A DNA stretch of 56,577 bases from a virus: the IMG/VR virus record IMGVR_UViG_3300027759_000111, positions 1 to 56,577 of that record. The stretch is one strand, 5' to 3'. Numbering within the stretch: position 1 is the stretch's first letter; each line of letters starts with the position of its first letter. A program made the position numbers and the translations under genes. Positions 1-56,577 of this stretch are shown one piece after another. The notes beneath the pieces were generated by a model. The model was not told where the DNA came from, did not search any database, and saw nothing but the letters and a program-made list of their open reading frames with translations.

Positions 1-15
1 TGTAAATATTGCCAT
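1..15 (-). CDS. 5' fragment of next head gene (probable prohead protease gp21)
   Basis: Only the first five codons (Met-Ala-Ile-Phe-Thr) lie in the window, preceded by an AAGGA-type ribosome binding site. In T4 and marine relatives the order is 20-67-68-21, so the gene after the two small core proteins should be the prohead protease gp21. The identity rests on gene order alone. Confidence 0.4.
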
Positions 16-22
16 AGTTCCT

Positions 23-268
23 TTAAACTCCTATTTGTTCTTTTATTTCTTTGTTAAAATATTTTTCAATATCTTCTTTTTTTATATTACGAGATGCCAC
101 AACTTTTTCTATGGCTTTATCAAATCGTGTTAACACGTCTGTTTGTTCTGTTTCAATTAATCTATAAATCTCTTTAATAGCTTCTTTCATAACAGGCGTT
201 AATTCTTTATAGGACTTTGAATTCAAAAGATTAGTTTCTCTTAATATATTACTAATCTTGTTTTTCAT
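23..268 (-). CDS. Small prohead core protein candidate (gp68 position)
   Basis: An 81-residue, highly charged, helix-prone protein rich in Lys and Glu with no membrane segment. Its start overlaps the end of the preceding small gene by 17 bases, which suggests translational coupling. It lies between the portal and the expected protease gene, where T4 carries the small prohead core proteins 67 and 68. I do not recognise a diagnostic motif, so the gp68 assignment comes from position, size and composition. It would act in the scaffold core during head assembly. Confidence 0.5.
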   Translation of the reverse strand: MKNKISNILRETNLLNSKSYKELTPVMKEAIKEIYRLIETEQTDVLTRFDKAIEKVVASRNIKKEDIEKYFNKEIKEQIGV

Positions 269-494
269 TTACAACAGGTTCCGTTTTAGGTGCCGGGTCT
301 GCAATTACAGGCTTTGGATCACTGTGTGCTTCTGCTTCAATTTGTCCTTGAAACAATACACCAGCTAATTCTTTTCTTTTTGCCTCTAAAGCATCTCCAA
401 CTTTATCTCTTAAAGCATCTTTAAATGCTTCACCAGCTTCAGCTGCTTGTCCTAATGACAATTTGTCAATAAAATTTTTAACTTGTTCACTCAT
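252..494 (-). CDS. Prohead core scaffold protein, gp67-like
   Basis: An 80-residue protein with an N-terminal amphipathic part (MSEQVKNFIDKLSLGQ) and a segment of the type AGEAFKDALRDKVGDALEAKR, followed by an acidic, proline-rich tail. Small proteins of this form directly after gene 20 are common in marine T4-like phages and are usually called gp67-like prohead core proteins. They are packaged in the core and later degraded by the prohead protease. A ribosome binding site (GGAGAAAAAT) precedes the ATG, and a TATAAATA late promoter lies 18 bases upstream, inside the end of gene 20. Confidence 0.6.
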   Translation of the reverse strand: MSEQVKNFIDKLSLGQAAEAGEAFKDALRDKVGDALEAKRKELAGVLFQGQIEAEAHSDPKPVIADPAPKTEPVVNEKQD

Positions 495-512
495 ATTTTT
501 CTCCTATTATTA

Positions 513-520
513 TATTTATA
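513..520 (-). promoter_or_regulatory. Late promoter TATAAATA
   Basis: An exact match to the T4-type late promoter element, read on the minus strand, 18 bases before the gp67-like start. It overlaps the last codons of the portal gene and could boost core protein synthesis independently of gene 20. Confidence 0.6.
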
Positions 521-2036
521 CTAAAGTTTCAGTTTTCTTAGGTGTTTCTGTACCACCTAAAGAGTCCATACCTGCAGGTTCATAAGGGCCTTCTTTACTT
601 ATTTGTCTATCTAAATCTTTAATCTCTTTTTCAGATTGTTTAAAAACAAACTTTCTAATGTATTCTTGTGAAAAATACTTACCTACATACTTTTCTAAAC
701 CATCAGCTAAAGCAACACGTTCCTTTAACATTTCACTTTCTTTTAATTCAGCAAAGTGACCATCTTGTAAAAAGTCATATTGAATATTAGATTGTATTAC
801 AGGCCAATCTTCTATAGATATTACACCTTTTAATACTAACTGTGTCTTTAAAAAATCATTAAAGAGTTCAGTAAATTTCTTTCTTAATCTTTGAACAAAC
901 TTGGTAAACTTTAATTCATCTCTTGTAATTTCTGTAGAACGGCCCATACTAAAACCTGTCGCTGGTTCTAATCTACTTACTGGTACATTTAAAGAACGAT
1001 AAAGTTTTCTTTGGAAATATTCTATGTCGGCCATTTCTCCTAAATTTTGGCCACCAGGTAGAGTAGTAATATCTGTTCCTCTTCCACCTTCTCTTGTTGG
1101 TAACCAATAATCTTCCAACATATTCATATAACTTCTATCGTCCCTAATTTCTCCTGTGTTGGCATCATAGACAAGTTTATTTCTATAACGTGCCATTACA
1201 TCTCTTAAATATTGTTCTGCCTTTTGTTTAGGTAGATTACCAACATCTATTTTGAAAATTCTTCTTTCAGGTGCTCTTGCTATACGATAGATAACAACAG
1301 CATCTTCAATCATACGTAATTGATTTACTGGTTTAATTGCCTTATGTAAATAAGACAAGATCATATTTTTGTTTTGATCTACTAGACCTGAAGAACAGAA
1401 AGCAATTGTATCAGCCGCTATTCTTACTCCTGAACCTGATGTTGAACCTGCAACACCCTTTTCATTAAACATAAAGTATTCTTCGTAATCATTTGTAAGA
1501 GATAAATCTACAGTGCTTCTCATCTTCTTAAGCTCTCTTACTTTTTTAATTTTTCTAGGATCAATATAACGCAATTCAGTTATACCGTTTTTAGGTGTTT
1601 CTCTATCAATAATCTTTTGATAAAATATTCTACCATCTACATACCATCTTTTAAATATCTCAAAACCTTTTGTACTAAAATTCATTAATTTAAGTACGTT
1701 TAAAAATTCTTCGTCTATTCTTTTCTTAACTTCGTTACCAAAAGGTATATTTTCTAATGTAACTCTTACAGAATCTTTTTCTTCACTAGAAACAATTGCT
1801 TCGTTGCAAATATCTTCTATTGCTTGGTCACATTCTGGATGTAACGAAATTTCTCTATATCGTCTTACAAGGTCGGCTTCGTTCTTAGCCGTTCCTTCCA
1901 TATCAAGGTACGAACCAAAATAACCTCCAGCAGCGACGGTAGTTGTACCGTCATCTGCTTGAGGTGTAGTAAAGTTTTGTTTCGGATCTTGCTCTTGTTT
2001 TTTACGGGTTATTGAAAACCCAAACAGATCAGCCAT
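516..2036 (-). CDS. 20: Portal vertex protein gp20
   Basis: A 506-residue portal protein of the T4 gp20 family. It forms the dodecameric ring at the special vertex through which DNA is packaged and to which the neck attaches. Family features visible are the N-terminal stretch with LVRRYREISLHPECDQAIEDICNEA, the central RYIDPRKIKKVRE, the segment around VVIYRIARAPERRIFKIDVG, and YFQRKLYRSLNVPVSRL followed by GRSTEITRDELKFTKF. Length agrees with marine relatives, which are slightly shorter than T4 gp20 (524). It sits between the tail tube gene and the core genes, as in T4. Confidence 0.97.
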   Translation of the reverse strand: MADLFGFSITRKKQEQDPKQNFTTPQADDGTTTVAAGGYFGSYLDMEGTAKNEADLVRRYREISLHPECDQAIEDICNEAIVSSEEKDSVRVTLENIPFGNEVKKRIDEEFLNVLKLMNFSTKGFEIFKRWYVDGRIFYQKIIDRETPKNGITELRYIDPRKIKKVRELKKMRSTVDLSLTNDYEEYFMFNEKGVAGSTSGSGVRIAADTIAFCSSGLVDQNKNMILSYLHKAIKPVNQLRMIEDAVVIYRIARAPERRIFKIDVGNLPKQKAEQYLRDVMARYRNKLVYDANTGEIRDDRSYMNMLEDYWLPTREGGRGTDITTLPGGQNLGEMADIEYFQRKLYRSLNVPVSRLEPATGFSMGRSTEITRDELKFTKFVQRLRKKFTELFNDFLKTQLVLKGVISIEDWPVIQSNIQYDFLQDGHFAELKESEMLKERVALADGLEKYVGKYFSQEYIRKFVFKQSEKEIKDLDRQISKEGPYEPAGMDSLGGTETPKKTETLV

Positions 2037-2054
2037 AATTTATATTCCTCTACT

Positions 2055-2079
2055 ACTACTTATATAAGTTTTAAGTAGT
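2055..2079. other. Inverted repeat at the gp19 stop / gp20 upstream gap
   Basis: Two perfect 8-base arms (ACTACTTA and TAAGTAGT) separated by 9 bases. The right arm covers the gp19 stop codon. On the minus-strand transcript it could form a small hairpin between tube and portal messages. It has low G+C and no U-tract, so it is not a convincing terminator; an mRNA processing or attenuation element is possible. Confidence 0.3.
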
Positions 2080-2598
2080 CGTATTTGTTTCAAAATACTG
2101 ATAAGCAAAAGTTACAACAAACTGTTCAATCGCTGTTTGTTCGTCATACGTTAAATCAATAGCGCCGATTTCTTTTGGAAAAGCACCTCTTAGTGTATAT
2201 GATTTAACAGTATTACCGTTACGATCTAAGTGGTCAATAAATGCGTCCACTTGATAGTCAGCAGGATTTGTTAATCCTTCATTGTCTGTCATATTGTTGA
2301 TACCATTTTGCCATCTTTCAAAAGCATTTCTTACTTTGAAGTTTGTATCGTTATAAACTGTAACGGTCCAATCTGCAAATGTTCTATCTCCTGCAATCTT
2401 AATTGATCGTCCTCTAAACTTAACGTCAACTTCACCGATTGTCATAGCAGGTATAGAAGTTGCTCTACATAAGAAAGCTAGATCTTCTATTTCGCCACCA
2501 ACTTGAGCGTAACCAGGAAAAGGCATTACTACCTTAAACTGATTGGCACGAGCGCCTCCGCCAGCAAGTTTAGCTTTGAAGTCATTAATGTTTGCCAT
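2071..2598 (-). CDS. 19: Tail tube protein gp19
   Basis: A 175-residue protein of the T4 gp19 family, forming the inner tail tube of the contractile tail. Recognisable parts are the start MANINDFKAKLAGGGARANQF, the SIPAMTIGEVDVKFRGRSIKIAGDR strand region, and the DWTVTVYND and RNAFERWQNGINNM segments. Length matches the family (163 in T4, slightly longer in marine phages). It follows the sheath gene, as expected, with a good ribosome binding site (GGAGAATAAAAA). Confidence 0.96.
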   Translation of the reverse strand: MANINDFKAKLAGGGARANQFKVVMPFPGYAQVGGEIEDLAFLCRATSIPAMTIGEVDVKFRGRSIKIAGDRTFADWTVTVYNDTNFKVRNAFERWQNGINNMTDNEGLTNPADYQVDAFIDHLDRNGNTVKSYTLRGAFPKEIGAIDLTYDEQTAIEQFVVTFAYQYFETNTTT

Positions 2599-2620
2599 TT
2601 TTTATTCTCCTATTCTAAAA

Positions 2621-4543
2621 TTACCCAGCTACTTCTTCAAAAGAAACGCCAGTTCTTGTTGCTACAAATTGTAAAGTAATGAAGTTAATGCTTCTAGCAG
2701 GTTTTACAAAAATCTCCGCTATAAATTCATTTCTATCAATTACTTCGCCTGTGTTATTCGTTTCATCACACACTACTAAAAAGTCTGTGATACCACGTCT
2801 GCCTTGTACCTCTCGTAAGAATGGTTCAACGATATTTCTAAAGTTTGCTCTAGTAAACTCGTCATTAAATTCAAACAATTGGAATTTAGAAGCAGTAGAG
2901 ATTGCTTTTTCTAAAACTATAAACAATCTTCGTACATTGATTCTATCGAAAGCAGATGGAGCACTTAATCCAGTTTTATCACCAAACAGAACAGTGCCTT
3001 GGCCAGGGAATGTTACCACAGCGTTAACTCTATTTCTGTATAGATCATCTCTTTGTGTTTTATTTGGATTGAAAGCTAACTTAACCGCACCTCTAATAGT
3101 ACCTCTATTAAAGCCAGCTGGTGAATACCAACTGTCGGCAATTAAATCAGTTCTTGCTGATAAACCAGCAATATCTCCGTTTAACGGTACAAATCTGTAC
3201 ACGTCATTGTATCTGTCATACTGATATTTGTAACCACTGTCAAATACAACATAAGAAGAAGAACGTATTGAGTTATAAAAACCTACTACGTTACTTGTTT
3301 GTGTATTTGCGTTTGCCACGTTAACAACATCTGTTCTTCTAGGCGATACAAAAGCAACTGCATCTTTTCTATCTTCTGCAATTGATATTACATTATCTAC
3401 GTGAGTAGCATCGCCTGAACCAGCAATAATTAAACCTACATCCACTGTTTCAGAATCTAGGAATTTTTCGTATGCTGTTTTCTTTTGTGCAATTGTAACA
3501 GCTGAACCATCAGAACCACTTTGTAAAGAAGTTAATGTTGGTGTTGATACTGCTGTATAAGTTGTACCTGATGCAGTATTACCCCAGTTAGATCCACCAG
3601 AATTATGATCCATCCAATATACATACTTTGATCTTGTCTGTATTACTGTTGGATAATAATTTGTGTCACCTTGTGGTGATTTTGCATCTGAAGCTTTAGA
3701 AAGTTTTTGATAAACTTCTAATACTGTATTTGCTGTACCTGAAATTCCACCATCTTCATCTACTACTATTACGTGGATTTCATCATTTGATCCACCTTTT
3801 GAAGTAGCGTATGGCGAAGTTCCTGGAGCGCCAGCAACTTGATCGTAAAATCTCCATCTACGTCTTATGTTACTGTTTATAGCTACATCTCTTTGTAATC
3901 CACCTGTACCTGAAGGATGTCTTACGATAGTTATTACGTTAGTTGATTTAGCAGTAACTCTATACTCGTGACCGTCGTTGTAATCACTTGTAGAAGCTGT
4001 AGTAGAAAAATTAATAATATCACCTACGGCGATATTTGTTCCACTTGTAACTGTTACTGAAGTTGCACCTGCTACTGCAGCTGTACCTAAAGTTGTTACT
4101 ACTGTTGTTTCGTATGCAGCAGCTGAAGGACATATAGAAACAAGTAAATTGTTTCCCCAAGCGCCTGCTGTTCGTGCAGCCCACTCGCCAACTGATCCTT
4201 GGCCTGTTGCAAAGTTATTAATATAATCTGTTTCATTCTTAATAACAAATGAGCTGCCTGAAGCAACTGCGTTTGCTAATGAAGAATTTTGTGCTCGTAC
4301 TACTCTTAATGCGTTAGAGTATTGTAAGAAATTGGCAGCACTAAAAAAATCCTCAAAGTTATTTGAGTCTGGCTTACCAAACGTTTCTACTAACTCTTGT
4401 TCGCTAGAAACCGTTACGATTTCATCTAAAGGACCTTTTCTAAACTCTCCTGCAAAAGCACCAACTGACGTTGATACTGCTGGAATAATTCTTGTTAGGT
4501 CTCTTTCTTGTACGAGAACGCCTGGTGATACTTGAAATGCCAT
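2621..4543 (-). CDS. 18: Tail sheath protein gp18
   Basis: A 640-residue contractile sheath subunit. The conserved N-terminus (FQVSPGVLVQERDLT) and the C-terminal sheath core are clear: YRFVPLNGDIAGLSARTD, SPAGFNRGTIRG, RDDLYRNRVNAV, FGDKTG, INVRRLFIVLEKAIS and FEFNDEFTRANF. The middle (about residues 130-330) is variable and exposed in relatives, with Ser/Thr/Gly-rich sequence. A strong ribosome binding site (AAAAGGAGAAAACCG) precedes the ATG. Its probable late promoter lies 93 bases upstream, leaving an unusually long leader for this genome. Confidence 0.97.
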   Translation of the reverse strand: MAFQVSPGVLVQERDLTRIIPAVSTSVGAFAGEFRKGPLDEIVTVSSEQELVETFGKPDSNNFEDFFSAANFLQYSNALRVVRAQNSSLANAVASGSSFVIKNETDYINNFATGQGSVGEWAARTAGAWGNNLLVSICPSAAAYETTVVTTLGTAAVAGATSVTVTSGTNIAVGDIINFSTTASTSDYNDGHEYRVTAKSTNVITIVRHPSGTGGLQRDVAINSNIRRRWRFYDQVAGAPGTSPYATSKGGSNDEIHVIVVDEDGGISGTANTVLEVYQKLSKASDAKSPQGDTNYYPTVIQTRSKYVYWMDHNSGGSNWGNTASGTTYTAVSTPTLTSLQSGSDGSAVTIAQKKTAYEKFLDSETVDVGLIIAGSGDATHVDNVISIAEDRKDAVAFVSPRRTDVVNVANANTQTSNVVGFYNSIRSSSYVVFDSGYKYQYDRYNDVYRFVPLNGDIAGLSARTDLIADSWYSPAGFNRGTIRGAVKLAFNPNKTQRDDLYRNRVNAVVTFPGQGTVLFGDKTGLSAPSAFDRINVRRLFIVLEKAISTASKFQLFEFNDEFTRANFRNIVEPFLREVQGRRGITDFLVVCDETNNTGEVIDRNEFIAEIFVKPARSINFITLQFVATRTGVSFEEVAG

Positions 4544-4636
4544 TCGGTTTTCTCCTTTTTATAAATTAGCTAATTGTTTCATATAGTCCAACTGTCGTAT
4601 TATTCATACGCCCATAGTCAAAATTTCATATACATC

Positions 4637-4644
4637 TATTTATA
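4637..4644 (-). promoter_or_regulatory. Late promoter TATAAATA for the sheath gene
   Basis: An exact TATAAATA on the minus strand in the 121-base gap between the terminase and sheath genes, the largest gap in this half of the window. The sheath subunit is needed in many copies, so a dedicated late promoter is sensible. Confidence 0.6.
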
Positions 4645-4664
4645 AAATGCGTATTTTGTACACA

Positions 4665-6293
4665 TTACTCACCTTTTCTAACTACTGGATGCCACGTTTC
4701 TCCATACTCATCTTTAAAGGGCTTATCTTCTTCTGGTGTACCATCATCTATAAAACCAAAGGGAGCCATATCCTGTTCTATTATATTGGCCTGGTCTTCG
4801 TATAGTTTAGAACGTACATCAGAATTACTTAACTCTTTAAAGTATGGTTGATTAGATAACCAGCCAAATATAATAAGACAAGTCATTAAATCGTCATTAC
4901 AACCTTCTTCTGCTTTCCAAGAATTGTGTTGACGTGAAAAAGTAGACATTTCTTCTATGATATTAAAATCATTTATAACTATTTTATCTGCTTCAATAAT
5001 AGTTTTTAAATTAGAACAACCTATTTTTTTAATTTGTTTAGTCATACGAATACCTAACTGACTGCCTCTACCACTGAAGGCCGTACCTAATACTTGTCCA
5101 GCTCTACCTCTTTGTGTAGTCATTAATAGATTGTCATACTCTAAATCAAACTGTAATGCATCTGATATTTGGCCACCTATATCGTTTACTTCAATCAATG
5201 TATGAGCGTGATTATATCCTTTTATAGTTTGTTCTATAACATTAGGAAAAACTAAAGGTTTAATTTCATTGTTACGATATTTGGCTACAACACGATAAGG
5301 CATTTTTGTTACGTCAAATATAATAAAGGCCGAATAATCTTTTGCAAGACCTCTTGACACGTCAACAGTACAAACATATATTTTATTTTTATCAGGTTTT
5401 TCAAATATATCTAAACCACCTTGTGACTGTAAAGGTTTAATATAAGGTGTAGCTTTAATTTTTGTAGGACTAATAAGTGTATCTATTGAACCTAAAAATT
5501 CACATTCAAACTCCTGTTGGAATTGTTCAGGACTTGTATTTCGTATTGTTTCTTGTTTCCACTTTTCATCTCGGCCTGGAACTTCTGACCAATGTACATC
5601 AATAGGTATATAATCGTTTTGTTTATTTACGGCATCTGTCCATAACTTATAGTACATATTCATACCGTGAGGTGTAGAAACAATAATCATCTTTGTACTT
5701 TTACCAGAAGAAATTGTAGGAAACACCGAACTAAAAAATTGTTCTGCAATTGTGGCTGGTACGAAAGCAAACTCGTCTAAGAAGATTATATTGTAAGAAC
5801 CTCCTCGGATTGCACTTGAAGATGTTGCAGCGGCCACAACTTTACTGCCGTTCTCTAATTCTATATTACCTTTGTTCCAGTTTAATACACCTTGTTGTAA
5901 AAACTTTGGTATATTCTCATAGGCCAATTGTAAACGGCCCAATATATCTCTTGCTGTAGATGACTTGTTTGCAAGTATGGCAACATTTGTATTTGGATTA
6001 AACAGAACATAATGTAATAGGTAAGATACAATTGTTGTTGATTTACCTGACTGTCTTGGTAATTTACATATAGTAAAACGGTTGTTATGCATAGTGCCAA
6101 CCATTTCTTTTTGAAAGTTATACATTTTGAAAGGCACTAAACCTAAATCAAGTGAAACTATCTTTACATAGTTTTGTATAAAGTATAAAGGATCTTTAGA
6201 ACACTTTTCAAATTCTAAAATTTGTTCTTGTGTAAACTCTACAGGTACGTTTACTTTTTTTAAATTTGGATTACCGAGATAAACTTCACTCAT
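4665..6293 (-). CDS. 17: Terminase large subunit gp17
   Basis: A 542-residue packaging motor ATPase with nuclease. The Walker A motif is PRQSGKST at residues 79-86 and Walker B is NIIFLDE near 168-174. The coupling motif IIVSTPHG is near 203-210. The RNase H-like nuclease domain begins at TVDVSRG with Asp311, followed by IEVNDIGG and the late acidic CNDDLMTCLIIFG segment. It pumps DNA into the prohead through the portal and makes headful cuts. Its start overlaps the end of the ParB-like gene by 8 bases. The length is below T4 gp17 (610), as is usual in marine relatives. Confidence 0.97.
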   Translation of the reverse strand: MSEVYLGNPNLKKVNVPVEFTQEQILEFEKCSKDPLYFIQNYVKIVSLDLGLVPFKMYNFQKEMVGTMHNNRFTICKLPRQSGKSTTIVSYLLHYVLFNPNTNVAILANKSSTARDILGRLQLAYENIPKFLQQGVLNWNKGNIELENGSKVVAAATSSSAIRGGSYNIIFLDEFAFVPATIAEQFFSSVFPTISSGKSTKMIIVSTPHGMNMYYKLWTDAVNKQNDYIPIDVHWSEVPGRDEKWKQETIRNTSPEQFQQEFECEFLGSIDTLISPTKIKATPYIKPLQSQGGLDIFEKPDKNKIYVCTVDVSRGLAKDYSAFIIFDVTKMPYRVVAKYRNNEIKPLVFPNVIEQTIKGYNHAHTLIEVNDIGGQISDALQFDLEYDNLLMTTQRGRAGQVLGTAFSGRGSQLGIRMTKQIKKIGCSNLKTIIEADKIVINDFNIIEEMSTFSRQHNSWKAEEGCNDDLMTCLIIFGWLSNQPYFKELSNSDVRSKLYEDQANIIEQDMAPFGFIDDGTPEEDKPFKDEYGETWHPVVRKGE

Positions 6294-6615
6294 TAATTAT
6301 AATTCCTTCTATATGTGTATAACCTAATTGTAATGCAGCCTGTATTCGTTGATTGCCTCTCCACACACTATATTTTTTTTCTTTAAAACTAGTACCATTA
6401 GATCCACTTCTTTGATTTTTATAATCTATCAATGTTTCACCTTTATAATTAATAGGAGAAACGTATGTATCGTGTTTTAATACTTCAATAGGTTCTATCA
6501 TATCTTCACCATTTAACAACTCTTTTAAAGGAGTCGTTCTATCTATATAAGTTAAATCACTTATCTGAAATATCTGTTTCTTCGGATTTGATGATTGTGC
6601 TTTTAATATTTTCAT
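6286..6615 (-). CDS. ParB/sulfiredoxin-like domain protein between terminase genes
   Basis: A 109-residue protein. The pattern LTYIDRTTPLKELL, MIEPIEVLKHDTY, YSVWRGNQRIQAALQLGYTHIEGIII resembles the ParB N-terminal (ParB/Srx) fold, in which the GNQRIQAALQLG segment corresponds to the usual G-x-R-R-x-x-A motif. The domain binds nucleotides in relatives. It overlaps the gp16 gene by 59 bases in another frame and the gp17 gene by 8, so its production is tied to terminase synthesis. A role in packaging or DNA recognition is inferred only. Confidence 0.6.
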   Translation of the reverse strand: MKILKAQSSNPKKQIFQISDLTYIDRTTPLKELLNGEDMIEPIEVLKHDTYVSPINYKGETLIDYKNQRSGSNGTSFKEKKYSVWRGNQRIQAALQLGYTHIEGIIINE

Positions 6616-7033
6616 TTTCTCTTTTTAACATTTTTTGTAATTCAGCAGTAGAACCTACAAACAAAGCATTTTTAATATTTTGATTTGCAGTTTTAGGTAA
6701 GTCTTTTAAATCTTTTAATTTTTTTTGTAAATCTTGTAACTTATCTACTGTTTGTGCAACGTTAGTAATTAACTGGCCTGCTACTTCGTATGCTCTTGGA
6801 TGTTGGCCTTCTTTTGCAATTTCTAATATGCCCTCAATTGCTTCTTGGCCTTTTTGTATAAGATCATAATAATTATCCCTACTATATTTGTAATCGTTAT
6901 CAATATCTGATTTGTTTGTATCTTCTATTCTAGGTACTGGAGGATTTTCTATCCTCACTATAGATTCTAGTGTAGATTTATTATCAGGTTCTATGCCAAG
7001 TATCTCGTTTACTTTATCTTCTAGTTTTGTCAT
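6557..7033 (-). CDS. 16: Terminase small subunit gp16
   Basis: A 158-residue protein with central coiled-coil helices (YDLIQKGQEAIEGILEIAKEG and QLITNVAQTVDKLQDLQKKL), the layout of T4-type small terminase, which oligomerises and stimulates gp17. The length is close to T4 gp16 (164). Position between gp15 and gp17 supports the call. The C-terminal part is lysine-rich and overlaps the following ParB-like gene. Confidence 0.9.
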   Translation of the reverse strand: MTKLEDKVNEILGIEPDNKSTLESIVRIENPPVPRIEDTNKSDIDNDYKYSRDNYYDLIQKGQEAIEGILEIAKEGQHPRAYEVAGQLITNVAQTVDKLQDLQKKLKDLKDLPKTANQNIKNALFVGSTAELQKMLKRENENIKSTIIKSEETDISDK

Positions 7034-7035
7034 AA

Positions 7036-7842
7036 TTAAACATCAGTATCAGTCGTAGGGTTATATTTCTTACTATCAGTGTAAGAAGTAATTGTTGTTG
7101 TAAATCCAAAGTCATCATCAGCGTCAGCTGTAGTAGGGTCAGGTACTACCACAATTCTTTCTTCTCTTTTTGCCGTAGTTAAATCCGTATCAGTGTAAAT
7201 ATCTGACTGTACAGTTTTAATAACACCTTGATTGGACATAGGCCCAAACAAATAAGTTTTGGCAGTAAAGTTTAAGGTATATATAACGGCCCTACGAGTC
7301 GTAAAATCGCCACTATAACTATCTTCATAAGATACACTATTTAAAATTATAGGTATATCTCTTTTTATATTCATCTCTGGTAAAACATTTACAGTAATGG
7401 TATAATCAGGTTGAAAGAAAGGTAATATCTGTTCTACTATTTGTAGACCGTTTTCTGCTGTAGCCGTAAAAGCATAAAGATTTAAACTTATATTATAAGG
7501 TACAGGAACATAATTAAAATTATGAACTTCTCCTAATTCACCGGCTTTAACTTTTTTAAATTTTTGAACTCTTGTTAATTTTCTTGTAGCGTCATAAGCT
7601 AATCCAGAAATTTCAAATCCTAATCTAGGTAAAGTAACCGCAAAACTACGATCATCTAAATCTGGTTTTTGGTCAAGTCTAACTAAAAACTTTTCTTTTG
7701 GTGCATAGGCTAAAGGTACTTTTAATCTTTTAGTTACGGCACCTGTGCTTGAAGTTGATTGAATAACAATGTTATTAAATAATTGACCAAAGGCAATTAT
7801 TATTTTTCTCATTCCTTCGTTGTAAAAAAAATTACCAAACAT
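7036..7842 (-). CDS. 15: Proximal tail sheath stabilizer gp15
   Basis: A 268-residue protein of the T4 gp15 family, the hexameric tail terminator that caps tube and sheath and joins the tail to the neck. The N-terminus MFGNFFYNEGMRKIIIAFGQLFNNI and the segment VPYNISLNLYAFTATAENG are typical. Length matches the family (272 in T4). Its start codon overlaps the stop of gp14 by one base, indicating coupled translation. Confidence 0.95.
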   Translation of the reverse strand: MFGNFFYNEGMRKIIIAFGQLFNNIVIQSTSSTGAVTKRLKVPLAYAPKEKFLVRLDQKPDLDDRSFAVTLPRLGFEISGLAYDATRKLTRVQKFKKVKAGELGEVHNFNYVPVPYNISLNLYAFTATAENGLQIVEQILPFFQPDYTITVNVLPEMNIKRDIPIILNSVSYEDSYSGDFTTRRAVIYTLNFTAKTYLFGPMSNQGVIKTVQSDIYTDTDLTTAKREERIVVVPDPTTADADDDFGFTTTITSYTDSKKYNPTTDTDV

Positions 7843-8636
7843 TAGTCAATTTCTCCAAATGGGTTTCTTTCCGTAAAGTCTAATATATCATCAGTTACAG
7901 ACTGTGTATCAAAACCAGCTTCTGTATCTAAATCTAAATTTTGTGCGTAAGTAGATTGAGTGGCCACTGTTGTTGTAGTTGTTGCTTCTTCATTGAGTAA
8001 GAAGTTAGCTTGACCAGATGACTGGTCTTGTTCTAGTTGTAAAGAACCATCTTCATTCTCTAAAGTAAATCTGTTGTTTAAAAGATTTAAAGAGTAATCA
8101 GTTTCTTTATCATCTATTTCTGCAATACCTGTATTTAATTCTTCTGAACTATACTCCCAACGTGTTACTCTTAATTTATAAACTGGTAGATTGCCTAATT
8201 GAAAAAATGGCTCTTGATCTTCTACGAACTGTATTTCAAAAAAACTATTCATTAAAGGAAAATATATAATATCTCCTTCATTAGGACGGCCTTCCACGAT
8301 CTGTGTCATTGGATTATCTACTTGATTTTGCCAACTTCTTTTAGAAATAACAAACGTTGTATCTTCTCTTATTTCTAATCCAAACTTATTGATTAACTCT
8401 CTTTGGCCTGCAAATCCTTCAGTCGTTTCAAAATACATTTCAATTAAATAACTATCATCAAATCTACTTGATGTATCTTCACCTAATATTAAATCTCTAT
8501 TGACTAATGTTCTTGGTAAATAATAAACATCGTGGCCATATATCTTTAGGCCTTCTACAATTAAATCTTCGTAAAGTGTTTTTTCAGCTTGATTGCCAAT
8601 ACCTTGGCCGCCTTGAAAATAATGATTTACTGGCAT
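7842..8636 (-). CDS. 14: Neck protein gp14
   Basis: A 264-residue neck protein with the family N-terminus MPVNHYFQGGQGIGNQAEK, the LIVEGLKIYGHDVYYLPR segment, and IEMYFETTEGFAGQRELINKFGLEI. gp14 with gp13 seals the filled head and forms the tail attachment site. The C-terminal part after residue 180 is Gln/Thr-rich and ends with ERNPFGEID. It is flanked by gp13 and gp15 as in T4. Confidence 0.95.
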   Translation of the reverse strand: MPVNHYFQGGQGIGNQAEKTLYEDLIVEGLKIYGHDVYYLPRTLVNRDLILGEDTSSRFDDSYLIEMYFETTEGFAGQRELINKFGLEIREDTTFVISKRSWQNQVDNPMTQIVEGRPNEGDIIYFPLMNSFFEIQFVEDQEPFFQLGNLPVYKLRVTRWEYSSEELNTGIAEIDDKETDYSLNLLNNRFTLENEDGSLQLEQDQSSGQANFLLNEEATTTTTVATQSTYAQNLDLDTEAGFDTQSVTDDILDFTERNPFGEID

Positions 8637-8640
8637 AGTA

Positions 8641-9453
8641 TTAACCTACTAAAAATGCTGGTGCTAATTCAAAACTATCTCTAATTTCTTTTTCTAATTT
8701 TTCAACGTCTGTAATTGCATCAGTATAAATTTTTTCACCATTTAATTTAACTCCGCCAATCATAGTTACTCCATCAAATTTACTTAGATTAGCTCCCCAT
8801 TGTTTTTTAAATAATGCCGTGACATATCTTTTTAACCATTGGTCATTAAATACGTCTGTGTATGTTGTTGGATCTAATTTACGATAACAGTCTATAATTA
8901 AAAATTCTCCAACTTCTAAATCGTGTACCCAATCCATATCAATATACAAACGATTATCGTGTTGTTGAAATCGTATAGGTTTTATACCTACTAATATTTG
9001 ATCTAAGAAATCTAAATGTCTTAACACCATATCATAATTAATAATAGATGTTGAAGCAAAATCATAAAGGTCATTTAAACGTAATTGGTATCTTACGTCA
9101 AACATATTCATACTAGCTTTATCTGAAAATGGAAATATATTAGTTACACCAATAACGGTTTCAGGCACTACTAAAAAATTGCTTCCTTCATACCAAGTAG
9201 ATGAAACTGAATTTTTAGTGGCCGTTTCTGTTGAACCTAAAGACGCTTGTAATCTGGCTTTATCTGTTTCTGTTACTTGATATTTTAGATATGTTCGTCT
9301 AATACCATCATAGTGATATTGAGCATAAAATTGTAAGGCTTCGTCCAGTCTATCTTCTAACTGGTCGTCATCAGCGTTAATCTCTATAACTGGTTTACCT
9401 AATGCTCTTAAAGCATATTGTTTAAGTGTTTCTCGTGTTGCTGGAGTTGCCAT
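8641..9453 (-). CDS. 13: Neck protein gp13
   Basis: A 270-residue head completion protein with the family start MATPATRETLKQYALRALG and acidic DDDQLEDRLDEALQFYAQYHYDG. Further markers are PETVIGVTNIFPF and WLKRYVTALFKKQWGANLSKF. It binds the portal and connects to gp14. A TATAAATA promoter ends 9 bases before the ATG, so the message would have a leader of only about four bases if the T4 spacing applies. This gene starts the core neck-to-head operon. Confidence 0.95.
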   Translation of the reverse strand: MATPATRETLKQYALRALGKPVIEINADDDQLEDRLDEALQFYAQYHYDGIRRTYLKYQVTETDKARLQASLGSTETATKNSVSSTWYEGSNFLVVPETVIGVTNIFPFSDKASMNMFDVRYQLRLNDLYDFASTSIINYDMVLRHLDFLDQILVGIKPIRFQQHDNRLYIDMDWVHDLEVGEFLIIDCYRKLDPTTYTDVFNDQWLKRYVTALFKKQWGANLSKFDGVTMIGGVKLNGEKIYTDAITDVEKLEKEIRDSFELAPAFLVG

Positions 9454-9462
9454 AATCTCTAC

Positions 9463-9470
9463 TATTTATA
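9463..9470 (-). promoter_or_regulatory. Late promoter TATAAATA for the neck-to-head operon
   Basis: An exact element on the minus strand in the 26-base gap between the beta-barrel gene and gp13. It probably drives genes 13 to 17. Confidence 0.65.
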
Positions 9471-9479
9471 ATAATAGGA

Positions 9480-10580
9480 TTAGAACTTATATCGTATTGT
9501 CGCTAATAATTGAGGGTTATAATCTTTATAGACACCTGTATATACTGATGTTTGTTCTTTATCGTGGTAATATAAACCAAACTCTAGGCCAGCTCTTTTA
9601 TCTGGTCGTTTATGTTTATCATCTTCTGTATGTATATTGTAAACAAGTCCGTAATAGTTGCCTGTAAATCCTAGGTCATCATTTTCTGTTCTATGAACTG
9701 TACCATAAATTTTTTCATTAAAACTATACAACACACCATAGTCATATCTGTTCTTATCAGCAAAACCAGTATCTTTATCGTCCCAAATTTCTGCACCCCA
9801 TATTAAAGGAATATCCCAACGATACAAAGTACCACCTAATGACCAGCCTTGTTGTGTTCGTTCATTAAAACTAGAAACACTTGTTGAACTTTTTGGATTT
9901 TTAATTTGCATATAAGATAAATCAGCATAACCAAATAGTCCTACTGTTGCACTTGTATATAAAGCATCTCTCTCGTTATCCCAACCTACAACTAAACCTA
10001 CTGGCAAATCTTGTCTTAATCTATATGAATCAAAATCAAATTGTTCGTCCCAATTAAAACCACCAATCGCAAGAACTGTTTTCTCTCTATGATCTATCCT
10101 TGAATTTGTTTGTGTAATAATTAATGGTACACCTATTTTTGGTGTTTTAGCAAATCCTAATCTTTGTGCGTCTGTTTCACCAAGATATAATCTGTAATAG
10201 TCATTACCAAATCCCATTTGTTTTTCTTGTATCGTATTATTTAAAGAAGTATCTAAAGAATAATGAGTATCATACAACATTGAAGCACCCGTCCAATTTA
10301 CGTATTGATTATTAAACTTGTGTGTAATGCCTATTTGTAATTCTGCTCTTGTATCTAAACCACTATCATAAGTACGGTCATCATAATAAGCTTCAACTTC
10401 ACCTGTAATAAAAAGGCCTTTAGGTATTGATAGTTTGTTTGATTCTAATTGTGATATTCTTTTTTCTAATTCAGATATTTTCTTTTCATCTGCTTTTACA
10501 ATTGAAGTTAAAAGTAAAGCAATTAAAAATATTATAATAACTGCAACATATTGTATTGTCAATTTCTTATCTAATTTCAT
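9480..10580 (-). CDS. Outer-membrane beta-barrel (porin-like) protein
   Basis: A 366-residue protein with a clear Sec signal peptide: a positively charged start (MKLDKKL), a hydrophobic core around residues 10-27 and a Val-Lys-Ala signal peptidase I site near residue 31. A short coiled coil (KKISELEKRISQLESN) follows, then alternating-residue beta strands rich in Tyr, Trp and Gly, and it ends in IRYKF. A C-terminal aromatic strand is the usual BAM recognition signal. This is the layout of Gram-negative porins, not of a virion protein. It follows the bilin reductase by one base and lies in the same late operon. A role in host envelope remodelling, uptake or exclusion of other phages is inference. 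Confidence 0.75.
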   Translation of the reverse strand: MKLDKKLTIQYVAVIIIFLIALLLTSIVKADEKKISELEKRISQLESNKLSIPKGLFITGEVEAYYDDRTYDSGLDTRAELQIGITHKFNNQYVNWTGASMLYDTHYSLDTSLNNTIQEKQMGFGNDYYRLYLGETDAQRLGFAKTPKIGVPLIITQTNSRIDHREKTVLAIGGFNWDEQFDFDSYRLRQDLPVGLVVGWDNERDALYTSATVGLFGYADLSYMQIKNPKSSTSVSSFNERTQQGWSLGGTLYRWDIPLIWGAEIWDDKDTGFADKNRYDYGVLYSFNEKIYGTVHRTENDDLGFTGNYYGLVYNIHTEDDKHKRPDKRAGLEFGLYYHDKEQTSVYTGVYKDYNPQLLATIRYKF

Positions 10581-10581
10581 A

Positions 10582-11265
10582 TTAAGTATTTATCTTTGGA
10601 AAAAGATGGTCTTTATTAAAGGTTATTACATCTTCTTCTTCTAAACCTAAAGATAACATTACCCTAGGTGTATGTGGGTTTTGTTGTTGATATTCACAGT
10701 AGTAATTCTGTGCTGTTATAACATCTTCTTGTTTTGAATCATTTTTAAAATCACTTATTTTATCCAAGTAATTATGTAAATTACTTTCGGCCATTGTTGT
10801 GACTTGGAACAATTCTTCTTCTGTTTGTATATTACCAGCCGCAATCATACCACCACTAAAGATGGCCTTTGCCCAATCTGGTAACTCTCTCTCTTTACTC
10901 GGTTTATACCATTTTGTTTCATTGATAAACCAATTCGTTAATGGATGTTCTTTTTTAAGTAATGGTGAAAAATCGTGGAATGCACCCGTTACTTTATTCT
11001 TACCTGCAATTACATCAAATCCATATATTGGGCCACCATTTGTAAGGCCAGGAAATAAACAAACGTGCATCATCCATAAACCTTTAGTATCTCTTGCATC
11101 AACCACGTCAACGTGTGCTCGTCTTATGTTGTCATTTTTCCAAGTACGATTGACCCAACCTTCTTTATTAAATCGTGTCATACCTTCTTCAAAGTATTCT
11201 GTACAATTTAAATCTAATATGTCTATGATATTATTTTTGCACTGTATAAGATTTTCCCAAATCAT
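10582..11265 (-). CDS. pcyX: Ferredoxin-dependent bilin reductase, PcyX/PcyA-like
   Basis: A 227-residue member of the ferredoxin-dependent bilin reductase family, which reduces biliverdin IXalpha made by heme oxygenase. Family features are WMMHVCLFPG (His67), GGPIYGFDVIAG (Asp84) and GAFHDFSPL (Asp98), corresponding to the conserved catalytic His/Asp region. PcyX, known from uncultured ocean phages, makes phycoerythrobilin in a four-electron reduction and is related to PcyA. The gene overlaps heme oxygenase by 35 bases. Its precise product (phycoerythrobilin or another bilin) cannot be set from sequence alone, so the symbol is a best guess. Confidence 0.82.
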   Translation of the reverse strand: MIWENLIQCKNNIIDILDLNCTEYFEEGMTRFNKEGWVNRTWKNDNIRRAHVDVVDARDTKGLWMMHVCLFPGLTNGGPIYGFDVIAGKNKVTGAFHDFSPLLKKEHPLTNWFINETKWYKPSKERELPDWAKAIFSGGMIAAGNIQTEEELFQVTTMAESNLHNYLDKISDFKNDSKQEDVITAQNYYCEYQQQNPHTPRVMLSLGLEEEDVITFNKDHLFPKINT

Positions 11266-11809
11266 TCATTTCCTTAAATAGTTCTGTAGCATATTCAAAA
11301 CATAATTTAGCTTCAGCGACCACGTTTATTTGATACGTGTTCATATAGTTATTTATTAACTCTCTTACAACTCTTTTTGTTTCTTCTGGTTTTAAAAATA
11401 CAAGATATGTATTAGGGCCAGGTGTTTTTCTTTTTATCATTTGTCCACCATACAAATCTCCCATATGTCTTACGTAGATATGAGCATATAACTTTTCAGC
11501 ATCGCTTTTAATTGTATCTAAATGATAAACGTATCTTAATGTACTGTCCGTTATATGTGGTTTATTCGGTTGATTCCACAGTGAACGAAAGTCGTGGTCT
11601 ATTTTTTGTGCTCTGTCAAGGCCAGGTGTTTGTCTAAACAGGCCGTTTTCAAAGGCATATTTTTCTAGTGTTGAATAACACTGTAATAGATTAAACAAAT
11701 ATGTGGCGTAGAGGTCTGGATTGATCTGACCAGACATAAGAGTTTGTACAAAAGGTTCCGATTCAGCTCTTTTATGTTCTTCTAAAGTCAATTGTCTTAT
11801 ATCACTCAT
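11231..11809 (-). CDS. ho1: Heme oxygenase
   Basis: A 192-residue heme oxygenase that opens heme to biliverdin, CO and iron. The proximal heme ligand is His12 in LTLEEHKRAE, and the distal helix signature is HMGDLYGGQMI. The frame is open 28 codons further upstream, but I chose the ATG at 11809 because a TATAAATA promoter ends 5 bases before it and the longer form would read through that promoter and into the divergent gene. It forms a two-step pathway with the adjacent bilin reductase. Confidence 0.92.
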   Translation of the reverse strand: MSDIRQLTLEEHKRAESEPFVQTLMSGQINPDLYATYLFNLLQCYSTLEKYAFENGLFRQTPGLDRAQKIDHDFRSLWNQPNKPHITDSTLRYVYHLDTIKSDAEKLYAHIYVRHMGDLYGGQMIKRKTPGPNTYLVFLKPEETKRVVRELINNYMNTYQINVVAEAKLCFEYATELFKEMNDLGKSYTVQK

Positions 11810-11814
11810 ATATC

Positions 11815-11822
11815 TATTTATA
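11815..11822 (-). promoter_or_regulatory. Late promoter TATAAATA (heme oxygenase side of divergent pair)
   Basis: An exact element on the minus strand ending 5 bases before the heme oxygenase ATG. With T4 spacing (element at about -13 to -6) transcription would start on the A of the start codon, giving a leaderless message. Confidence 0.65.
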
Positions 11823-11825
11823 CGA

Positions 11826-11833
11826 TATAAATA
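11826..11833 (+). promoter_or_regulatory. Late promoter TATAAATA (plus-strand side of divergent pair)
   Basis: An exact element on the plus strand, three bases from the opposing element and ending 5 bases before the ATG at 11839. It again predicts a leaderless message. The two back-to-back elements form a bidirectional late promoter. Confidence 0.65.
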
Positions 11834-11838
11834 TATTA

Positions 11839-12465
11839 ATGAATAATCAAATTTTGCAATTATGGCCCACACCTGTTTATTTGGCTCAAACAAATTTAAT
11901 AACCAACGAAATTATAGAAAACGTAAAAAATCAAAGTTACATTAGAACAAGTAATAATTTAAATGATATAACTATTGACAAAAAAATATTATTAAAAACC
12001 GAGTTTAAAAATTTAAAAGAAAATATTGATGAGCATTTTTATAATTATGTTTATAATGTATTAAATATTAATACTAATAACAAATTTATTATGACCAATA
12101 GTTGGATTTTAAAAAATTCTTCTAACGAAACAACTCACGCACATACACATCAAAATTGTATATTTTCAGGAGTAATATATGTAGTTGCTGAAGAAAATCA
12201 AGGTGTATTAAAAATTCATAAAGACTACGATCAAATATTTGATAATTCTATAAAACCTGATTTTTCACAAAGAAACATTTATAATAGTGATGAGTGGAAT
12301 ATAACACCTCAAAAATCATTACTAATAATATTTCCCTCAAAATTGAAACATAGTATTACTGAAAATAAATCAAATAAAACTAGATTTAGTATTTCTTTTA
12401 ATTATTTTTTAACTGGTACTGTAGGCGATAGTCCTGTAATTAGATTAAATTTAAATTGTTCTTAA
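11839..12465 (+). CDS. 2OG-Fe(II) oxygenase, TIGR02466-like
   Basis: A 208-residue protein starting with the family-type N-terminus (LQLWPTPVY). The iron-binding region reads HAHTHQNCIFSGVIYVV, with His102 and His104 as the likely first pair. Distal His171 lies in SKLKHSITEN and Arg182 would hold 2-oxoglutarate. Such proteins are common in marine T4-like phages; their substrates are mostly unknown. It lies on the strand opposite to nearly all neighbours and ends convergently, its stop overlapping the stop of the next minus-strand gene by 4 bases. Confidence 0.8.
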   Translation: MNNQILQLWPTPVYLAQTNLITNEIIENVKNQSYIRTSNNLNDITIDKKILLKTEFKNLKENIDEHFYNYVYNVLNINTNNKFIMTNSWILKNSSNETTHAHTHQNCIFSGVIYVVAEENQGVLKIHKDYDQIFDNSIKPDFSQRNIYNSDEWNITPQKSLLIIFPSKLKHSITENKSNKTRFSISFNYFLTGTVGDSPVIRLNLNCS

Positions 12466-13061
12466 AAATAATTTAACCATCCTGTGATAATAAACTTTTC
12501 TTCTGTGTTAGAAACTATGCCTCTATGAGTATGTGTCCAATCTGCAGGCCATATTAATGTTAATCCTTTTTTACATTTTGTTACTATATTTTGAATAGGA
12601 AATTCTGTGCCTCCTTGATCGGATATATTATTTAAATAAGTCATAAAAACCAGAACTCTATTACTATTAGGTCCTTGTCTTTCAGCGTGAAAAAATTTAA
12701 AACCGCCACCAGGTTTATAATATTGAATATTTACAGGTTCAACTAAACCAAAATGAGCACCATCATTTATATATGTAAATGTTTTTTTATATTCTTCTAA
12801 ACATAACATCAAATGATTCCAATAATTATTAAATAACAATTCAGTTTTAAATAACTTAGGATTTATACATATATCAATAGAATCTTTTTGACGAATATCT
12901 ATTTTAGGACCACCAATTGTACTTCCTATAACACCCCTTTCTTGTAATTTTTTATTTTTTTTAAAATAATTTGTAAGGTCATCACATAATGTGGTATCTG
13001 TCATACAATAACCTTGTATAAAATTTACAGGTTCAAAATTAATATTTTCTTTTTCAATCAT
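12462..13061 (-). CDS. Prolyl 4-hydroxylase-like 2OG-Fe(II) oxygenase
   Basis: A 199-residue protein with the P4H-type core: IQYYKPGGGFKFFHAERQ, YLNNISDQGGTEFP, WTHTHRGIVSNTEEKFIITGW. His125 and Glu127 take the place of the usual His-x-Asp. The distal histidine is His177 or His179, and Lys189 sits where prolyl hydroxylases bind 2-oxoglutarate. The Asp-to-Glu change is unusual and could lower or alter activity. It precedes 2OG-rich cargo and lies one base from the halogenase-like gene, so they probably share a transcript. Confidence 0.8.
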   Translation of the reverse strand: MIEKENINFEPVNFIQGYCMTDTTLCDDLTNYFKKNKKLQERGVIGSTIGGPKIDIRQKDSIDICINPKLFKTELLFNNYWNHLMLCLEEYKKTFTYINDGAHFGLVEPVNIQYYKPGGGFKFFHAERQGPNSNRVLVFMTYLNNISDQGGTEFPIQNIVTKCKKGLTLIWPADWTHTHRGIVSNTEEKFIITGWLNYF

Positions 13062-13062
13062 A

Positions 13063-14553
13063 TTATAAATTGATTAAATAATTGTTTAAGTTGGTAGCTG
13101 TCAAATAATTTTTTAATTGCATATTTTTTTTAAAATCATAGTTTTGTTTGAATCTTATCTCATCTAATTCTTCAAAATCAAATTGATTATGTATTAATAT
13201 TCTCTCTATAATTTTCTTATCAAAATATCCTAATCCTGCTAAGGTATAATTCCATAATGATTGATCTGCACAACCAGAATATATTTCAAAATCTGAATAT
13301 CTTGTTAACCTAGATTTTGCTAAATCAATTATGTTTAGTAATCTTTCAGATTTGTAACTATAATAATTTACATAATTCCAAAATGCACTATCTTTTCTAT
13401 TTCCTAAGTAAGTCATTTGTACAAAATCTTTTAAATCATTATTTAATTTAAAAATTTCTTTATTGTATTTTTCTATAGAAACCGGTATAAAAGTTTCTTT
13501 TACAGTAGGCATCAAACAGTTTGTAATTAATTTCTTTAAACTTGTAAGAAGTGTGTGTAAACTAGTAGCTTGTAACGGTTCCAAAAAAGATGAAGATAAC
13601 CCTAAAGAAATACAATTTGATACCCAAGTATCTTCATAAGCTCCCGAAGAAAAATTTATTTTTTTAATTACTTCAATATTAGGATCATTATAATATTCTT
13701 TTAGTTCCTCTAAAGCACCATTTTCGTTTGTAAAAACATTATTATAAACATAACCTCTTCCAATTTTATGCCTTGTAGGAATTTCAAAAACCCAACCATT
13801 TTTTAAAGCTGTTGAAATTGTACAAGAAAATCTATCATCCGAATTTTCTTTTGTTTTAAAAATTATAGCTTCATTAACAGGAAGACTTTCTTCAAAAGAC
13901 ACCCAATTAGAATTTAATTTTGATATTAACAACTTTTGAAAACCTGTGCAATCTATAAAAACGTCAGCTGTTACGATTTCGTTATTAGATAAAATTAATT
14001 TTTCAATTTTATTATTTTTAACTTCAATATTTTCAACAACCTCATCAAAAATTTTTATTTTAGTTTTTGATTTAAAATATTCTACAAATTTATAAGCATC
14101 AATATGATAAGATTTATAATAATCCCATTTTAATGTATTATTTTCAATGTAATATGGAACAACATTATTTTCAAAATAGTGGCCACTAATACCACTTTTA
14201 CTTAAATTTAAATCATTTAATAAATGATAAAATAAGCTTGCATCTAAATTTTTATTAGCTGTTGTTGAACCTTCTAAAGGACTGAAAAAAGAGGAATTGT
14301 CTCCTGACCAATTTTTAAATAATATTCCTATTTTAGGTAATGCCCAAGTTTTAACTAAAAAATCCATTTCATCTAATTCTAAACTAGGATCTAAAAACAA
14401 ATCACTTAATGTTCCTGTAACTCCTTCACCAACGCCTACAATAGGAAGTTTGCTAGAATCGATTATTGAAATATCTTGATACGGTTGTTTTTTGCTTAAC
14501 AAAAAAGCAGTTAACCAACCTGAAGTTCCACCACCAACAATAACTATTTTCAT
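13063..14553 (-). CDS. Flavin-dependent tryptophan-halogenase-like protein
   Basis: A 496-residue FAD protein of the tryptophan halogenase family. The Rossmann motif is VIVGGGTSGWLTAFLL at residues 4-19, followed by GVGEGVTG at 40-47. Lys74 in ALPKIGILFKNW matches the position of the catalytic lysine of PrnA. The family W-x-W-x-I-P motif is present as WVFEIP (residues 254-259), with the second Trp replaced by Phe. DCTGF and FLEPLQATSLH follow. It could halogenate an indole or a peptide residue using FADH2 supplied by a host reductase. Relatives occur in marine T4-like phages, but the substrate is unknown. Confidence 0.85.
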   Translation of the reverse strand: MKIVIVGGGTSGWLTAFLLSKKQPYQDISIIDSSKLPIVGVGEGVTGTLSDLFLDPSLELDEMDFLVKTWALPKIGILFKNWSGDNSSFFSPLEGSTTANKNLDASLFYHLLNDLNLSKSGISGHYFENNVVPYYIENNTLKWDYYKSYHIDAYKFVEYFKSKTKIKIFDEVVENIEVKNNKIEKLILSNNEIVTADVFIDCTGFQKLLISKLNSNWVSFEESLPVNEAIIFKTKENSDDRFSCTISTALKNGWVFEIPTRHKIGRGYVYNNVFTNENGALEELKEYYNDPNIEVIKKINFSSGAYEDTWVSNCISLGLSSSFLEPLQATSLHTLLTSLKKLITNCLMPTVKETFIPVSIEKYNKEIFKLNNDLKDFVQMTYLGNRKDSAFWNYVNYYSYKSERLLNIIDLAKSRLTRYSDFEIYSGCADQSLWNYTLAGLGYFDKKIIERILIHNQFDFEELDEIRFKQNYDFKKNMQLKNYLTATNLNNYLINL

Positions 14554-15095
14554 TTTTTCCTTATAAAAGTTTTAAAACAAACCATATCATCTCCATAATT
14601 TAAAAAAGTTCCGTGCCAAAGTGTACCAGGAAAAACTAACACATCATTTTCTAAAGTTTCAATTTCTTGTTTTTTATTATTTATTATAAAATAATAGTTT
14701 GGATTGTTTCTATTTTTTTTAATAAAATGTATAACAGTATATGGTAACTCAATATTTTTTTTTTCTTGTATATGTTTTTTCAAACTAACATCCATACCTT
14801 CTAAATTTTGATTATTAACCAAACAAACATTTTCTGTGTTTTTAAGGGTAACATCAATATAACCTTGAGTAAAAACAAAATCAAAATCATAATCTAATTT
14901 TATTTTAAAATTTTTAATTGCTTTACTATATAAATTTGTAAAAAATGTTTTTTTTAAATTTTCTTTTTCAGTATCAGTAAAAAAAGTGCAATTAATTAAA
15001 TTATTTTCATAGTAAGATTTTAAAACAATATCACTAATTTCTTTAGAAAAAAAATTAAATTTAAAAATTTTTATATTATCTATAGTTATAATCAT
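14550..15095 (-). CDS. Degenerate 2OG-oxygenase-like protein
   Basis: A 181-residue protein whose C-terminal segment (ENDVLVFPGTLWHGTFLNYGDD) looks like the distal half of a double-stranded beta-helix 2OG oxygenase, with His160 as the distal iron ligand. I cannot find a clear first His-x-Asp or His-x-His pair, and the 2OG-binding Arg is not obvious. It overlaps the halogenase-like start by 4 bases and lies one base after another 2OG gene, so it belongs to the same operon. It may be an inactive or divergent copy. Confidence 0.5.
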   Translation of the reverse strand: MIITIDNIKIFKFNFFSKEISDIVLKSYYENNLINCTFFTDTEKENLKKTFFTNLYSKAIKNFKIKLDYDFDFVFTQGYIDVTLKNTENVCLVNNQNLEGMDVSLKKHIQEKKNIELPYTVIHFIKKNRNNPNYYFIINNKKQEIETLENDVLVFPGTLWHGTFLNYGDDMVCFKTFIRKK

Positions 15096-15096
15096 T

Positions 15097-15675
15097 TTAA
15101 TTGAAATTGAAAGCTGCTGTTATTCTAGGTGTTTCATTATTACATTTTTGAACCATATGTTTTATATTTGATCTAAAAATTACCAAAGTTTTAGGTTTAA
15201 AATTGTAACTGCAATTTAAAGAATTTGTTTCGTTATAGTTTTTTACATCCTTTAAAGGCAACATATCAGGTTCATAAGGATTTTCAAAATATAATTTTCC
15301 TGATTTTTCTGGATTGGTTACAAAATAAACAGCGCTAAAAATAGAATTACTATGTGTGTGCCATTCTTGATAGTCGCCCTTATTATATACATTTATCCAT
15401 CCATCATTACAACTATAATCACCTTCAGACTTTAATTCTTTAGCAAATAAATTAACATTTTCATTTACTTTTTCAATTAAAAAATTAAAATTTTTATCGT
15501 TTTTTAAATTATAAGAACCTAAAGTATTATATACATCTGATATCCAATTTTTACCACCTTTTTCATTACTATCTTTAACACTCAAAAATAAGTTTTTAAT
15601 TTTTTCATTTTCTTCATCCGAAAAAACATCTTCTTTAATATATAAAACAGTGGGAAACCAATAATGTAAAATCAT
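15097..15675 (-). CDS. 2OG-Fe(II) oxygenase, TIGR02466-like
   Basis: A 192-residue protein. It starts MILHYWFPTVLY and carries EWHTHSNSIFSAVYFV with His106 and His108, then SNIKHMVQ with distal His173 and Arg184 (ETPRITAAFNF). The build is the same as the plus-strand gene at 11839 and the gene at 28410, so these are probably paralogues or separate imports of one family. A TATAAATA element ends 5 bases before the ATG, predicting a leaderless message. It heads a minus-strand operon running through the halogenase-like gene. Confidence 0.82.
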   Translation of the reverse strand: MILHYWFPTVLYIKEDVFSDEENEKIKNLFLSVKDSNEKGGKNWISDVYNTLGSYNLKNDKNFNFLIEKVNENVNLFAKELKSEGDYSCNDGWINVYNKGDYQEWHTHSNSIFSAVYFVTNPEKSGKLYFENPYEPDMLPLKDVKNYNETNSLNCSYNFKPKTLVIFRSNIKHMVQKCNNETPRITAAFNFN

Positions 15676-15680
15676 AAGAC

Positions 15681-15688
15681 TATTTATA
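15681..15688 (-). promoter_or_regulatory. Late promoter TATAAATA for the halogenase operon
   Basis: An exact minus-strand element with 5 bases between it and the ATG. It probably drives the four genes down to 12462. Confidence 0.6.
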
Positions 15689-15739
15689 AGCTTTTTAGGA
15701 CGTATATATATACCATAGATTATATTAAAAAAAGGAATT

Positions 15740-16324
15740 ATGGAATATCATTGGTGGTTAAGTGAAACTATTTTAGAACCTTATGTAATAGGTGAAAAAG
15801 TGTTTAATGATGAAGAAATACAAAAAATAATTAAAATAGGAAAAAATGAAAAATTTAGTACTTTTGAAGAACCTTTAATAAACGGTAAAGAAAAAGACAT
15901 ATCAACCAGAAATTGTTTTTTATCTTTTTTAAGATCAGACATAGATGACAATAAATGGATTTTTAGAAGAATAACGGATTATATAGTTAATATCAATGAA
16001 CAATTTTATAATTATAATATAGAATATATTGAAAATTTACAATTTACAGAATATAAAAGTCCAGGACATTTTTACGGAAAACACGTAGACTTACAATATA
16101 AAAGTTCTAAAACTAGAAAAATAAGTTTCTCAATTCAACTTTCAGACGATAACGAATATGAAGGAGGAGATTTAATTTTGAATACAGGTAAAGAAATAAA
16201 AGCGAAAAGAAATAAAGGTTTTATTAATATTTTTCCTAGTTATGTATTACACGAAGTAACGCCAGTAACTAAAGGTATGAGATATAGCTTAGTAGGTTGG
16301 ATTTTAGGCCCTAGTTTTAAATAA
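15740..16324 (+). CDS. 2OG-Fe(II) oxygenase, P4H-type
   Basis: A 194-residue plus-strand oxygenase. The iron centre is His115 and Asp117 (HFYGKHVDLQY) with distal His171 (YVLHEVTPVTKGMRYSLVGW); Arg181 binds 2-oxoglutarate. The DDNEYEGGDLIL strand is typical of PiuC/P4H-type enzymes. It is preceded by AAAAAAAGGAATT as ribosome binding site but no TATAAATA, so it may use a different promoter in the AT-rich 51-base gap that also holds the divergent late promoter. Its stop codon abuts the stop of the converging fibre gene. Confidence 0.85.
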   Translation: MEYHWWLSETILEPYVIGEKVFNDEEIQKIIKIGKNEKFSTFEEPLINGKEKDISTRNCFLSFLRSDIDDNKWIFRRITDYIVNINEQFYNYNIEYIENLQFTEYKSPGHFYGKHVDLQYKSSKTRKISFSIQLSDDNEYEGGDLILNTGKEIKAKRNKGFINIFPSYVLHEVTPVTKGMRYSLVGWILGPSFK

Positions 16325-17905
16325 TTAATATCGTAAAATCACTATACCATTAGCCTGTACACTTCCAGCACCAGATCTAGCAGCACCACCTGAATTTCCA
16401 GGAGTTGTATCACTACCGGCTGTTAAAGTTGCAGAATTTACAGTCGTTGGTTTATAATAAGCTGAACCTCCGCCTCCGCCGCCCATATCATATGGTTCTG
16501 CGTATGCACCTGCACCTCCACCCCAATAACCACCACCTCCACCTGCACCATAAGCACCGTTTCCATCTCCACCTCTTAATTCAGATCCGCCTTGTGCAGG
16601 ACTTCCGCTTCCTCCTGCATTTTGTGTTCCAGGTTGTCCTCTATAACCTGAATTGTATGAATTTCCACTTTGTCCACTGCTTCCTCCTCCAGCTCCACCA
16701 TTTGTACTTCCTGGAGATCTATTTGCACCACCACCTCCACCGCCTCCAGCAATTAAAAGTGAACGAGCGTGAGTACCAGATTGTGGTTCAGAACCTGAAA
16801 ATACAGTTCCAGATCCTTGAAAAAATCCTGATAATCCTCCTCCTGAACCTGGTCCCCAAGTATTGTGAGCTCTTCCGCCTCCTCCATATTTTCTACTATC
16901 ATTGTTAGCTTGGCCAGCTTGACCTACAACTACAGTGTAAGCAGCTCCTGGTGTAACAGTAACCGTGCCTGTTGCATAACCACCAGCGCCGGCATTTCCT
17001 CCTCCAGACCATCCTGAAATATTGCCATTACCTCCTCCTGCTCCCCACATTTCTATAGCAACAGCATTAACTCCTGCTGGCGCAGTAAAAGCTTGATCTG
17101 AACCGGTATAAGTATATGTTGTTGTAACAGGAGCATTTACTGTAATACTAAATGATCTTGTAACACTTGCATTTGCTGTTGCAGCTCTAACTGTAAATGT
17201 TGATGTAGTATTTGAAGCAACGGCCGAAGCTGTGCCTGTAATTGCAGCTGTAGATGCGTTTAAAGATAATCCTGTTGGTAAAGCACCTGATGTAATTGAA
17301 TATGTAATAGTATCACTTTCATTATCTGATGCAGCAGCAGAAGAAAGAGTATATGCTGATCTAGCAGCATCACCTATTGTTCCTAATGATCCAGAAGCTG
17401 TATTAAAAAATGGACTAGTATCAACCGATATACAAGAATCTAATACGCCACTTAAACCTGAAGCATTAGTTACTCTAACGCTATATGGTTCATTTGCATT
17501 TACAAAAGAACTATATGGTACAGTAATTGTAAGAGATGTTACACTGTTAAATGTAGTTGTAGAAGGAGATATATTACTTCCTGAAGTTGCTAATAATAAA
17601 ACAACTGATGAAGATGTAAATAAAGTACCAGTTATAACAATTGAAGCATTTCCCGCTAAAGAACTATCTATAAATGCTGAAGTTAAAGGACCTGCACCAT
17701 TTATATTAACTGTAAGAACAGAAGGAGGACTGTCAATAGGTTTCCAGGTGGTACCTGTATAATACTCCATCAACTGTGTAGTACTATTGAATCTTAAACG
17801 TGCAGCTTCATTAACTCTATCACCTGTCGAACCACCAGACACTTTAATTCCAGCTAAGCCAGAAAATACTGTGTTTTTATTTTTAAAATCTGTTATATCT
17901 GCCAT
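16325..17905 (-). CDS. Tail fibre / adhesin with Ig-like region and glycine-rich tip
   Basis: A 526-residue protein. The N-terminal 60 residues are of phage-fibre type (ARLRFNSTTQLMEYYTGTTW). Residues about 75-160 form an Ig/IPT-like beta region, followed by a cadherin/putative-Ig repeat (TYSITSGALPTGLSLNASTA). From about residue 265 (TYTYTGSDQAFTAPAGVNAV) to the end it is extremely glycine-rich with many GGGG runs, ending SVQANGIVILRY. Glycine-rich loops mediate host recognition in T4-like adhesins such as gp38. The last part resembles the protein at 53273-54160, which carries the same kind of tip. Confidence 0.75.
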   Translation of the reverse strand: MADITDFKNKNTVFSGLAGIKVSGGSTGDRVNEAARLRFNSTTQLMEYYTGTTWKPIDSPPSVLTVNINGAGPLTSAFIDSSLAGNASIVITGTLFTSSSVVLLLATSGSNISPSTTTFNSVTSLTITVPYSSFVNANEPYSVRVTNASGLSGVLDSCISVDTSPFFNTASGSLGTIGDAARSAYTLSSAAASDNESDTITYSITSGALPTGLSLNASTAAITGTASAVASNTTSTFTVRAATANASVTRSFSITVNAPVTTTYTYTGSDQAFTAPAGVNAVAIEMWGAGGGNGNISGWSGGGNAGAGGYATGTVTVTPGAAYTVVVGQAGQANNDSRKYGGGGRAHNTWGPGSGGGLSGFFQGSGTVFSGSEPQSGTHARSLLIAGGGGGGGANRSPGSTNGGAGGGSSGQSGNSYNSGYRGQPGTQNAGGSGSPAQGGSELRGGDGNGAYGAGGGGGYWGGGAGAYAEPYDMGGGGGGSAYYKPTTVNSATLTAGSDTTPGNSGGAARSGAGSVQANGIVILRY

Positions 17906-17927
17906 TATTCTCTCTCTCTTATAATAC

Positions 17928-17935
17928 TATTTATA
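17928..17935 (-). promoter_or_regulatory. Late promoter TATAAATA for the glycine-rich fibre
   Basis: An exact minus-strand element 22 bases upstream of the 17905 ATG. The leader would hold the purine-rich AAGAGAGAGAGAAT. Confidence 0.6.
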
Positions 17936-20900
17936 TTAATTTTCTATTAATCTCCAACCATAAGTTGATCCTGTATATACTATACCAATACCTGAATTTT
18001 GTTGAGATACTACTAAATTTTCGGTTAAGCCCATTATTTTATTACCAGCTCTTCCTATTGTTAAATTATTTGTATTAAAAGTTCCTGCTAAATCTAAAAA
18101 TCTTACTTGATCTCCTATTTGAGGAGAAACAGGTAAATTAATTGTACAAGCCGCTGAATTAGTATTTACAAAAATTCTATCATTTGACGCAGCAGTAAAT
18201 GTAGAAGAACCATCTGCTGTTACTGTTGACCAAGGATTACCACCACCTAGTCCTGTCCATTGAGTTCCATTATAACCTTCCCAAGTTGTTAAAGATGTAT
18301 TGTATCTTAGACCTCCCGTATATAATCCAAAACCAGCAGTAGGTCTTTCAGCAGTTGTACCAGTTGGTGGAACAAATATACCTGTTCCCATATTATCTCT
18401 TTGTATGTAACCAACAACAGCGTTTTCTGTAGGAACGGCCGTGTTTGAATTGCCTGACATAGATTCGTCTGAAGAAAATTCATTAATAGTAGCACCTAAC
18501 TGAGCGCCAATAGAACCTAATTGTAATTCAGTTAATCCTGAAAGGTCAAAAGCATCAGCATTTAAAGTTGCAATACCAGTTGCCTGTTGAATACGGAATA
18601 AATCTCCAACTCTAAAATCTCCACCTTGATCTGAAGATGTCCAGTAAACTCTACCGCCTGTATTAAATTCTATTTCATCTGCTTGGTCGGCCGGTTGTAA
18701 AGGTTCATTCGGATAATTTGTATCTACAAAACCTCCTGTACCAATATCTAAGAAATCGTGACCAGTAAATCTACAGTTAGAATATTTACGAGTAAATGTA
18801 ACAGTAGTTCCATCAGGCACAGCATCTAAAGTTGAAAGTTCAGTTACTAAACGAACAGTTGCTTTTTGAGTGGCTGTGTCTTGATTTGTAAAGCCAGAAA
18901 CAATATAGTATTGTTCACCTACGCCAAATCTAACGTTATCTCCTATTTTAATATTATTAGTACTAGATAAAACTCCATTTGATGATTCTATTTCAATTAA
19001 GCTACCTGATTGTTTAGCACCGTTACCACTGATACCAGCAGCCGTGTTAGGTATAGCAAAAGTAAATGTACCAGCACTTAATCTTGTAACTCTAACTGTT
19101 TCACCTTGTGCAAAATTGCCTGTTGCAGGATCTAAATGTATTTTATTTGCTGAAATGTTTAATCTAAAAATTGTACCTGTAGCGCCTGAAGTGAGACCAA
19201 GCACAGTTTGACCTATTTGAAATTCTGAAGCACCAGCGCCTGATACTGTAAGTGGATTGTAATTGATTGTTCTACCTCTTGTAGTTACAGTAATAGGAAT
19301 TTCTGCCGCTAAGTTTCCTTCAGCAACAATACCTTGTTCTCCATAAGCAGAAGAACAGTTTAATCCTCGTAAGAATCCACCACCTGAAGTATAGAAAGAT
19401 TTTTGGCAATAATATGTAAACACAGAAACCATTTCACCTCGGCCTCCGTTTAATGCCCAAACTCCTAGACCATCGGAGTTAATTTGTGTAAAGTCGTTTG
19501 CAAGAATTGATCTATTACTTGTAGCAGAAGGATGTAATAAACCATCAACTTTAATACCTACAGCATTATCATTAAATGAAGTACAGTTTTGAATATATGG
19601 AGAAGTATTTGTAATTAATTCTTCAGGATCTAAAGATACTACAACAGCACCGTGGCCACCTGTGTAAGTAGCAGCACTGTGTGTTTGAAGGCCTGTAAAT
19701 CCTCTAAATGCAAAATATTCAACGTTAGCTCCATTAGCACATAAGAAAACATAACCAGCATTATTATTTTCTAAAGTTGTTACAGTTAAAACAATGTTAC
19801 CACCACCTCCAACATCTGTTGAATTTAATGTAATTGTATTACCTACGGCATAATCATAACCACCGTGCAGCACTGTAATAACTGGATTAGAAGAACCATC
19901 TTTTACTACTTTAAATCTAGCACCAGCTCCCGAACCTGATGTTGAAAGTTGTTTAACATACGTATATGTTCCCGCTGTTCCTCCGGTTCCTGATGTTCTT
20001 GTTACTGTTGCAATTGTAGTTGACGAACCTGTAGCTGGTCTAATTTCTGTTGATCTTAAACTATCTCCTCTTACTGTTACAAAAGGAGGAATACGCAAAG
20101 GCATTTGTTCTCTATAACTTCCATTTCTCACATATAAAACATCTCCAGCATTTACTGACTTAACTGTAAAAGTTATGTTTGTAGCTGGTGTTCCACCTAA
20201 TTGAGATAAACTAATTGTTATTGTATCTCCAGCTGCGTAATTTTTTCCACCGTTTGTAATATCAATTACAGGTGTGGTTGAACCGTCTATTGTAACTCTT
20301 GCTGTAAATCCTGATCCTGTTCCACCTGAACCAGTTACATCATAAGTTCCTGGGACACCTCCTGTGCCGCCTGAAATTGTAGAAGTATCAAAATCTGTTA
20401 TATCACCTCGACCAGTTTGTGTTAAACCATATTTAATTGTTTTAAAAGGTAATAATTCTGTTCCTGGATTTGAATCAGATCCATCATTAGATACGTATAA
20501 TACTTGTCTATTTGTAGGATTTTTCCAAACAGGATCTAAACCAGTTGAAACTAATTGTGAACCTGCAACACCAATAGGTAATCTAGCCGCAGCAGATGCA
20601 CTTCTTACAACAATATCTCCTCTATATTGTAATACAGCTTGACTATCACCTTGTGCTAACAAACTCCATTTAGCTGCATCAGTTCCTGGTGTTACGTTGT
20701 AAATATTATCTGCTATAGCTATGTATGAACTAGCTGTATACGATACTACATCTCCTCTAAAATATGTTAATATATTACTGTATGTTTGTCTGTAATTAAG
20801 ACCTTGAACAACTAAAGTCCATTTTGATGAGTGTGTATATGGACTTTGTCCAGCACCGGTATCTTGTGTACAAACAAATGCATATCCTCCAAATTGTAGA

Positions 20901-21628
20901 ACATCGCCAGTTTTATATGATGAAACGGCATCCCAAGTTCCTAATGCTCTAAATCCTGGAACAATTAAATCCCAATTTGCACTTGATGCTATAGGTGCTG
21001 GCTGTGCTGCCGCAACTTCTAAAGCAGCAACGTAAGCATATCCTCCATAAGTTACTACATCGCCTTTTTCATATGCTGTGGCCGCACTCCAAGTATCTTC
21101 CCATTGCAATCCTTCAGCGTAAGCAGCAAAATTACTTTCATTAAATGACGAAGCACTCGCTGATGATGTATGAGCAGTAGTACAAATATATAAACTACCT
21201 CCATATTTCACTACATCATTAACTTTATAATAAGTGCTTATAGCATATGCGCCTTTGTAATCTGTAGCATCAATATATAATTCAAAATTTGAAGCATTTA
21301 ATATTGCTGTTCCTGAAACGGCCGCAGCTGATGTGTGTTGAGTTGTGCAACGATATTGTCTAGCACCATATTTTACAACGTCATTTAATTTGTAATGTGT
21401 AGAGGCCGCATATGTGCCTTTAAAGAAAAGAGATTCAGCTTGTAATGACCATTTAACAGCAGATAAATCTGTATAAAATCCTGGACTTGTAGATTGAGAA
21501 GTATGGTTAACAATACAGACGTAAGTATTACCGCCGTATTTTACTACGTCATCAATAAGAAAACCTGTAGAGGTTGACCAGTCACCTCTCCATTTAAATT
21601 TAATCCTACCTAGTTTAAAATCTGCCAT
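17936..21628 (-). CDS. Long tail fibre with six carbohydrate-binding-like repeats and beta-helix
   Basis: A 1230-residue fibre. Residues about 8-330 contain six repeats of roughly 45-60 residues with the pattern Y-x-x-x-D-V-V-x-Y-G-G-x-x-Y-x-C (for example FLIDDVVKYGGNTYVC and HYKLNDVVKYGARQYRC), like carbohydrate-binding modules of the chitinase type 5/12. From about residue 370 a beta-helix region of DUF1565/pectate-lyase style begins (YVSNDGSDSNPG, PFKTIKYGL). The last 110 residues (WEGYNGTQWTGLGGGNPWS to TYGWRLIEN) are a terminal domain common in marine phage fibres. It is probably a host surface-glycan-binding fibre. A late promoter lies 23 bases upstream. Confidence 0.8.
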   Translation of the reverse strand: MADFKLGRIKFKWRGDWSTSTGFLIDDVVKYGGNTYVCIVNHTSQSTSPGFYTDLSAVKWSLQAESLFFKGTYAASTHYKLNDVVKYGARQYRCTTQHTSAAAVSGTAILNASNFELYIDATDYKGAYAISTYYKVNDVVKYGGSLYICTTAHTSSASASSFNESNFAAYAEGLQWEDTWSAATAYEKGDVVTYGGYAYVAALEVAAAQPAPIASSANWDLIVPGFRALGTWDAVSSYKTGDVLQFGGYAFVCTQDTGAGQSPYTHSSKWTLVVQGLNYRQTYSNILTYFRGDVVSYTASSYIAIADNIYNVTPGTDAAKWSLLAQGDSQAVLQYRGDIVVRSASAAARLPIGVAGSQLVSTGLDPVWKNPTNRQVLYVSNDGSDSNPGTELLPFKTIKYGLTQTGRGDITDFDTSTISGGTGGVPGTYDVTGSGGTGSGFTARVTIDGSTTPVIDITNGGKNYAAGDTITISLSQLGGTPATNITFTVKSVNAGDVLYVRNGSYREQMPLRIPPFVTVRGDSLRSTEIRPATGSSTTIATVTRTSGTGGTAGTYTYVKQLSTSGSGAGARFKVVKDGSSNPVITVLHGGYDYAVGNTITLNSTDVGGGGNIVLTVTTLENNNAGYVFLCANGANVEYFAFRGFTGLQTHSAATYTGGHGAVVVSLDPEELITNTSPYIQNCTSFNDNAVGIKVDGLLHPSATSNRSILANDFTQINSDGLGVWALNGGRGEMVSVFTYYCQKSFYTSGGGFLRGLNCSSAYGEQGIVAEGNLAAEIPITVTTRGRTINYNPLTVSGAGASEFQIGQTVLGLTSGATGTIFRLNISANKIHLDPATGNFAQGETVRVTRLSAGTFTFAIPNTAAGISGNGAKQSGSLIEIESSNGVLSSTNNIKIGDNVRFGVGEQYYIVSGFTNQDTATQKATVRLVTELSTLDAVPDGTTVTFTRKYSNCRFTGHDFLDIGTGGFVDTNYPNEPLQPADQADEIEFNTGGRVYWTSSDQGGDFRVGDLFRIQQATGIATLNADAFDLSGLTELQLGSIGAQLGATINEFSSDESMSGNSNTAVPTENAVVGYIQRDNMGTGIFVPPTGTTAERPTAGFGLYTGGLRYNTSLTTWEGYNGTQWTGLGGGNPWSTVTADGSSTFTAASNDRIFVNTNSAACTINLPVSPQIGDQVRFLDLAGTFNTNNLTIGRAGNKIMGLTENLVVSQQNSGIGIVYTGSTYGWRLIEN

Positions 21629-21651
21629 TGATGAACCTTATTTTATTCTAC

Positions 21652-21659
21652 TATTTATA
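21652..21659 (-). promoter_or_regulatory. Late promoter TATAAATA for the long fibre
   Basis: An exact minus-strand element in the 43-base gap before the 1230-residue fibre gene, with an AAGG ribosome binding site between it and the ATG. Confidence 0.6.
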
Positions 21660-21671
21660 ATCATTTTAACT

Positions 21672-22292
21672 TTAGCTTCTCCAACTTGTTGAATTTACTA
21701 CTTGTGTACTCTCAAAAGTACTGAAATCATCACTTGCTATACTCGTTAGAGATTTTACAAAATTCTCTCTTTTTACAAAATAACCATTACTATCAACAAA
21801 ATATGTGGCTTCACCATCTTCAAAGACATATTGATAATAAAAATCTGATGGATTCGCTTGAGTTGTTTTATCTATTTTACCTACAGCCACTTGTGAGCTA
21901 CTTTGTGGAGCAACTTTAAATGTAACAATAGGACTTGTGTAACTATATGTATTGTCTAATTCTTGTATATTACCATTAACAAAAACTGCAATTCTACTAC
22001 CATCTAATACAGGCGCTGATAATGTAAATGCAGTTGTAGAACCATTTCCTGTAAAAATTTCTGTTGCTCCAGCTTGTAATTTAATAGTATCTTCTACGTA
22101 ATTTTCGTTTGTTGGTAATTGTCTGTTACCGTTTTTATCTGTTGGATTACCAGCATCAAAATCTATTGAAACATTTTCATCTTTATTAATTTTTGTGTAA
22201 TATAACAATCCTTCGCTTGTACGTCTTAAAGCGTGAAACGTTTCCGTTGTTTGTGTTGAAGTTTCTGGTACTACGAATCCTAATTTAGCCAT
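21672..22292 (-). CDS. Virion structural protein, fibre-associated
   Basis: A 206-residue protein beginning MAKLGFVVPETSTQTTETFHAL. A central segment (GATEIFTGNGSTTAFTLSAPV and VFVNGNIQELDNTYSYTSPIV) is of the type found in many phage tail-fibre proteins, in which short beta repeats describe an attachment module. A C-terminal part (YQYVFEDGEATYFVDSNGYF) is not recognised. Its start overlaps the stop of the preceding small gene by one base, so the two are translationally coupled. Function is inferred from context. Confidence 0.65.
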   Translation of the reverse strand: MAKLGFVVPETSTQTTETFHALRRTSEGLLYYTKINKDENVSIDFDAGNPTDKNGNRQLPTNENYVEDTIKLQAGATEIFTGNGSTTAFTLSAPVLDGSRIAVFVNGNIQELDNTYSYTSPIVTFKVAPQSSSQVAVGKIDKTTQANPSDFYYQYVFEDGEATYFVDSNGYFVKRENFVKSLTSIASDDFSTFESTQVVNSTSWRS

Positions 22293-22639
22293 TAAGTAAT
22301 CTCCAATACACTAGCATAAGCTTCAACATCAGGTGAAGATGAATCATCATTGACAGCTGCTACCAATCTAATTTTATCGTTAGCTTCTAAATTTATTGGT
22401 TTATCCATTACTAAAGTGTTTTCTACAGGAATTTGTAAAGATTTTCCTATATGATAAAAAGTTGTACCACCATCTGTAGTAACTTTTACATCAACATTGG
22501 CCACGTTTGTAGCACTCTTATTTGAAATATACAATGCGTGAATAACGGCCGTTGTAGCAGATGGACAAGTGTATAAATTAGCACTTGCATTATCTGAAGT
22601 GATAACTGTCATACCTGCATTTTTAAATGTACTTGCCAT
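22292..22639 (-). CDS. Small virion-associated beta protein
   Basis: A 115-residue beta-rich protein (TVITSDNASANLYTCPSATTAVIHALYISNKSATNVANVDVKV). Proteins with this pattern, a short sandwich with an ALYISN strand, are common in tail modules of marine phages. No signal peptide or catalytic motif is seen. It lies in the fibre operon and is coupled to the next gene by a one-base stop-start overlap. A structural or decoration role is inferred. Confidence 0.6.
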   Translation of the reverse strand: MASTFKNAGMTVITSDNASANLYTCPSATTAVIHALYISNKSATNVANVDVKVTTDGGTTFYHIGKSLQIPVENTLVMDKPINLEANDKIRLVAAVNDDSSSPDVEAYASVLEIT

Positions 22640-22647
22640 TTTTTAAT

Positions 22648-23028
22648 TTATCCTCCGAAAACAATTGACAATGCTAATGCATCATCAACCATTGCCACTG
22701 TTCCGCTTTGATTTGGTAAAGTTATTGTTCTATCACTTGTAGGTTCAGCTACTACTAAACTTGTTTCAAAAGCGTTTTCAATACTACCTTCAAAAACTAA
22801 ATTTGATCCGTTCAATACAATATCATTTGTTGTTGAGTTACCACTATTTGTAGCTCCTTGAAGTGTAACTGCACCGGCACCTCCAACTTCTTTTACTATG
22901 TTACTAGAAGTTTTAGTGTAAAATTTACCGTCAGTTATATTGAGTGCTATTTCACCTACCTCTAATTGACCTGTTGTAGGTATTGAAGCTGCTACTTCTG
23001 AGCGTTTTGGTTTAAATACAGTTGGCAT
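22648..23028 (-). CDS. Short fibre protein with FEGS/DRTITLP module
   Basis: A 126-residue protein. The N-terminus (FKPKRSEVAASIPTTGQLEVGEIALNITDGKFYTK) is a typical phage fibre attachment motif. Residues about 77-112 (LVFEGSIENAFETSLVV, then PTSDRTITLPNQSGTV) match a module also present in the 466-residue fibre at 37373-38773. It is short for a fibre and ends soon after the module, so it may be an assembly subunit or a remnant of a longer fibre. Confidence 0.65.
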   Translation of the reverse strand: MPTVFKPKRSEVAASIPTTGQLEVGEIALNITDGKFYTKTSSNIVKEVGGAGAVTLQGATNSGNSTTNDIVLNGSNLVFEGSIENAFETSLVVAEPTSDRTITLPNQSGTVAMVDDALALSIVFGG

Positions 23029-23034
23029 AATAAA

Positions 23035-23175
23035 TTATTTTTTAAATATATTTTTTAATCTATCAATATAATTGTAATTTCTTCTATCTTCTTTTTTGCC
23101 TAAACTGTAACCAATCAAAAATGATCCGGCCATAACTGTAAGTATTGCGATTATGTGCCAAGCTAAAAATGCCAT
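23035..23175 (-). CDS. Small membrane protein (46 residues), holin-like candidate
   Basis: A short open frame encoding MAFLAWHIIAILTVMAGSF and on to a basic tail ending RLKNIFKK. Residues about 4-25 form one hydrophobic transmembrane segment, followed by GKKEDRRNYNYIDR. Its ATG overlaps the TAA of the upstream 564-residue fibre gene (TAATG), a strong sign of real, coupled translation, and it ends 6 bases before the next gene. One membrane span plus a basic C-terminus fits small holins, pinholins or spanin-like accessory proteins, but also anonymous phage membrane peptides. No endolysin gene is adjacent. Confidence 0.6.
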   Translation of the reverse strand: MAFLAWHIIAILTVMAGSFLIGYSLGKKEDRRNYNYIDRLKNIFKK

Positions 23176-24869
23176 TAATATGTTCCTCCGTCTATTGTTG
23201 TTATTGCTACTGAACCACTTGTAACTAAAAAGTTTGCAGTAGGGAAAAAAGCAACTCCAGCATTTGAAGCTGTTGCTAATTCTCCTGATATTGTTATTCT
23301 ATTTTGTGATACTGTTGTGTTAATTCCTTCGCCTGCTAAAAATTCTAAAGTATCTTCTAAAAAAACTTGTCCTAATGTAGAAGATTCATCCGCTAATCTT
23401 ATAAATGGATTTGCAAGTTTGCTTCTTGTAATAGAACCTGCTAACATAGCATTTGTAATACCTAATGCTTTTACTCTTAGAGCATCACTGTTAACTTCTA
23501 TTGAACTGCCATCAACTGCAACATTTAAAGTGTTGCCTGTTTTTGTTAAAGCATCACCTGCTGTAATTTGTCCAGCACCTGAAAATTGTCCTACTGTTAA
23601 TGAAGTTGTACCAATTGTAGGTGTACCTTCGTGTGTGAATACATAACCATTATCAGCATTATCTGTACCTTGTTCTACAAATACAAAAGCACCACCTGTT
23701 AATTCAGCAGCAGTGTCGGCATCAACTGATCTTGTCCATACTGTTGATGATGTTCTTACGTAAATACCGTTTTGACTTTGTGTAGTTTGGTTCTTAACTA
23801 AAATTCTATCACCATTTGTTAAAGTTACACCGTCGAGTGTTGTAACAGCAGAACCAAAAGTTAATGTAGCACCTACACCTGCTGTACCGTTAGCATATGT
23901 AGCACTTAAATTTACTGTTGTAGCCGCAACGACTGAATTTTTAACATCTAAACCTTGTGATGTTGCGTCAACATATTCTTTTGTTGCAAGTGAGTCAGTA
24001 GTAAATCCTGCACGGTCTTTATAACCTGATGGAACTTTAACTGTTCCTGTACCGTTTGGTGATAATGTTAAATCACCATTACTGTTTGTTGTTGAAATTG
24101 TATTCGCATCAACTCTAATATTATCAACATCTAATTGTGTTAATCCTGCAACGGCCGTTGTTGTAGAACCTAAAGTAAGTGTAGAACTTCCTAATGTGAT
24201 TGTAGAATTTGCTAATTTTACATTTGTAACACCAGCATCTGTTAATTGTGTTGTGCCAATTGAACTGTTACCAATTGAAAATGCTACTTGGTTATTTGTA
24301 ACAGCAGTTACAACTTGTGTGTTACCTTGAAAATCTAAAGTTTCATTTGTATTAAATGTATCTGAACCTGTATCGCCTGTAATTGTAAAACTAGAATAGA
24401 TAGTATCAAAAGATAAAACACCAGAACCGTCTGTTTTTAAAAACTGGCCGGCAGTTCCATCATCTGGTGGTAAAGTTAATGTGTAACTTGCGGCTAAAGT
24501 ATTCGGAGCTTTAATTATAATACTATCAGTACCGTTATTAGTACCTTCATTTAATTTAATTCCGCCACCAACTGTTGTACTATTTCCTACAATAATTTCA
24601 TCTACTGCTTTATTTGCATCAACGATAATAGCTGAACTAGCAGTTAAAACTCCTGGCTGATGATCTAAAGCGTTTGTAAAATACTTACCGCCAATGACTT
24701 CTTGCGTTGTCGCATCGCCGTTACCATCAACTGGCCCAACACCAATAAAGAGTTTATCTCCTAATGTGTTATAAGCACCTGCAGCGTATGAATACGAAAG
24801 CTCTCCGATTTTGGCTGTAGCTGGTTTACCTAAACCACTGGACGTTTTTATTTTAATTATAGTTGCCAT
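23175..24869 (-). CDS. Tail fibre protein, proximal type
   Basis: A 564-residue fibre protein. The N-terminus (MATIIKIKTSSGLGKPATAKIGELSYSY) is the standard marine T4-like fibre start. The middle has IKAPNTLAASYTLTLP, IGTTQLTDAGVTNVKLAN and short repeats of TLGSST type, then a section around LATKEYVDATSQGLDVKNSV with NGDRILVKNQTTQSQNGIYV, which is a widespread fibre domain. The C-terminal part contains DTLEFLAGEGINTTVSQNRITI. It probably forms trimers along the fibre shaft. Confidence 0.8.
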   Translation of the reverse strand: MATIIKIKTSSGLGKPATAKIGELSYSYAAGAYNTLGDKLFIGVGPVDGNGDATTQEVIGGKYFTNALDHQPGVLTASSAIIVDANKAVDEIIVGNSTTVGGGIKLNEGTNNGTDSIIIKAPNTLAASYTLTLPPDDGTAGQFLKTDGSGVLSFDTIYSSFTITGDTGSDTFNTNETLDFQGNTQVVTAVTNNQVAFSIGNSSIGTTQLTDAGVTNVKLANSTITLGSSTLTLGSTTTAVAGLTQLDVDNIRVDANTISTTNSNGDLTLSPNGTGTVKVPSGYKDRAGFTTDSLATKEYVDATSQGLDVKNSVVAATTVNLSATYANGTAGVGATLTFGSAVTTLDGVTLTNGDRILVKNQTTQSQNGIYVRTSSTVWTRSVDADTAAELTGGAFVFVEQGTDNADNGYVFTHEGTPTIGTTSLTVGQFSGAGQITAGDALTKTGNTLNVAVDGSSIEVNSDALRVKALGITNAMLAGSITRSKLANPFIRLADESSTLGQVFLEDTLEFLAGEGINTTVSQNRITISGELATASNAGVAFFPTANFLVTSGSVAITTIDGGTY

Positions 24870-24872
24870 TTA

Positions 24873-25127
24873 TTAATATTCTCCACCGTTAAGTGTTAAA
24901 TTTCCTGTCGTTGTAATGATGTTTGTTCTTGTAACAAACTTTTGATCGCTTGATCTATATTGTAATAAAGAGCCGTCAATTAAGCCTTCAGTTGTTGTAT
25001 CTACATCGCCTAATAATTTTAATTGTAATGAGCTGTTTTGTAATGTGGCACCAGATGGTATCGTTACAGATACTTTTTGGGGTCCAGCAGATGTAGGTGA
25101 ACTGATCCTAGCAGTTATGTTAGCCAT
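24873..25127 (-). CDS. Small fibre-associated protein
   Basis: An 84-residue protein, beta-rich with an N-terminal MANITARISSPTSAGPQKVSVTIPSG and LKLLGDVDTTTEGLIDGSLLQYRSSDQKF. The GDVDTT-x-x-GLIDGSLLQY pattern is seen in fibre and baseplate attachment proteins of T4-like marine phages. It lies 3 bases from the following fibre gene and has its own late promoter. The specific role is unknown. Confidence 0.6.
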   Translation of the reverse strand: MANITARISSPTSAGPQKVSVTIPSGATLQNSSLQLKLLGDVDTTTEGLIDGSLLQYRSSDQKFVTRTNIITTTGNLTLNGGEY

Positions 25128-25148
25128 TCAAATCTCTCTTTTTACTTA

Positions 25149-25156
25149 TATTTATA
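25149..25156 (-). promoter_or_regulatory. Late promoter TATAAATA for the proximal fibre operon
   Basis: An exact minus-strand element 21 bases before the 25127 ATG; the leader includes AAAAGAGAGATTTG as weak ribosome binding site. Confidence 0.6.
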
Positions 25157-25184
25157 TTAATTTTAATCTATAATAAAGAATAAT

Positions 25185-25523
25185 TTAAACACTTACTTCA
25201 GGTCTAACGGTAATAATTCCTTCTAAAACTCTTGTAACTGAACCATTACTAGAGGTAATTTCAACGTCATAGACGTATCTTTCTGCGTCCAGAGCGGTTG
25301 TTTGATTGGCCGTTAAAGAAATAGTCAAAACACCAGTTGTTCTGTCCGTAGCAAAAGCAGTAGTCATTGCTGTTCTTGTTCTTGTAGATGAATAACCTTT
25401 GGCTAGTTTTGCACTGGCTGTATAACCAGTCAAATCAAATACGTTTCCGTTTATGTCTTTTACGGTTATATCTGATGTAAATGTTGCGCCTTGGTCTATT
25501 GATAGGTTTGCTACAGCTGCCAT
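25185..25523 (-). CDS. Virion structural protein, beta-sandwich type
   Basis: A 112-residue protein. The start MAAVANLSIDQGATFTSDITVKDINGNVFDLTGYTASAKLAK is the hallmark of a small phage tail beta-sandwich domain (DQG-T-F at the N-terminus and D-L-T-G-Y-T in the middle) found next to fibre and baseplate genes. The C-terminus (YVYDVEITSSNGSVTRVLEGIITVRPEV) completes the sandwich. No catalytic residues are apparent. Its ATG abuts the stop of the preceding 69-residue gene. Confidence 0.7.
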   Translation of the reverse strand: MAAVANLSIDQGATFTSDITVKDINGNVFDLTGYTASAKLAKGYSSTRTRTAMTTAFATDRTTGVLTISLTANQTTALDAERYVYDVEITSSNGSVTRVLEGIITVRPEVSV

Positions 25524-25733
25524 TTATTTTGTTTCTTTAGTTTCCTTAACCTCTATACCTAATTCTTCTATAATTCTATTGTTATAGTATTCAGTTAAAA
25601 CGTCTATTTTCTCAATTTCAATAAGCAATCTTGTCTTATTGTTTTGTATTTCTTGTCTTGCTATGATGTAGTTTTTCAATTTATCACTGAACTTAGTTTC
25701 ATCATATTCTTTACCATTAATTGTAATCGCCAT
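25524..25733 (-). CDS. Small coiled-coil protein
   Basis: A 69-residue, highly charged protein starting MAITINGKEYDETKFSDKLKNY and continuing as one long helix to EVKETKETK. I chose the ATG at 25733 because AAGGAGTG lies 6 bases before it; an in-frame GTG at 25739 is less likely because it falls inside that ribosome binding site. Short helical proteins of this build (KEYDETKFSD...) sit next to fibre genes in marine T4-like phages. The function is unknown. Confidence 0.65.
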   Translation of the reverse strand: MAITINGKEYDETKFSDKLKNYIIARQEIQNNKTRLLIEIEKIDVLTEYYNNRIIEELGIEVKETKETK

Positions 25734-25753
25734 ATTCACTCCTTGTTATACTA

Positions 25754-25761
25754 TATTTATA
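25754..25761 (-). promoter_or_regulatory. Late promoter TATAAATA at the cargo/structural border
   Basis: An exact minus-strand element overlapping the last codons of the 132-residue cargo gene. It restarts transcription of the structural genes downstream of accessory block 2. Confidence 0.6.
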
Positions 25762-26155
25762 TTAAAAATTCAGACGTATAATACTTTTTAATATCCAACA
25801 CAATGCCTTTGTTTTCATTTAGTGGAAAAACTCTTTTTATTATATTATCGTAAACTTCTCTATCATTATCGTATGTTTTAAAATAAGGGTCGTTGTTAAA
25901 TAGTAAGTCTTTATCTCTTAATAATTCATAAAAATTCTCATTAAAATCTTTAGATAACCAGTATGCATAACAAATAGCTACAACATAACTTTTTGCAGGA
26001 TATACGAAACCCAAATCTTTATCATTAAAATATTTTACAGCTGTTTCCACCACATCACTCGAATATTCAATATGAAGTTTATTAAGGTCATCATCATGTT
26101 CTGTATTTGTTTTATGATATAATTCTTGTCTAATTTTCCATTCTTTTTTTATCAT
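25757..26155 (-). CDS. Unknown 132-residue protein at the end of accessory block 2
   Basis: A soluble, acidic, helix-rich protein (YHKTNTEHDDDLNKLHIEYSS, FVYPAKSYVVAICYAYWLSKDF). The VAICYAYWLS segment is hydrophobic but probably a buried helix, not a membrane span. No family is recognised. Its start overlaps the SDR gene end by 4 bases (ATGA type), so it is the last gene of the radical SAM/2OG operon. Confidence 0.6.
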   Translation of the reverse strand: MIKKEWKIRQELYHKTNTEHDDDLNKLHIEYSSDVVETAVKYFNDKDLGFVYPAKSYVVAICYAYWLSKDFNENFYELLRDKDLLFNNDPYFKTYDNDREVYDNIIKRVFPLNENKGIVLDIKKYYTSEFLI

Positions 26156-26781
26156 ATTTTTATTTTATTAATAGGATCATTATAAGATAACGATATTTCA
26201 GAAATATGTGCGCTATTATTATTATCAAACACATCAATAATACATTTGACCCATTGTTCAGGAGTATGACCATACATAAATTTTTCATCTTTTATTTTTA
26301 TATTCAATAAAGGTTTTAATTCTTCAGAAGAATAATATTCTTCCATATTTTTAATTATATTTTCATTTTTAATTGAAATGTGACCAGGATTTAATAATGT
26401 TACCATAGGCCACATTGATTTTGAATTTAATACTTTAGTTATTTTATTTAGAAACCTTTTTTGCATAACATATTCTAAATCATCTCCATTATTTTCATTA
26501 TTTAAGTTGAATGGATTATAACTGCCTATGTTCCAAATATGTTTTTTTAAACCTTTCCATTTTTTCCACACTTCATAAAACAAATCTATTTGTGCATAAT
26601 TTGAATGTGCATTATTAATAAACATATCGCAAGGTTCAATAATATTAGATATTTCTATTACATTGTTTATATCCTTACCTTCACTTTTACTAATTCCAAT
26701 AATTTCGTGACCTCTAATTTTTAATATATTTGAAAAAGCCTTTCCTATTCCTTTCGTGTGTCCTGTTATTGCAATTTTCAT
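26152..26781 (-). CDS. Short-chain dehydrogenase/reductase
   Basis: A 209-residue SDR. The cofactor motif is TGHTKGIG (residues 6-13) and NNAHS (56-60) replaces the usual NNAG. Catalytic residues are intact: Ser87 in NIGSYNP and Tyr104/Lys108 in YVMQK. It would oxidise or reduce a small molecule or sugar with NAD(P)(H). The protein is short (the family is usually around 250), missing part of the substrate-binding C-terminus. It overlaps both neighbours by 4 bases. In this operon it may supply or reduce a modification intermediate, which is inference. Confidence 0.75.
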   Translation of the reverse strand: MKIAITGHTKGIGKAFSNILKIRGHEIIGISKSEGKDINNVIEISNIIEPCDMFINNAHSNYAQIDLFYEVWKKWKGLKKHIWNIGSYNPFNLNNENNGDDLEYVMQKRFLNKITKVLNSKSMWPMVTLLNPGHISIKNENIIKNMEEYYSSEELKPLLNIKIKDEKFMYGHTPEQWVKCIIDVFDNNNSAHISEISLSYNDPINKIKI

Positions 26782-27503
26782 ATTTTATCCTCGTAATCTT
26801 TTATATTATTTTTAATATATTCTGTAAGTTTTTTAGTGAAATAATTTCTAAATTTGTAAACCACAAAGTAATATGGATACTGAAAAATATATTTTAGAAT
26901 ACCTAAAAAAGTAAAATTAGTTTCTGGTAATGACGCTATACGTATTTGCATTAAATAATATTCAGTATAATCTCTTAAAAACATAGCATTATAATGTTTT
27001 ACAAAATCTTCTTCAGTAATTTTACCTGATAGTTTAATAAATTCTTGCACAGATAATTTTTTTTCTTTTATTTCTTTATAATTATATGTAACATTGTGCC
27101 CATGCCAAGCTTGATTTTTTTTATCTGATATTCTAAAGTTTAATGGTAATTTAGATTTTAAAATATTTTTTTTAAAATTATTTAATTGTTCCATAGTATT
27201 AAAAGCAATAGTAACATATCTAAATTTTCTATCAGAATGTCCCTCACAACTAGAACAGGTTAAATAACCTTTATTAATTAATAAGATTACCAAATCAAAA
27301 ACTCCAGGATCAATATTTTCACCTATAAAAGGATTATATGGACTTACATGACTACTAACATATTCACCATCTTTGTCAATATATTCGTAAGGTCTTCCAT
27401 CTTTTGTTTTAAATTTGTTAGAATGTTTAAACAAAGCGTAATTTAATATTTCTTCATTATCATCAATTGCAACTTTTGTATTAGTTTTATATTCTTTGTT
27501 CAT
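26778..27503 (-). CDS. Unknown protein with LTCSSCEGHSD motif
   Basis: A 241-residue protein. An N-terminal domain includes DPGVFDLVILLINKGYLTCSSCEGHSD and RYVTIAFNTMEQLNNFKKN, which looks like a compact alpha/beta fold with a possible metal- or substrate-binding Cys-Cys-His site. The second half is basic and aromatic (YIFQYPYYFVVYKFRNYF). I do not recognise the family; the S-x-C-x-G-H element is vaguely like tRNA-modification proteins of the Taw3 type, but that is not a call. It overlaps the radical SAM gene by 17 bases. Confidence 0.55.
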   Translation of the reverse strand: MNKEYKTNTKVAIDDNEEILNYALFKHSNKFKTKDGRPYEYIDKDGEYVSSHVSPYNPFIGENIDPGVFDLVILLINKGYLTCSSCEGHSDRKFRYVTIAFNTMEQLNNFKKNILKSKLPLNFRISDKKNQAWHGHNVTYNYKEIKEKKLSVQEFIKLSGKITEEDFVKHYNAMFLRDYTEYYLMQIRIASLPETNFTFLGILKYIFQYPYYFVVYKFRNYFTKKLTEYIKNNIKDYEDKI

Positions 27504-28407
27504 AGTAATCTAGCAATCCTTTATATCCGTTGCAACTGTTTGTTAAATCTTTAACATAACGGTAATGCTCTGTTAAACAATGGCCATAATATTTACACTT
27601 TTTACATATATCTGAAACATTATTAATAGGTTCTTGTTCTGCCCATTTTATATATTCTTTAATTGAATTTAATTCTAAAAAATATTCTTTATCATCTTTA
27701 TTAAATTCTAAAACAGCAAAGTTACCATTTGGTGTTATATACACGTGGTTGTTTGAAAATGCATTATAATTTTTATTTAAACTTTCTATAATTTTGCCTT
27801 CATTTATAAAATCAAATTTTTTTGTAACTGAACTTTCAATCCATTTTTTTACAAACAATTCAAAATCTTTATGTGTGATAGGATGTGCATTAGCCTGATT
27901 TATTGAATATGGCTTAATCTCAACACTTTCTATACTAGAACACAAATTTAATTTGTTTATCATATCATCTACGTTCATCTCTATAACCTTTTGACTTGCA
28001 AGTATTAACACCGCTATTGGAACAGTGCTTTGAAACATATTATTATAAACCAAATCAGATTTTTCTCTAGCTTCAAAATCATAACTTATACTTAAATAAA
28101 AGTCATTTTCAAAAAATCCTTCATGCAACATAGAATAGTTTGTTATTATATTTATCTTGTCTTTATAGTATTTTCTTATAACATTTTTTATCCCATAGAA
28201 ATAATCTTTTTTTAAAGCACCTATTTCGCCGCCATATAAATCTACCCAATCAATCTTTCTTACTTCACTAATTTCTTTAAGTCTTTGATTGAGTATTGCT
28301 AGTGGTATTTTTTTTTGATCTCCTAATTGTTCAGGTGTAAGATAACAAAAATTGCATCTAAAATTACAAAAATAACTTGGATTTATAGAAACAGTTATAC
28401 TATTCAT
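27487..28407 (-). CDS. Radical SAM protein (C14/C18/C21) with short Cys-rich C-terminus
   Basis: A 306-residue radical SAM enzyme. The 4Fe-4S cluster motif is CNFRCNFCY (Cys14, Cys18, Cys21), followed by DLYGGEIGALK, the glycine-rich SAM-binding strand. The C-terminal part has CKKCKYYGHC and a late Cys (NSCNGY), suggesting one auxiliary cluster, fewer cysteines than a full SPASM domain. A segment VYITPNGNFAVLEF is typical of SPASM/twitch proteins. The substrate is likely a peptide or protein by analogy with that family. It shares an operon with three other radical SAM genes. Confidence 0.8.
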   Translation of the reverse strand: MNSITVSINPSYFCNFRCNFCYLTPEQLGDQKKIPLAILNQRLKEISEVRKIDWVDLYGGEIGALKKDYFYGIKNVIRKYYKDKINIITNYSMLHEGFFENDFYLSISYDFEAREKSDLVYNNMFQSTVPIAVLILASQKVIEMNVDDMINKLNLCSSIESVEIKPYSINQANAHPITHKDFELFVKKWIESSVTKKFDFINEGKIIESLNKNYNAFSNNHVYITPNGNFAVLEFNKDDKEYFLELNSIKEYIKWAEQEPINNVSDICKKCKYYGHCLTEHYRYVKDLTNSCNGYKGLLDYYEQRI

Positions 28408-28409
28408 TT

Positions 28410-29105
28410 TTATGCGTTATTATCTTCAAAAATCAAATCAACAGGCATAGATATTCTTAGTTTTCCAAAAAATAATTCTACACCATGATAAACAAAACTA
28501 GGAAACAATACTACATCTCCGGTTTTAGGTTCTAGTCTTTTGTCATCAAACATTTTTGAAAAGTTTGCATTAATTTGATACCCCCTATTTGCATTTCCTC
28601 TAGGATCTCTAACACTTAAAGCACCTCCTAAATTTTCATTTTCATTTAATAAATAAAATACAGCACTCAAATGAGAGCCCGAATGATTATGTTCAGGCAT
28701 AGCGTAACCTTCTTTAAATGTAACACCAGATCCATTCAACCAAGATTTTAAAAAATATTTTTCTTTTTTTAAATCTATATTTAGCTGTTCTTTTAAATAT
28801 TTTTCAAATACAGGAATAACTTCCTTTTCTTTAAATTCGTTAAAAAAACTATCATCTAATAAATTTTTTTCACTTCTTATTTTTAAGTCTTTATCAAAAG
28901 TATAACCATTTGTAGCAATCGCACCACTCTTATCAGTTGTTTCAGTTAGATAATTAGTTATAACATGATTTACAACTTTTTCTAATAAGACTTTATCTTG
29001 AATTTTTGTTATTAAAATTGGTGTTGGCCAACAATAATTATAACCTTCATCAAAACTATATTTTTTATTAGTTTGTTTGTTTATTGATAAATTTGAAAAT
29101 GTCAT
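28410..29105 (-). CDS. 2OG-Fe(II) oxygenase, TIGR02466-like
   Basis: A 231-residue oxygenase. PEHNHSGSHLSAVFYLL carries His139 and His141, FVYHGVELFFGKLRISMP carries distal His207 and Arg217. YCWPTPILITKI near the start is the usual N-terminal strand of this family. The NLGGALSVRDPRG insertion agrees with relatives. It overlaps the next gene by 4 bases and lies 2 bases from a radical SAM gene. Substrate unknown; a protein or peptide side chain is possible in this context. Confidence 0.85.
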   Translation of the reverse strand: MTFSNLSINKQTNKKYSFDEGYNYCWPTPILITKIQDKVLLEKVVNHVITNYLTETTDKSGAIATNGYTFDKDLKIRSEKNLLDDSFFNEFKEKEVIPVFEKYLKEQLNIDLKKEKYFLKSWLNGSGVTFKEGYAMPEHNHSGSHLSAVFYLLNENENLGGALSVRDPRGNANRGYQINANFSKMFDDKRLEPKTGDVVLFPSFVYHGVELFFGKLRISMPVDLIFEDNNA

Positions 29106-29626
29106 ATATTAGTTAAATTTTTATTTACAAAATAATGAAAACTTGCAACCTTTCTAGGCATTTTAATTTTCAATGGTGTTACCATGTGTTCAAATTGTTC
29201 ACTTTGATTCATTATAATAATATCATGTTGTTTAGGATAATAAGAATTAATTAATTCTTTTGTTTTTGTATTTCTAAATTGAATTGCACCACCTATATCT
29301 TCATCCATCGTATCAAAATACATTAAAACACAAAGATTAGATACTATAATCATGTCATTATGCCATTCTAAAGTTGCTTTATCCATACCATTTACCAAAT
29401 CAATTTTTTCTGAAATTTTATAGTTGTTATCTATTTCTTTTACATATTTTTTTGCCAAATATGTTTGCGTTTCTACTAATTGATTTTTTAATTCTTGATC
29501 TTTTATTGCAACAGATAATCCTATGCAGCCTGGATCTGACCATTGTACATTATGTATATCTATATATTTAAATGCGTTACTGTCATTTAAATATATATGT
29601 CCTTTTGACAAAAAATTATCTATCAT
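29102..29626 (-). CDS. 2OG-Fe(II) oxygenase
   Basis: A 174-residue oxygenase with TLEWHNDMIIVSNLCVLMYFD (His89, Asp91), IGGAIQFRN and FEHMVTPLKIKMPRKVASFHYF (distal His147, Arg158). All iron ligands and the 2OG-binding Arg are present. It is compact for the family. It overlaps the upstream radical SAM gene end by 11 bases and the downstream oxygenase by 4. Confidence 0.83.
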   Translation of the reverse strand: MIDNFLSKGHIYLNDSNAFKYIDIHNVQWSDPGCIGLSVAIKDQELKNQLVETQTYLAKKYVKEIDNNYKISEKIDLVNGMDKATLEWHNDMIIVSNLCVLMYFDTMDEDIGGAIQFRNTKTKELINSYYPKQHDIIIMNQSEQFEHMVTPLKIKMPRKVASFHYFVNKNLTNI

Positions 29627-30713
29627 TTACACTTTCATTTATATAAGGTGTTACTTCTATATTTAGTCCGTTAGATTTAAGTATATCTGGAGCAATTGAT
29701 TTCATTAACTTACAGTGCTCCTCTACCATATTATGCTGTTTTAAATCTTTAATTGTTTTTCTGCAACCATTACATATCTCAAACATAGGACAAGTAAAAC
29801 AGGCCTTCTTCATACTAATAAAATTAATATCATCTTGTAATGGTGTAAAAAACTCACCTTTCATTTCTTTATCAAAATTTATTGATTTATCTTTATCATC
29901 ACCAAACGAACCACAAGAATAATAATCTCCACTAGGATTTAATGCACGAATACCACTATCACATTTACGATTTTGAGGACATGATGTTCTTCCACCAATT
30001 AATCTTTGTATCATTTGCCTTGTATTAAATTCCCAAGGCGTAAGTCCACGTTTCCATATTTCTACATAGATTTGGTATATCTTACTTAGTAAGTAGGGCT
30101 TACCTTGTTCTCCACTTGCCATTGCATAGTTTAATTTACACTCAACACCTATTTTACTGTTACGTGAAAAATTATGTAATGTTCCATCTGGTTTAACATC
30201 TTCACTCATTCGTTTGGCTAACTCTACGTTTTTAATTGCATCTTTTTCATTTTCAGGTACAATAACAGATATAAAATCTGGTCTATAACCACAGTGTTCT
30301 AACATAGTATCAGAACACTTCCAAAAATCTTCTTCTGTAAATTCTGAATAATCTCCTTTAAGACGGCCACCACCATATTGAAAAGAAGTTGTTACACCTA
30401 TTCTTTCGTTATTAAATAAAGACTTCCATTTTTTGGGTTTTATATAAAAAGGCCATAAATTAGTAGTTAGAGCTATAGAAGTTTTATAATCGTGTTCGTC
30501 TAACCAGTTTATAATTTTCCAATAATAATCTGGTTTCATCATTAAAGGGTCGCCACCATTGACTATAATGGTTTTTGTATTAGGAAATCTTTTTAAAAAT
30601 GTAAATATTTGTTCGTGTGATAATACATCTTTTTTATGTTCTGCTATTTTAGTACTCGAACAAAAACTACATTTAAAATTACATAGTTCCGTTGGTTTTA
30701 TAATTAAATCCAT
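29616..30713 (-). CDS. Radical SAM/SPASM protein (C11/C15/C18)
   Basis: A 365-residue enzyme. The SAM cluster motif is CNFKCSFC (Cys11, Cys15, Cys18), followed by IVNGGDPLMMK. The C-terminal half shows a SPASM-type arrangement: SCPQNRKC, GDYYSCGSFG, CFTCPMFEICNGC and EHC. SPASM proteins usually bind two auxiliary clusters and modify ribosomal peptides or enzymes. It starts 10 bases inside the end of the upstream 2OG gene and ends 11 bases inside the next, so the reading frames are tightly packed. Confidence 0.87.
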   Translation of the reverse strand: MDLIIKPTELCNFKCSFCSSTKIAEHKKDVLSHEQIFTFLKRFPNTKTIIVNGGDPLMMKPDYYWKIINWLDEHDYKTSIALTTNLWPFYIKPKKWKSLFNNERIGVTTSFQYGGGRLKGDYSEFTEEDFWKCSDTMLEHCGYRPDFISVIVPENEKDAIKNVELAKRMSEDVKPDGTLHNFSRNSKIGVECKLNYAMASGEQGKPYLLSKIYQIYVEIWKRGLTPWEFNTRQMIQRLIGGRTSCPQNRKCDSGIRALNPSGDYYSCGSFGDDKDKSINFDKEMKGEFFTPLQDDINFISMKKACFTCPMFEICNGCRKTIKDLKQHNMVEEHCKLMKSIAPDILKSNGLNIEVTPYINESVNDR

Positions 30714-31282
30714 TTCAATTCTTTATCAGTAGGAGCTTCAACATTCCACCCAAAAACCAATGTTGTTCTTGGTTTTTCGCCAAAATAAGGTTTTACACGG
30801 TGAACAAGAAATCCTGGAAAAATAATCAATCTATTTTGTTTAGGTAACACATTTATTGTGTTAGATGGATATTCTGCAAAAGTTAAATTTTTATATATGG
30901 TTAATTCGCCACCTACCCAATCAACACCATTAAAAGAAGAGTCTATATAATAGATAGCCGTAATGTATGAACGTTCCACCATATCGTGATGAGGTTCATA
31001 TAAATGATTGTAGACCATTTTTTCATCATATTTTTTTAAACGGCCTTTTTGTAAATTACTAAAATTAAGAGAATTAAAATCTATATTATTTTCAGCGCAA
31101 TAATTTATAAATGTAACATTTACTATTTCATATAATTTTTGTTGACTTTCTGAAAAACTATCTTGACCGGCAATAGTTTTATCTATTAAAGATTCTTTTT
31201 TTAACCTTTCTATTAAGTTTACATCATCTATATAATCATCATAAACACAAACAGGTTCGTTTATAAATTTTAATATTTTCAT
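30704..31282 (-). CDS. 2OG-Fe(II) oxygenase, P4H-type
   Basis: A 192-residue oxygenase with EPHHDMVERSYITAIYYID (His98, Asp100), GGELTIYKN, GFLVHRVKPYFGEKPRTTLVFGWN (distal His161, Arg172). The overall pattern matches small viral and bacterial P4H-fold hydroxylases. It lies between another oxygenase and a radical SAM gene. Confidence 0.87.
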   Translation of the reverse strand: MKILKFINEPVCVYDDYIDDVNLIERLKKESLIDKTIAGQDSFSESQQKLYEIVNVTFINYCAENNIDFNSLNFSNLQKGRLKKYDEKMVYNHLYEPHHDMVERSYITAIYYIDSSFNGVDWVGGELTIYKNLTFAEYPSNTINVLPKQNRLIIFPGFLVHRVKPYFGEKPRTTLVFGWNVEAPTDKELKWI

Positions 31283-31293
31283 TTTTAAATAAA

Positions 31294-31938
31294 TTATTCT
31301 ATTTTATATCTAAACCCAAACGTATACCTAACTTTATCCCCAGCAGAAATTACTTGATGATGAATTAAAGGATTTGAGTTATTAATAACAACAAACGTTG
31401 AATCTATTGGATAGTGTGTATGCGTTAATTTAACAGAACCATCTTCTTGTTCTACACCAATATTTAATTGACCACCCCAATTTTCATTCCATTCTTTATG
31501 GTCGTTTATATAAACTAACACAAAAAAATCTGACGTATCGCTAACATCATTGTGCATCTTAATATCTAATTGTTTATCCCACAATCCCATACTCAAAGGT
31601 TTGATATTTCTAATACTTCTATATTTTATATGCTGTATTTTAACCAAAGAATCTTTTAGTGTATCAAAAAATTTCATATCAATAATAGAGTTAGCTAAAT
31701 TTTTAACTTTTGTTGGAGACTTACCATAACTCATTTTACATCTTAAAAGCTCTTCATAAAATTCTTCATTTTTTTCAATTTCAGGAGTTACTGCCCAATT
31801 TGCAAATCTTGGTTTATCGCCGTACCAATCTGTATTGATAATAATATCATTTGCTTCTTTTCGTATTTCTTGGGGTAAAATTCCAACATTATATCCTTCA
31901 GTGTAGAATTTAAATTTATTAAACTTCAAATCAATCAT
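31294..31938 (-). CDS. 2OG-Fe(II) oxygenase
   Basis: A 214-residue oxygenase with LDIKMHNDVSDTSDFFVLVYIND (His129, Asp131), NENWGGQLNIG, PLIHHQVISAGDKVRYTFGFRY (distal His193 or His194, Arg204). All catalytic positions are in place. A TATAAATA element ends 8 bases before the ATG, so the message could have a leader of about 3 bases. This promoter splits accessory block 2 into two transcription units. Confidence 0.87.
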   Translation of the reverse strand: MIDLKFNKFKFYTEGYNVGILPQEIRKEANDIIINTDWYGDKPRFANWAVTPEIEKNEEFYEELLRCKMSYGKSPTKVKNLANSIIDMKFFDTLKDSLVKIQHIKYRSIRNIKPLSMGLWDKQLDIKMHNDVSDTSDFFVLVYINDHKEWNENWGGQLNIGVEQEDGSVKLTHTHYPIDSTFVVINNSNPLIHHQVISAGDKVRYTFGFRYKIE

Positions 31939-31946
31939 ATTGCTAA

Positions 31947-31954
31947 ATATTTAT
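31947..31954 (-). promoter_or_regulatory. Late promoter TATAAATA inside accessory block 2
   Basis: An exact minus-strand element in the 42-base gap upstream of the 214-residue oxygenase. It shows the second half of the cargo operon is transcribed late. Confidence 0.6.
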
Positions 31955-31980
31955 ATAGACCTTAAAACACAATTTTAAAT

Positions 31981-32556
31981 TTAACTTAACCTTCTTATCC
32001 AATAATTACCTTTTCTTTTAAAGTTAAATTGTTGCATCAACTCTCTATGATATGGTTCATGTTGTATTTTTTTTTGATTCATAGCTAAATGCAGATATTC
32101 AAAATAAGAACCGGCTGGAACTATTATTTTTTTATCACCAAACATATAAATTATATCCGACCACATTTTTCTTAACAGATTTCTAACTTCTTTAATAGGT
32201 TTGATTTTTAAAACTCCAGAATATTTAATGCCCCCTATTATAATCTCATCATTATAAATGTGTATCATTGCAATACCTTTTTCTAATTTCCAATTTTCTT
32301 TACAAGTTATCCATTGTTCTTCATTTTTATTTTTCAATGTTTGTTCATAGATGTCTGGATCAGTTTCTTTAGTTCCCCACCAAATAAACATATGTGCTTG
32401 TCTAGGACTAATTCTTGGTATAAAAGGATGTTTTAATGGTAACGTATCTAATACTACATCAACATTTTTAGGTAAATTTATGTTAACGAGCGATGTATCC
32501 TCTTGATACTCGTACATCTTCGATATATCTGTGCGTAAGTTTATAGACACACTCAT
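31981..32556 (-). CDS. Unknown 191-residue protein of accessory block 2
   Basis: A soluble protein with two recognisable stretches, PRISPRQAHMFIWWGTKETDPDIYEQ and FEYLHLAMNQKKIQHEPYHRELMQQF. No cofactor motif or membrane segment is seen, and no family is recognised. The start at 32556 is supported by AGAGAGGAGTTAA directly before the ATG, although this places its first 25 codons inside the end of the upstream radical SAM gene in another frame (74-base overlap). Its place suggests a role with the modification enzymes. Confidence 0.6.
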   Translation of the reverse strand: MSVSINLRTDISKMYEYQEDTSLVNINLPKNVDVVLDTLPLKHPFIPRISPRQAHMFIWWGTKETDPDIYEQTLKNKNEEQWITCKENWKLEKGIAMIHIYNDEIIIGGIKYSGVLKIKPIKEVRNLLRKMWSDIIYMFGDKKIIVPAGSYFEYLHLAMNQKKIQHEPYHRELMQQFNFKRKGNYWIRRLS

Positions 32557-33529
32557 TTAACTCCTCTCTATACTTATAATCATGATTCATAAAACAACCT
32601 AAGGTACATCTTTCTAAAAACTCACAAGAAACACAATTGTATTTTTCTAAAAATTTATTTTCTATTATAGAGTTATCTCTAGGCTTAATTGGTGATTTAT
32701 ACATACTTAAAGATTTCGTGTCTTGCACTAAATTACCGCATAAACATAAAGTTCCATCTGCTAAAACTAACTTACTTACTCTACAAGAAGAATAATTTTT
32801 TTTGTTAAAAATCCAATCTTTAATTGGGTGAACGTTAGGATATTTGTCAACACAATACTTAAAAAATTTTAAAAGCAATTCATCACTTGGCATATTAAAT
32901 TTTGCGTGTTCATCAGGCATATAATAATCAAAATAAATATATTTGCCATTATTATATAAGTAATCAAAATATTCATCGCCTTCTTTTAAATAATATTCTA
33001 TATTAGGTTTTGTAAGTAAACAAGAAAAACAAGTAACTCTATTACCAAAATAATCTACATTTTTTTTAAAAATTTCAAATTGTTTAGGATTAAAACGACC
33101 TCTAGGATCGTATGATGTTGTTATTCTAGCTGATATATTGTTGTCTTTAGAATACTTTAATAAATCTTCTATTAAATCAAGTTTATCTGTTACTAGATTT
33201 GTAACCCAATTTAAAGAACAAGTTTTTTTATATTTTTCTGATATTTTTTGTATACCTATCGACAGCTGTTTATATGCTTCGTTTAATTCTTTAGTGTAAA
33301 TAGTGGGAGCAAAAACTTCACCTCCCATTAAATTTAAAGTAACTTTATTTTTATTTTCTTTACTTATAAATTTTTCAATAGGTTCCAGTTTATTTAAAAC
33401 CGTGTCTAAACCTATTTTATCTTGGTGATTTTGCCAACAAAAAGAACAACTTAAATTACAAAATTCAAATAAATGTATAGTATATTCCTGCTCAGGATCT
33501 CTTTTAGGATCAATTAAAAATTCACGCAT
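32483..33529 (-). CDS. Radical SAM/SPASM protein (C24/C28/C31)
   Basis: A 348-residue enzyme. CNLSCSFCW provides Cys24, Cys28 and Cys31 for the SAM cluster; LNLMGGEVFAP is the SAM-binding glycine strand. The C-terminal SPASM-like part has SSCRVSKLVLADGTLCLCGN, CVSCEFLERCTLGC and ECVYK. The LADGTLCLCGN strand is the usual pattern before the auxiliary clusters. It follows the two unknown proteins of the precursor unit at a 9-base gap. Confidence 0.87.
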   Translation of the reverse strand: MREFLIDPKRDPEQEYTIHLFEFCNLSCSFCWQNHQDKIGLDTVLNKLEPIEKFISKENKNKVTLNLMGGEVFAPTIYTKELNEAYKQLSIGIQKISEKYKKTCSLNWVTNLVTDKLDLIEDLLKYSKDNNISARITTSYDPRGRFNPKQFEIFKKNVDYFGNRVTCFSCLLTKPNIEYYLKEGDEYFDYLYNNGKYIYFDYYMPDEHAKFNMPSDELLLKFFKYCVDKYPNVHPIKDWIFNKKNYSSCRVSKLVLADGTLCLCGNLVQDTKSLSMYKSPIKPRDNSIIENKFLEKYNCVSCEFLERCTLGCFMNHDYKYREELNECVYKLTHRYIEDVRVSRGYIAR

Positions 33530-33538
33530 ATCAAAATA

Positions 33539-34657
33539 TTATAATAATTTAAATTTGGATAATTCTTCTATATTATTTTCTTTCTTTAAATTTATAATAT
33601 AATGCACAAAAACGTAATTTGTGTTTTTAAAATCAAATTTAGGAATCAGTAGGGTATCACTAGGATGTTCTATTAATAAATTTAACAAAGAATCTAATTC
33701 AGACTTTGTAATTTCATCCTTTGTAACATATTCTAAAAAATCAAAGATGGCAAAATTGTTTTGGTCAATATCTATACCTTCAATATCTTTATATATTTTT
33801 AAAAATAAGTTTCTTAAACCATCAATTTGTTCTTGCGTTAAATTTTTAAAATTCAAATAATTACGATTATCTGATTTTAATTTATCCGTTGGCCATATTG
33901 TTTCATCTGAATAATATTTTAAAGATTCAATATTTTTAATAGGATTAATATTGTAAAAATCTATATTAGATTCTGTATAATTTAAAACTGATTGAAAATT
34001 TCTATTAAGTAAATTAAATAACACCATTTCTTTACTATCTCTTAATATTTCTAAAAACCATCTTTTTAAAAAAACAAGTATTGTGAATTTTAGTGATTGT
34101 AAATTTTTTACGGAATTGCTAAAATAATCAGCCAATAAAAATTCAATTGAATAATTTAACTCAAATGATTTAATTTTTTCTATTTCGGTTTGGCTAATAA
34201 CAGTATTGTTAAATATAGTATCAACATTTTCAAATAGATAATCAGAACTCCAAAAAGCATTATCATTCTTAATTGTTATATCATCACCTTCAGAATTAAC
34301 AAAATTCATTCTTTCTTTGAATACAAATAATTTTATATAGTTTTTATAACTTTCTAAAGTTAAATTAGGTAATATTAATTTTAACCATTTAGTTAAAAAC
34401 TTGCAATAATTAGTTTTATCGCAATATATAATAGTTTTATTATTTGAAGATTTTGAATGATCGTATATTTTTTGAATTAAATCTGTAAAGCTAATATCAT
34501 CAATATTTTTTTCAAAATGTATTAACTCTCCTTTATTAATTTGTTTATATAAATCTAATAGAGGAACACCTTTAATTTCCGATATTACAACACGATCAAA
34601 ACTTGAATTTATAACATCATCAAATTCTAAATATGATTTATTAAATAAATGAAACAT
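33539..34657 (-). CDS. Unknown 372-residue protein linked to the Cys-His-Ser protein
   Basis: A large, AT-rich gene encoding a Lys/Asn/Phe-rich, largely helical protein with no recognised motif. Weak landmarks are KTIIYCDKTNYCKFLTKWLK near residues 90-115 and SDTLLIPKFDFKNTNYVFVHYIINLKK near the C-terminus. Its start overlaps the upstream 231-residue gene by 17 bases. It lies between the candidate substrate and a radical SAM enzyme, where RiPP operons often place recognition or scaffold proteins; that role is inference. Confidence 0.6.
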   Translation of the reverse strand: MFHLFNKSYLEFDDVINSSFDRVVISEIKGVPLLDLYKQINKGELIHFEKNIDDISFTDLIQKIYDHSKSSNNKTIIYCDKTNYCKFLTKWLKLILPNLTLESYKNYIKLFVFKERMNFVNSEGDDITIKNDNAFWSSDYLFENVDTIFNNTVISQTEIEKIKSFELNYSIEFLLADYFSNSVKNLQSLKFTILVFLKRWFLEILRDSKEMVLFNLLNRNFQSVLNYTESNIDFYNINPIKNIESLKYYSDETIWPTDKLKSDNRNYLNFKNLTQEQIDGLRNLFLKIYKDIEGIDIDQNNFAIFDFLEYVTKDEITKSELDSLLNLLIEHPSDTLLIPKFDFKNTNYVFVHYIINLKKENNIEELSKFKLL

Positions 34658-35336
34658 TTTTTATAATTTCTTTGTCGTTATTTCTAGCATTTATATATTC
34701 TTTACCTTTTCCGTCTACTATATTCCAAGTTAATAAAAACATTGGGTTATTTTCGTTACTCCAATATGAAAATAAATTTTTACCTCTAAACATATAATCT
34801 TCAAAGTAACGTGTATAGAATTTAACTATATCATTATTTATGTTTTTAAAAAATAAGTAAAATCTTTCATGTTTTAATAAACTAACAAAATTTATGCCAT
34901 CTAGGCTATTAGTATCATCTTTTGGAAATGATTTTGCATAATCTTTAAATTCATCAGAATTTACACTGTAAAGATTAAAAATTGATAAACTTTCTAATTT
35001 TTCTCTCCACTTAGATATTATATCTTTGTTTTCATCTATAAAATTTTTATATTTATTTTCTTTAGATATATTTTTAAATTCAAAAAGTATATCAATAACA
35101 ATATTTTCTAGTGAACTTATATTAAGTAAACTAATACTATGTAAATATTCTTTTACTAATTCTAAATCTGGATTTTTTATATCTGTTGGCAAATCTAGGT
35201 TACTTAAATACGTTAAAAATTTTTTTCCTTTTAAACCACTACCTTGATAATCTATTGCATAAGATACTTCTTTATCTGTAAAATATTTTTTTAAATTTTC
35301 TATTGATATAGGTACTGTTGTTTCAATTATTTTCAT
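34641..35336 (-). CDS. Unknown 231-residue protein directly after the Cys-His-Ser protein
   Basis: A soluble protein. The start MKIIETTVPISIENLKKYF and YAIDYQGSGLKGKKFLTYL are followed by mostly helical, Asn/Lys-rich sequence and a C-terminal LFSYWSNENNPMFLLTWNIV. No family is recognised. Its ATG overlaps the stop of the candidate substrate (TAATG), so both are translated together in a fixed ratio, which supports a functional partnership such as binding, chaperoning or recognition of that protein. Confidence 0.6.
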   Translation of the reverse strand: MKIIETTVPISIENLKKYFTDKEVSYAIDYQGSGLKGKKFLTYLSNLDLPTDIKNPDLELVKEYLHSISLLNISSLENIVIDILFEFKNISKENKYKNFIDENKDIISKWREKLESLSIFNLYSVNSDEFKDYAKSFPKDDTNSLDGINFVSLLKHERFYLFFKNINNDIVKFYTRYFEDYMFRGKNLFSYWSNENNPMFLLTWNIVDGKGKEYINARNNDKEIIKNVSFI

Positions 35337-35878
35337 TATCTTCTACCTCGTGAACTGTGGCAAGAACTATGACAGCTTGTGTGGCAAACATCTATTGTTG
35401 TAGTCACAGTATTACTTCTTAGAGTTGTATATTCTGTAGCCAAATTACCAAAATAAGTTTCTAAATTAGAAGATGATATAGTTTGTGTAGCATCTACACT
35501 TGCACTATTAATTGCACCTAATGTTTGTCTATTACTAGTGGCCATATGAGCAACGTTTGTTGCATCAAAAATAACTCCACTTCCTAAAAGATTTTTTATT
35601 GCTCTTTGTAATCTAATATTTGTATATAAAGCAGTTTCAGTTTCTAATACTGTTTTTATTGTACTAGCGGTAATAGCATTTCCTGCGCTACCTATTGTTG
35701 CACCTGTCGCTGTAACTGTTGCACCGGCCGTTGTACCAGCATATGTTGCATCTGGCATTTCTGCAAAAGGTTTACTGTCTGTACCGTAAACAATACCTGT
35801 GTTAGCAACGTCAGTTACTAGGTCTTTAAATCTATCCACTATATTTTGTGGTGTAACTGGATTAGTTAATGTTACCAT
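35336..35878 (-). CDS. 180-residue protein with C-terminal (Cys-His-Ser/Thr-Ser)x3 tail; candidate modified substrate
   Basis: The body (residues 1-163) is Ala/Thr/Ser/Gly-rich and looks like a phage structural protein (TNPVTPQNIVDRFKDLVTDV, TVTATGATIGSAGNAITAST). The last 16 residues are CHTSCHSSCHSSRGRR: three Cys-His-x-Ser units and a basic end. This is unlike any neighbour and resembles substrate tails of radical SAM RiPP systems, such as His-x-Ser repeat proteins, but with Cys. It also holds two overlapping C-x3-C-H patterns, which could bind heme or metal. It starts 17 bases inside the radical SAM/SPASM gene and ends in a TAATG overlap with the next gene. A modified virion protein is the leading idea. 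Confidence 0.7.
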   Translation of the reverse strand: MVTLTNPVTPQNIVDRFKDLVTDVANTGIVYGTDSKPFAEMPDATYAGTTAGATVTATGATIGSAGNAITASTIKTVLETETALYTNIRLQRAIKNLLGSGVIFDATNVAHMATSNRQTLGAINSASVDATQTISSSNLETYFGNLATEYTTLRSNTVTTTIDVCHTSCHSSCHSSRGRR

Positions 35879-36899
35879 ATTGTATATTTTTCTTTAACTC
35901 TTTCATTAAACTCTTTGGTGCGCCACATATATCTCCTTGCCAAGCAAGTTGGTGGCAATCACCTCCACAAAACTCAAAAACTTCACAAGAAAAACATATA
36001 GGGTTTCTTGCACGTTCACAAGCGATGTTTTCTATTCGCACAGGACTATTTATAACACTTTTAATATCGTCTTTTATGTGTCCAAATTGAAATTCTGGAG
36101 CTGAATTTGGACAACCTGATATAGTACCATCTGCATTTATTGTAAATATTTTTTGTTCACAATCTCTACAAAAAGTACCACCTTTTAAAAAACCTGTTTC
36201 AAATTTACTATATATTACTTCTAAAGTATCATTACCAAACCAATCTCTACAATTAAATTCTTCAGACTGGTGGTGCATTTTCAAAAACCACTTATCTTGT
36301 TCTATATTATCAGGAAATATTTCAGGATGTAATTTTGCATTTCCGTTACCTGTTAATCTTTCAAAGGACACTTCTTGTACACCCAATTGTTTTACCCATT
36401 TTAATAATTCAATGGGTTCCATAGCAATAGTATCTTTTGTTACACTGATAAATAATCGAATCGTTGCACCTTTAGACAACAAATCTTTTACATTTTTTTC
36501 CCACAAATTATATTGGCCAGCTGTTTCAAATCTAATTTTAGGATCCCAACTTGTTCCTATACGATTGTTTAATGTGTATTTTATAAAATCATAATGCTCT
36601 TGTTTTAATTTCAATACTAAATTTGTTGTAATACCAAATGACCTATTCTTCCATAAATCTTTACATTCATCATACAATTTTTGCATATGAGATACTGGTG
36701 CTAAAAATGGTTCCCCACCATGAAACTCAAAATGAATTGAATCATCTTTATCGTTAAAATAATTTCTAAATCTTTTTATAAAATCAATAGTTTTAAAAGG
36801 ATCAAAGTAAATCTTTTTACCATTTATACCACTTGTGAAACAATGTTTACAGTTAAGTTGACAAGTTTCTGTAGTTTTTATATAAAACATCCATCTCAT
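35862..36899 (-). CDS. Radical SAM/SPASM enzyme, putative maturase of the Cys-His-Ser protein
   Basis: A 345-residue protein from the ATG at 36899, which overlaps the cupin stop (ATGA); a longer in-frame opening exists upstream but would overlap the cupin gene further. CQLNCKHC gives Cys13, Cys17 and Cys20; FEFHGGEPFLAP is the SAM strand. The C-terminal SPASM domain is complete: FCRDCEQKIFTINADGTISGCPN, then RNPICFSCEVFEFCGGDCHQLAW and ICGAPKSL. Anaerobic sulfatase-maturase and peptide-crosslinking enzymes have this layout. It is fused by overlap to the candidate substrate gene, which makes it the best maturase candidate among the four radical SAM proteins. Confidence 0.88.
   Translation of the reverse strand: MRWMFYIKTTETCQLNCKHCFTSGINGKKIYFDPFKTIDFIKRFRNYFNDKDDSIHFEFHGGEPFLAPVSHMQKLYDECKDLWKNRSFGITTNLVLKLKQEHYDFIKYTLNNRIGTSWDPKIRFETAGQYNLWEKNVKDLLSKGATIRLFISVTKDTIAMEPIELLKWVKQLGVQEVSFERLTGNGNAKLHPEIFPDNIEQDKWFLKMHHQSEEFNCRDWFGNDTLEVIYSKFETGFLKGGTFCRDCEQKIFTINADGTISGCPNSAPEFQFGHIKDDIKSVINSPVRIENIACERARNPICFSCEVFEFCGGDCHQLAWQGDICGAPKSLMKELKKNIQYGNIN
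36047..36054 (-). promoter_or_regulatory. Possible internal late promoter TATAAATA upstream of the Cys-His-Ser protein
   Basis: An exact element on the minus strand inside the radical SAM gene, 168 bases upstream of the candidate substrate start. It could raise substrate expression over enzyme expression. A chance match within coding sequence cannot be excluded. Confidence 0.3.
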
Positions 36900-37348
36900 T
36901 GTGTATATCCTATACTTAAAGCCCAAGTAAATGGTAAACTATCAACTTTATGTTTTGCTCCTTTAGGTATTGATATAGATTGTCCTTCTTTTATTAAAAT
37001 AGGATAGTTTTCCGTATATATTTTTTTACTACCTTTTATAACACATAACAACACATCTATATCGTCTGTATGTTCAGGAAAAGAAAATCCACCAAATTGA
37101 TTGTAAAAAAGATGAACATTTTTTGTTTTAAAATTTAAATTATAATCTTTCAACAATTGAAGATGATAGTTATTATCTTCTAATCCTTCAATTTTTATGT
37201 GTGAAATAGTTTTATATGTTTTTATCCAATCACCGTAAGTCATTTGTTCTTTAACTCTATAGTCGTTACCTTTTTTATCTATATAGATTATTTGATTATT
37301 TTGGTATCTTGTGAAGGATATTAATTCATCATTTAAAGCATTAATCAT
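36896..37348 (-). CDS. Cupin-fold protein heading the modification operon
   Basis: A 150-residue protein with a cupin-type beta barrel: FSFPEHTDDIDVLLCVIKGSKKIYT (His and Asp as in the H-x-D pair of JmjC/cupin enzymes), EGQSISIPKGAKHKVDSLPF with a further His. This is the motif pattern G(X)5HXD... and PKGxxH. It may be a small 2OG- or metal-dependent enzyme, or a binding protein. It starts 25 bases after the fibre gene and its TGA overlaps the radical SAM ATG. Confidence 0.65.
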   Translation of the reverse strand: MINALNDELISFTRYQNNQIIYIDKKGNDYRVKEQMTYGDWIKTYKTISHIKIEGLEDNNYHLQLLKDYNLNFKTKNVHLFYNQFGGFSFPEHTDDIDVLLCVIKGSKKIYTENYPILIKEGQSISIPKGAKHKVDSLPFTWALSIGYTQ

Positions 37349-37368
37349 ACTGTAATATTTATTACAGT
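37349..37368. promoter_or_regulatory. Perfect 9-bp inverted repeat at the fibre/cargo junction
   Basis: ACTGTAATA and TATTACAGT separated by two bases, filling most of the 24-base gap between the 466-residue fibre gene and the cupin start. The perfect dyad suggests an operator or an RNA hairpin just before the cupin ATG. No U-tract follows, so termination is unlikely. Confidence 0.5.
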
Positions 37369-37372
37369 GGAA

Positions 37373-38773
37373 TTATAGTATAATTGCCTCAATAAGGCCG
37401 TTTTCATTATCTTCTAACGCTATTGCAAATACTTTATTAAATTCTATGCTAATCGTTGTTGCAAAACCTCCGTTGCCTGCAACTAATTCATCACCTTTTT
37501 TAATGGGTCCTACAACTTTTACTTTAACACGGCCTTTTAGTGCTATTGGTTGGCCTGTACCTTTTGCGTTCATTAAAAAAGCAGGTCTATCAGATATAAC
37601 ACCTATCGCTTTATTACCTACAAAACATTCAGTAACTTCTTTATTACCGCCTACCATAACAACTGTACCAATATCATAAATTTTATCTGTTTCATAGATT
37701 TCGGCTAAATCGGCATATTGTGCTTGTGTAGCTGTCGTTGAAAGAACATTAGTTGAAGGATTATAAGTTAAACTTGTGTCAGTTTTTAACGCCTGGTTAC
37801 CTGTTGCAGTACCAGCAAACGTTAAAAAGTTTGCAGTATTAGTTGTGTCATCAGCAGTCAATGTAACTGTAGAAGCAATAGATGAAGTTCCTGTTATAGT
37901 TGAAGCAACTAAAGTATTTACTGTTAATGTATCTCCTGATAAATTTAATTTTGCAGCTCTTATAGTTGTGTCTGCAATATCTTCATTTATAATTGTACCA
38001 TTGGCAATCATTGTACTTGTAACTGTGCCTGTATCTCCAGTTGTTATAATTGTACCTGTGATATTTGGTATGGTAATTGTTCTATCTGCTGTTGGATCAA
38101 CAACAACTAAAGTTGTTTCAAAAGCATCATTCGTTGAACCTTCAAATATAATTCCTACTGAGCCTGTTAAAAGCAAATCAGTACCTTGTATTGTGCTTGT
38201 TCCCGTAATTGTAGTGCCTGATACTGCTCCTGAAAAAGCTCCTGTTGTTCCTGAAATTCCTGTACCTGCTATAGTTCCTGCTGATATGATAGAAGAAGCA
38301 TTTATAACTCCAACTACAGTCAAAGGATCATTTATTGTAACTAAAGAAGTGTTTGTTGATCTAATAGTATTACCGCTAATTTCAATAGTACCTAATGTAT
38401 GTAAAGCACCTCCTGCAGTAATATTTCCAGATGTAGCTGTAAAATTACCAGGAATAGTTACGTTACTAGTCAATGCTAATGTTAAAGTATCGGTTGCACT
38501 TACAACTGCTGTAATTTGATTTGAAGTGCCTCTTACGTCTAAAATTTGACCTGCACCTATAGCTTGAATTGTTGAACTTGAATCTCTAATTGTCCAACCT
38601 GCAGCAGAAAAGGCAACGCCGGCTATTTCTACAACCGCACCCACAATAGAAGTGGATGAAAGACCAGCACCTGCAAGTAATGATGGATTACCAAAATCAG
38701 TTTGAGTTAAAGTGTTTAACTTAACTCGCATCTGTTCTAGTGTATCAGTGGTATTGATTACTGTAAATGCCAT
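37373..38773 (-). CDS. Tail fibre protein with C-terminal ADLAE-type domain
   Basis: A 466-residue fibre. The N-terminus (AFTVINTTDTLEQMRVKLNTLTQ) is followed by a repetitive Gly/Thr/Ile-rich shaft (SGTTGAFSGAVSGTTITG). Around residue 205 the module FEGSTNDAFETTLVVVDPTADRTITIPN appears, shared with the 126-residue protein at 22648. The last 110 residues (QYADLAEIYETDKIYDIGTVVMVGG, GVISDRPAFLMNAKG, GRVKVKVVGPIKKGDELV) form a widespread fibre C-terminal domain, related to those that trim chaperone parts. It lies at the end of the baseplate gene run. Confidence 0.78.
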   Translation of the reverse strand: MAFTVINTTDTLEQMRVKLNTLTQTDFGNPSLLAGAGLSSTSIVGAVVEIAGVAFSAAGWTIRDSSSTIQAIGAGQILDVRGTSNQITAVVSATDTLTLALTSNVTIPGNFTATSGNITAGGALHTLGTIEISGNTIRSTNTSLVTINDPLTVVGVINASSIISAGTIAGTGISGTTGAFSGAVSGTTITGTSTIQGTDLLLTGSVGIIFEGSTNDAFETTLVVVDPTADRTITIPNITGTIITTGDTGTVTSTMIANGTIINEDIADTTIRAAKLNLSGDTLTVNTLVASTITGTSSIASTVTLTADDTTNTANFLTFAGTATGNQALKTDTSLTYNPSTNVLSTTATQAQYADLAEIYETDKIYDIGTVVMVGGNKEVTECFVGNKAIGVISDRPAFLMNAKGTGQPIALKGRVKVKVVGPIKKGDELVAGNGGFATTISIEFNKVFAIALEDNENGLIEAIIL

Positions 38774-38776
38774 TGT

Positions 38777-38995
38777 TTATTTTTTAATTACCTCTTTTAA
38801 TAATTCTTTTATCTCAAACAACTCTTGTTTTAAAATATTTATCTCTTTTATTGTATTTCTTATCTGATCTCCTTGTTGTTCACGTGACTTAACTCTATTC
38901 ATATATATTTGATATTCATTTTTGTTTGTATTTACAATAGCGTTTGACCTAATATCTCTTTCAAGTGAACTATGGCCTTCAACTTTAATTTTCAT
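38777..38995 (-). CDS. Small coiled-coil protein
   Basis: A 72-residue, very charged protein (KIKVEGHSSLERDIRSNAIVNTNKNEY, then a helix EQQGDQIRNTIKEINILKQELFEIKELLKEVIKK). The C-terminal heptad pattern predicts a coiled coil. Small proteins of this type between baseplate and fibre genes may act as connectors or chaperones. The function is unknown. Gaps to both neighbours are 1 and 3 bases. Confidence 0.65.
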   Translation of the reverse strand: MKIKVEGHSSLERDIRSNAIVNTNKNEYQIYMNRVKSREQQGDQIRNTIKEINILKQELFEIKELLKEVIKK

Positions 38996-38996
38996 A

Positions 38997-41900
38997 TTAT
39001 GCTGCTAAAGCTATTCCTCTTAAATCCCTAATAATAGGAGGGTAAGAAGAATTGCTACCTTTCAAAACTATTTTAATTTGAAATGCTGTGAACTCATTTA
39101 AACCTGTATCTGAATATTTGTATTCTTTAAAAACATTTGAATTTTCTGCTGGTATTACAGTTATATCTTCATTACCATCTGTATTAAATGGCACCCAGCT
39201 CAAATCATTTATATTTCTTACTTCTGAAGAACTAGTAATTCTATAGAAAACTTTTACAGAAGAAGATGATCTTACATTTTGAGTTAATCTCACATCTAAA
39301 GCTGTAGAAGCATTTTCTAAAATAATTGGTCGTGTTACGTAAACAGCGGCTGATGATGTTCCTGTAGGACTTGTATCTGTTACAAAGTTTGGTGTATTAG
39401 CTGACGTAGGTAGATTCAATCTATTTTGTACGGCAACCATACTCATACGTTTCACATCTAAGACAGGAGATAATTTTGTATTTGTAGTTGTCATTGTTAA
39501 ATTGACAAACAAAGATTTACCACCTGACATTTCATTAGTTTCATTTATAGAACTTGCAACCATTTGAGGTGATGTAAAGTAAATATTATCACCAACTGTT
39601 ACCTGAATTTGATTTGACGCTGAAGTTAAACTAAAAGAAGTTTCACTTCCGTGTATTGATTTACCACTTGTTGTTCTCATTGTATAAAGAATTTGAGTAT
39701 CAGGAACCGTTAAAGTAGATATATTTAAACAAGATAAATCAAACAATCTATTTTGTGTGGCCGTTACAGTTGTGCCACCAATATCTCCTGTAGATGTTGC
39801 TGTACCAGCTGTTGTAATATCATAACTGTCTAAAGTTACATTTGAAATGCTTGTATATGTTCCATTTATTTGTGTATGAGTTATTCCATTATATGTACCT
39901 GCTGCTACTCCTGCAATCGTAACATTATTAGTTGTACTATGCATTCCGTGATTTTTATGGAATACTCTAATTACTCCTGAAGTATTTGTTGTTCTCAATG
40001 AATTGTTTGGTAAAGTTTTTGTAGGCACAATATCGTTACATAAAGTTACAACGCCAGTAACATTAGTAAATTCAGCTCTATTAATTTTAAATTTTATATC
40101 TGTTGTTTGATCTGGAGTCCAAGTAGAACCATTTTGTGATTTAAAGAAAACACCTGCATAAGGGTTAGACGATATTGTTCTATTTGAACCTATTTGTGTT
40201 TCACCTAATGTGGCCACAAAAGCATTATAATTATCACAATTACTTAATAAACAAAAACTATATTCTGTTTTTTCTTGTAAATAAACTGGAGAAGGAAATG
40301 TAAATTTTGTAGCTGTTGTAGCATCAGCACTAATACTTACTGAACTTGGATTTAAAACAACTTCACCAAAAGGTACAATTGTGCGTGAAGGATAACCATT
40401 TACGACTTCTCTTATTTGTAAAGTGATAGGAATGTTAGTATCCTTTGATTGAAAATAACATTCAACAGATGTTACAAAAACTCCACCAGTATCATCAATT
40501 AAAAATGTTTGTGCAATAGGGTCAATCCAACCAACAACTTCTGTTGTAGACCTTGTAGACTCTCTAGTAATATTTCTTGTATCGTTTACTGTCTGTCTAG
40601 TTAATATAGTTTCTCTTGTTGAAACAATTGTATTTTGTACAGTTTCTAAAGAACCTTTAGCAATATAATCTGCTTCAGCAGAAGTTTCAACATCATTTGT
40701 TGAATTTGTAGATGAGCTTGTTAATCTGAATACTCTTTGACCTGTTCTCCATCTAGGATTAGAGTCATTAGTTGCATCAGGTATAGCAAACGTTCCTGAT
40801 ACGGCACCATTAGCGTCTGTAACTAAATTGCCACTTAATGAACCACCTGTTGGTGTAACATATGAAGTAATTGCTATATTATCAAAATAAGGATAAACTC
40901 TAGTATTTGGTTTTAATCTAGTGGCAGTAAAATTAATTGTTCTACTTCTAATAAATGGTATAAAAGCTATATTTAATACTCTATCACCTAAAGATGTTCT
41001 AACAACCTGAGGAACTAAAGCTGTTCTAATTCCTGACCTAGTTTGAGAAATCGCTTGCGCTGTCGTTGTTGTTACATCTTGTACCCAAGGCCTTCTTCCA
41101 CCTCCTCCTGCATCTCTTGTTCCACCTCGTTGTATAGTTTCAACTGGTGTACCTTGCCAAAAATCTTGCCATTCATTCCATACAGTATCAATCTCAACAC
41201 TATTTAAATTAGTATTTCCTATACCAGCAACCATTGTGTCAAAAGAACCTTGTTCATTTATTAATAAATCAGGAACTCTATTTGTTTCTTTCCATTCGTC
41301 GCCTGGAGGATCAAGCGTAACTGAACCTGCCCAAGTAAATACACTAAAAGGATTTACATTTACATATCTACTAGCATAAGGTTGTTCAATTATATTTGTT
41401 TCTGTATAAGGTAACGTAATTAAATCTCCTGTTTTTTGATAATTGGCCGCTGTTCTATCAGCTGTTAATATTGCTGTACCATCATCATCTGCTTCGATTA
41501 ATTGAACTGATTCAGAATTGAACATAGGTCTAACATAACCGCCAGCCATATCCATAGATACTTTATAATCTAAATTTCCTACGTCACCTATTCCGTGTCC
41601 AGTAAAATTATCTACAATAAATCCGTTTTTAAATCTATCAAATCCTTCAGCGTCTTGTATTTGTAAAGATTGTGCTTGTGTTTCTAATAAGGATAATTGT
41701 GTGTAATATTCTACGTTTTCAATTCTTTTTTCTAAACGGCCAATATCTCTCATAGTATATCGTCTATTATCTTGTTCTCTAATTTCTAAGTCTGTGGTAT
41801 CAAAAGTATAAGGCCTTAAAGATATAGTATATAAATGCATAGCATTTTCAAGTCCTTTAGGAACTTTAGGTGATAAAGAACTTGCACCTTTAACTACTTT

Positions 41901-44900
41901 AAAATTACCATCTTTATCCAAAAATATTTTATCTATTCTAGCTAAATAATATTCAAAATCTGTAGAAATATCTGAATTGAACTGTACAACATCAACAGTA
42001 GAAGCGCCTGTTGCAATAGCACTTGATGTTGATTGAAAAATTCTATCTTGTGTTGCGCTTGTAACAGTTGAAGCGTCAGCAACTCTAGGTCTAAAATCTA
42101 AACAATCTCTTAATTTGTATACTTTACCAGAGGTATCTGATGTGTATGAAGGTATATCTACGTAAGGTATACTTGAATAAGAGTCAACATCAAAATAATC
42201 TCCTGAACCGTGAGAGTAATAATCAAAATCAATTAACAATCTTCCTGTAGGAACAATTGCACCTGTTTTTAATTTAATCCTACCTATATCATAAAAATTA
42301 TCTCTTTGACCATTATCTAAAGTAAACCTTGAAGTAATATTTGTATTTGCAGTTGTAGCTGCAGTTGAAAAATTAGCAGACATATAAATGTTATTAATAG
42401 CAACAATATCTGCTTTTTGTAAACTTATAATACCAGATTCAATTAATGTTTGAGATGATATTGCAATCGTAGAATTTGCATTTAACGTTTTTGTTTTTGA
42501 ATCTGTTGTTGTTCTATTTACCGTGGCTAATATTTTAATTTTTGCGTTTGAGTAATTTGTACCAAAATTTAATGTAAGTGTTTTATTAGCAGGAGAAGTT
42601 GATAATGTAAATATTGCGGTTCCTAAATGATTATTTCCGCTTAAACTTAAAACGTTACCATTAGCTCCGGCTGTTGCAGAACCTATTGTCATAATAGAAA
42701 CAGAATAATCTTTTTCAATTAAAGAACTAAATGTTTCGTTTGTACCCGCTGTAATTGTTGCAGTTCCTGAAGATAATGTTGCTACAAATTGTTTTCTTAC
42801 TTTAAAACTAGTATCAGAAATTCCTGAATTTGCCGTAGTTTTTAAAGTTTTAATAACGTTATAAGGCAATTCAAATATTGATACATTTTTATTAGAACCT
42901 TGTAATACAGGTCTCTTTCTAATTGCAACTGTTTTAGTAGAAACATCAGAAGATCCTACAGCAGTTAATAATTGTAAACTTGTATTTGAGGAGATAGATT
43001 CAACAATTCTTGTAACTGAACTTCCTGCATCAGTAGTAAATGTAATAGAATCACCTAATCTTAATTCAGTTAAAAATAAAGTACCAAATCCTGTTACTAA
43101 TGTTCCACTGTTTGCAACTGATATAGAACCAAATACTGGATAATTATCTCCATATGTAGAATCAAGTGCAGTATCAGCTGTATAAGTAGGAGAACCTGTC
43201 ATACCAACTTGTTTAACTTGTGTAAAATCAAAAGTTTGAACACCTTTAAATCCGTATATTTCATTTTGTATAACTGCTGTTACACTTGAAGTAGCACCTG
43301 TAATTGTTTCTCCTTCTACAAATGTGCCTGTTACATTATTTAAAACTGTAACACCGTGTGCGGCTGTAGGAGCTGAACTGTAAGAAGTTACGTTAATTGC
43401 TGCATCACCAGCGGCATTAAATAATTGAAAAGTGTTTGTTGTAGGATTTTTAACTGTAAATACTGTGCCTGTTGTATATGCAACAGAATTAATAGCAAAA
43501 GAACCACCTGTTAAAGTTATTTGCATTCCTTCTTCAAATGAATGTGCGTTTAATGTTACAACTCCAGGACTTGCAACTGAAATACTTGAAACTGCTGCCG
43601 ATTTTGTATTAGATATAGATTGAACATAACCAAAAGCTCCTGATGTTCCACCTGTTACCTTTTCTCCATTAGTAAAAGCAGGCGCTGTTTTTACATTTAA
43701 ATGTGTAAACATTTCTATATCAAATAAAAAATGTTTATAAACTGCACTTGTTAAAGCTGAACTAGAAAATGTGTTTGCACTGGCCGTTCCACTGTTTAAT
43801 TCAAAGCCTCTTGACTTAGCACGACCAATTTGCGGTACTGTAACTCCTACTGTCGATTGTTCAGTACCTCTAGTAACTGTAGCCGTGTCGTATAAATTTA
43901 TTCCTTTAAATGCTTCTATTTCACCAGAAACAAATCCCATATCAGGTGTGCCAAATACGTTTGTAACATTTACAAAATTCTCTACGTCAAATCTTGTACT
44001 AAAATTACTTTCACTATTAAAATCCCTTGCTTTATCAGCATCTAAAAAAATAGTACTTAGAGTTTCAACTTCATATCCTTTAATATATGCTTTTCCAGGA
44101 CCCATACCATATGCAAGTTTTGCTTCATCACCAATGTCTGTAGGTGGAGCTAAATATATACCTCTATTATTTTCAGCGGTATTAAGTATATGTTCTCTTA
44201 CGTCTAATTGAAAATTTCTTACTGTGTAGTCGCCCGATTCATCATATGTTCTTCGTGCAAAAGTATCCTCTAAAACTGCATAATCGGTAGAACGAACTTG
44301 ATTTTGTCTAATACCTGTTTTTAATCTTAATAATTCTACAAAATTATTATCAGCAGATGACGTTAATGTTCTTTTTGCAAGAATTAAATCTATCTTAAAT
44401 CTGTGAGCTCCTGGTGCATTTATGTTTGATGAACCTTGAGCATTATCAACTAAACTAGTATCATCATTAGATGTAATAAAAGATTCTTCAACTGTTAACC
44501 CAATTCTATAACTTGGTGTGTTTGTATATTTGTCAAGTATTAGTGTTTGTTCTAAAACTGAAACGTGAAAACCATTTATGTAATAAACACCGGCCGATAT
44601 ATTAGCAGCAGAACCAGTTGCCGTTGAATTTACCACGGCAGTTGCTAAAACTGTCGCAACACCTACTGTTCTAGCTTGTATTGTTTCACCACTAGTAAAA
44701 GCAAAAGATGTATTGTTTGTTCCTGATTTATTATATTTTACATATAAAGTATCTGGATCTGTACCGTCTGTTACAACAGCATTGACACAAATACCTACAA
44801 CACCTGAAGTAACACCTGTTAGTTGTTTACCAATATATTCAGCAACTGTGGCATATGTTTTGGATGTAAGTTTTACAGCGTAGTAATTTAAATCAAAAGC

Positions 44901-45104
44901 AATTTCTCCAGGAATAATCATAGCACCTTTTTCAAAAAGATGATCTGATACTCTTTCAATTTGATTTTGAAGAATTGTTTGTGATTGTGTTAACTCTCTG
45001 GCCTGTACTGCAAAAGCTGGTCTAAAAAGAACTCTATGAAATTTCTTTGACTCAGCGTAGTCATCAAAGTATGGTGAGAGGTTAAAGTCTGTTGGACTTG
45101 GCAT
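38997..45104 (-). CDS. Giant virion protein with DUF4815-like N-terminus
   Basis: A 2035-residue protein, the largest in the window. The first 360 residues (FNLSPYFDDYAESKKFHRVLFRPAFAVQARELTQSQTILQNQIER, IPGEIAFDLNYYAVKL, VYYINGFHV, GYEVETL) match the DUF4815-type domain found in marine T4-like baseplate or fibre proteins. The rest alternates Ser/Thr-rich beta repeats with conserved patches such as FLLDADKARDF-like and GWIDPIAQTFLID; the end is RDLRGIALAA. It stands in the T4 gene 9/10 region and could combine wedge and fibre attachment functions. Precise homology to T4 genes is not claimed. Confidence 0.75.
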   Translation of the reverse strand: MPSPTDFNLSPYFDDYAESKKFHRVLFRPAFAVQARELTQSQTILQNQIERVSDHLFEKGAMIIPGEIAFDLNYYAVKLTSKTYATVAEYIGKQLTGVTSGVVGICVNAVVTDGTDPDTLYVKYNKSGTNNTSFAFTSGETIQARTVGVATVLATAVVNSTATGSAANISAGVYYINGFHVSVLEQTLILDKYTNTPSYRIGLTVEESFITSNDDTSLVDNAQGSSNINAPGAHRFKIDLILAKRTLTSSADNNFVELLRLKTGIRQNQVRSTDYAVLEDTFARRTYDESGDYTVRNFQLDVREHILNTAENNRGIYLAPPTDIGDEAKLAYGMGPGKAYIKGYEVETLSTIFLDADKARDFNSESNFSTRFDVENFVNVTNVFGTPDMGFVSGEIEAFKGINLYDTATVTRGTEQSTVGVTVPQIGRAKSRGFELNSGTASANTFSSSALTSAVYKHFLFDIEMFTHLNVKTAPAFTNGEKVTGGTSGAFGYVQSISNTKSAAVSSISVASPGVVTLNAHSFEEGMQITLTGGSFAINSVAYTTGTVFTVKNPTTNTFQLFNAAGDAAINVTSYSSAPTAAHGVTVLNNVTGTFVEGETITGATSSVTAVIQNEIYGFKGVQTFDFTQVKQVGMTGSPTYTADTALDSTYGDNYPVFGSISVANSGTLVTGFGTLFLTELRLGDSITFTTDAGSSVTRIVESISSNTSLQLLTAVGSSDVSTKTVAIRKRPVLQGSNKNVSIFELPYNVIKTLKTTANSGISDTSFKVRKQFVATLSSGTATITAGTNETFSSLIEKDYSVSIMTIGSATAGANGNVLSLSGNNHLGTAIFTLSTSPANKTLTLNFGTNYSNAKIKILATVNRTTTDSKTKTLNANSTIAISSQTLIESGIISLQKADIVAINNIYMSANFSTAATTANTNITSRFTLDNGQRDNFYDIGRIKLKTGAIVPTGRLLIDFDYYSHGSGDYFDVDSYSSIPYVDIPSYTSDTSGKVYKLRDCLDFRPRVADASTVTSATQDRIFQSTSSAIATGASTVDVVQFNSDISTDFEYYLARIDKIFLDKDGNFKVVKGASSLSPKVPKGLENAMHLYTISLRPYTFDTTDLEIREQDNRRYTMRDIGRLEKRIENVEYYTQLSLLETQAQSLQIQDAEGFDRFKNGFIVDNFTGHGIGDVGNLDYKVSMDMAGGYVRPMFNSESVQLIEADDDGTAILTADRTAANYQKTGDLITLPYTETNIIEQPYASRYVNVNPFSVFTWAGSVTLDPPGDEWKETNRVPDLLINEQGSFDTMVAGIGNTNLNSVEIDTVWNEWQDFWQGTPVETIQRGGTRDAGGGGRRPWVQDVTTTTAQAISQTRSGIRTALVPQVVRTSLGDRVLNIAFIPFIRSRTINFTATRLKPNTRVYPYFDNIAITSYVTPTGGSLSGNLVTDANGAVSGTFAIPDATNDSNPRWRTGQRVFRLTSSSTNSTNDVETSAEADYIAKGSLETVQNTIVSTRETILTRQTVNDTRNITRESTRSTTEVVGWIDPIAQTFLIDDTGGVFVTSVECYFQSKDTNIPITLQIREVVNGYPSRTIVPFGEVVLNPSSVSISADATTATKFTFPSPVYLQEKTEYSFCLLSNCDNYNAFVATLGETQIGSNRTISSNPYAGVFFKSQNGSTWTPDQTTDIKFKINRAEFTNVTGVVTLCNDIVPTKTLPNNSLRTTNTSGVIRVFHKNHGMHSTTNNVTIAGVAAGTYNGITHTQINGTYTSISNVTLDSYDITTAGTATSTGDIGGTTVTATQNRLFDLSCLNISTLTVPDTQILYTMRTTSGKSIHGSETSFSLTSASNQIQVTVGDNIYFTSPQMVASSINETNEMSGGKSLFVNLTMTTTNTKLSPVLDVKRMSMVAVQNRLNLPTSANTPNFVTDTSPTGTSSAAVYVTRPIILENASTALDVRLTQNVRSSSSVKVFYRITSSSEVRNINDLSWVPFNTDGNEDITVIPAENSNVFKEYKYSDTGLNEFTAFQIKIVLKGSNSSYPPIIRDLRGIALAA

Positions 45105-45112
45105 AAATCTCC

Positions 45113-46582
45113 CTAAAACTCAATTACTAATTTAATATTTTCAGTTTGGTCTGAAGCTCTTGTTATTGGTGCTCTGTTTTCAATGTATAAAACATCGCCT
45201 TTATGTCTATCTAATTCTGTATCTTTATAACCACTTGTAAATGTAATTTGGTCAGCAGTTTCACTCGCTGTTGCACTCGGTGTGCCTGTAGCACCTGAAG
45301 TTGCACCTGTAATAACATTTGCTCCTGAAAATGCCGTTCTATTACCTAAAGAACTAAGACCTTCATCATTAAATCTTGTTTGTATATAATGTAAAATTCT
45401 ATTTGCAGCATCATATTCTACAACTTTACCTATAGCACCTGTTGTTGTTTGAGTAATTTTTTCATCAACTGTAAAAGTTCCTGGTGCAGGAGAAGCAGCA
45501 AATCTTATAGCTTTTGTTCCTCTTAATGTTGTAGTGCTAGCTGCTACACCACCTGAAAGTGGATTTCTTATTAAAACAATTCTTCTAAAATCATTTTCTG
45601 CTGTAAAGTCACCTGTGTTTGTAGATTCTGTTCCTTCTAAACTTACGTTTAACATCACAAAAAAACCACCCAATTCTTTTACTGCATCAAAACCATGTCC
45701 ACCTTTTGGTGAAATAATTACATCTATTTCAGCACCTGATAAACTTGTTGCACCAGCGGTTACTATATCAGCATTTCTTACATATGCAATTGTATAACCT
45801 GTACCTGCGGTTGTAACTGTTACTGATGTTACAATACCTCCCGATACTGTGGCAGAAATAACTCCACCTGTACCATCACCTCTTATTGGAATATTTGTAA
45901 ATGATCCGTTTGTTCCACCTGAACCACCTGATTTAATTTTTACTACACTGATTGCACCGTCAACGGCAGCAGATGAAACTGTAGAATTTGTTTCAACAGC
46001 CATAAAATCTGTTGATAAAAAATTTGATTGTTGTGATGCTGATAGAGTGTACATATATTTCCACTTATAACCATCAGCAGTTGTTAAAATAGATGTAGAT
46101 GTGCCTGTTGGTTCTGTAGTTGAAGCTGCATTACCATTATTATCTAAACATTTATAAACGTTTCTTGCTGTAGTTAATACATAGAACGTTGCATCAAATA
46201 AAGTTGTTGCACCACTGTTTGCTGTTTGTGTTGTTGTTGTACCTGTAATACGATTGCCGTAATCGTGTCTGTAATAATCATAAACTGTAGATGTAGTCCA
46301 GTTTCTTCTTGGTATTACAAATGATGTATCTGAAGTTGTAATTTTTTTAACAGCCAGTAAATCATCAAACGTATTAAATTCTTCTATAACACTGTCGGCT
46401 GGTGTAATTGCAGCTGAATCTGTGCCTTGATTTTCTGTTCTTAAATCACCTCTTGTTTGTGTAGCAAATGCTTGAGGTCTACCAATACCTAGGTAATAAG
46501 TTTCTGGTGATGCTTCTGAAAATGACTCGCTAAATTGTTCAGCGTTGTTTATTCTAAATTTATTTGTTATAATTGCTGGCAT
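45113..46582 (-). CDS. 8: Baseplate wedge protein, gp8-like
   Basis: A 489-residue protein with the marine T4-like gp8 start MPAIITNKFRINNAEQFSESF followed by TYYLGIGRPQAF and VIEEFNTFDDLLAVKKITTSDTSFVIPRRNW. The segments TVYDYYRHDYGN and ATFYVLTTARNVYKCLDNNG and YKWKYMYTLSAS are typical. T4 gp8 is a 334-residue wedge subunit; the marine version is longer because of Gly/Thr-rich insertions. A TATAAATA lies 21 bases upstream. Confidence 0.85.
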   Translation of the reverse strand: MPAIITNKFRINNAEQFSESFSEASPETYYLGIGRPQAFATQTRGDLRTENQGTDSAAITPADSVIEEFNTFDDLLAVKKITTSDTSFVIPRRNWTTSTVYDYYRHDYGNRITGTTTTQTANSGATTLFDATFYVLTTARNVYKCLDNNGNAASTTEPTGTSTSILTTADGYKWKYMYTLSASQQSNFLSTDFMAVETNSTVSSAAVDGAISVVKIKSGGSGGTNGSFTNIPIRGDGTGGVISATVSGGIVTSVTVTTAGTGYTIAYVRNADIVTAGATSLSGAEIDVIISPKGGHGFDAVKELGGFFVMLNVSLEGTESTNTGDFTAENDFRRIVLIRNPLSGGVAASTTTLRGTKAIRFAASPAPGTFTVDEKITQTTTGAIGKVVEYDAANRILHYIQTRFNDEGLSSLGNRTAFSGANVITGATSGATGTPSATASETADQITFTSGYKDTELDRHKGDVLYIENRAPITRASDQTENIKLVIEF

Positions 46583-46603
46583 ATTTTTTAGTTTCTTTTG
46601 TTA

Positions 46604-46611
46604 TATTTATA
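46604..46611 (-). promoter_or_regulatory. Late promoter TATAAATA for gp8
   Basis: An exact minus-strand element 21 bases before the gp8 ATG, in the 45-base gap after the preceding fibre-like gene. Confidence 0.6.
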
Positions 46612-46627
46612 CAAGTTTTTCATAGTG

Positions 46628-47923
46628 TTATCCCAAATATCTTACCATAATAACAGCAGCTAAAGGCGGTGGTGATATGAAAGTTAAGGTTGTTCCTGAT
46701 ACTGTATAATCTGTTGTTGGTCTTAAACATAAACCGTTTTGAAAAACTAATATATTATTTACGTTATATAAATTAGTTATAGTAAAGGCTACTGTTGCTC
46801 CGTCACCTGTAAGTAATGTAGTTGCACCTAGTGTTGCTGGTATAAATTTACCACTTGCTGATACCCAACTTAAAGTTTGTTTTCCTGTTGGAGATGCCGT
46901 TACTAAGTCAACGTCTGTGAATAAATTAATACTAGAGTTTTCGTTTGCAATTTCATTCCAACCACCACTGTCAGCAAAATATGCTTTTGCTGTACCTGTT
47001 ACTACAGCTAATGCACCTTGATATGTTGTAGCGTCTGGTCTACCTCCAGTAGTTGCAAAGTTAAATCTTAATTTATTTCCTGAACTTGTTAAATCAATTG
47101 TGTTTGCTGAACCTGTTAAAGAAAGGCCAGCAATAGAAGTTGTTGTTCCTCCTAATGATGTTGAAGTTGAACCTAATGTGATAGATGAATTTGTTAAACT
47201 TCCATTTGCAATATTTGATAAAGTGTTTGATGAACCACTTATAGTTTTGTTTGTTAATGTTTCTGAACCAGTAAGTGTAGCTAAATCAGCATCAGATACA
47301 GCTGTATTAAATTGTGCTATAGTGCCAGTAATAGTATTTGTTGCTAATGATATAGATTTATTTGTTAAAGTATCTATTGAAGTTTCAGTAAGAATATTAC
47401 TATCTAAACTAATTGTAATTGTATCGCCTTGACTTACTGTTGTTGTAATACCATCATTACTTTTTAATTTTAAAGTACCACCTAATGAAATTGATATTGC
47501 TGATGATGAATCATCTCTAATACTAAAACTTGAATTTGTTAAAGAAGAATTTCCAATGTTTGATAATGTATTATTTGCACCACTGATTGTTTTGTTTGTT
47601 AAGGTTACCGTGTTAGTTAATGTTGCAAAATCATCATCTGTTAATGCTGTATTAAATTGTGCTGTAGTACCAGTTAATGTATTAGAACTTAAATTTATTG
47701 TTTTATTTGTTAAAGTAACGGCGTTAGTGGTTGTAACAATTGCTGTTACACCTGCTAATAAATTTAATTCTGTAGGTGTAGCAGTAAGTGTAATTGTTGT
47801 ACCATTACCAAGGGCCGTATAAATTTCATTAAAGTTAGCGTTTATAATTGTACCGCCAGAACGTAGATTTGTACCTGTTCCGTCGTTTGCTACCGAACCT
47901 ATATTGAGTGTTTGTTTAGCCAT
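46628..47923 (-). CDS. Baseplate-associated fibre-like protein with internal duplication
   Basis: A 431-residue protein. It starts MAKQTLNIGSVANDGTGTNLRSGGTIINANFNEIYTALG, a common marine phage structural N-terminus. Residues about 70-133 and 186-247 are a near duplicate unit (TLTNKTI, TAQFNTAL/TIAQFNTAV, SGANNTLSNIGNSSLTNSS against SGSSNTLSNIANGSLTNSS). The C-terminus (LFTDVDLVTASPTGKQTLSWVSASGKFIPA to PPPLAAVIMVRYLG) is a fibre attachment or tip domain. It sits between gp8 and the large wedge protein, so it may be a short fibre or wedge accessory. Confidence 0.7.
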   Translation of the reverse strand: MAKQTLNIGSVANDGTGTNLRSGGTIINANFNEIYTALGNGTTITLTATPTELNLLAGVTAIVTTTNAVTLTNKTINLSSNTLTGTTAQFNTALTDDDFATLTNTVTLTNKTISGANNTLSNIGNSSLTNSSFSIRDDSSSAISISLGGTLKLKSNDGITTTVSQGDTITISLDSNILTETSIDTLTNKSISLATNTITGTIAQFNTAVSDADLATLTGSETLTNKTISGSSNTLSNIANGSLTNSSITLGSTSTSLGGTTTSIAGLSLTGSANTIDLTSSGNKLRFNFATTGGRPDATTYQGALAVVTGTAKAYFADSGGWNEIANENSSINLFTDVDLVTASPTGKQTLSWVSASGKFIPATLGATTLLTGDGATVAFTITNLYNVNNILVFQNGLCLRPTTDYTVSGTTLTFISPPPLAAVIMVRYLG

Positions 47924-47940
47924 TGATTATTCTTTTGTTA

Positions 47941-47948
47941 TATTTATA
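47941..47948 (-). promoter_or_regulatory. Late promoter TATAAATA before the duplicated fibre-like gene
   Basis: An exact minus-strand element 17 bases before the 47923 ATG. Confidence 0.6.
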
Positions 47949-47954
47949 CATATA

Positions 47955-50555
47955 TTACGGTGTTGTATCATCAAAGGTTCCAATATTACTATCGAAGAAA
48001 GTTAATGTATTATCAAATTGATTAAGTGGTTCAATAATAAAAATTTCAGCAGGTATTGTTAATTTTGTTTTAATTAGTCTACCTAATTCTGTTGAACAAA
48101 ATAATAACGTATTATCTTGTCCATCAAAAGAAGTTCTTGTACCAAAAGTAACATTTTTACTCAATTCTTCTATAGAATAATTTGTTCCAGATTGTCGTAC
48201 AAAAGTTCTTAAAACTTCTCTATTGATTGTGCCATATCTTGGTCCTGCGTAAACAAATCCTTGTACAATTGTAACTGGAATTGAATTAACATTCGTAAAT
48301 ATTCCTCTTACTCTTGACACGATAGATAAATCTATTGATGGTCTAAATAAAGTTACATCTCTTGTATTTGCAGTAAAATGTTCTATTGTAGCTGGATTTA
48401 AATCCACAGGCACACCTAATTTTGCATTTGTTCTTAATGTTGTTCCGTCGGTTGTAGTACCTAATCTTCTGCCAAATATTGTTCCAAATAAAGTATTGAT
48501 TACTGAAAATAAAGGTTCATCAACTGCGCCTGATATTTGTCCAGTAATAGGAAATCTTATTCTGGCATTAATTTGTGATTGTATTCTAACTTCATTAGAT
48601 AAATAAAATCCTGCTGTATGCATTGTTTTTTTAAAGCTACCACGCCAGTCGTCAATAGAACGTGCAACTCTAATTAAGTAAGAAAAATCTTGATAGAGTA
48701 AGCTGTCTTGTATTTTCATTGTGTTCTCAGACAATTTTCCATCTTCATTTATATAAACACCATCAGTATCTCTTACCGCACCCACTGTAACTGTAGCTGA
48801 TGCTTGATTTATTTTTTTAATTGAGGCTGTTGCTGTAGAAGTATTACCGGTGATTGTAGAATTTTCTGTAAATGTTCCTGTTATATCTTTTAATACTAAT
48901 AAACCAGTATTACTATTAAAACTTACAATTTTACCTGTTGCTGAAGTGCTACTAGTTACGGTTTCTTCTATTATAAACGTTCCTGTTTTATTTGTTAAAA
49001 TTAAATTTTTATAAAAATTTAAAGTAGGTGGAGTAGGCGCATTATCATATTCAGCTCCAGGTTCTATCACCGCTAATTCTACAACTTTACCTATATTATC
49101 ACTATAAGCTTTTAATGAACCATTTAATCCAGTTGTTGAAGAAATTGTAACAGTAGGAAGTCTTGTATAACTTTTGCCTAAATCATATAAAAATATATCT
49201 GTAATGTCTCCTAAATCTGTTCCTAATTCTTGAACCATTACACTGCCCTCATATGAATCTCCTAAACCTGTTGCATCTTCTAAAATAATACGGTCACCTG
49301 AATTATCTTCATTTGATATTCCTCCATTAACTATAGAAATAAATCCTGCTGCTCCAGCACCATTTGTGTTTGCATTATTAAAAATTAATTCATCACCAAT
49401 AGAATAGTTTAATCCTGGATTATCAATTAATATTTCTGTAATATTGCCTGATTTTATAGTTTTAGTTTGAATTAAAGCCTCAAAGCCTCCACCAGTTACC
49501 GTAACGGGTAAATTCTCACTATATAATGCACCAGAGTTTGTAATTGTTAATGTTGTAGGTATACCTGTAATTTCAGATTTAATAATATTATCGTCATCAT
49601 CAGTTTTAGTTCCTCTTATTTCTTCATTAGGCAAAAATGTTCCTGATATTGTATCATTATTTAAAGTACTCTCAGAAATTACATGGCCTCCTATAATAAA
49701 TTTTTTAACATTTTCTATAGTTGCTTTTGCTTGTGAAGTTTGACCTGTTATTTCACGACCTAGTAAATCATTTAAATCTCCTGAAAAATCTATTGATCTT
49801 AAAATTTTATTTGTTGTAAATTTACCATCTGATATTCTTAACATTTGTTCACGTGGATATAATGTTTCTGATGTTTCATTAAATAATAATCTAAAAAAAA
49901 CTTCGTGTCCTGCTCTTGTACCTTTTTGTTTATATAATGATTTTACATTTTTAATTAAATTTCTTTTATTTACATTAACATTTAAATTTTCAGGTAATGT
50001 AGTTAAAAATTCATTTCTAAATTGACTTAAAAAATTTGATATAACTTTATCAGGATCTCTAAAGTTTAATAACTCTTGTATATTATTTACTGGATTTGGT
50101 TTATAATTATTAATTACAGCACTTGCGTTTGAAGATAACCCTAAAATTGTTTCACCCTGAATAAACTTATCTTGTGCAACAATAATTAATCTATTATTTG
50201 TTAGATCTTCTGTTAATATTGTTGATGATGATTTAGATGTTTGACCTTTAATTGTTTCACCTTTTGTAAATTTACCAAAAGTTGAACTTTCTAAAATTAA
50301 TTTATCGCCTTCATCTAATGGTGTTATATCTGAACCAATATTTGAACCATCTAATAATAAATTATTTTGTTGATTAGTTTCAGTTTCTAATTGAATACCA
50401 TCAGTTGTTTCAATAGAAGTAACCGATAATTCGGCAGCCTCCATAAAAGTATAATAAGTTTCTAAAAATTTTAAAAATTTAGGATGATCGTCAAGTACAA
50501 AATCAGGTACTTGTGAACCTATGAGGTTTGAAAGTTTATCTTTAAATGTAGCCAT
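47955..50555 (-). CDS. Large baseplate wedge protein (gp7 position)
   Basis: An 866-residue protein. The N-terminus (FKDKLSNLIGSQVPDFVLDDHPKFLKFLETYYTFMEAAELSV) is the standard start of the large protein following gp6 in marine T4-like phages. A second conserved block is FRNEFLTTLPENLNVNVNKRNLIKNVKSLYKQKGTRAGHEVFFRLLFNE, and a later one is YQDFSYLIRVARSIDDWRGSFKKTMHTAGF. Long Gly/Thr-rich beta repeats lie between them. Position after gp6 suggests gp7 of the wedge, but direct homology to T4 gp7 is not visible. Confidence 0.75.
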   Translation of the reverse strand: MATFKDKLSNLIGSQVPDFVLDDHPKFLKFLETYYTFMEAAELSVTSIETTDGIQLETETNQQNNLLLDGSNIGSDITPLDEGDKLILESSTFGKFTKGETIKGQTSKSSSTILTEDLTNNRLIIVAQDKFIQGETILGLSSNASAVINNYKPNPVNNIQELLNFRDPDKVISNFLSQFRNEFLTTLPENLNVNVNKRNLIKNVKSLYKQKGTRAGHEVFFRLLFNETSETLYPREQMLRISDGKFTTNKILRSIDFSGDLNDLLGREITGQTSQAKATIENVKKFIIGGHVISESTLNNDTISGTFLPNEEIRGTKTDDDDNIIKSEITGIPTTLTITNSGALYSENLPVTVTGGGFEALIQTKTIKSGNITEILIDNPGLNYSIGDELIFNNANTNGAGAAGFISIVNGGISNEDNSGDRIILEDATGLGDSYEGSVMVQELGTDLGDITDIFLYDLGKSYTRLPTVTISSTTGLNGSLKAYSDNIGKVVELAVIEPGAEYDNAPTPPTLNFYKNLILTNKTGTFIIEETVTSSTSATGKIVSFNSNTGLLVLKDITGTFTENSTITGNTSTATASIKKINQASATVTVGAVRDTDGVYINEDGKLSENTMKIQDSLLYQDFSYLIRVARSIDDWRGSFKKTMHTAGFYLSNEVRIQSQINARIRFPITGQISGAVDEPLFSVINTLFGTIFGRRLGTTTDGTTLRTNAKLGVPVDLNPATIEHFTANTRDVTLFRPSIDLSIVSRVRGIFTNVNSIPVTIVQGFVYAGPRYGTINREVLRTFVRQSGTNYSIEELSKNVTFGTRTSFDGQDNTLLFCSTELGRLIKTKLTIPAEIFIIEPLNQFDNTLTFFDSNIGTFDDTTP

Positions 50556-50560
50556 AATAA

Positions 50561-52417
50561 TTAATAGCTAGTGATAGTTGTATATCCTATTCCAGCGTCA
50601 GATGCTCCGTTCAAAAAACTATCGGCTTGCACTGTTACTAAAATATTTTCTATATCAATTTCTATAATTTGATCTCTTACAGGAACAATATCGTTTGAGT
50701 TTGGTTTTACTGTTAATTCTATAACTGTAGATAAAGCACCTCTTATATTTTCAATTGAGGTTATATTTAAAGATGTAAGAGTAATTTGTCCTGTTGTATA
50801 ATCAATTGTTCCTTGATTATTATTTACGTATGATCTAATACCGCTTACTAATTTAAATCTTCTTACTTTACCTTCACCATCATCATCTAAAAAATAAATA
50901 TTAGTAGTATCGCCACTTACTTTAAAACCAGATGATTCTAAAATACCACCTTGTGCAGCTGCATATCCTAAAAATGGATTAAATAATGAATTTCTAAAAA
51001 AAATATCATATCTTATAGATGAGTTCAATATGGGTGTAAAATTTTTTCTAATTTTAATTGATGTAATATTTGAAATAACACTTGTATCTGCGTTATCGAT
51101 TAAACTTATTACTTTAGAATGTCTAAAAATACCGTCAAATCTTTGTAATACGTTTGTGTTGTAATCAGATATTGATTCAATGATATTTGATTTTATAGTA
51201 TCTGATGATTTTGAAGTCAGTCTTGCATCATACTTGGCATTCGTAGTTATTAATATACTTGTAACTTCAGGATCTACAATTACTGGTCTTACTGAAGCAA
51301 CATTGAAAGCTTTTAATGATGATACTATATTTTGTTTAGTAGAAGTTGTTAATGTAGAACCACTGGCCGCTTTGATTGCAATTTTAACTGTACCATAAAC
51401 AGGAGTTTCATCATCTTCTCCGCCCCAAGCACTAACTGATAGAGCATTAGGATAAATTGATCTTACAATTGTTTCGTAATCAGAAGTTGTTACAGCACGA
51501 TTTTGTGTAGCATATCCTAATGGTGCATTAAAACGAATTGACTCTTTAGACTCAGCTGCACTGCCACCTTGTGATATAGATTTAGTTGTAACAGTAATAT
51601 CAGAAAATCCACCTATAGTTGTTGCTAAAGTAAATGTAGAAGCTCCGTTAGATTCATCTCTATTTGTAACAATATATTCTAAAATTATTATATTGCCTGT
51701 TGAAACAGCCGCACCTAAAACACCATCGCCAAAATAAACTTCAAATTTACCATCTTCTACTTCTTGTAAAAAATAAACTTTAGATGTATCTGTAACATTA
51801 TTAAAACCGCCTGCTAAAGAGTAAATGTTTGTAGTTGTGTTTGTAGAACTTTCTTGTACTGATACTTTGAGTGTTGTTGTATCAGCATTTGCATTTTGAA
51901 TTATGTATTTTTGGTCTGGATCTTCATTATCAACTGTATATCTAAATGTAACTAACGTGCCCTCGTAAATATCTATATCTGAAAAATTAAATATACCATT
52001 TATAGGAGTAATTGTATAATCTTGATTTGTTAAATATTGATAACCTACTCCTGAAACTGTAGTTGTAAATATTGTGCCTTTTGATAATGTTAAAGTTGAG
52101 CCTGTTGCATCATTTACTTCAATATCTATACTTGCTACTGGTGATCTTACTGATGATGGTGTGTAGTTTAACATTTTAGCTAACGATACAATATTTTTTC
52201 GTATGTCAGCACTGTCTAAGTACATTTCGTTTGCTAACATATTAGCATTGAAGCCTAGATAGTGAGTGTTGTATGCTAATATATCTAAAAGTATAGAAAA
52301 GCCTGAACCTTCAAAATTATAATCTTGAAATTCTGTTTGACTTTGTAAAAATGTTTTTAAATTTGCTTTTATGCTATCAAAATCAAAATCTGATACTTCT
52401 AATTTATTACTTGCCAT
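50561..52417 (-). CDS. 6: Baseplate wedge protein gp6
   Basis: A 618-residue protein of the gp6/P2 gpJ-like family. Family features: FDFDSIKANLKTFLQSQTEFQDYNFEGSGFSILLDILAYNTHYLGFNANMLANEMYLDSA at the N-terminus; RNAVTTSDYETIVRSIYPNALSVSAWGGED in the middle; and FNVASVRPVIVDPEV. gp6 subunits form the wedge backbone and dimerise to close the baseplate ring. Its length is close to T4 gp6 (660). The start lies one base after gp25. Confidence 0.95.
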   Translation of the reverse strand: MASNKLEVSDFDFDSIKANLKTFLQSQTEFQDYNFEGSGFSILLDILAYNTHYLGFNANMLANEMYLDSADIRKNIVSLAKMLNYTPSSVRSPVASIDIEVNDATGSTLTLSKGTIFTTTVSGVGYQYLTNQDYTITPINGIFNFSDIDIYEGTLVTFRYTVDNEDPDQKYIIQNANADTTTLKVSVQESSTNTTTNIYSLAGGFNNVTDTSKVYFLQEVEDGKFEVYFGDGVLGAAVSTGNIIILEYIVTNRDESNGASTFTLATTIGGFSDITVTTKSISQGGSAAESKESIRFNAPLGYATQNRAVTTSDYETIVRSIYPNALSVSAWGGEDDETPVYGTVKIAIKAASGSTLTTSTKQNIVSSLKAFNVASVRPVIVDPEVTSILITTNAKYDARLTSKSSDTIKSNIIESISDYNTNVLQRFDGIFRHSKVISLIDNADTSVISNITSIKIRKNFTPILNSSIRYDIFFRNSLFNPFLGYAAAQGGILESSGFKVSGDTTNIYFLDDDGEGKVRRFKLVSGIRSYVNNNQGTIDYTTGQITLTSLNITSIENIRGALSTVIELTVKPNSNDIVPVRDQIIEIDIENILVTVQADSFLNGASDAGIGYTTITSY

Positions 52418-52418
52418 C

Positions 52419-52844
52419 TTATCTTAGTCTTTCTAAAAATGTTTGTACTGTAACCAATTCAGTAGAACCAATAACATAAAAGTAAATACTCAAATCATAT
52501 GAATTTCTATCAATATCAGGTCTTGCTGACACTTGAACCAATTTAATTCTTGGTTCAAAATTTTGTAACACCTCGTGTACTTTTCTTTGCAGATTCAAAG
52601 CAGTTAATGGTGTCATTAATTCAAATAACATCGCTCTTATATTTGAACCTATTTCAGGATGAAAAGGTCTTTCAAAGTGTGATGTATTAATTAAATTTCT
52701 TACACTTCTTTTAACAGATTCAACATCTGTTAATTTATTAACGTCATTTGTAACCGTATTACGACCAAAATCTAAGTCTAAATCTCTATATTGTTTTGTG
52801 GCTCTTTTACTTCTGTTTAAAGAACCAGCATCGTAATTTGGCAT
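52419..52844 (-). CDS. 25: Baseplate wedge protein gp25
   Basis: A 141-residue gp25-family protein with the lysozyme-like wedge fold. Diagnostic parts are DLDLDFGRNTVTNDVNKLTDVESVKRSVRNLI, FERPFHPEIGSNIRAMLFELMTPL and LQRKVHEVLQNFEPRIKLVQV. It binds gp6 near the sheath at the baseplate. Length agrees with T4 gp25 (132). A TATAAATA ends 7 bases before the ATG, so the message would be near-leaderless. Confidence 0.96.
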   Translation of the reverse strand: MPNYDAGSLNRSKRATKQYRDLDLDFGRNTVTNDVNKLTDVESVKRSVRNLINTSHFERPFHPEIGSNIRAMLFELMTPLTALNLQRKVHEVLQNFEPRIKLVQVSARPDIDRNSYDLSIYFYVIGSTELVTVQTFLERLR

Positions 52845-52851
52845 ATTACTA

Positions 52852-52859
52852 TATTTATA
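52852..52859 (-). promoter_or_regulatory. Late promoter TATAAATA for the wedge operon (gp25-gp6-)
   Basis: An exact minus-strand element in the tail of the upstream 138-residue gene, 7 bases before gp25. It probably drives the wedge genes. Confidence 0.6.
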
Positions 52860-53271
52860 TCAAATCTTCAGGTGATCTACCGTTGTGATGTAATTTAAAT
52901 TCTTCTACATAATCAGGTATAGTGGGCGTAGTAAAGGTAATAAATTTATCTTCATATATACCAAAATTATCAATCCATACTTTTATTTTGTAAGTTGTTG
53001 AAGATTCACAATTAAACCTAATAACTTGCAAATATTCAGATTGAGTTTTAAACATATTAACGTTTTCTGGTGGATAATTCTTTGAATCTAATTTTATGTC
53101 GTTTAAATATAATTCACAACCAAATTTTAATGTATTAAATTCAACTATATTTGAATTATTATTATAAAAACCTATATGTACATCTATATAAGTATAATTA
53201 TGATCGTTATTTAATTCGGATACAATCCATTCATTTGTTATTACGTTTTTTTTAATTTTTATATTACTCAT
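52855..53271 (-). CDS. Unknown beta-rich protein (fibronectin/Ig-like)
   Basis: A 138-residue protein. The arrangement of strands, with TTYKIKVWIDNFGIYEDKFITFTTP near residue 95-118, looks like a fibronectin type III or Ig-like domain, a common tail decoration. A Cys occurs at FGCELYL and FNCESS. The C-terminus is DYVEEFKLHHNGRSPEDLI. It follows the glycine-rich adhesin by one base, so it may cap or accompany that fibre. No closer family is recognised. Confidence 0.6.
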   Translation of the reverse strand: MSNIKIKKNVITNEWIVSELNNDHNYTYIDVHIGFYNNNSNIVEFNTLKFGCELYLNDIKLDSKNYPPENVNMFKTQSEYLQVIRFNCESSTTYKIKVWIDNFGIYEDKFITFTTPTIPDYVEEFKLHHNGRSPEDLI

Positions 53272-53272
53272 A

Positions 53273-54160
53273 TTAGTTTGATATTGGATATCTTATATAA
53301 CAAACACCACCTTGGCCATTTGCATTACCATAACTGCCTGCATTTAAAGAATCTGAACTATTACCTGCACTTCCACCATTATTTCCATTTATAACTTCGG
53401 TTGCAAAACTGGAACCTCCTCCACCTCCGCCTGCAGCCGTATCTCCTCCTGGTTCAGGCCCATAACTTCCTCCATTATAACCGCCTCCGCCTCCGCCTCC
53501 ACCACTTTGATCTCCTCCTGGAGTATAACCATCTTGACCATTTTGTCCTGCTTGATTACCAGTAGTTCCTCCTGCACGACCAGTATTAGAACTACTTCCA
53601 TTATTTCCTCCGCCGCCGCCGGCTCCTCCTACGCCTCGGCCTCCTCCTTCGCCGCCGCCTCCGCCTCCGCCTCCGGCCGCAGCAACTAAAATTGTTCCAC
53701 TACGAAGTAAAAAAGTTCCTCCGCCTCCTCCGCCACCAGCACCAGAACATCCTCCTGTGCCAGCTCCCATTCCATTTCCACCTTTACCTAAAAGTGGGCC
53801 AGTTCCTCCAGCAGCTCCATTTCCTGTTGTACAACCACCTGTAGCTGTTGAACCTCCTCCTCCAACACTTACATTTAAAGTTTCTTGTGTTATTGCCAAT
53901 GCTGAAGTACGAGCATAAGCACCTCCGCCACCATCGGCGCCTGCACCTGAACCTGATCTTCCTCCTGCAGCTCCCCACATAATTACATCTACAGTTGCTC
54001 CTCCTGGAGCAAAAGTAATTACAAAATCTCCTGAAGTTCCTGGATCAAATCTATGTACGTTATAAGTTATTGAGTCTATTGTTTGTTGAAATATTGTTCC
54101 ACCTGTGGCCTCGATAAATTTTTTACCACCACTACCTACTAATAAAGGATATACAGTCAT
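53273..54160 (-). CDS. Glycine-rich tail adhesin
   Basis: A 295-residue protein. Residues 1-60 form a short attachment part (MTVYPLLVGSGGKKFIEATGG, FQQTIDSITYNVHRFDPGTSGDFVITF), and from AGGGGG-rich residues about 67 onward it is dominated by glycine runs, interrupted by Ser, Ala, Thr and Tyr, ending GGVCYIRYPISN. The same glycine-rich plan and a similar end (IVILRY) occur in the 526-residue fibre at 16325, suggesting a shared tip domain for host receptor binding. The repeats are G+C-rich relative to the genome. Confidence 0.72.
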   Translation of the reverse strand: MTVYPLLVGSGGKKFIEATGGTIFQQTIDSITYNVHRFDPGTSGDFVITFAPGGATVDVIMWGAAGGRSGSGAGADGGGGAYARTSALAITQETLNVSVGGGGSTATGGCTTGNGAAGGTGPLLGKGGNGMGAGTGGCSGAGGGGGGGTFLLRSGTILVAAAGGGGGGGGEGGGRGVGGAGGGGGNNGSSSNTGRAGGTTGNQAGQNGQDGYTPGGDQSGGGGGGGGYNGGSYGPEPGGDTAAGGGGGGSSFATEVINGNNGGSAGNSSDSLNAGSYGNANGQGGVCYIRYPISN

Positions 54161-54168
54161 AAATTATT

Positions 54169-54684
54169 TTATGATAGGCCACCGCCATTAATAACATATG
54201 TATTTGTGCCTACACACAATAATGTTGCAATACCTCTTTGGGCTAATGTTCTGCTACCTGTGTTTGCTGTGCCTGCTAGATAAATTGTAACACTTGTACC
54301 TTGTGTTATTGTAATAGATGAAGATGAGTTATTAAATATAGTAACGTTTTGTCCTATTGTAAATATTCCTGTGTTTAAAGTTACACCAGCTGTTGTTGAA
54401 ATGTGTTTTCCGTGATCTGAATTTTGTAAAACATAACTTGTACTTTTAGTTTCTTGTGGTACACTTCTTATTTCACCTTTAGCGTCAGATAATGTAGCTG
54501 AACTGCCTGTTGTTTGAAAACCTGTACTTGTTATAGTACCTGTTGTTATTAAATTTCTTGTAGTTGTGTTGCCATTTGCTAATACACGGTCAATATCTGT
54601 ATCTTCATATAGATCACGTATGTTTTCATCCATTTCAGCATAAGTTAATGCTGTACCTTTTATGCCTCTTTTAACTATTGTCAT
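54169..54684 (-). CDS. Fibre or baseplate structural protein
   Basis: A 171-residue protein starting MTIVKRGIKGTALTYAEMDENIRDLYEDTD, a widespread marine phage fibre N-terminal motif (KGTALTYAEMDENIRDL). The rest is a short Thr/Ser/Gly-rich beta part (NHS-like TSYVLQNSDHGKHISTTAGVTL) resembling a fibre tip fold, ending YVINGGGLS. It overlaps the next small gene by 4 bases. It probably forms a short fibre or an adaptor for the glycine-rich adhesin. Confidence 0.7.
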   Translation of the reverse strand: MTIVKRGIKGTALTYAEMDENIRDLYEDTDIDRVLANGNTTTRNLITTGTITSTGFQTTGSSATLSDAKGEIRSVPQETKSTSYVLQNSDHGKHISTTAGVTLNTGIFTIGQNVTIFNNSSSSITITQGTSVTIYLAGTANTGSRTLAQRGIATLLCVGTNTYVINGGGLS

Positions 54685-54857
54685 TCTGTATTATCTCCGT
54701 TATCATTATAATAAATTCCAATGTAACTTTGAAATGAATTACCTACTATGCCTGGATTTTTATCAATATAATCAAAAGCAACATATTCAAAACGTTCTGT
54801 TTCTGCTTTTGTTGGTTGACTTGTAAATGTTAAACCTGAAGCATCTAATTCTGCCAT
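54681..54857 (-). CDS. Unknown 58-residue protein
   Basis: A small acidic protein (MAELDASGLTFTSQPTKAETERFEYVAFDYIDKNPG, then SFQSYIGIYYNDNGDNTE). I use the ATG at 54857, which has AGGA 5 bases before it and lies just after the PAAR stop; a possible TTG further upstream is unlikely. No membrane segment or motif is seen. It sits between the PAAR tip and fibre genes, so a tail role is plausible. Confidence 0.6.
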   Translation of the reverse strand: MAELDASGLTFTSQPTKAETERFEYVAFDYIDKNPGIVGNSFQSYIGIYYNDNGDNTE

Positions 54858-54858
54858 A

Positions 54859-55149
54859 TTATCCTGCAAATACGTTAGGAGAACCGCTGGCTGATTTATT
54901 TGCTACCCAACATCCGTGTCCACTTGTTGCATCCTCTTTTCTATGAACTCCAATACCGTTTACAAACACAGAAGTACTTCCTTCTACAGCTACATCTGAA
55001 CAGGCACACTCATCTCCTATTCTAACTACAGCAGCACCATTTATAAAAACATTTTCCGAGCCTGTTTTATAAGGAGTTTGATGATAAGGTTCAATTATAC
55101 AAGCGTGACCAATGTGTTTATCTAATCCTACTCTGGAAATAGCTGTCAT
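54859..55149 (-). CDS. PAAR-domain spike tip protein
   Basis: A 96-residue PAAR-repeat protein. Three repeats carry the pattern G-S-x-x-V-F-x-N-G with R-x-G-D (TGSENVFINGAAVVRIGDECACSD, EGSTSVFVNGIGVHRKEDATSGHGC, SGSPNVFAG). It begins with GLDKHIGHACIIEPYH. His and Cys in the repeats are the usual metal site. In T4 the corresponding gp5.4 caps the gp5 spike; here it would sharpen the membrane-puncturing needle. Gene order (PAAR upstream of the wedge genes) agrees. Confidence 0.92.
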   Translation of the reverse strand: MTAISRVGLDKHIGHACIIEPYHQTPYKTGSENVFINGAAVVRIGDECACSDVAVEGSTSVFVNGIGVHRKEDATSGHGCWVANKSASGSPNVFAG

Positions 55150-55150
55150 T

Positions 55151-55300
55151 TTATCTTCCTTGACCTCTATATTTTTTAAAACTTCTTCTTTTATGTTTAT
55201 TCATCATACATTTGCTGTGAAATCCACGGCCAATGTTTGTTCTTTTAGGTTTGCTTGTTTTTTTTGAGGAATTTGTGTTTCCTGCAACTTTTCTTGCCAT
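55151..55300 (-). CDS. Small basic protein (49 residues), KKYRGQGR type
   Basis: An open frame encoding MARKVAGNTNSSKKTSKPKR and on to an Arg/Lys-rich end HKRRSFKKYRGQGR. It is one base upstream of the PAAR gene. The extreme basic charge and the C-terminal motif are like small conserved proteins of marine T4-like phages that lie near spike or head genes, perhaps nucleic-acid-binding. The start is preceded by a GTAAAGTAT stretch. No function is established. Confidence 0.55.
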   Translation of the reverse strand: MARKVAGNTNSSKKTSKPKRTNIGRGFHSKCMMNKHKRRSFKKYRGQGR

Positions 55301-55499
55301 ACTTTACTATTTAGTGTGATTCTTTATCAAAAATATTCATTTTTTTTTGAAAAAAACACAAGAACAAACGTAGTCCGGCAAAAAATAGTTGTTAAGTTAT
55401 TGATTTTACTGCTTTATTTCTTTAAAACTATGGCGCTTTTCGCTTGTTTTGTTGATTTTTATATGTTATATTATATGTATATTAACAATTAATAATAAT
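55301..55499. other. 199-base divergent intergenic region with possible early promoter
   Basis: No gene is supported here. The minus-strand side has ACTAAATAG about 4-15 bases before the basic protein, a weak late-promoter-like element. On the plus strand TTGTTT (55444-55449) and TATATT (55467-55472), 17 bases apart, form a plausible sigma-70-type promoter for the following plus-strand genes. A long T/A homopolymer pair lies near 55340-55365 and may be a terminator-like or flexible spacer region. Confidence 0.4.
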
Positions 55500-55736
55500 A
55501 TGACAAAATATAACGTAACTTATACTGTGTACTTTGAGAATGACATCAAAAACATAGATACGGCTATTATGGCCGATAATGAAGATGAGGCAATTAAGTT
55601 TTCTAAAAAAAAACTAGAAAAATATCTTGAAAAAAGAAATGATTTTGAAGGTTTTGAATTAGATAATATTGTTGAATATAGTAAAGTTTTTCATTCTGTT
55701 AAACTTAACGGTTTTTATGAATACAAATCTGCTTAA
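55500..55736 (+). CDS. Unknown 78-residue protein
   Basis: A small plus-strand gene. I chose the ATG at 55500 since an upstream in-frame opening would be a hydrophobic lead from the promoter region. The protein (MTKYNVTYTVYFENDIKNID, ADNEDEAIKFSKKKLEKYLEKR) has a beta strand plus helix layout, and the EDEAIKFSKKKLE part resembles small phage proteins with repeated beta-alpha folds. No family is recognised. It begins the plus-strand cluster. Confidence 0.6.
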   Translation: MTKYNVTYTVYFENDIKNIDTAIMADNEDEAIKFSKKKLEKYLEKRNDFEGFELDNIVEYSKVFHSVKLNGFYEYKSA

Positions 55737-55737
55737 T

Positions 55738-55863
55738 ATGAATAAAGATGATATAAAAAGTCTATTGGTAGCCGCTGCTATCGTAGCATTTGGTTATGTG
55801 TTAATGTTAGGATTTTATTACTTCGCTGATTACATAGGAATATATGAAAACCTTAGATACTAA
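55738..55863 (+). CDS. Small membrane protein (41 residues)
   Basis: A short gene beginning one base after the previous stop. It encodes MNKDDIKSLLVAAAIVAFGY and VLMLGFYYFADYIGIYENLRY; residues about 9-28 form one transmembrane segment. It overlaps the next gene by 20 bases. Single-span phage membrane peptides act in lysis control or envelope remodelling, but the role here is unknown. Confidence 0.55.
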   Translation: MNKDDIKSLLVAAAIVAFGYVLMLGFYYFADYIGIYENLRY

Positions 55864-56074
55864 ATTAAAGTGGTTTGCAACGGCCGTTCTCATAGTTGCT
55901 ACTGCATTGACATCATTAAACATTTATCCTTTGGGGCCATTATTATATTTACTTGGTGGTTTACTTTGGTTAATTGTGAGTGTTATGTGGAAAGAACCTG
56001 CATTAATTGTAACCAATATTACTTTGGCGTCTGTTAATGCTATAGGATTAATTTATAATTTATTTTTAAAATAA
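55844..56074 (+). CDS. Multi-span membrane protein (76 residues)
   Basis: A hydrophobic protein with three likely spans: LKWFATAVLIVATALTSLNIY, GPLLYLLGGLLWLIVSVMW and ALIVTNITLASVNAIGLIYNLF. The pattern with a central Trp-rich span is like small conserved membrane proteins found in both marine bacteria and phages (DUF6552-type by recollection). It overlaps both neighbours. Its TAA overlaps the next ATG by one base (TAATG). Confidence 0.65.
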   Translation: MKTLDTKLKWFATAVLIVATALTSLNIYPLGPLLYLLGGLLWLIVSVMWKEPALIVTNITLASVNAIGLIYNLFLK

Positions 56075-56238
56075 TGGAAAAACCAGAAATTAAAGACATT
56101 AATTATACTGGCTCTTGGGGTAAAGTTTATCTTGTAAAGTATAAAGGATTTTCTAATGTAATGTTAAAAGAAGAAATTGCTGATTGGTGCGAAGAAGTTG
56201 ACCAAATAAAAGAAGAATTACAATCTACCGAATCTTAG
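56074..56238 (+). CDS. Unknown 54-residue protein
   Basis: A small acidic protein, MEKPEIKDINYTGSWGKVYL and VKYKGFSNVMLKEEIADWCE, ending QSTES. It is coupled to the preceding membrane protein by TAATG. Its last 14 bases overlap the end of a convergent minus-strand frame. No motif is recognised. Confidence 0.6.
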   Translation: MEKPEIKDINYTGSWGKVYLVKYKGFSNVMLKEEIADWCEEVDQIKEELQSTES

Positions 56239-56401
56239 AACTATTTTCATTTATTATCCAAGGATAATAAAACGCTGTTACCAAATCAATTTGTTTATAG
56301 GTAATATTCCAAACACATTCCATCCATTCACGTTCATAATCATATTCTTGGAAGTTACCTGCATTATAGTTATGTAAACTATTTGTTCTGTCTGTGTGCA
56401 T
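56225..56401 (-). CDS. Small minus-strand protein (58 residues)
   Basis: A 58-codon open frame encoding MHTDRTNSLHNYNAGNFQEY, then DYEREWMECVWNITYKQIDL and a C-terminal VTAFYYPWIINENSSKIR. It is aromatic-rich. A TATAAATA element lies 9 bases upstream, predicting a leader of about 4 bases, as for several other late genes here, and it converges with the plus-strand neighbour. The promoter makes it likely to be real despite its size. No family is recognised. Confidence 0.5.
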   Translation of the reverse strand: MHTDRTNSLHNYNAGNFQEYDYEREWMECVWNITYKQIDLVTAFYYPWIINENSSKIR

Positions 56402-56410
56402 TTATAATAT

Positions 56411-56418
56411 TATTTATA
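56411..56418 (-). promoter_or_regulatory. Late promoter TATAAATA (minus half of a divergent pair)
   Basis: An exact element directed to the 58-residue minus-strand gene. It overlaps the plus-strand element at 56417-56424 by two bases. Confidence 0.55.
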
Positions 56419-56424
56419 TAAATA
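56417..56424 (+). promoter_or_regulatory. Late promoter TATAAATA (plus half of a divergent pair)
   Basis: An exact element directed to the gene starting at 56452, 27 bases downstream, with an AAGGAG ribosome binding site between. It pairs with the opposing element at 56411-56418. Confidence 0.55.
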
Positions 56425-56451
56425 CTCTTACCAATTAACCAAGGAGTTACA

Positions 56452-56577
56452 ATGGGCAGAAAAAAAGTAAAAACTCCTGAAGATATAATTGAAGCTATAA
56501 AAGAAAAACAATCTGAAATTGACGATTTATTATACGACCTAGAAGATACTATAAATGTTTCTTCTGATGAAGATATT
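56452..56577 (+). CDS. 5' part of an acidic helical protein, truncated by the window
   Basis: The first 42 codons (MGRKKVKTPEDIIEAIKEKQ, then SEIDDLLYDLEDTINVSSDEDI) with a strong AAGGAG site 5 bases before the ATG. The visible part is a charged helix with coiled-coil potential. The end lies beyond the window, so no function can be assigned. Confidence 0.7.
   Translation, partial: MGRKKVKTPEDIIEAIKEKQSEIDDLLYDLEDTINVSSDEDI

Follow-up and report, generated by a model that had tools for sequence, protein, structure and literature searches.

A run of overlapping genes encodes a protein ending in a C-H-x-S repeat

The window analysed here is the whole 56,577-nucleotide stretch of the viral record IMGVR_UViG_3300027759_000111, which encodes on one strand a cupin, a radical SAM/SPASM enzyme (rSAM1) and a protein with a repetitive C-terminus (the tail protein), together with fibre-like proteins, further radical SAM enzymes and putative oxygenases (Table 1). 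The first-pass annotation had described cupin, rSAM1 and tail-protein genes joined by overlapping start and stop codons; these overlaps were confirmed (the likelier rSAM1 ATG, at 36899, and the cupin stop overlap as ATGA), but the run extends further, comprising five overlapping genes from the cupin to the 'MxHLFN' protein, in which the phrog_20767 gene overlaps the tail-protein stop by one base. The same annotation had called rSAM1 a complete radical SAM/SPASM enzyme and had seen a regular C-H-x-S repeat at the C-terminus of the 180-residue protein. Both descriptions hold: rSAM1 has the CxxxCxxC motif, keeps the SPASM cysteines and qualifies as a SPASM-domain radical SAM enzyme (PF13186, 24.0 bits against a cut-off of 21.5; TIGR04085, 34.4 against 27), and the repeat can be read directly from the codons. 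HxS-like triads are also visible by eye in the tail.

Table 1. Features of the window around rSAM1 and the tail protein
Feature	Position	Strand	Basis or remark
DUF4815 phage structural protein, 2035 aa, upstream	38997-45104	minus	PF16075 9.3e-59; homologue in 73/108 loci
Tail-fibre-like protein, C-terminal Peptidase_G2-like region (intramolecular chaperone, autocleaving)	37373-38773	minus	PF11962 3.7e-5, just under cut-off; phrog_19602 tail fiber 9.4e-9
Cupin, 150 aa	36896-37348	minus	HxD...K(+15)...H; JmjC/ROX-like putative 2OG hydroxylase
rSAM1 (radical SAM/SPASM)	35862-36926	minus	from TTG; ATG at 36899 likelier
Tail protein, 180 aa	35336-35878	minus	ATG overlaps rSAM1 stop by 17 bp
C-terminal core, 16 codons, CHTSCHSSCHSSRGRR	35339-35386	minus	three C-H-x-S units + RGRR; direct reading
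phrog_20767 protein, conserved module partner	34641-35336	minus	phrog_20767 5.5e-61
'MxHLFN' protein, conserved module partner	33539-34657	minus	80/108 loci, mostly +3; alignment
rSAM2, second radical SAM	32483-33529	minus	PF04055 over cut-off
2OG-Fe(II) oxygenase-like	31294-31938	minus	PF13661 4.4e-5
2OG-Fe(II) oxygenase	30704-31282	minus	PF13640 3.8e-8, over cut-off
Third radical SAM	29616-30713	minus	PF04055 over cut-off
2OG-Fe(II) oxygenase	28410-29105	minus	PF13759 6.3e-13
Fourth radical SAM	27487-28407	minus	PF04055 4.6e-6

The arrangement recurs in related loci, with the phrog_20767 protein at or near +2 in 93 of 108, a homologue of the tail-fibre-like protein in 85 of 108 (mostly at -2) and, by the locus neighbourhood count, a radical SAM cluster at +4 in 56 instances. 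An AlphaFold model of the tail protein has an ordered alpha/beta body (pLDDT 88) and a disordered or low-confidence tail (pLDDT 55 in the last block); it gave no significant PDB fold match, and none pointing to a fibre tip, and its BFVD matches included a 296-residue protein of phage Atu_ph07 and other uncharacterised phage proteins. The phrog_20767 model (pLDDT 81) likewise had no significant PDB fold match.

One tail is carried by unrelated proteins

An unbiased DNA-pattern scan of IMG/VR matched at least 119 stretches. In about 100 of the matches listed, CHxxCHxxCHxxRxRR lay exactly at the C-terminus with identical length and register, and the reversed pattern occurred in none of 31 records, from which we conclude that the tail is not a product of chance. 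We collected 171 distinct proteins with the common tail, again in one register and length, and behind it stand nine BLAST-separable, unrelated body families, for which CHxSCHxSCHxSRGRR is the near-constant 16-residue ending. The codons are mixed (TGT/TGC for Cys, CAT/CAC for His, TCN/AGY for Ser), which points to selection on the peptide, and the mean column maximum at the C-terminus is 0.83 for the tail protein compared to 0.14-0.60 for the other gene clusters.

The tail/enzyme module is hosted by large and marine phages and by some Bdellovibrio-like bacteria. A tblastn search of isolated phages returned no match for the window tail protein, nor for its 24 C-terminal residues; isolates with the module were recovered instead by using the partner proteins as queries, and the jumbo phages Atu_ph07, Phosso, DT01 and FLC6 carry the whole set. 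Among the first 119 pattern matches listed in genome contigs, five were true tails, three of them in Bdellovibrionota and two (L159 and L231) on phage-like contigs binned with MAGs. A chromosomal version is present in 18 of 369 Bdellovibrionota genomes, several copies of which adjoin a fusion of a prepilin with the chaperone domain of phage fibres (N_methyl + Peptidase_S74), and rSAM1 was not found in the sampled Pseudomonadota (0/399), Myxococcota (0/195) or Bacteroidota (0/297). In some bacterial variants a single Cys remains or the repeat is altered, with the enzyme still present; in one that retains a single Cys, the tail reads HSSHSSHSSHSS.

Tail and rSAM1 are inherited together

The co-occurrence of C-H-x-S tails with radical SAM genes, which the first-pass annotation had proposed as a check, is borne out. 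Among the pattern matches listed, rSAM1 is adjacent to 67 of the 68 long, non-tandem viral tails with upstream sequence, and it accompanies none of the 18 matches in which the pattern was not a C-terminal tail (L138, scored as a non-tail in this comparison, is actually a true tail cut by the locus edge). In the reverse direction, all 75 assessable loci found via the enzyme alone encode a tail nearby. In tandem-type phages the tail genes lie 5-12 kb from rSAM1, and 22 of 28 records with tandem or separated tails have the enzyme at another place in the record. A conserved tail without a radical SAM gene anywhere, named beforehand as a refuting observation, was looked for and not found: the six records lacking rSAM1 are short contigs and, by comparison with close relatives, stop short of where the gene would be expected.

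The pairing extends to the phylogeny, in which rSAM1 clades track tail type: eight of the 11 tandem-type enzymes fall in one clade (100/100), and FPPP-type tails go with an rSAM1 clade at 99/93. G016, with two tail systems, has a separate rSAM1 for each. No tail gene was seen near the second rSAM1 of some Bdellovibrionota genomes, and none was found in the stretches inspected in G108, G066 and G197. A 672-residue open frame in G381, considered as an rSAM1 fusion, was rejected as a stop-to-stop reading only. The pair fulfils the inheritance criterion of a RiPP-like radical SAM pair, in which maturase and conserved core pass on together; the other criterion, covalent modification of the core by the maturase, is inferred here.

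rSAM1 and the cupin resemble peptide maturases and JmjC oxygenases

Across 13 divergent rSAM1 homologues, the SPASM-type cysteines C256, C272, C311, C314, C320, C324 and C334 are invariant. No equivalog cut-off was met by rSAM1 and no curated family covers the rSAM1/tail pair; the profile neighbours of the enzyme are the peptide maturases PapB, DynA, anSME, HxsB and CteB (5wgg). In the cupin, H93, D95 and H133 are invariant in 38 homologues and K108 is nearly so, which fulfils the JmjC/2OG criterion of an HxD...H iron triad plus a 2OG-binding lysine. JmjC_2 (PF08007) was matched by 24 of 34 cupin homologues at E<=0.01 (best 1.8e-10) and MINA53 (2xdv) by the cupin profile at 1.6e-4; the window cupin itself stays below the curated JmjC_2 cut-off (17.5 versus 22 bits).

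The tail protein lies in a fibre neighbourhood

The earlier suggestion that the tail protein is virion-borne gains support from its fibre-gene neighbours, the tail-fibre-like gene immediately preceding the tail genes in 18 of 18 tandem- or small-type loci scanned. In Atu_ph07, the published cluster of virion proteins spans CDS 170-215, and its first member, gp170, is the tail protein (PMC6102473). The presence of gp170 in Atu_ph07 virions is inferred from this cluster boundary only, and a location at the virion tip likewise remains an inference.

A model for maturation of the tail

We consider it likely that the module is RiPP-like, with the SPASM enzyme and the JmjC-like cupin modifying the C-terminal core of a phage fibre-tip protein. 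That the tail is a substrate of the module's enzymes is strongly supported; the modification itself, its chemistry, the virion-tip location and the adhesive role are inferred, and no mass data exist. With four radical SAM enzymes and several oxygenases in the same region, the assignment of rSAM1 to the tail is inferred from their pairing alone. The C-terminal repeat and its basic end would serve as a core peptide borne by a folded phage surface protein and not by a short peptide. rSAM1 would bind the tail protein, and its 5'-deoxyadenosyl radical would abstract hydrogen within each C-H-x-S unit, most likely yielding Cys- or His-centred crosslinks or oxidations, after which the cupin, as a putative 2OG/Fe(II) enzyme, may hydroxylate tail residues, His or Arg being natural candidates. 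T4-type gp38 adhesins dock at the end of gp37; the matured protein might similarly dock on the end of the adjacent chaperone-terminated fibre, with a rigid and modified tip facing the host surface.

The exposed terminus, with its nine invariant residues (Cys, His and Arg), could also form an unmodified metal-binding tip (Zn, Fe or Cu, possibly in a trimer), with rSAM1 devoted to another target or to metal loading. Iron-binding His clusters occur in phage fibres and spikes, and Cys/His metal sites are common. Such a tip is unlikely given that inheritance of the tail is tied exclusively to one SPASM subfamily and its variants track the enzyme clades, and the single-Cys bacterial variant makes an improbable conserved metal site and a natural His-x-Ser repeat core. 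Alternatively, as in a classic RiPP, the core, once modified, could be cleaved from the body and set free to act as a small toxin or signal, the body acting as an outsized leader. The repeats and the conserved basic RxRR end do resemble core or recognition elements, and the FibroRumin Cys-rich RiPP model weakly matches two of 33 members (0.012), but the core sits at the extreme C-terminus of an ordered body of 110-350 residues, bodies differ among phages where leaders are usually conserved, the tail gene is located among virion genes, and no recurrent conserved peptidase or exporter occurs in the module, making release quite unlikely. Very unlikely, in our view, is a link through assembly only, the tail being a docking signal for the fibre or the phrog_20767 protein and the enzymes modifying another phage or host molecule: the phrog_20767 and MxHLFN proteins have no known function and are nearly as constant as rSAM1, and the cluster holds further radical SAM enzymes and oxygenases, yet the tail/rSAM1 pair persists in tandem-type phages despite its separation, rSAM1 is nearest to peptide maturases, and it is the tail protein that has the strongest C-terminal conservation. 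Attachment of heme c was rejected, since the spacing is Cx3CH and not CxxCH and bacterial variants with one Cys or a changed repeat retain the enzyme; no heme-lyase candidate was noticed in the module.

Returning to the modified tip, since a near-constant tail is inherited with a radical SAM enzyme of its own and a cupin resembling hydroxylases, a surface protein of these viruses probably has its tip chemically remodelled. As the Bdellovibrionota version lies beside a prepilin-chaperone fibre protein, the role common to both would be to attach to another bacterium. A broader reading, which we rate slightly less likely than not, is that phages and predatory bacteria share undescribed radical-SAM-built adhesin tips, in which a universal C-H-x-S...RxRR core on unrelated surface proteins is processed by its dedicated SPASM enzyme together with a JmjC-like hydroxylase and fibre-mounted for bacterial attachment. 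If true, this would explain radical SAM gene clusters of these phages that are usually called metabolic or left unexplained, and a shared post-translational chemistry would tie phage fibres to predatory bacteria. To our knowledge, maturation by a phage-encoded radical SAM enzyme has not been demonstrated for any virion protein; we found no such case, and no description of the pair, in the open-access literature searched. The module occurs widely among marine and jumbo phages, including cultivable isolates, and predicts a specific 16-residue peptide for mass spectrometry.

Comparison with known systems

T-even phages likewise have a small protein (gp38) whose gene immediately follows that of a chaperone-terminated fibre (gp37), although the tail protein matches gp38 neither in sequence nor in fold. 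The Bdellovibrio fibre (MAT) proteins also serve bacterial attachment, by a predator (PMC10769870). Both are known without radical SAM modification, which the MAT paper does not mention (PMC10769870). JmjC ribosomal oxygenases (MINA53, JmjC_2) share with the cupin the HxD...H triad and a Lys at +15, but the window cupin is much shorter and phage-encoded, and generic cupins match it equally well or better. Anaerobic sulfatase maturases (TIGR03942) are SPASM enzymes that act on one Cys/Ser of a large protein, and all 13 rSAM1 homologues match this model (window enzyme, 42 bits against 349); here, however, the motif is repeated and C-terminal instead of C/S-x-P/A-x-R. The PapB-type ranthipeptide/SPASM thioether maturases (NF047865; CteB 5wgg) share the SPASM architecture, a Cys-containing core and the best profile similarity, but rSAM1 reaches 56.2 bits against an equivalog cut-off of 340, a CxxxD/E core is lacking and the proposed substrate is a large folded protein. 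The Hxs system (HxsA repeat with HxsB/HxsC; TIGR03978, TIGR03977) likewise joins a radical SAM maturase to an H-x-S repeat. The repeat protein does not match the HxsA model, the window protein having no NCBIfam match and 33 homologues no Hxs match; rSAM1 reaches 41.3 of the 370 bits required for HxsB, the best HxsC score is 29.3 (rSAM3) against 267.9, and no HxsC- or HxsD-grade protein is present. In contrast to Hxs, each canonical unit here is C-H-x-S, with HSSHSSHSSHSS as one bacterial variant, and a virion-like body carries the core as a short tail at its C-terminus.

Organisation of the tail-protein locus

The window, an IMG/VR virus record of 56.6 kb, has structural genes of the T4-like marine myovirus kind, and its minus strand carries, in order, genes for a fibre-like protein, a cupin, a radical SAM/SPASM enzyme (rSAM1), the tail protein, two conserved partners without known function (the phrog_20767 and MxHLFN proteins) and a second radical SAM enzyme. 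The tail protein ends in CHTSCHSSCHSSRGRR. The overlapping start and stop codons that the first-pass annotation had described between cupin, rSAM1 and tail protein were confirmed (an ATGA, then 17 bp), and overlaps of 1 bp and 17 bp continue the run to the MxHLFN gene. Three radical SAM enzymes besides rSAM1 (rSAM2-4, the second one just named included) and several 2OG oxygenases lie at 27487-33529, with no substrate identified; environmental T4-like genomes can carry up to 12 radical SAM genes (PMC5332604). A second accessory island amid structural genes (10582-16324) includes further oxygenase-looking ORFs and a halogenase, which is unusual inside a phage structural region. By eye, glycine-rich repeat proteins (16325-17905 and 53273-54160) are fibre-adhesin-like, and the 54859-55149 product resembles a PAAR spike-tip protein.

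Coordinates of features in the window and, where a locus is named, in Bdellovibrionota
Feature	Coordinates	Strand	Remark
Fibre-like gene	37373-38773	minus	
Cupin	36896-37348	minus	
rSAM1, radical SAM/SPASM enzyme	35862-36899	minus	ORF open to TTG 36926
Tail protein, 180 aa	35336-35878	minus	
phrog_20767 protein	34641-35336	minus	
MxHLFN protein	33539-34657	minus	
Second radical SAM (rSAM2)	32483-33529	minus	
Heme oxygenase	11231-11893		PF01126, 1.4e-18
2OG-Fe(II) oxygenase	12462-13061		within 10582-16324 island
Tryptophan halogenase	13063-14553		PF04820, 4.3e-78
Tail variants CHSSHSSHSSHSSRGRR, CHSNHCSHSNHGSRGRR, CHGNFPPPCHGSRGRR, CHSNCYTPPPKSRSRR	L414:4310-4918; L381:13562-14170; L382:9094-9648; L411		
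Prepilin N-methylation motif + Peptidase_S74 proteins	L380:11576-12706; L354:17956-19143; L382:14453-15547		
Conserved 184-209-aa protein	L354:19151-19705; L380:12715-13299; L382:15556-16143; L413:6562-7173		

The tail is conserved as a peptide and paired with rSAM1

IMG/VR was scanned with a DNA pattern of three TGY-CAY units, one every four codons, and then Arg-x-Arg codons, leaving all other positions free. At least 119 stretches matched and, because this is not the total, the counts represent a sample; moreover, loci are not independent and the collections consist mostly of fragments. Among the matches listed, about 100 stretches had the motif at the extreme C-terminus, invariably as 16 residues from C through the final R before the stop, and the others were low-complexity or off-frame. 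Positions that the pattern left free were nonetheless conserved, with Ser at -13, -9 and -5 (120, 101 and 116 of 131 tails) and Gly at -3 (117/131). The conserved residues are encoded by a free mixture of codons, with Ser codons drawn from both blocks, indicating that selection keeps the peptide. The 171 distinct tail proteins collected fall into nine body families (BLAST with the tail removed), and one phage (L068) has a four-unit tail.

The first-pass annotation had proposed that a SPASM maturase is coupled to this tail, and co-occurrence held in both directions. Among the matches listed that have 1.2 kb or more of upstream sequence, rSAM1 was adjacent and on the same strand for 67 of 68 long single-copy tails, the sole exception (L065) having it 6 kb away, and none of 18 listed matches that are not C-terminal tails had rSAM1 in the locus (L138 was entered as a non-tail only because the locus edge cuts its ORF). 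The rSAM1 alignment by itself found 80 loci, and each of the 75 with enough downstream sequence encodes the exact tail within 2.5 kb. A second type, with tandem tail genes of ~110-130 aa, lacks an adjacent rSAM1 but has one 5-12 kb off in the same record; among tandem or separated tails, 22 of 28 records checked contained rSAM1, and the six without it are contigs of 5.6-38.7 kb in which, inferring from positions in close relatives, the gene would fall past the contig end. One record (G016) has both tail types and one rSAM1 for each. In a phylogeny of 80 rSAM1 sequences, tandem-type enzymes clustered strongly (8/11 in one 100/100 clade), and the bacterial FPPP-type enzymes formed one 99/93 clade.

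Across 108 loci, the cupin lies at -1 in 95, a fibre-like protein (mostly at -2) occurs in 85, and the phrog_20767, MxHLFN and 2035-aa-type structural proteins occur in 93, 80 and 73, with further radical SAMs and 2OG oxygenases recurring downstream. Cupin, rSAM1, tail protein and phrog_20767 partner are also present in the isolated jumbo phages Atu_ph07, Phosso, pPa_SNUABM_DT01, FLC6 and SURPRISE13, whose tails include CHSSCHASCHNSRSRR and CHTSCHTSCHSARGRR and whose bodies gave no BLAST match to the window body. Existing annotations call their products hypothetical or radical SAM proteins; in the SURPRISE13 paper the cupin and radical SAMs are listed and no link between them is remarked on (PMC11898562).

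The enzymes resemble protein-modifying families

rSAM1 retains CxxxCxxC and the full SPASM cysteine set in 13/13 aligned homologues. The curated models closest to it all describe maturases of peptides or proteins (PapB, DynA, DarE, anSME, HxsB), and it scores far under the cut-off of each; by such cut-offs the system does not belong to Hxs, PapB or anSME. The nearest named solved structures include an anaerobic sulfatase maturase and CteB (5wgg), the thioether maturase of SCIFF peptides. In the cupin, H93xD95...K108...H133 is retained. HxD...H corresponds to the iron triad of JmjC enzymes, and in FIH it is a Lys 15 residues past the first His that binds 2-oxoglutarate. JmjC_2 was matched by 24 of 34 cupin homologues (best 1.8e-10), and the cupin profile matches the histidyl hydroxylase MINA53 at 1.6e-4, with generic cupins scoring better. 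Judged from sequence alone, it is plausible, though not shown, that the cupin hydroxylates His or Arg in the CH and RGRR parts of the tail, given the JmjC-like triad and the JmjC_2 and MINA53 matches.

A cellular version in Bdellovibrionota

Three of the five true tail matches listed among GTDB genome contigs were from Bdellovibrionota, and their neighbours, named by eye, are not phage genes and include pyruvate kinase and ABC transporters. Phage-like contigs that had been binned into Rickettsiales and Euryarchaeota MAGs (L231/L357, L159/L358) carry the module. rSAM1 was found in 18 of 369 Bdellovibrionota genomes, once on a 4.15-Mb contig, and in none of the sampled Pseudomonadota (0/399), Myxococcota (0/195) or Bacteroidota (0/297) genomes, phylum names being taken from starting-genome titles. 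Bacterial enzymes are nested among phage enzymes in the rSAM1 tree, which suggests putative transfer from phage to bacteria. Two genomes (L377, L378) each have two rSAM1 genes of different clades but only one tail gene seen close by, and no second substrate was found.

The bacterial tails include CHSSHSSHSSHSSRGRR, CHSNHCSHSNHGSRGRR, CHGNFPPPCHGSRGRR and CHTNVPTPPPCHASRGRR. Their constant parts are the opening C-H-x-S/N and the closing R-x-R-R, so that the predicted core resembles a His-x-Ser repeat in which Cys serves as the spacer. Peptidase_S74, a phage-fibre chaperone, was found in four neighbouring bacterial genes tested, three of which also have a prepilin N-methylation motif. Beside nearly every bacterial module lies a conserved 184-209-aa protein without a Pfam match, ending (V/K)(N/D/K)GRHWVKIK or -VKVK, which is possibly a second component whose C-terminus is conserved in its own right.

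Proposed location and role of the tail protein

No curated Pfam or NCBIfam family describes the tail protein, and in PHROGs only the unnamed phrog_35144 matches its C-terminal part. In the AlphaFold model the body is ordered (pLDDT 88) and the tail low-confidence. A PDB fold search with this model gave no match; the proteins matched in BFVD are from phages and uncharacterised, and one of them is an Atu_ph07 protein of 296 aa, the same length as gp170, indicating that bodies unlike in sequence can share a fold. Atu_ph07 gp170 is the tail protein of that phage and the first CDS of the virion-protein cluster that ESI-MS/MS placed at CDS 170-215 (PMC6102473), so that detection of gp170 itself is inferred from the cluster boundary. 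Among the tandem- or small-type loci, 18 were scanned, and in every one the gene immediately before the tail gene(s) codes for a fibre-like protein that shares its C-terminal region with the window's fibre-like protein. In the window protein and those of some relatives this region matches Peptidase_G2, an autocleaving intramolecular chaperone of fibres, near the cut-off.

We conclude that the tail is very probably the substrate of rSAM1 and that the product is probably located on the virion or cell surface. Whether the chemistry is a crosslink or another radical modification is evenly poised. Bdellovibrio uses phage-like fibres on prey (PMC10769870), and we infer attachment as the preferred role, with about an even chance of being right, because predators and phages both set the module beside a fibre. 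On this reading the system operates in the manner of radical SAM repeat-core (RiPP-like) systems, and it resembles gp37/gp38 of T-even phages in that a small protein is encoded right after a chaperone-terminated fibre.
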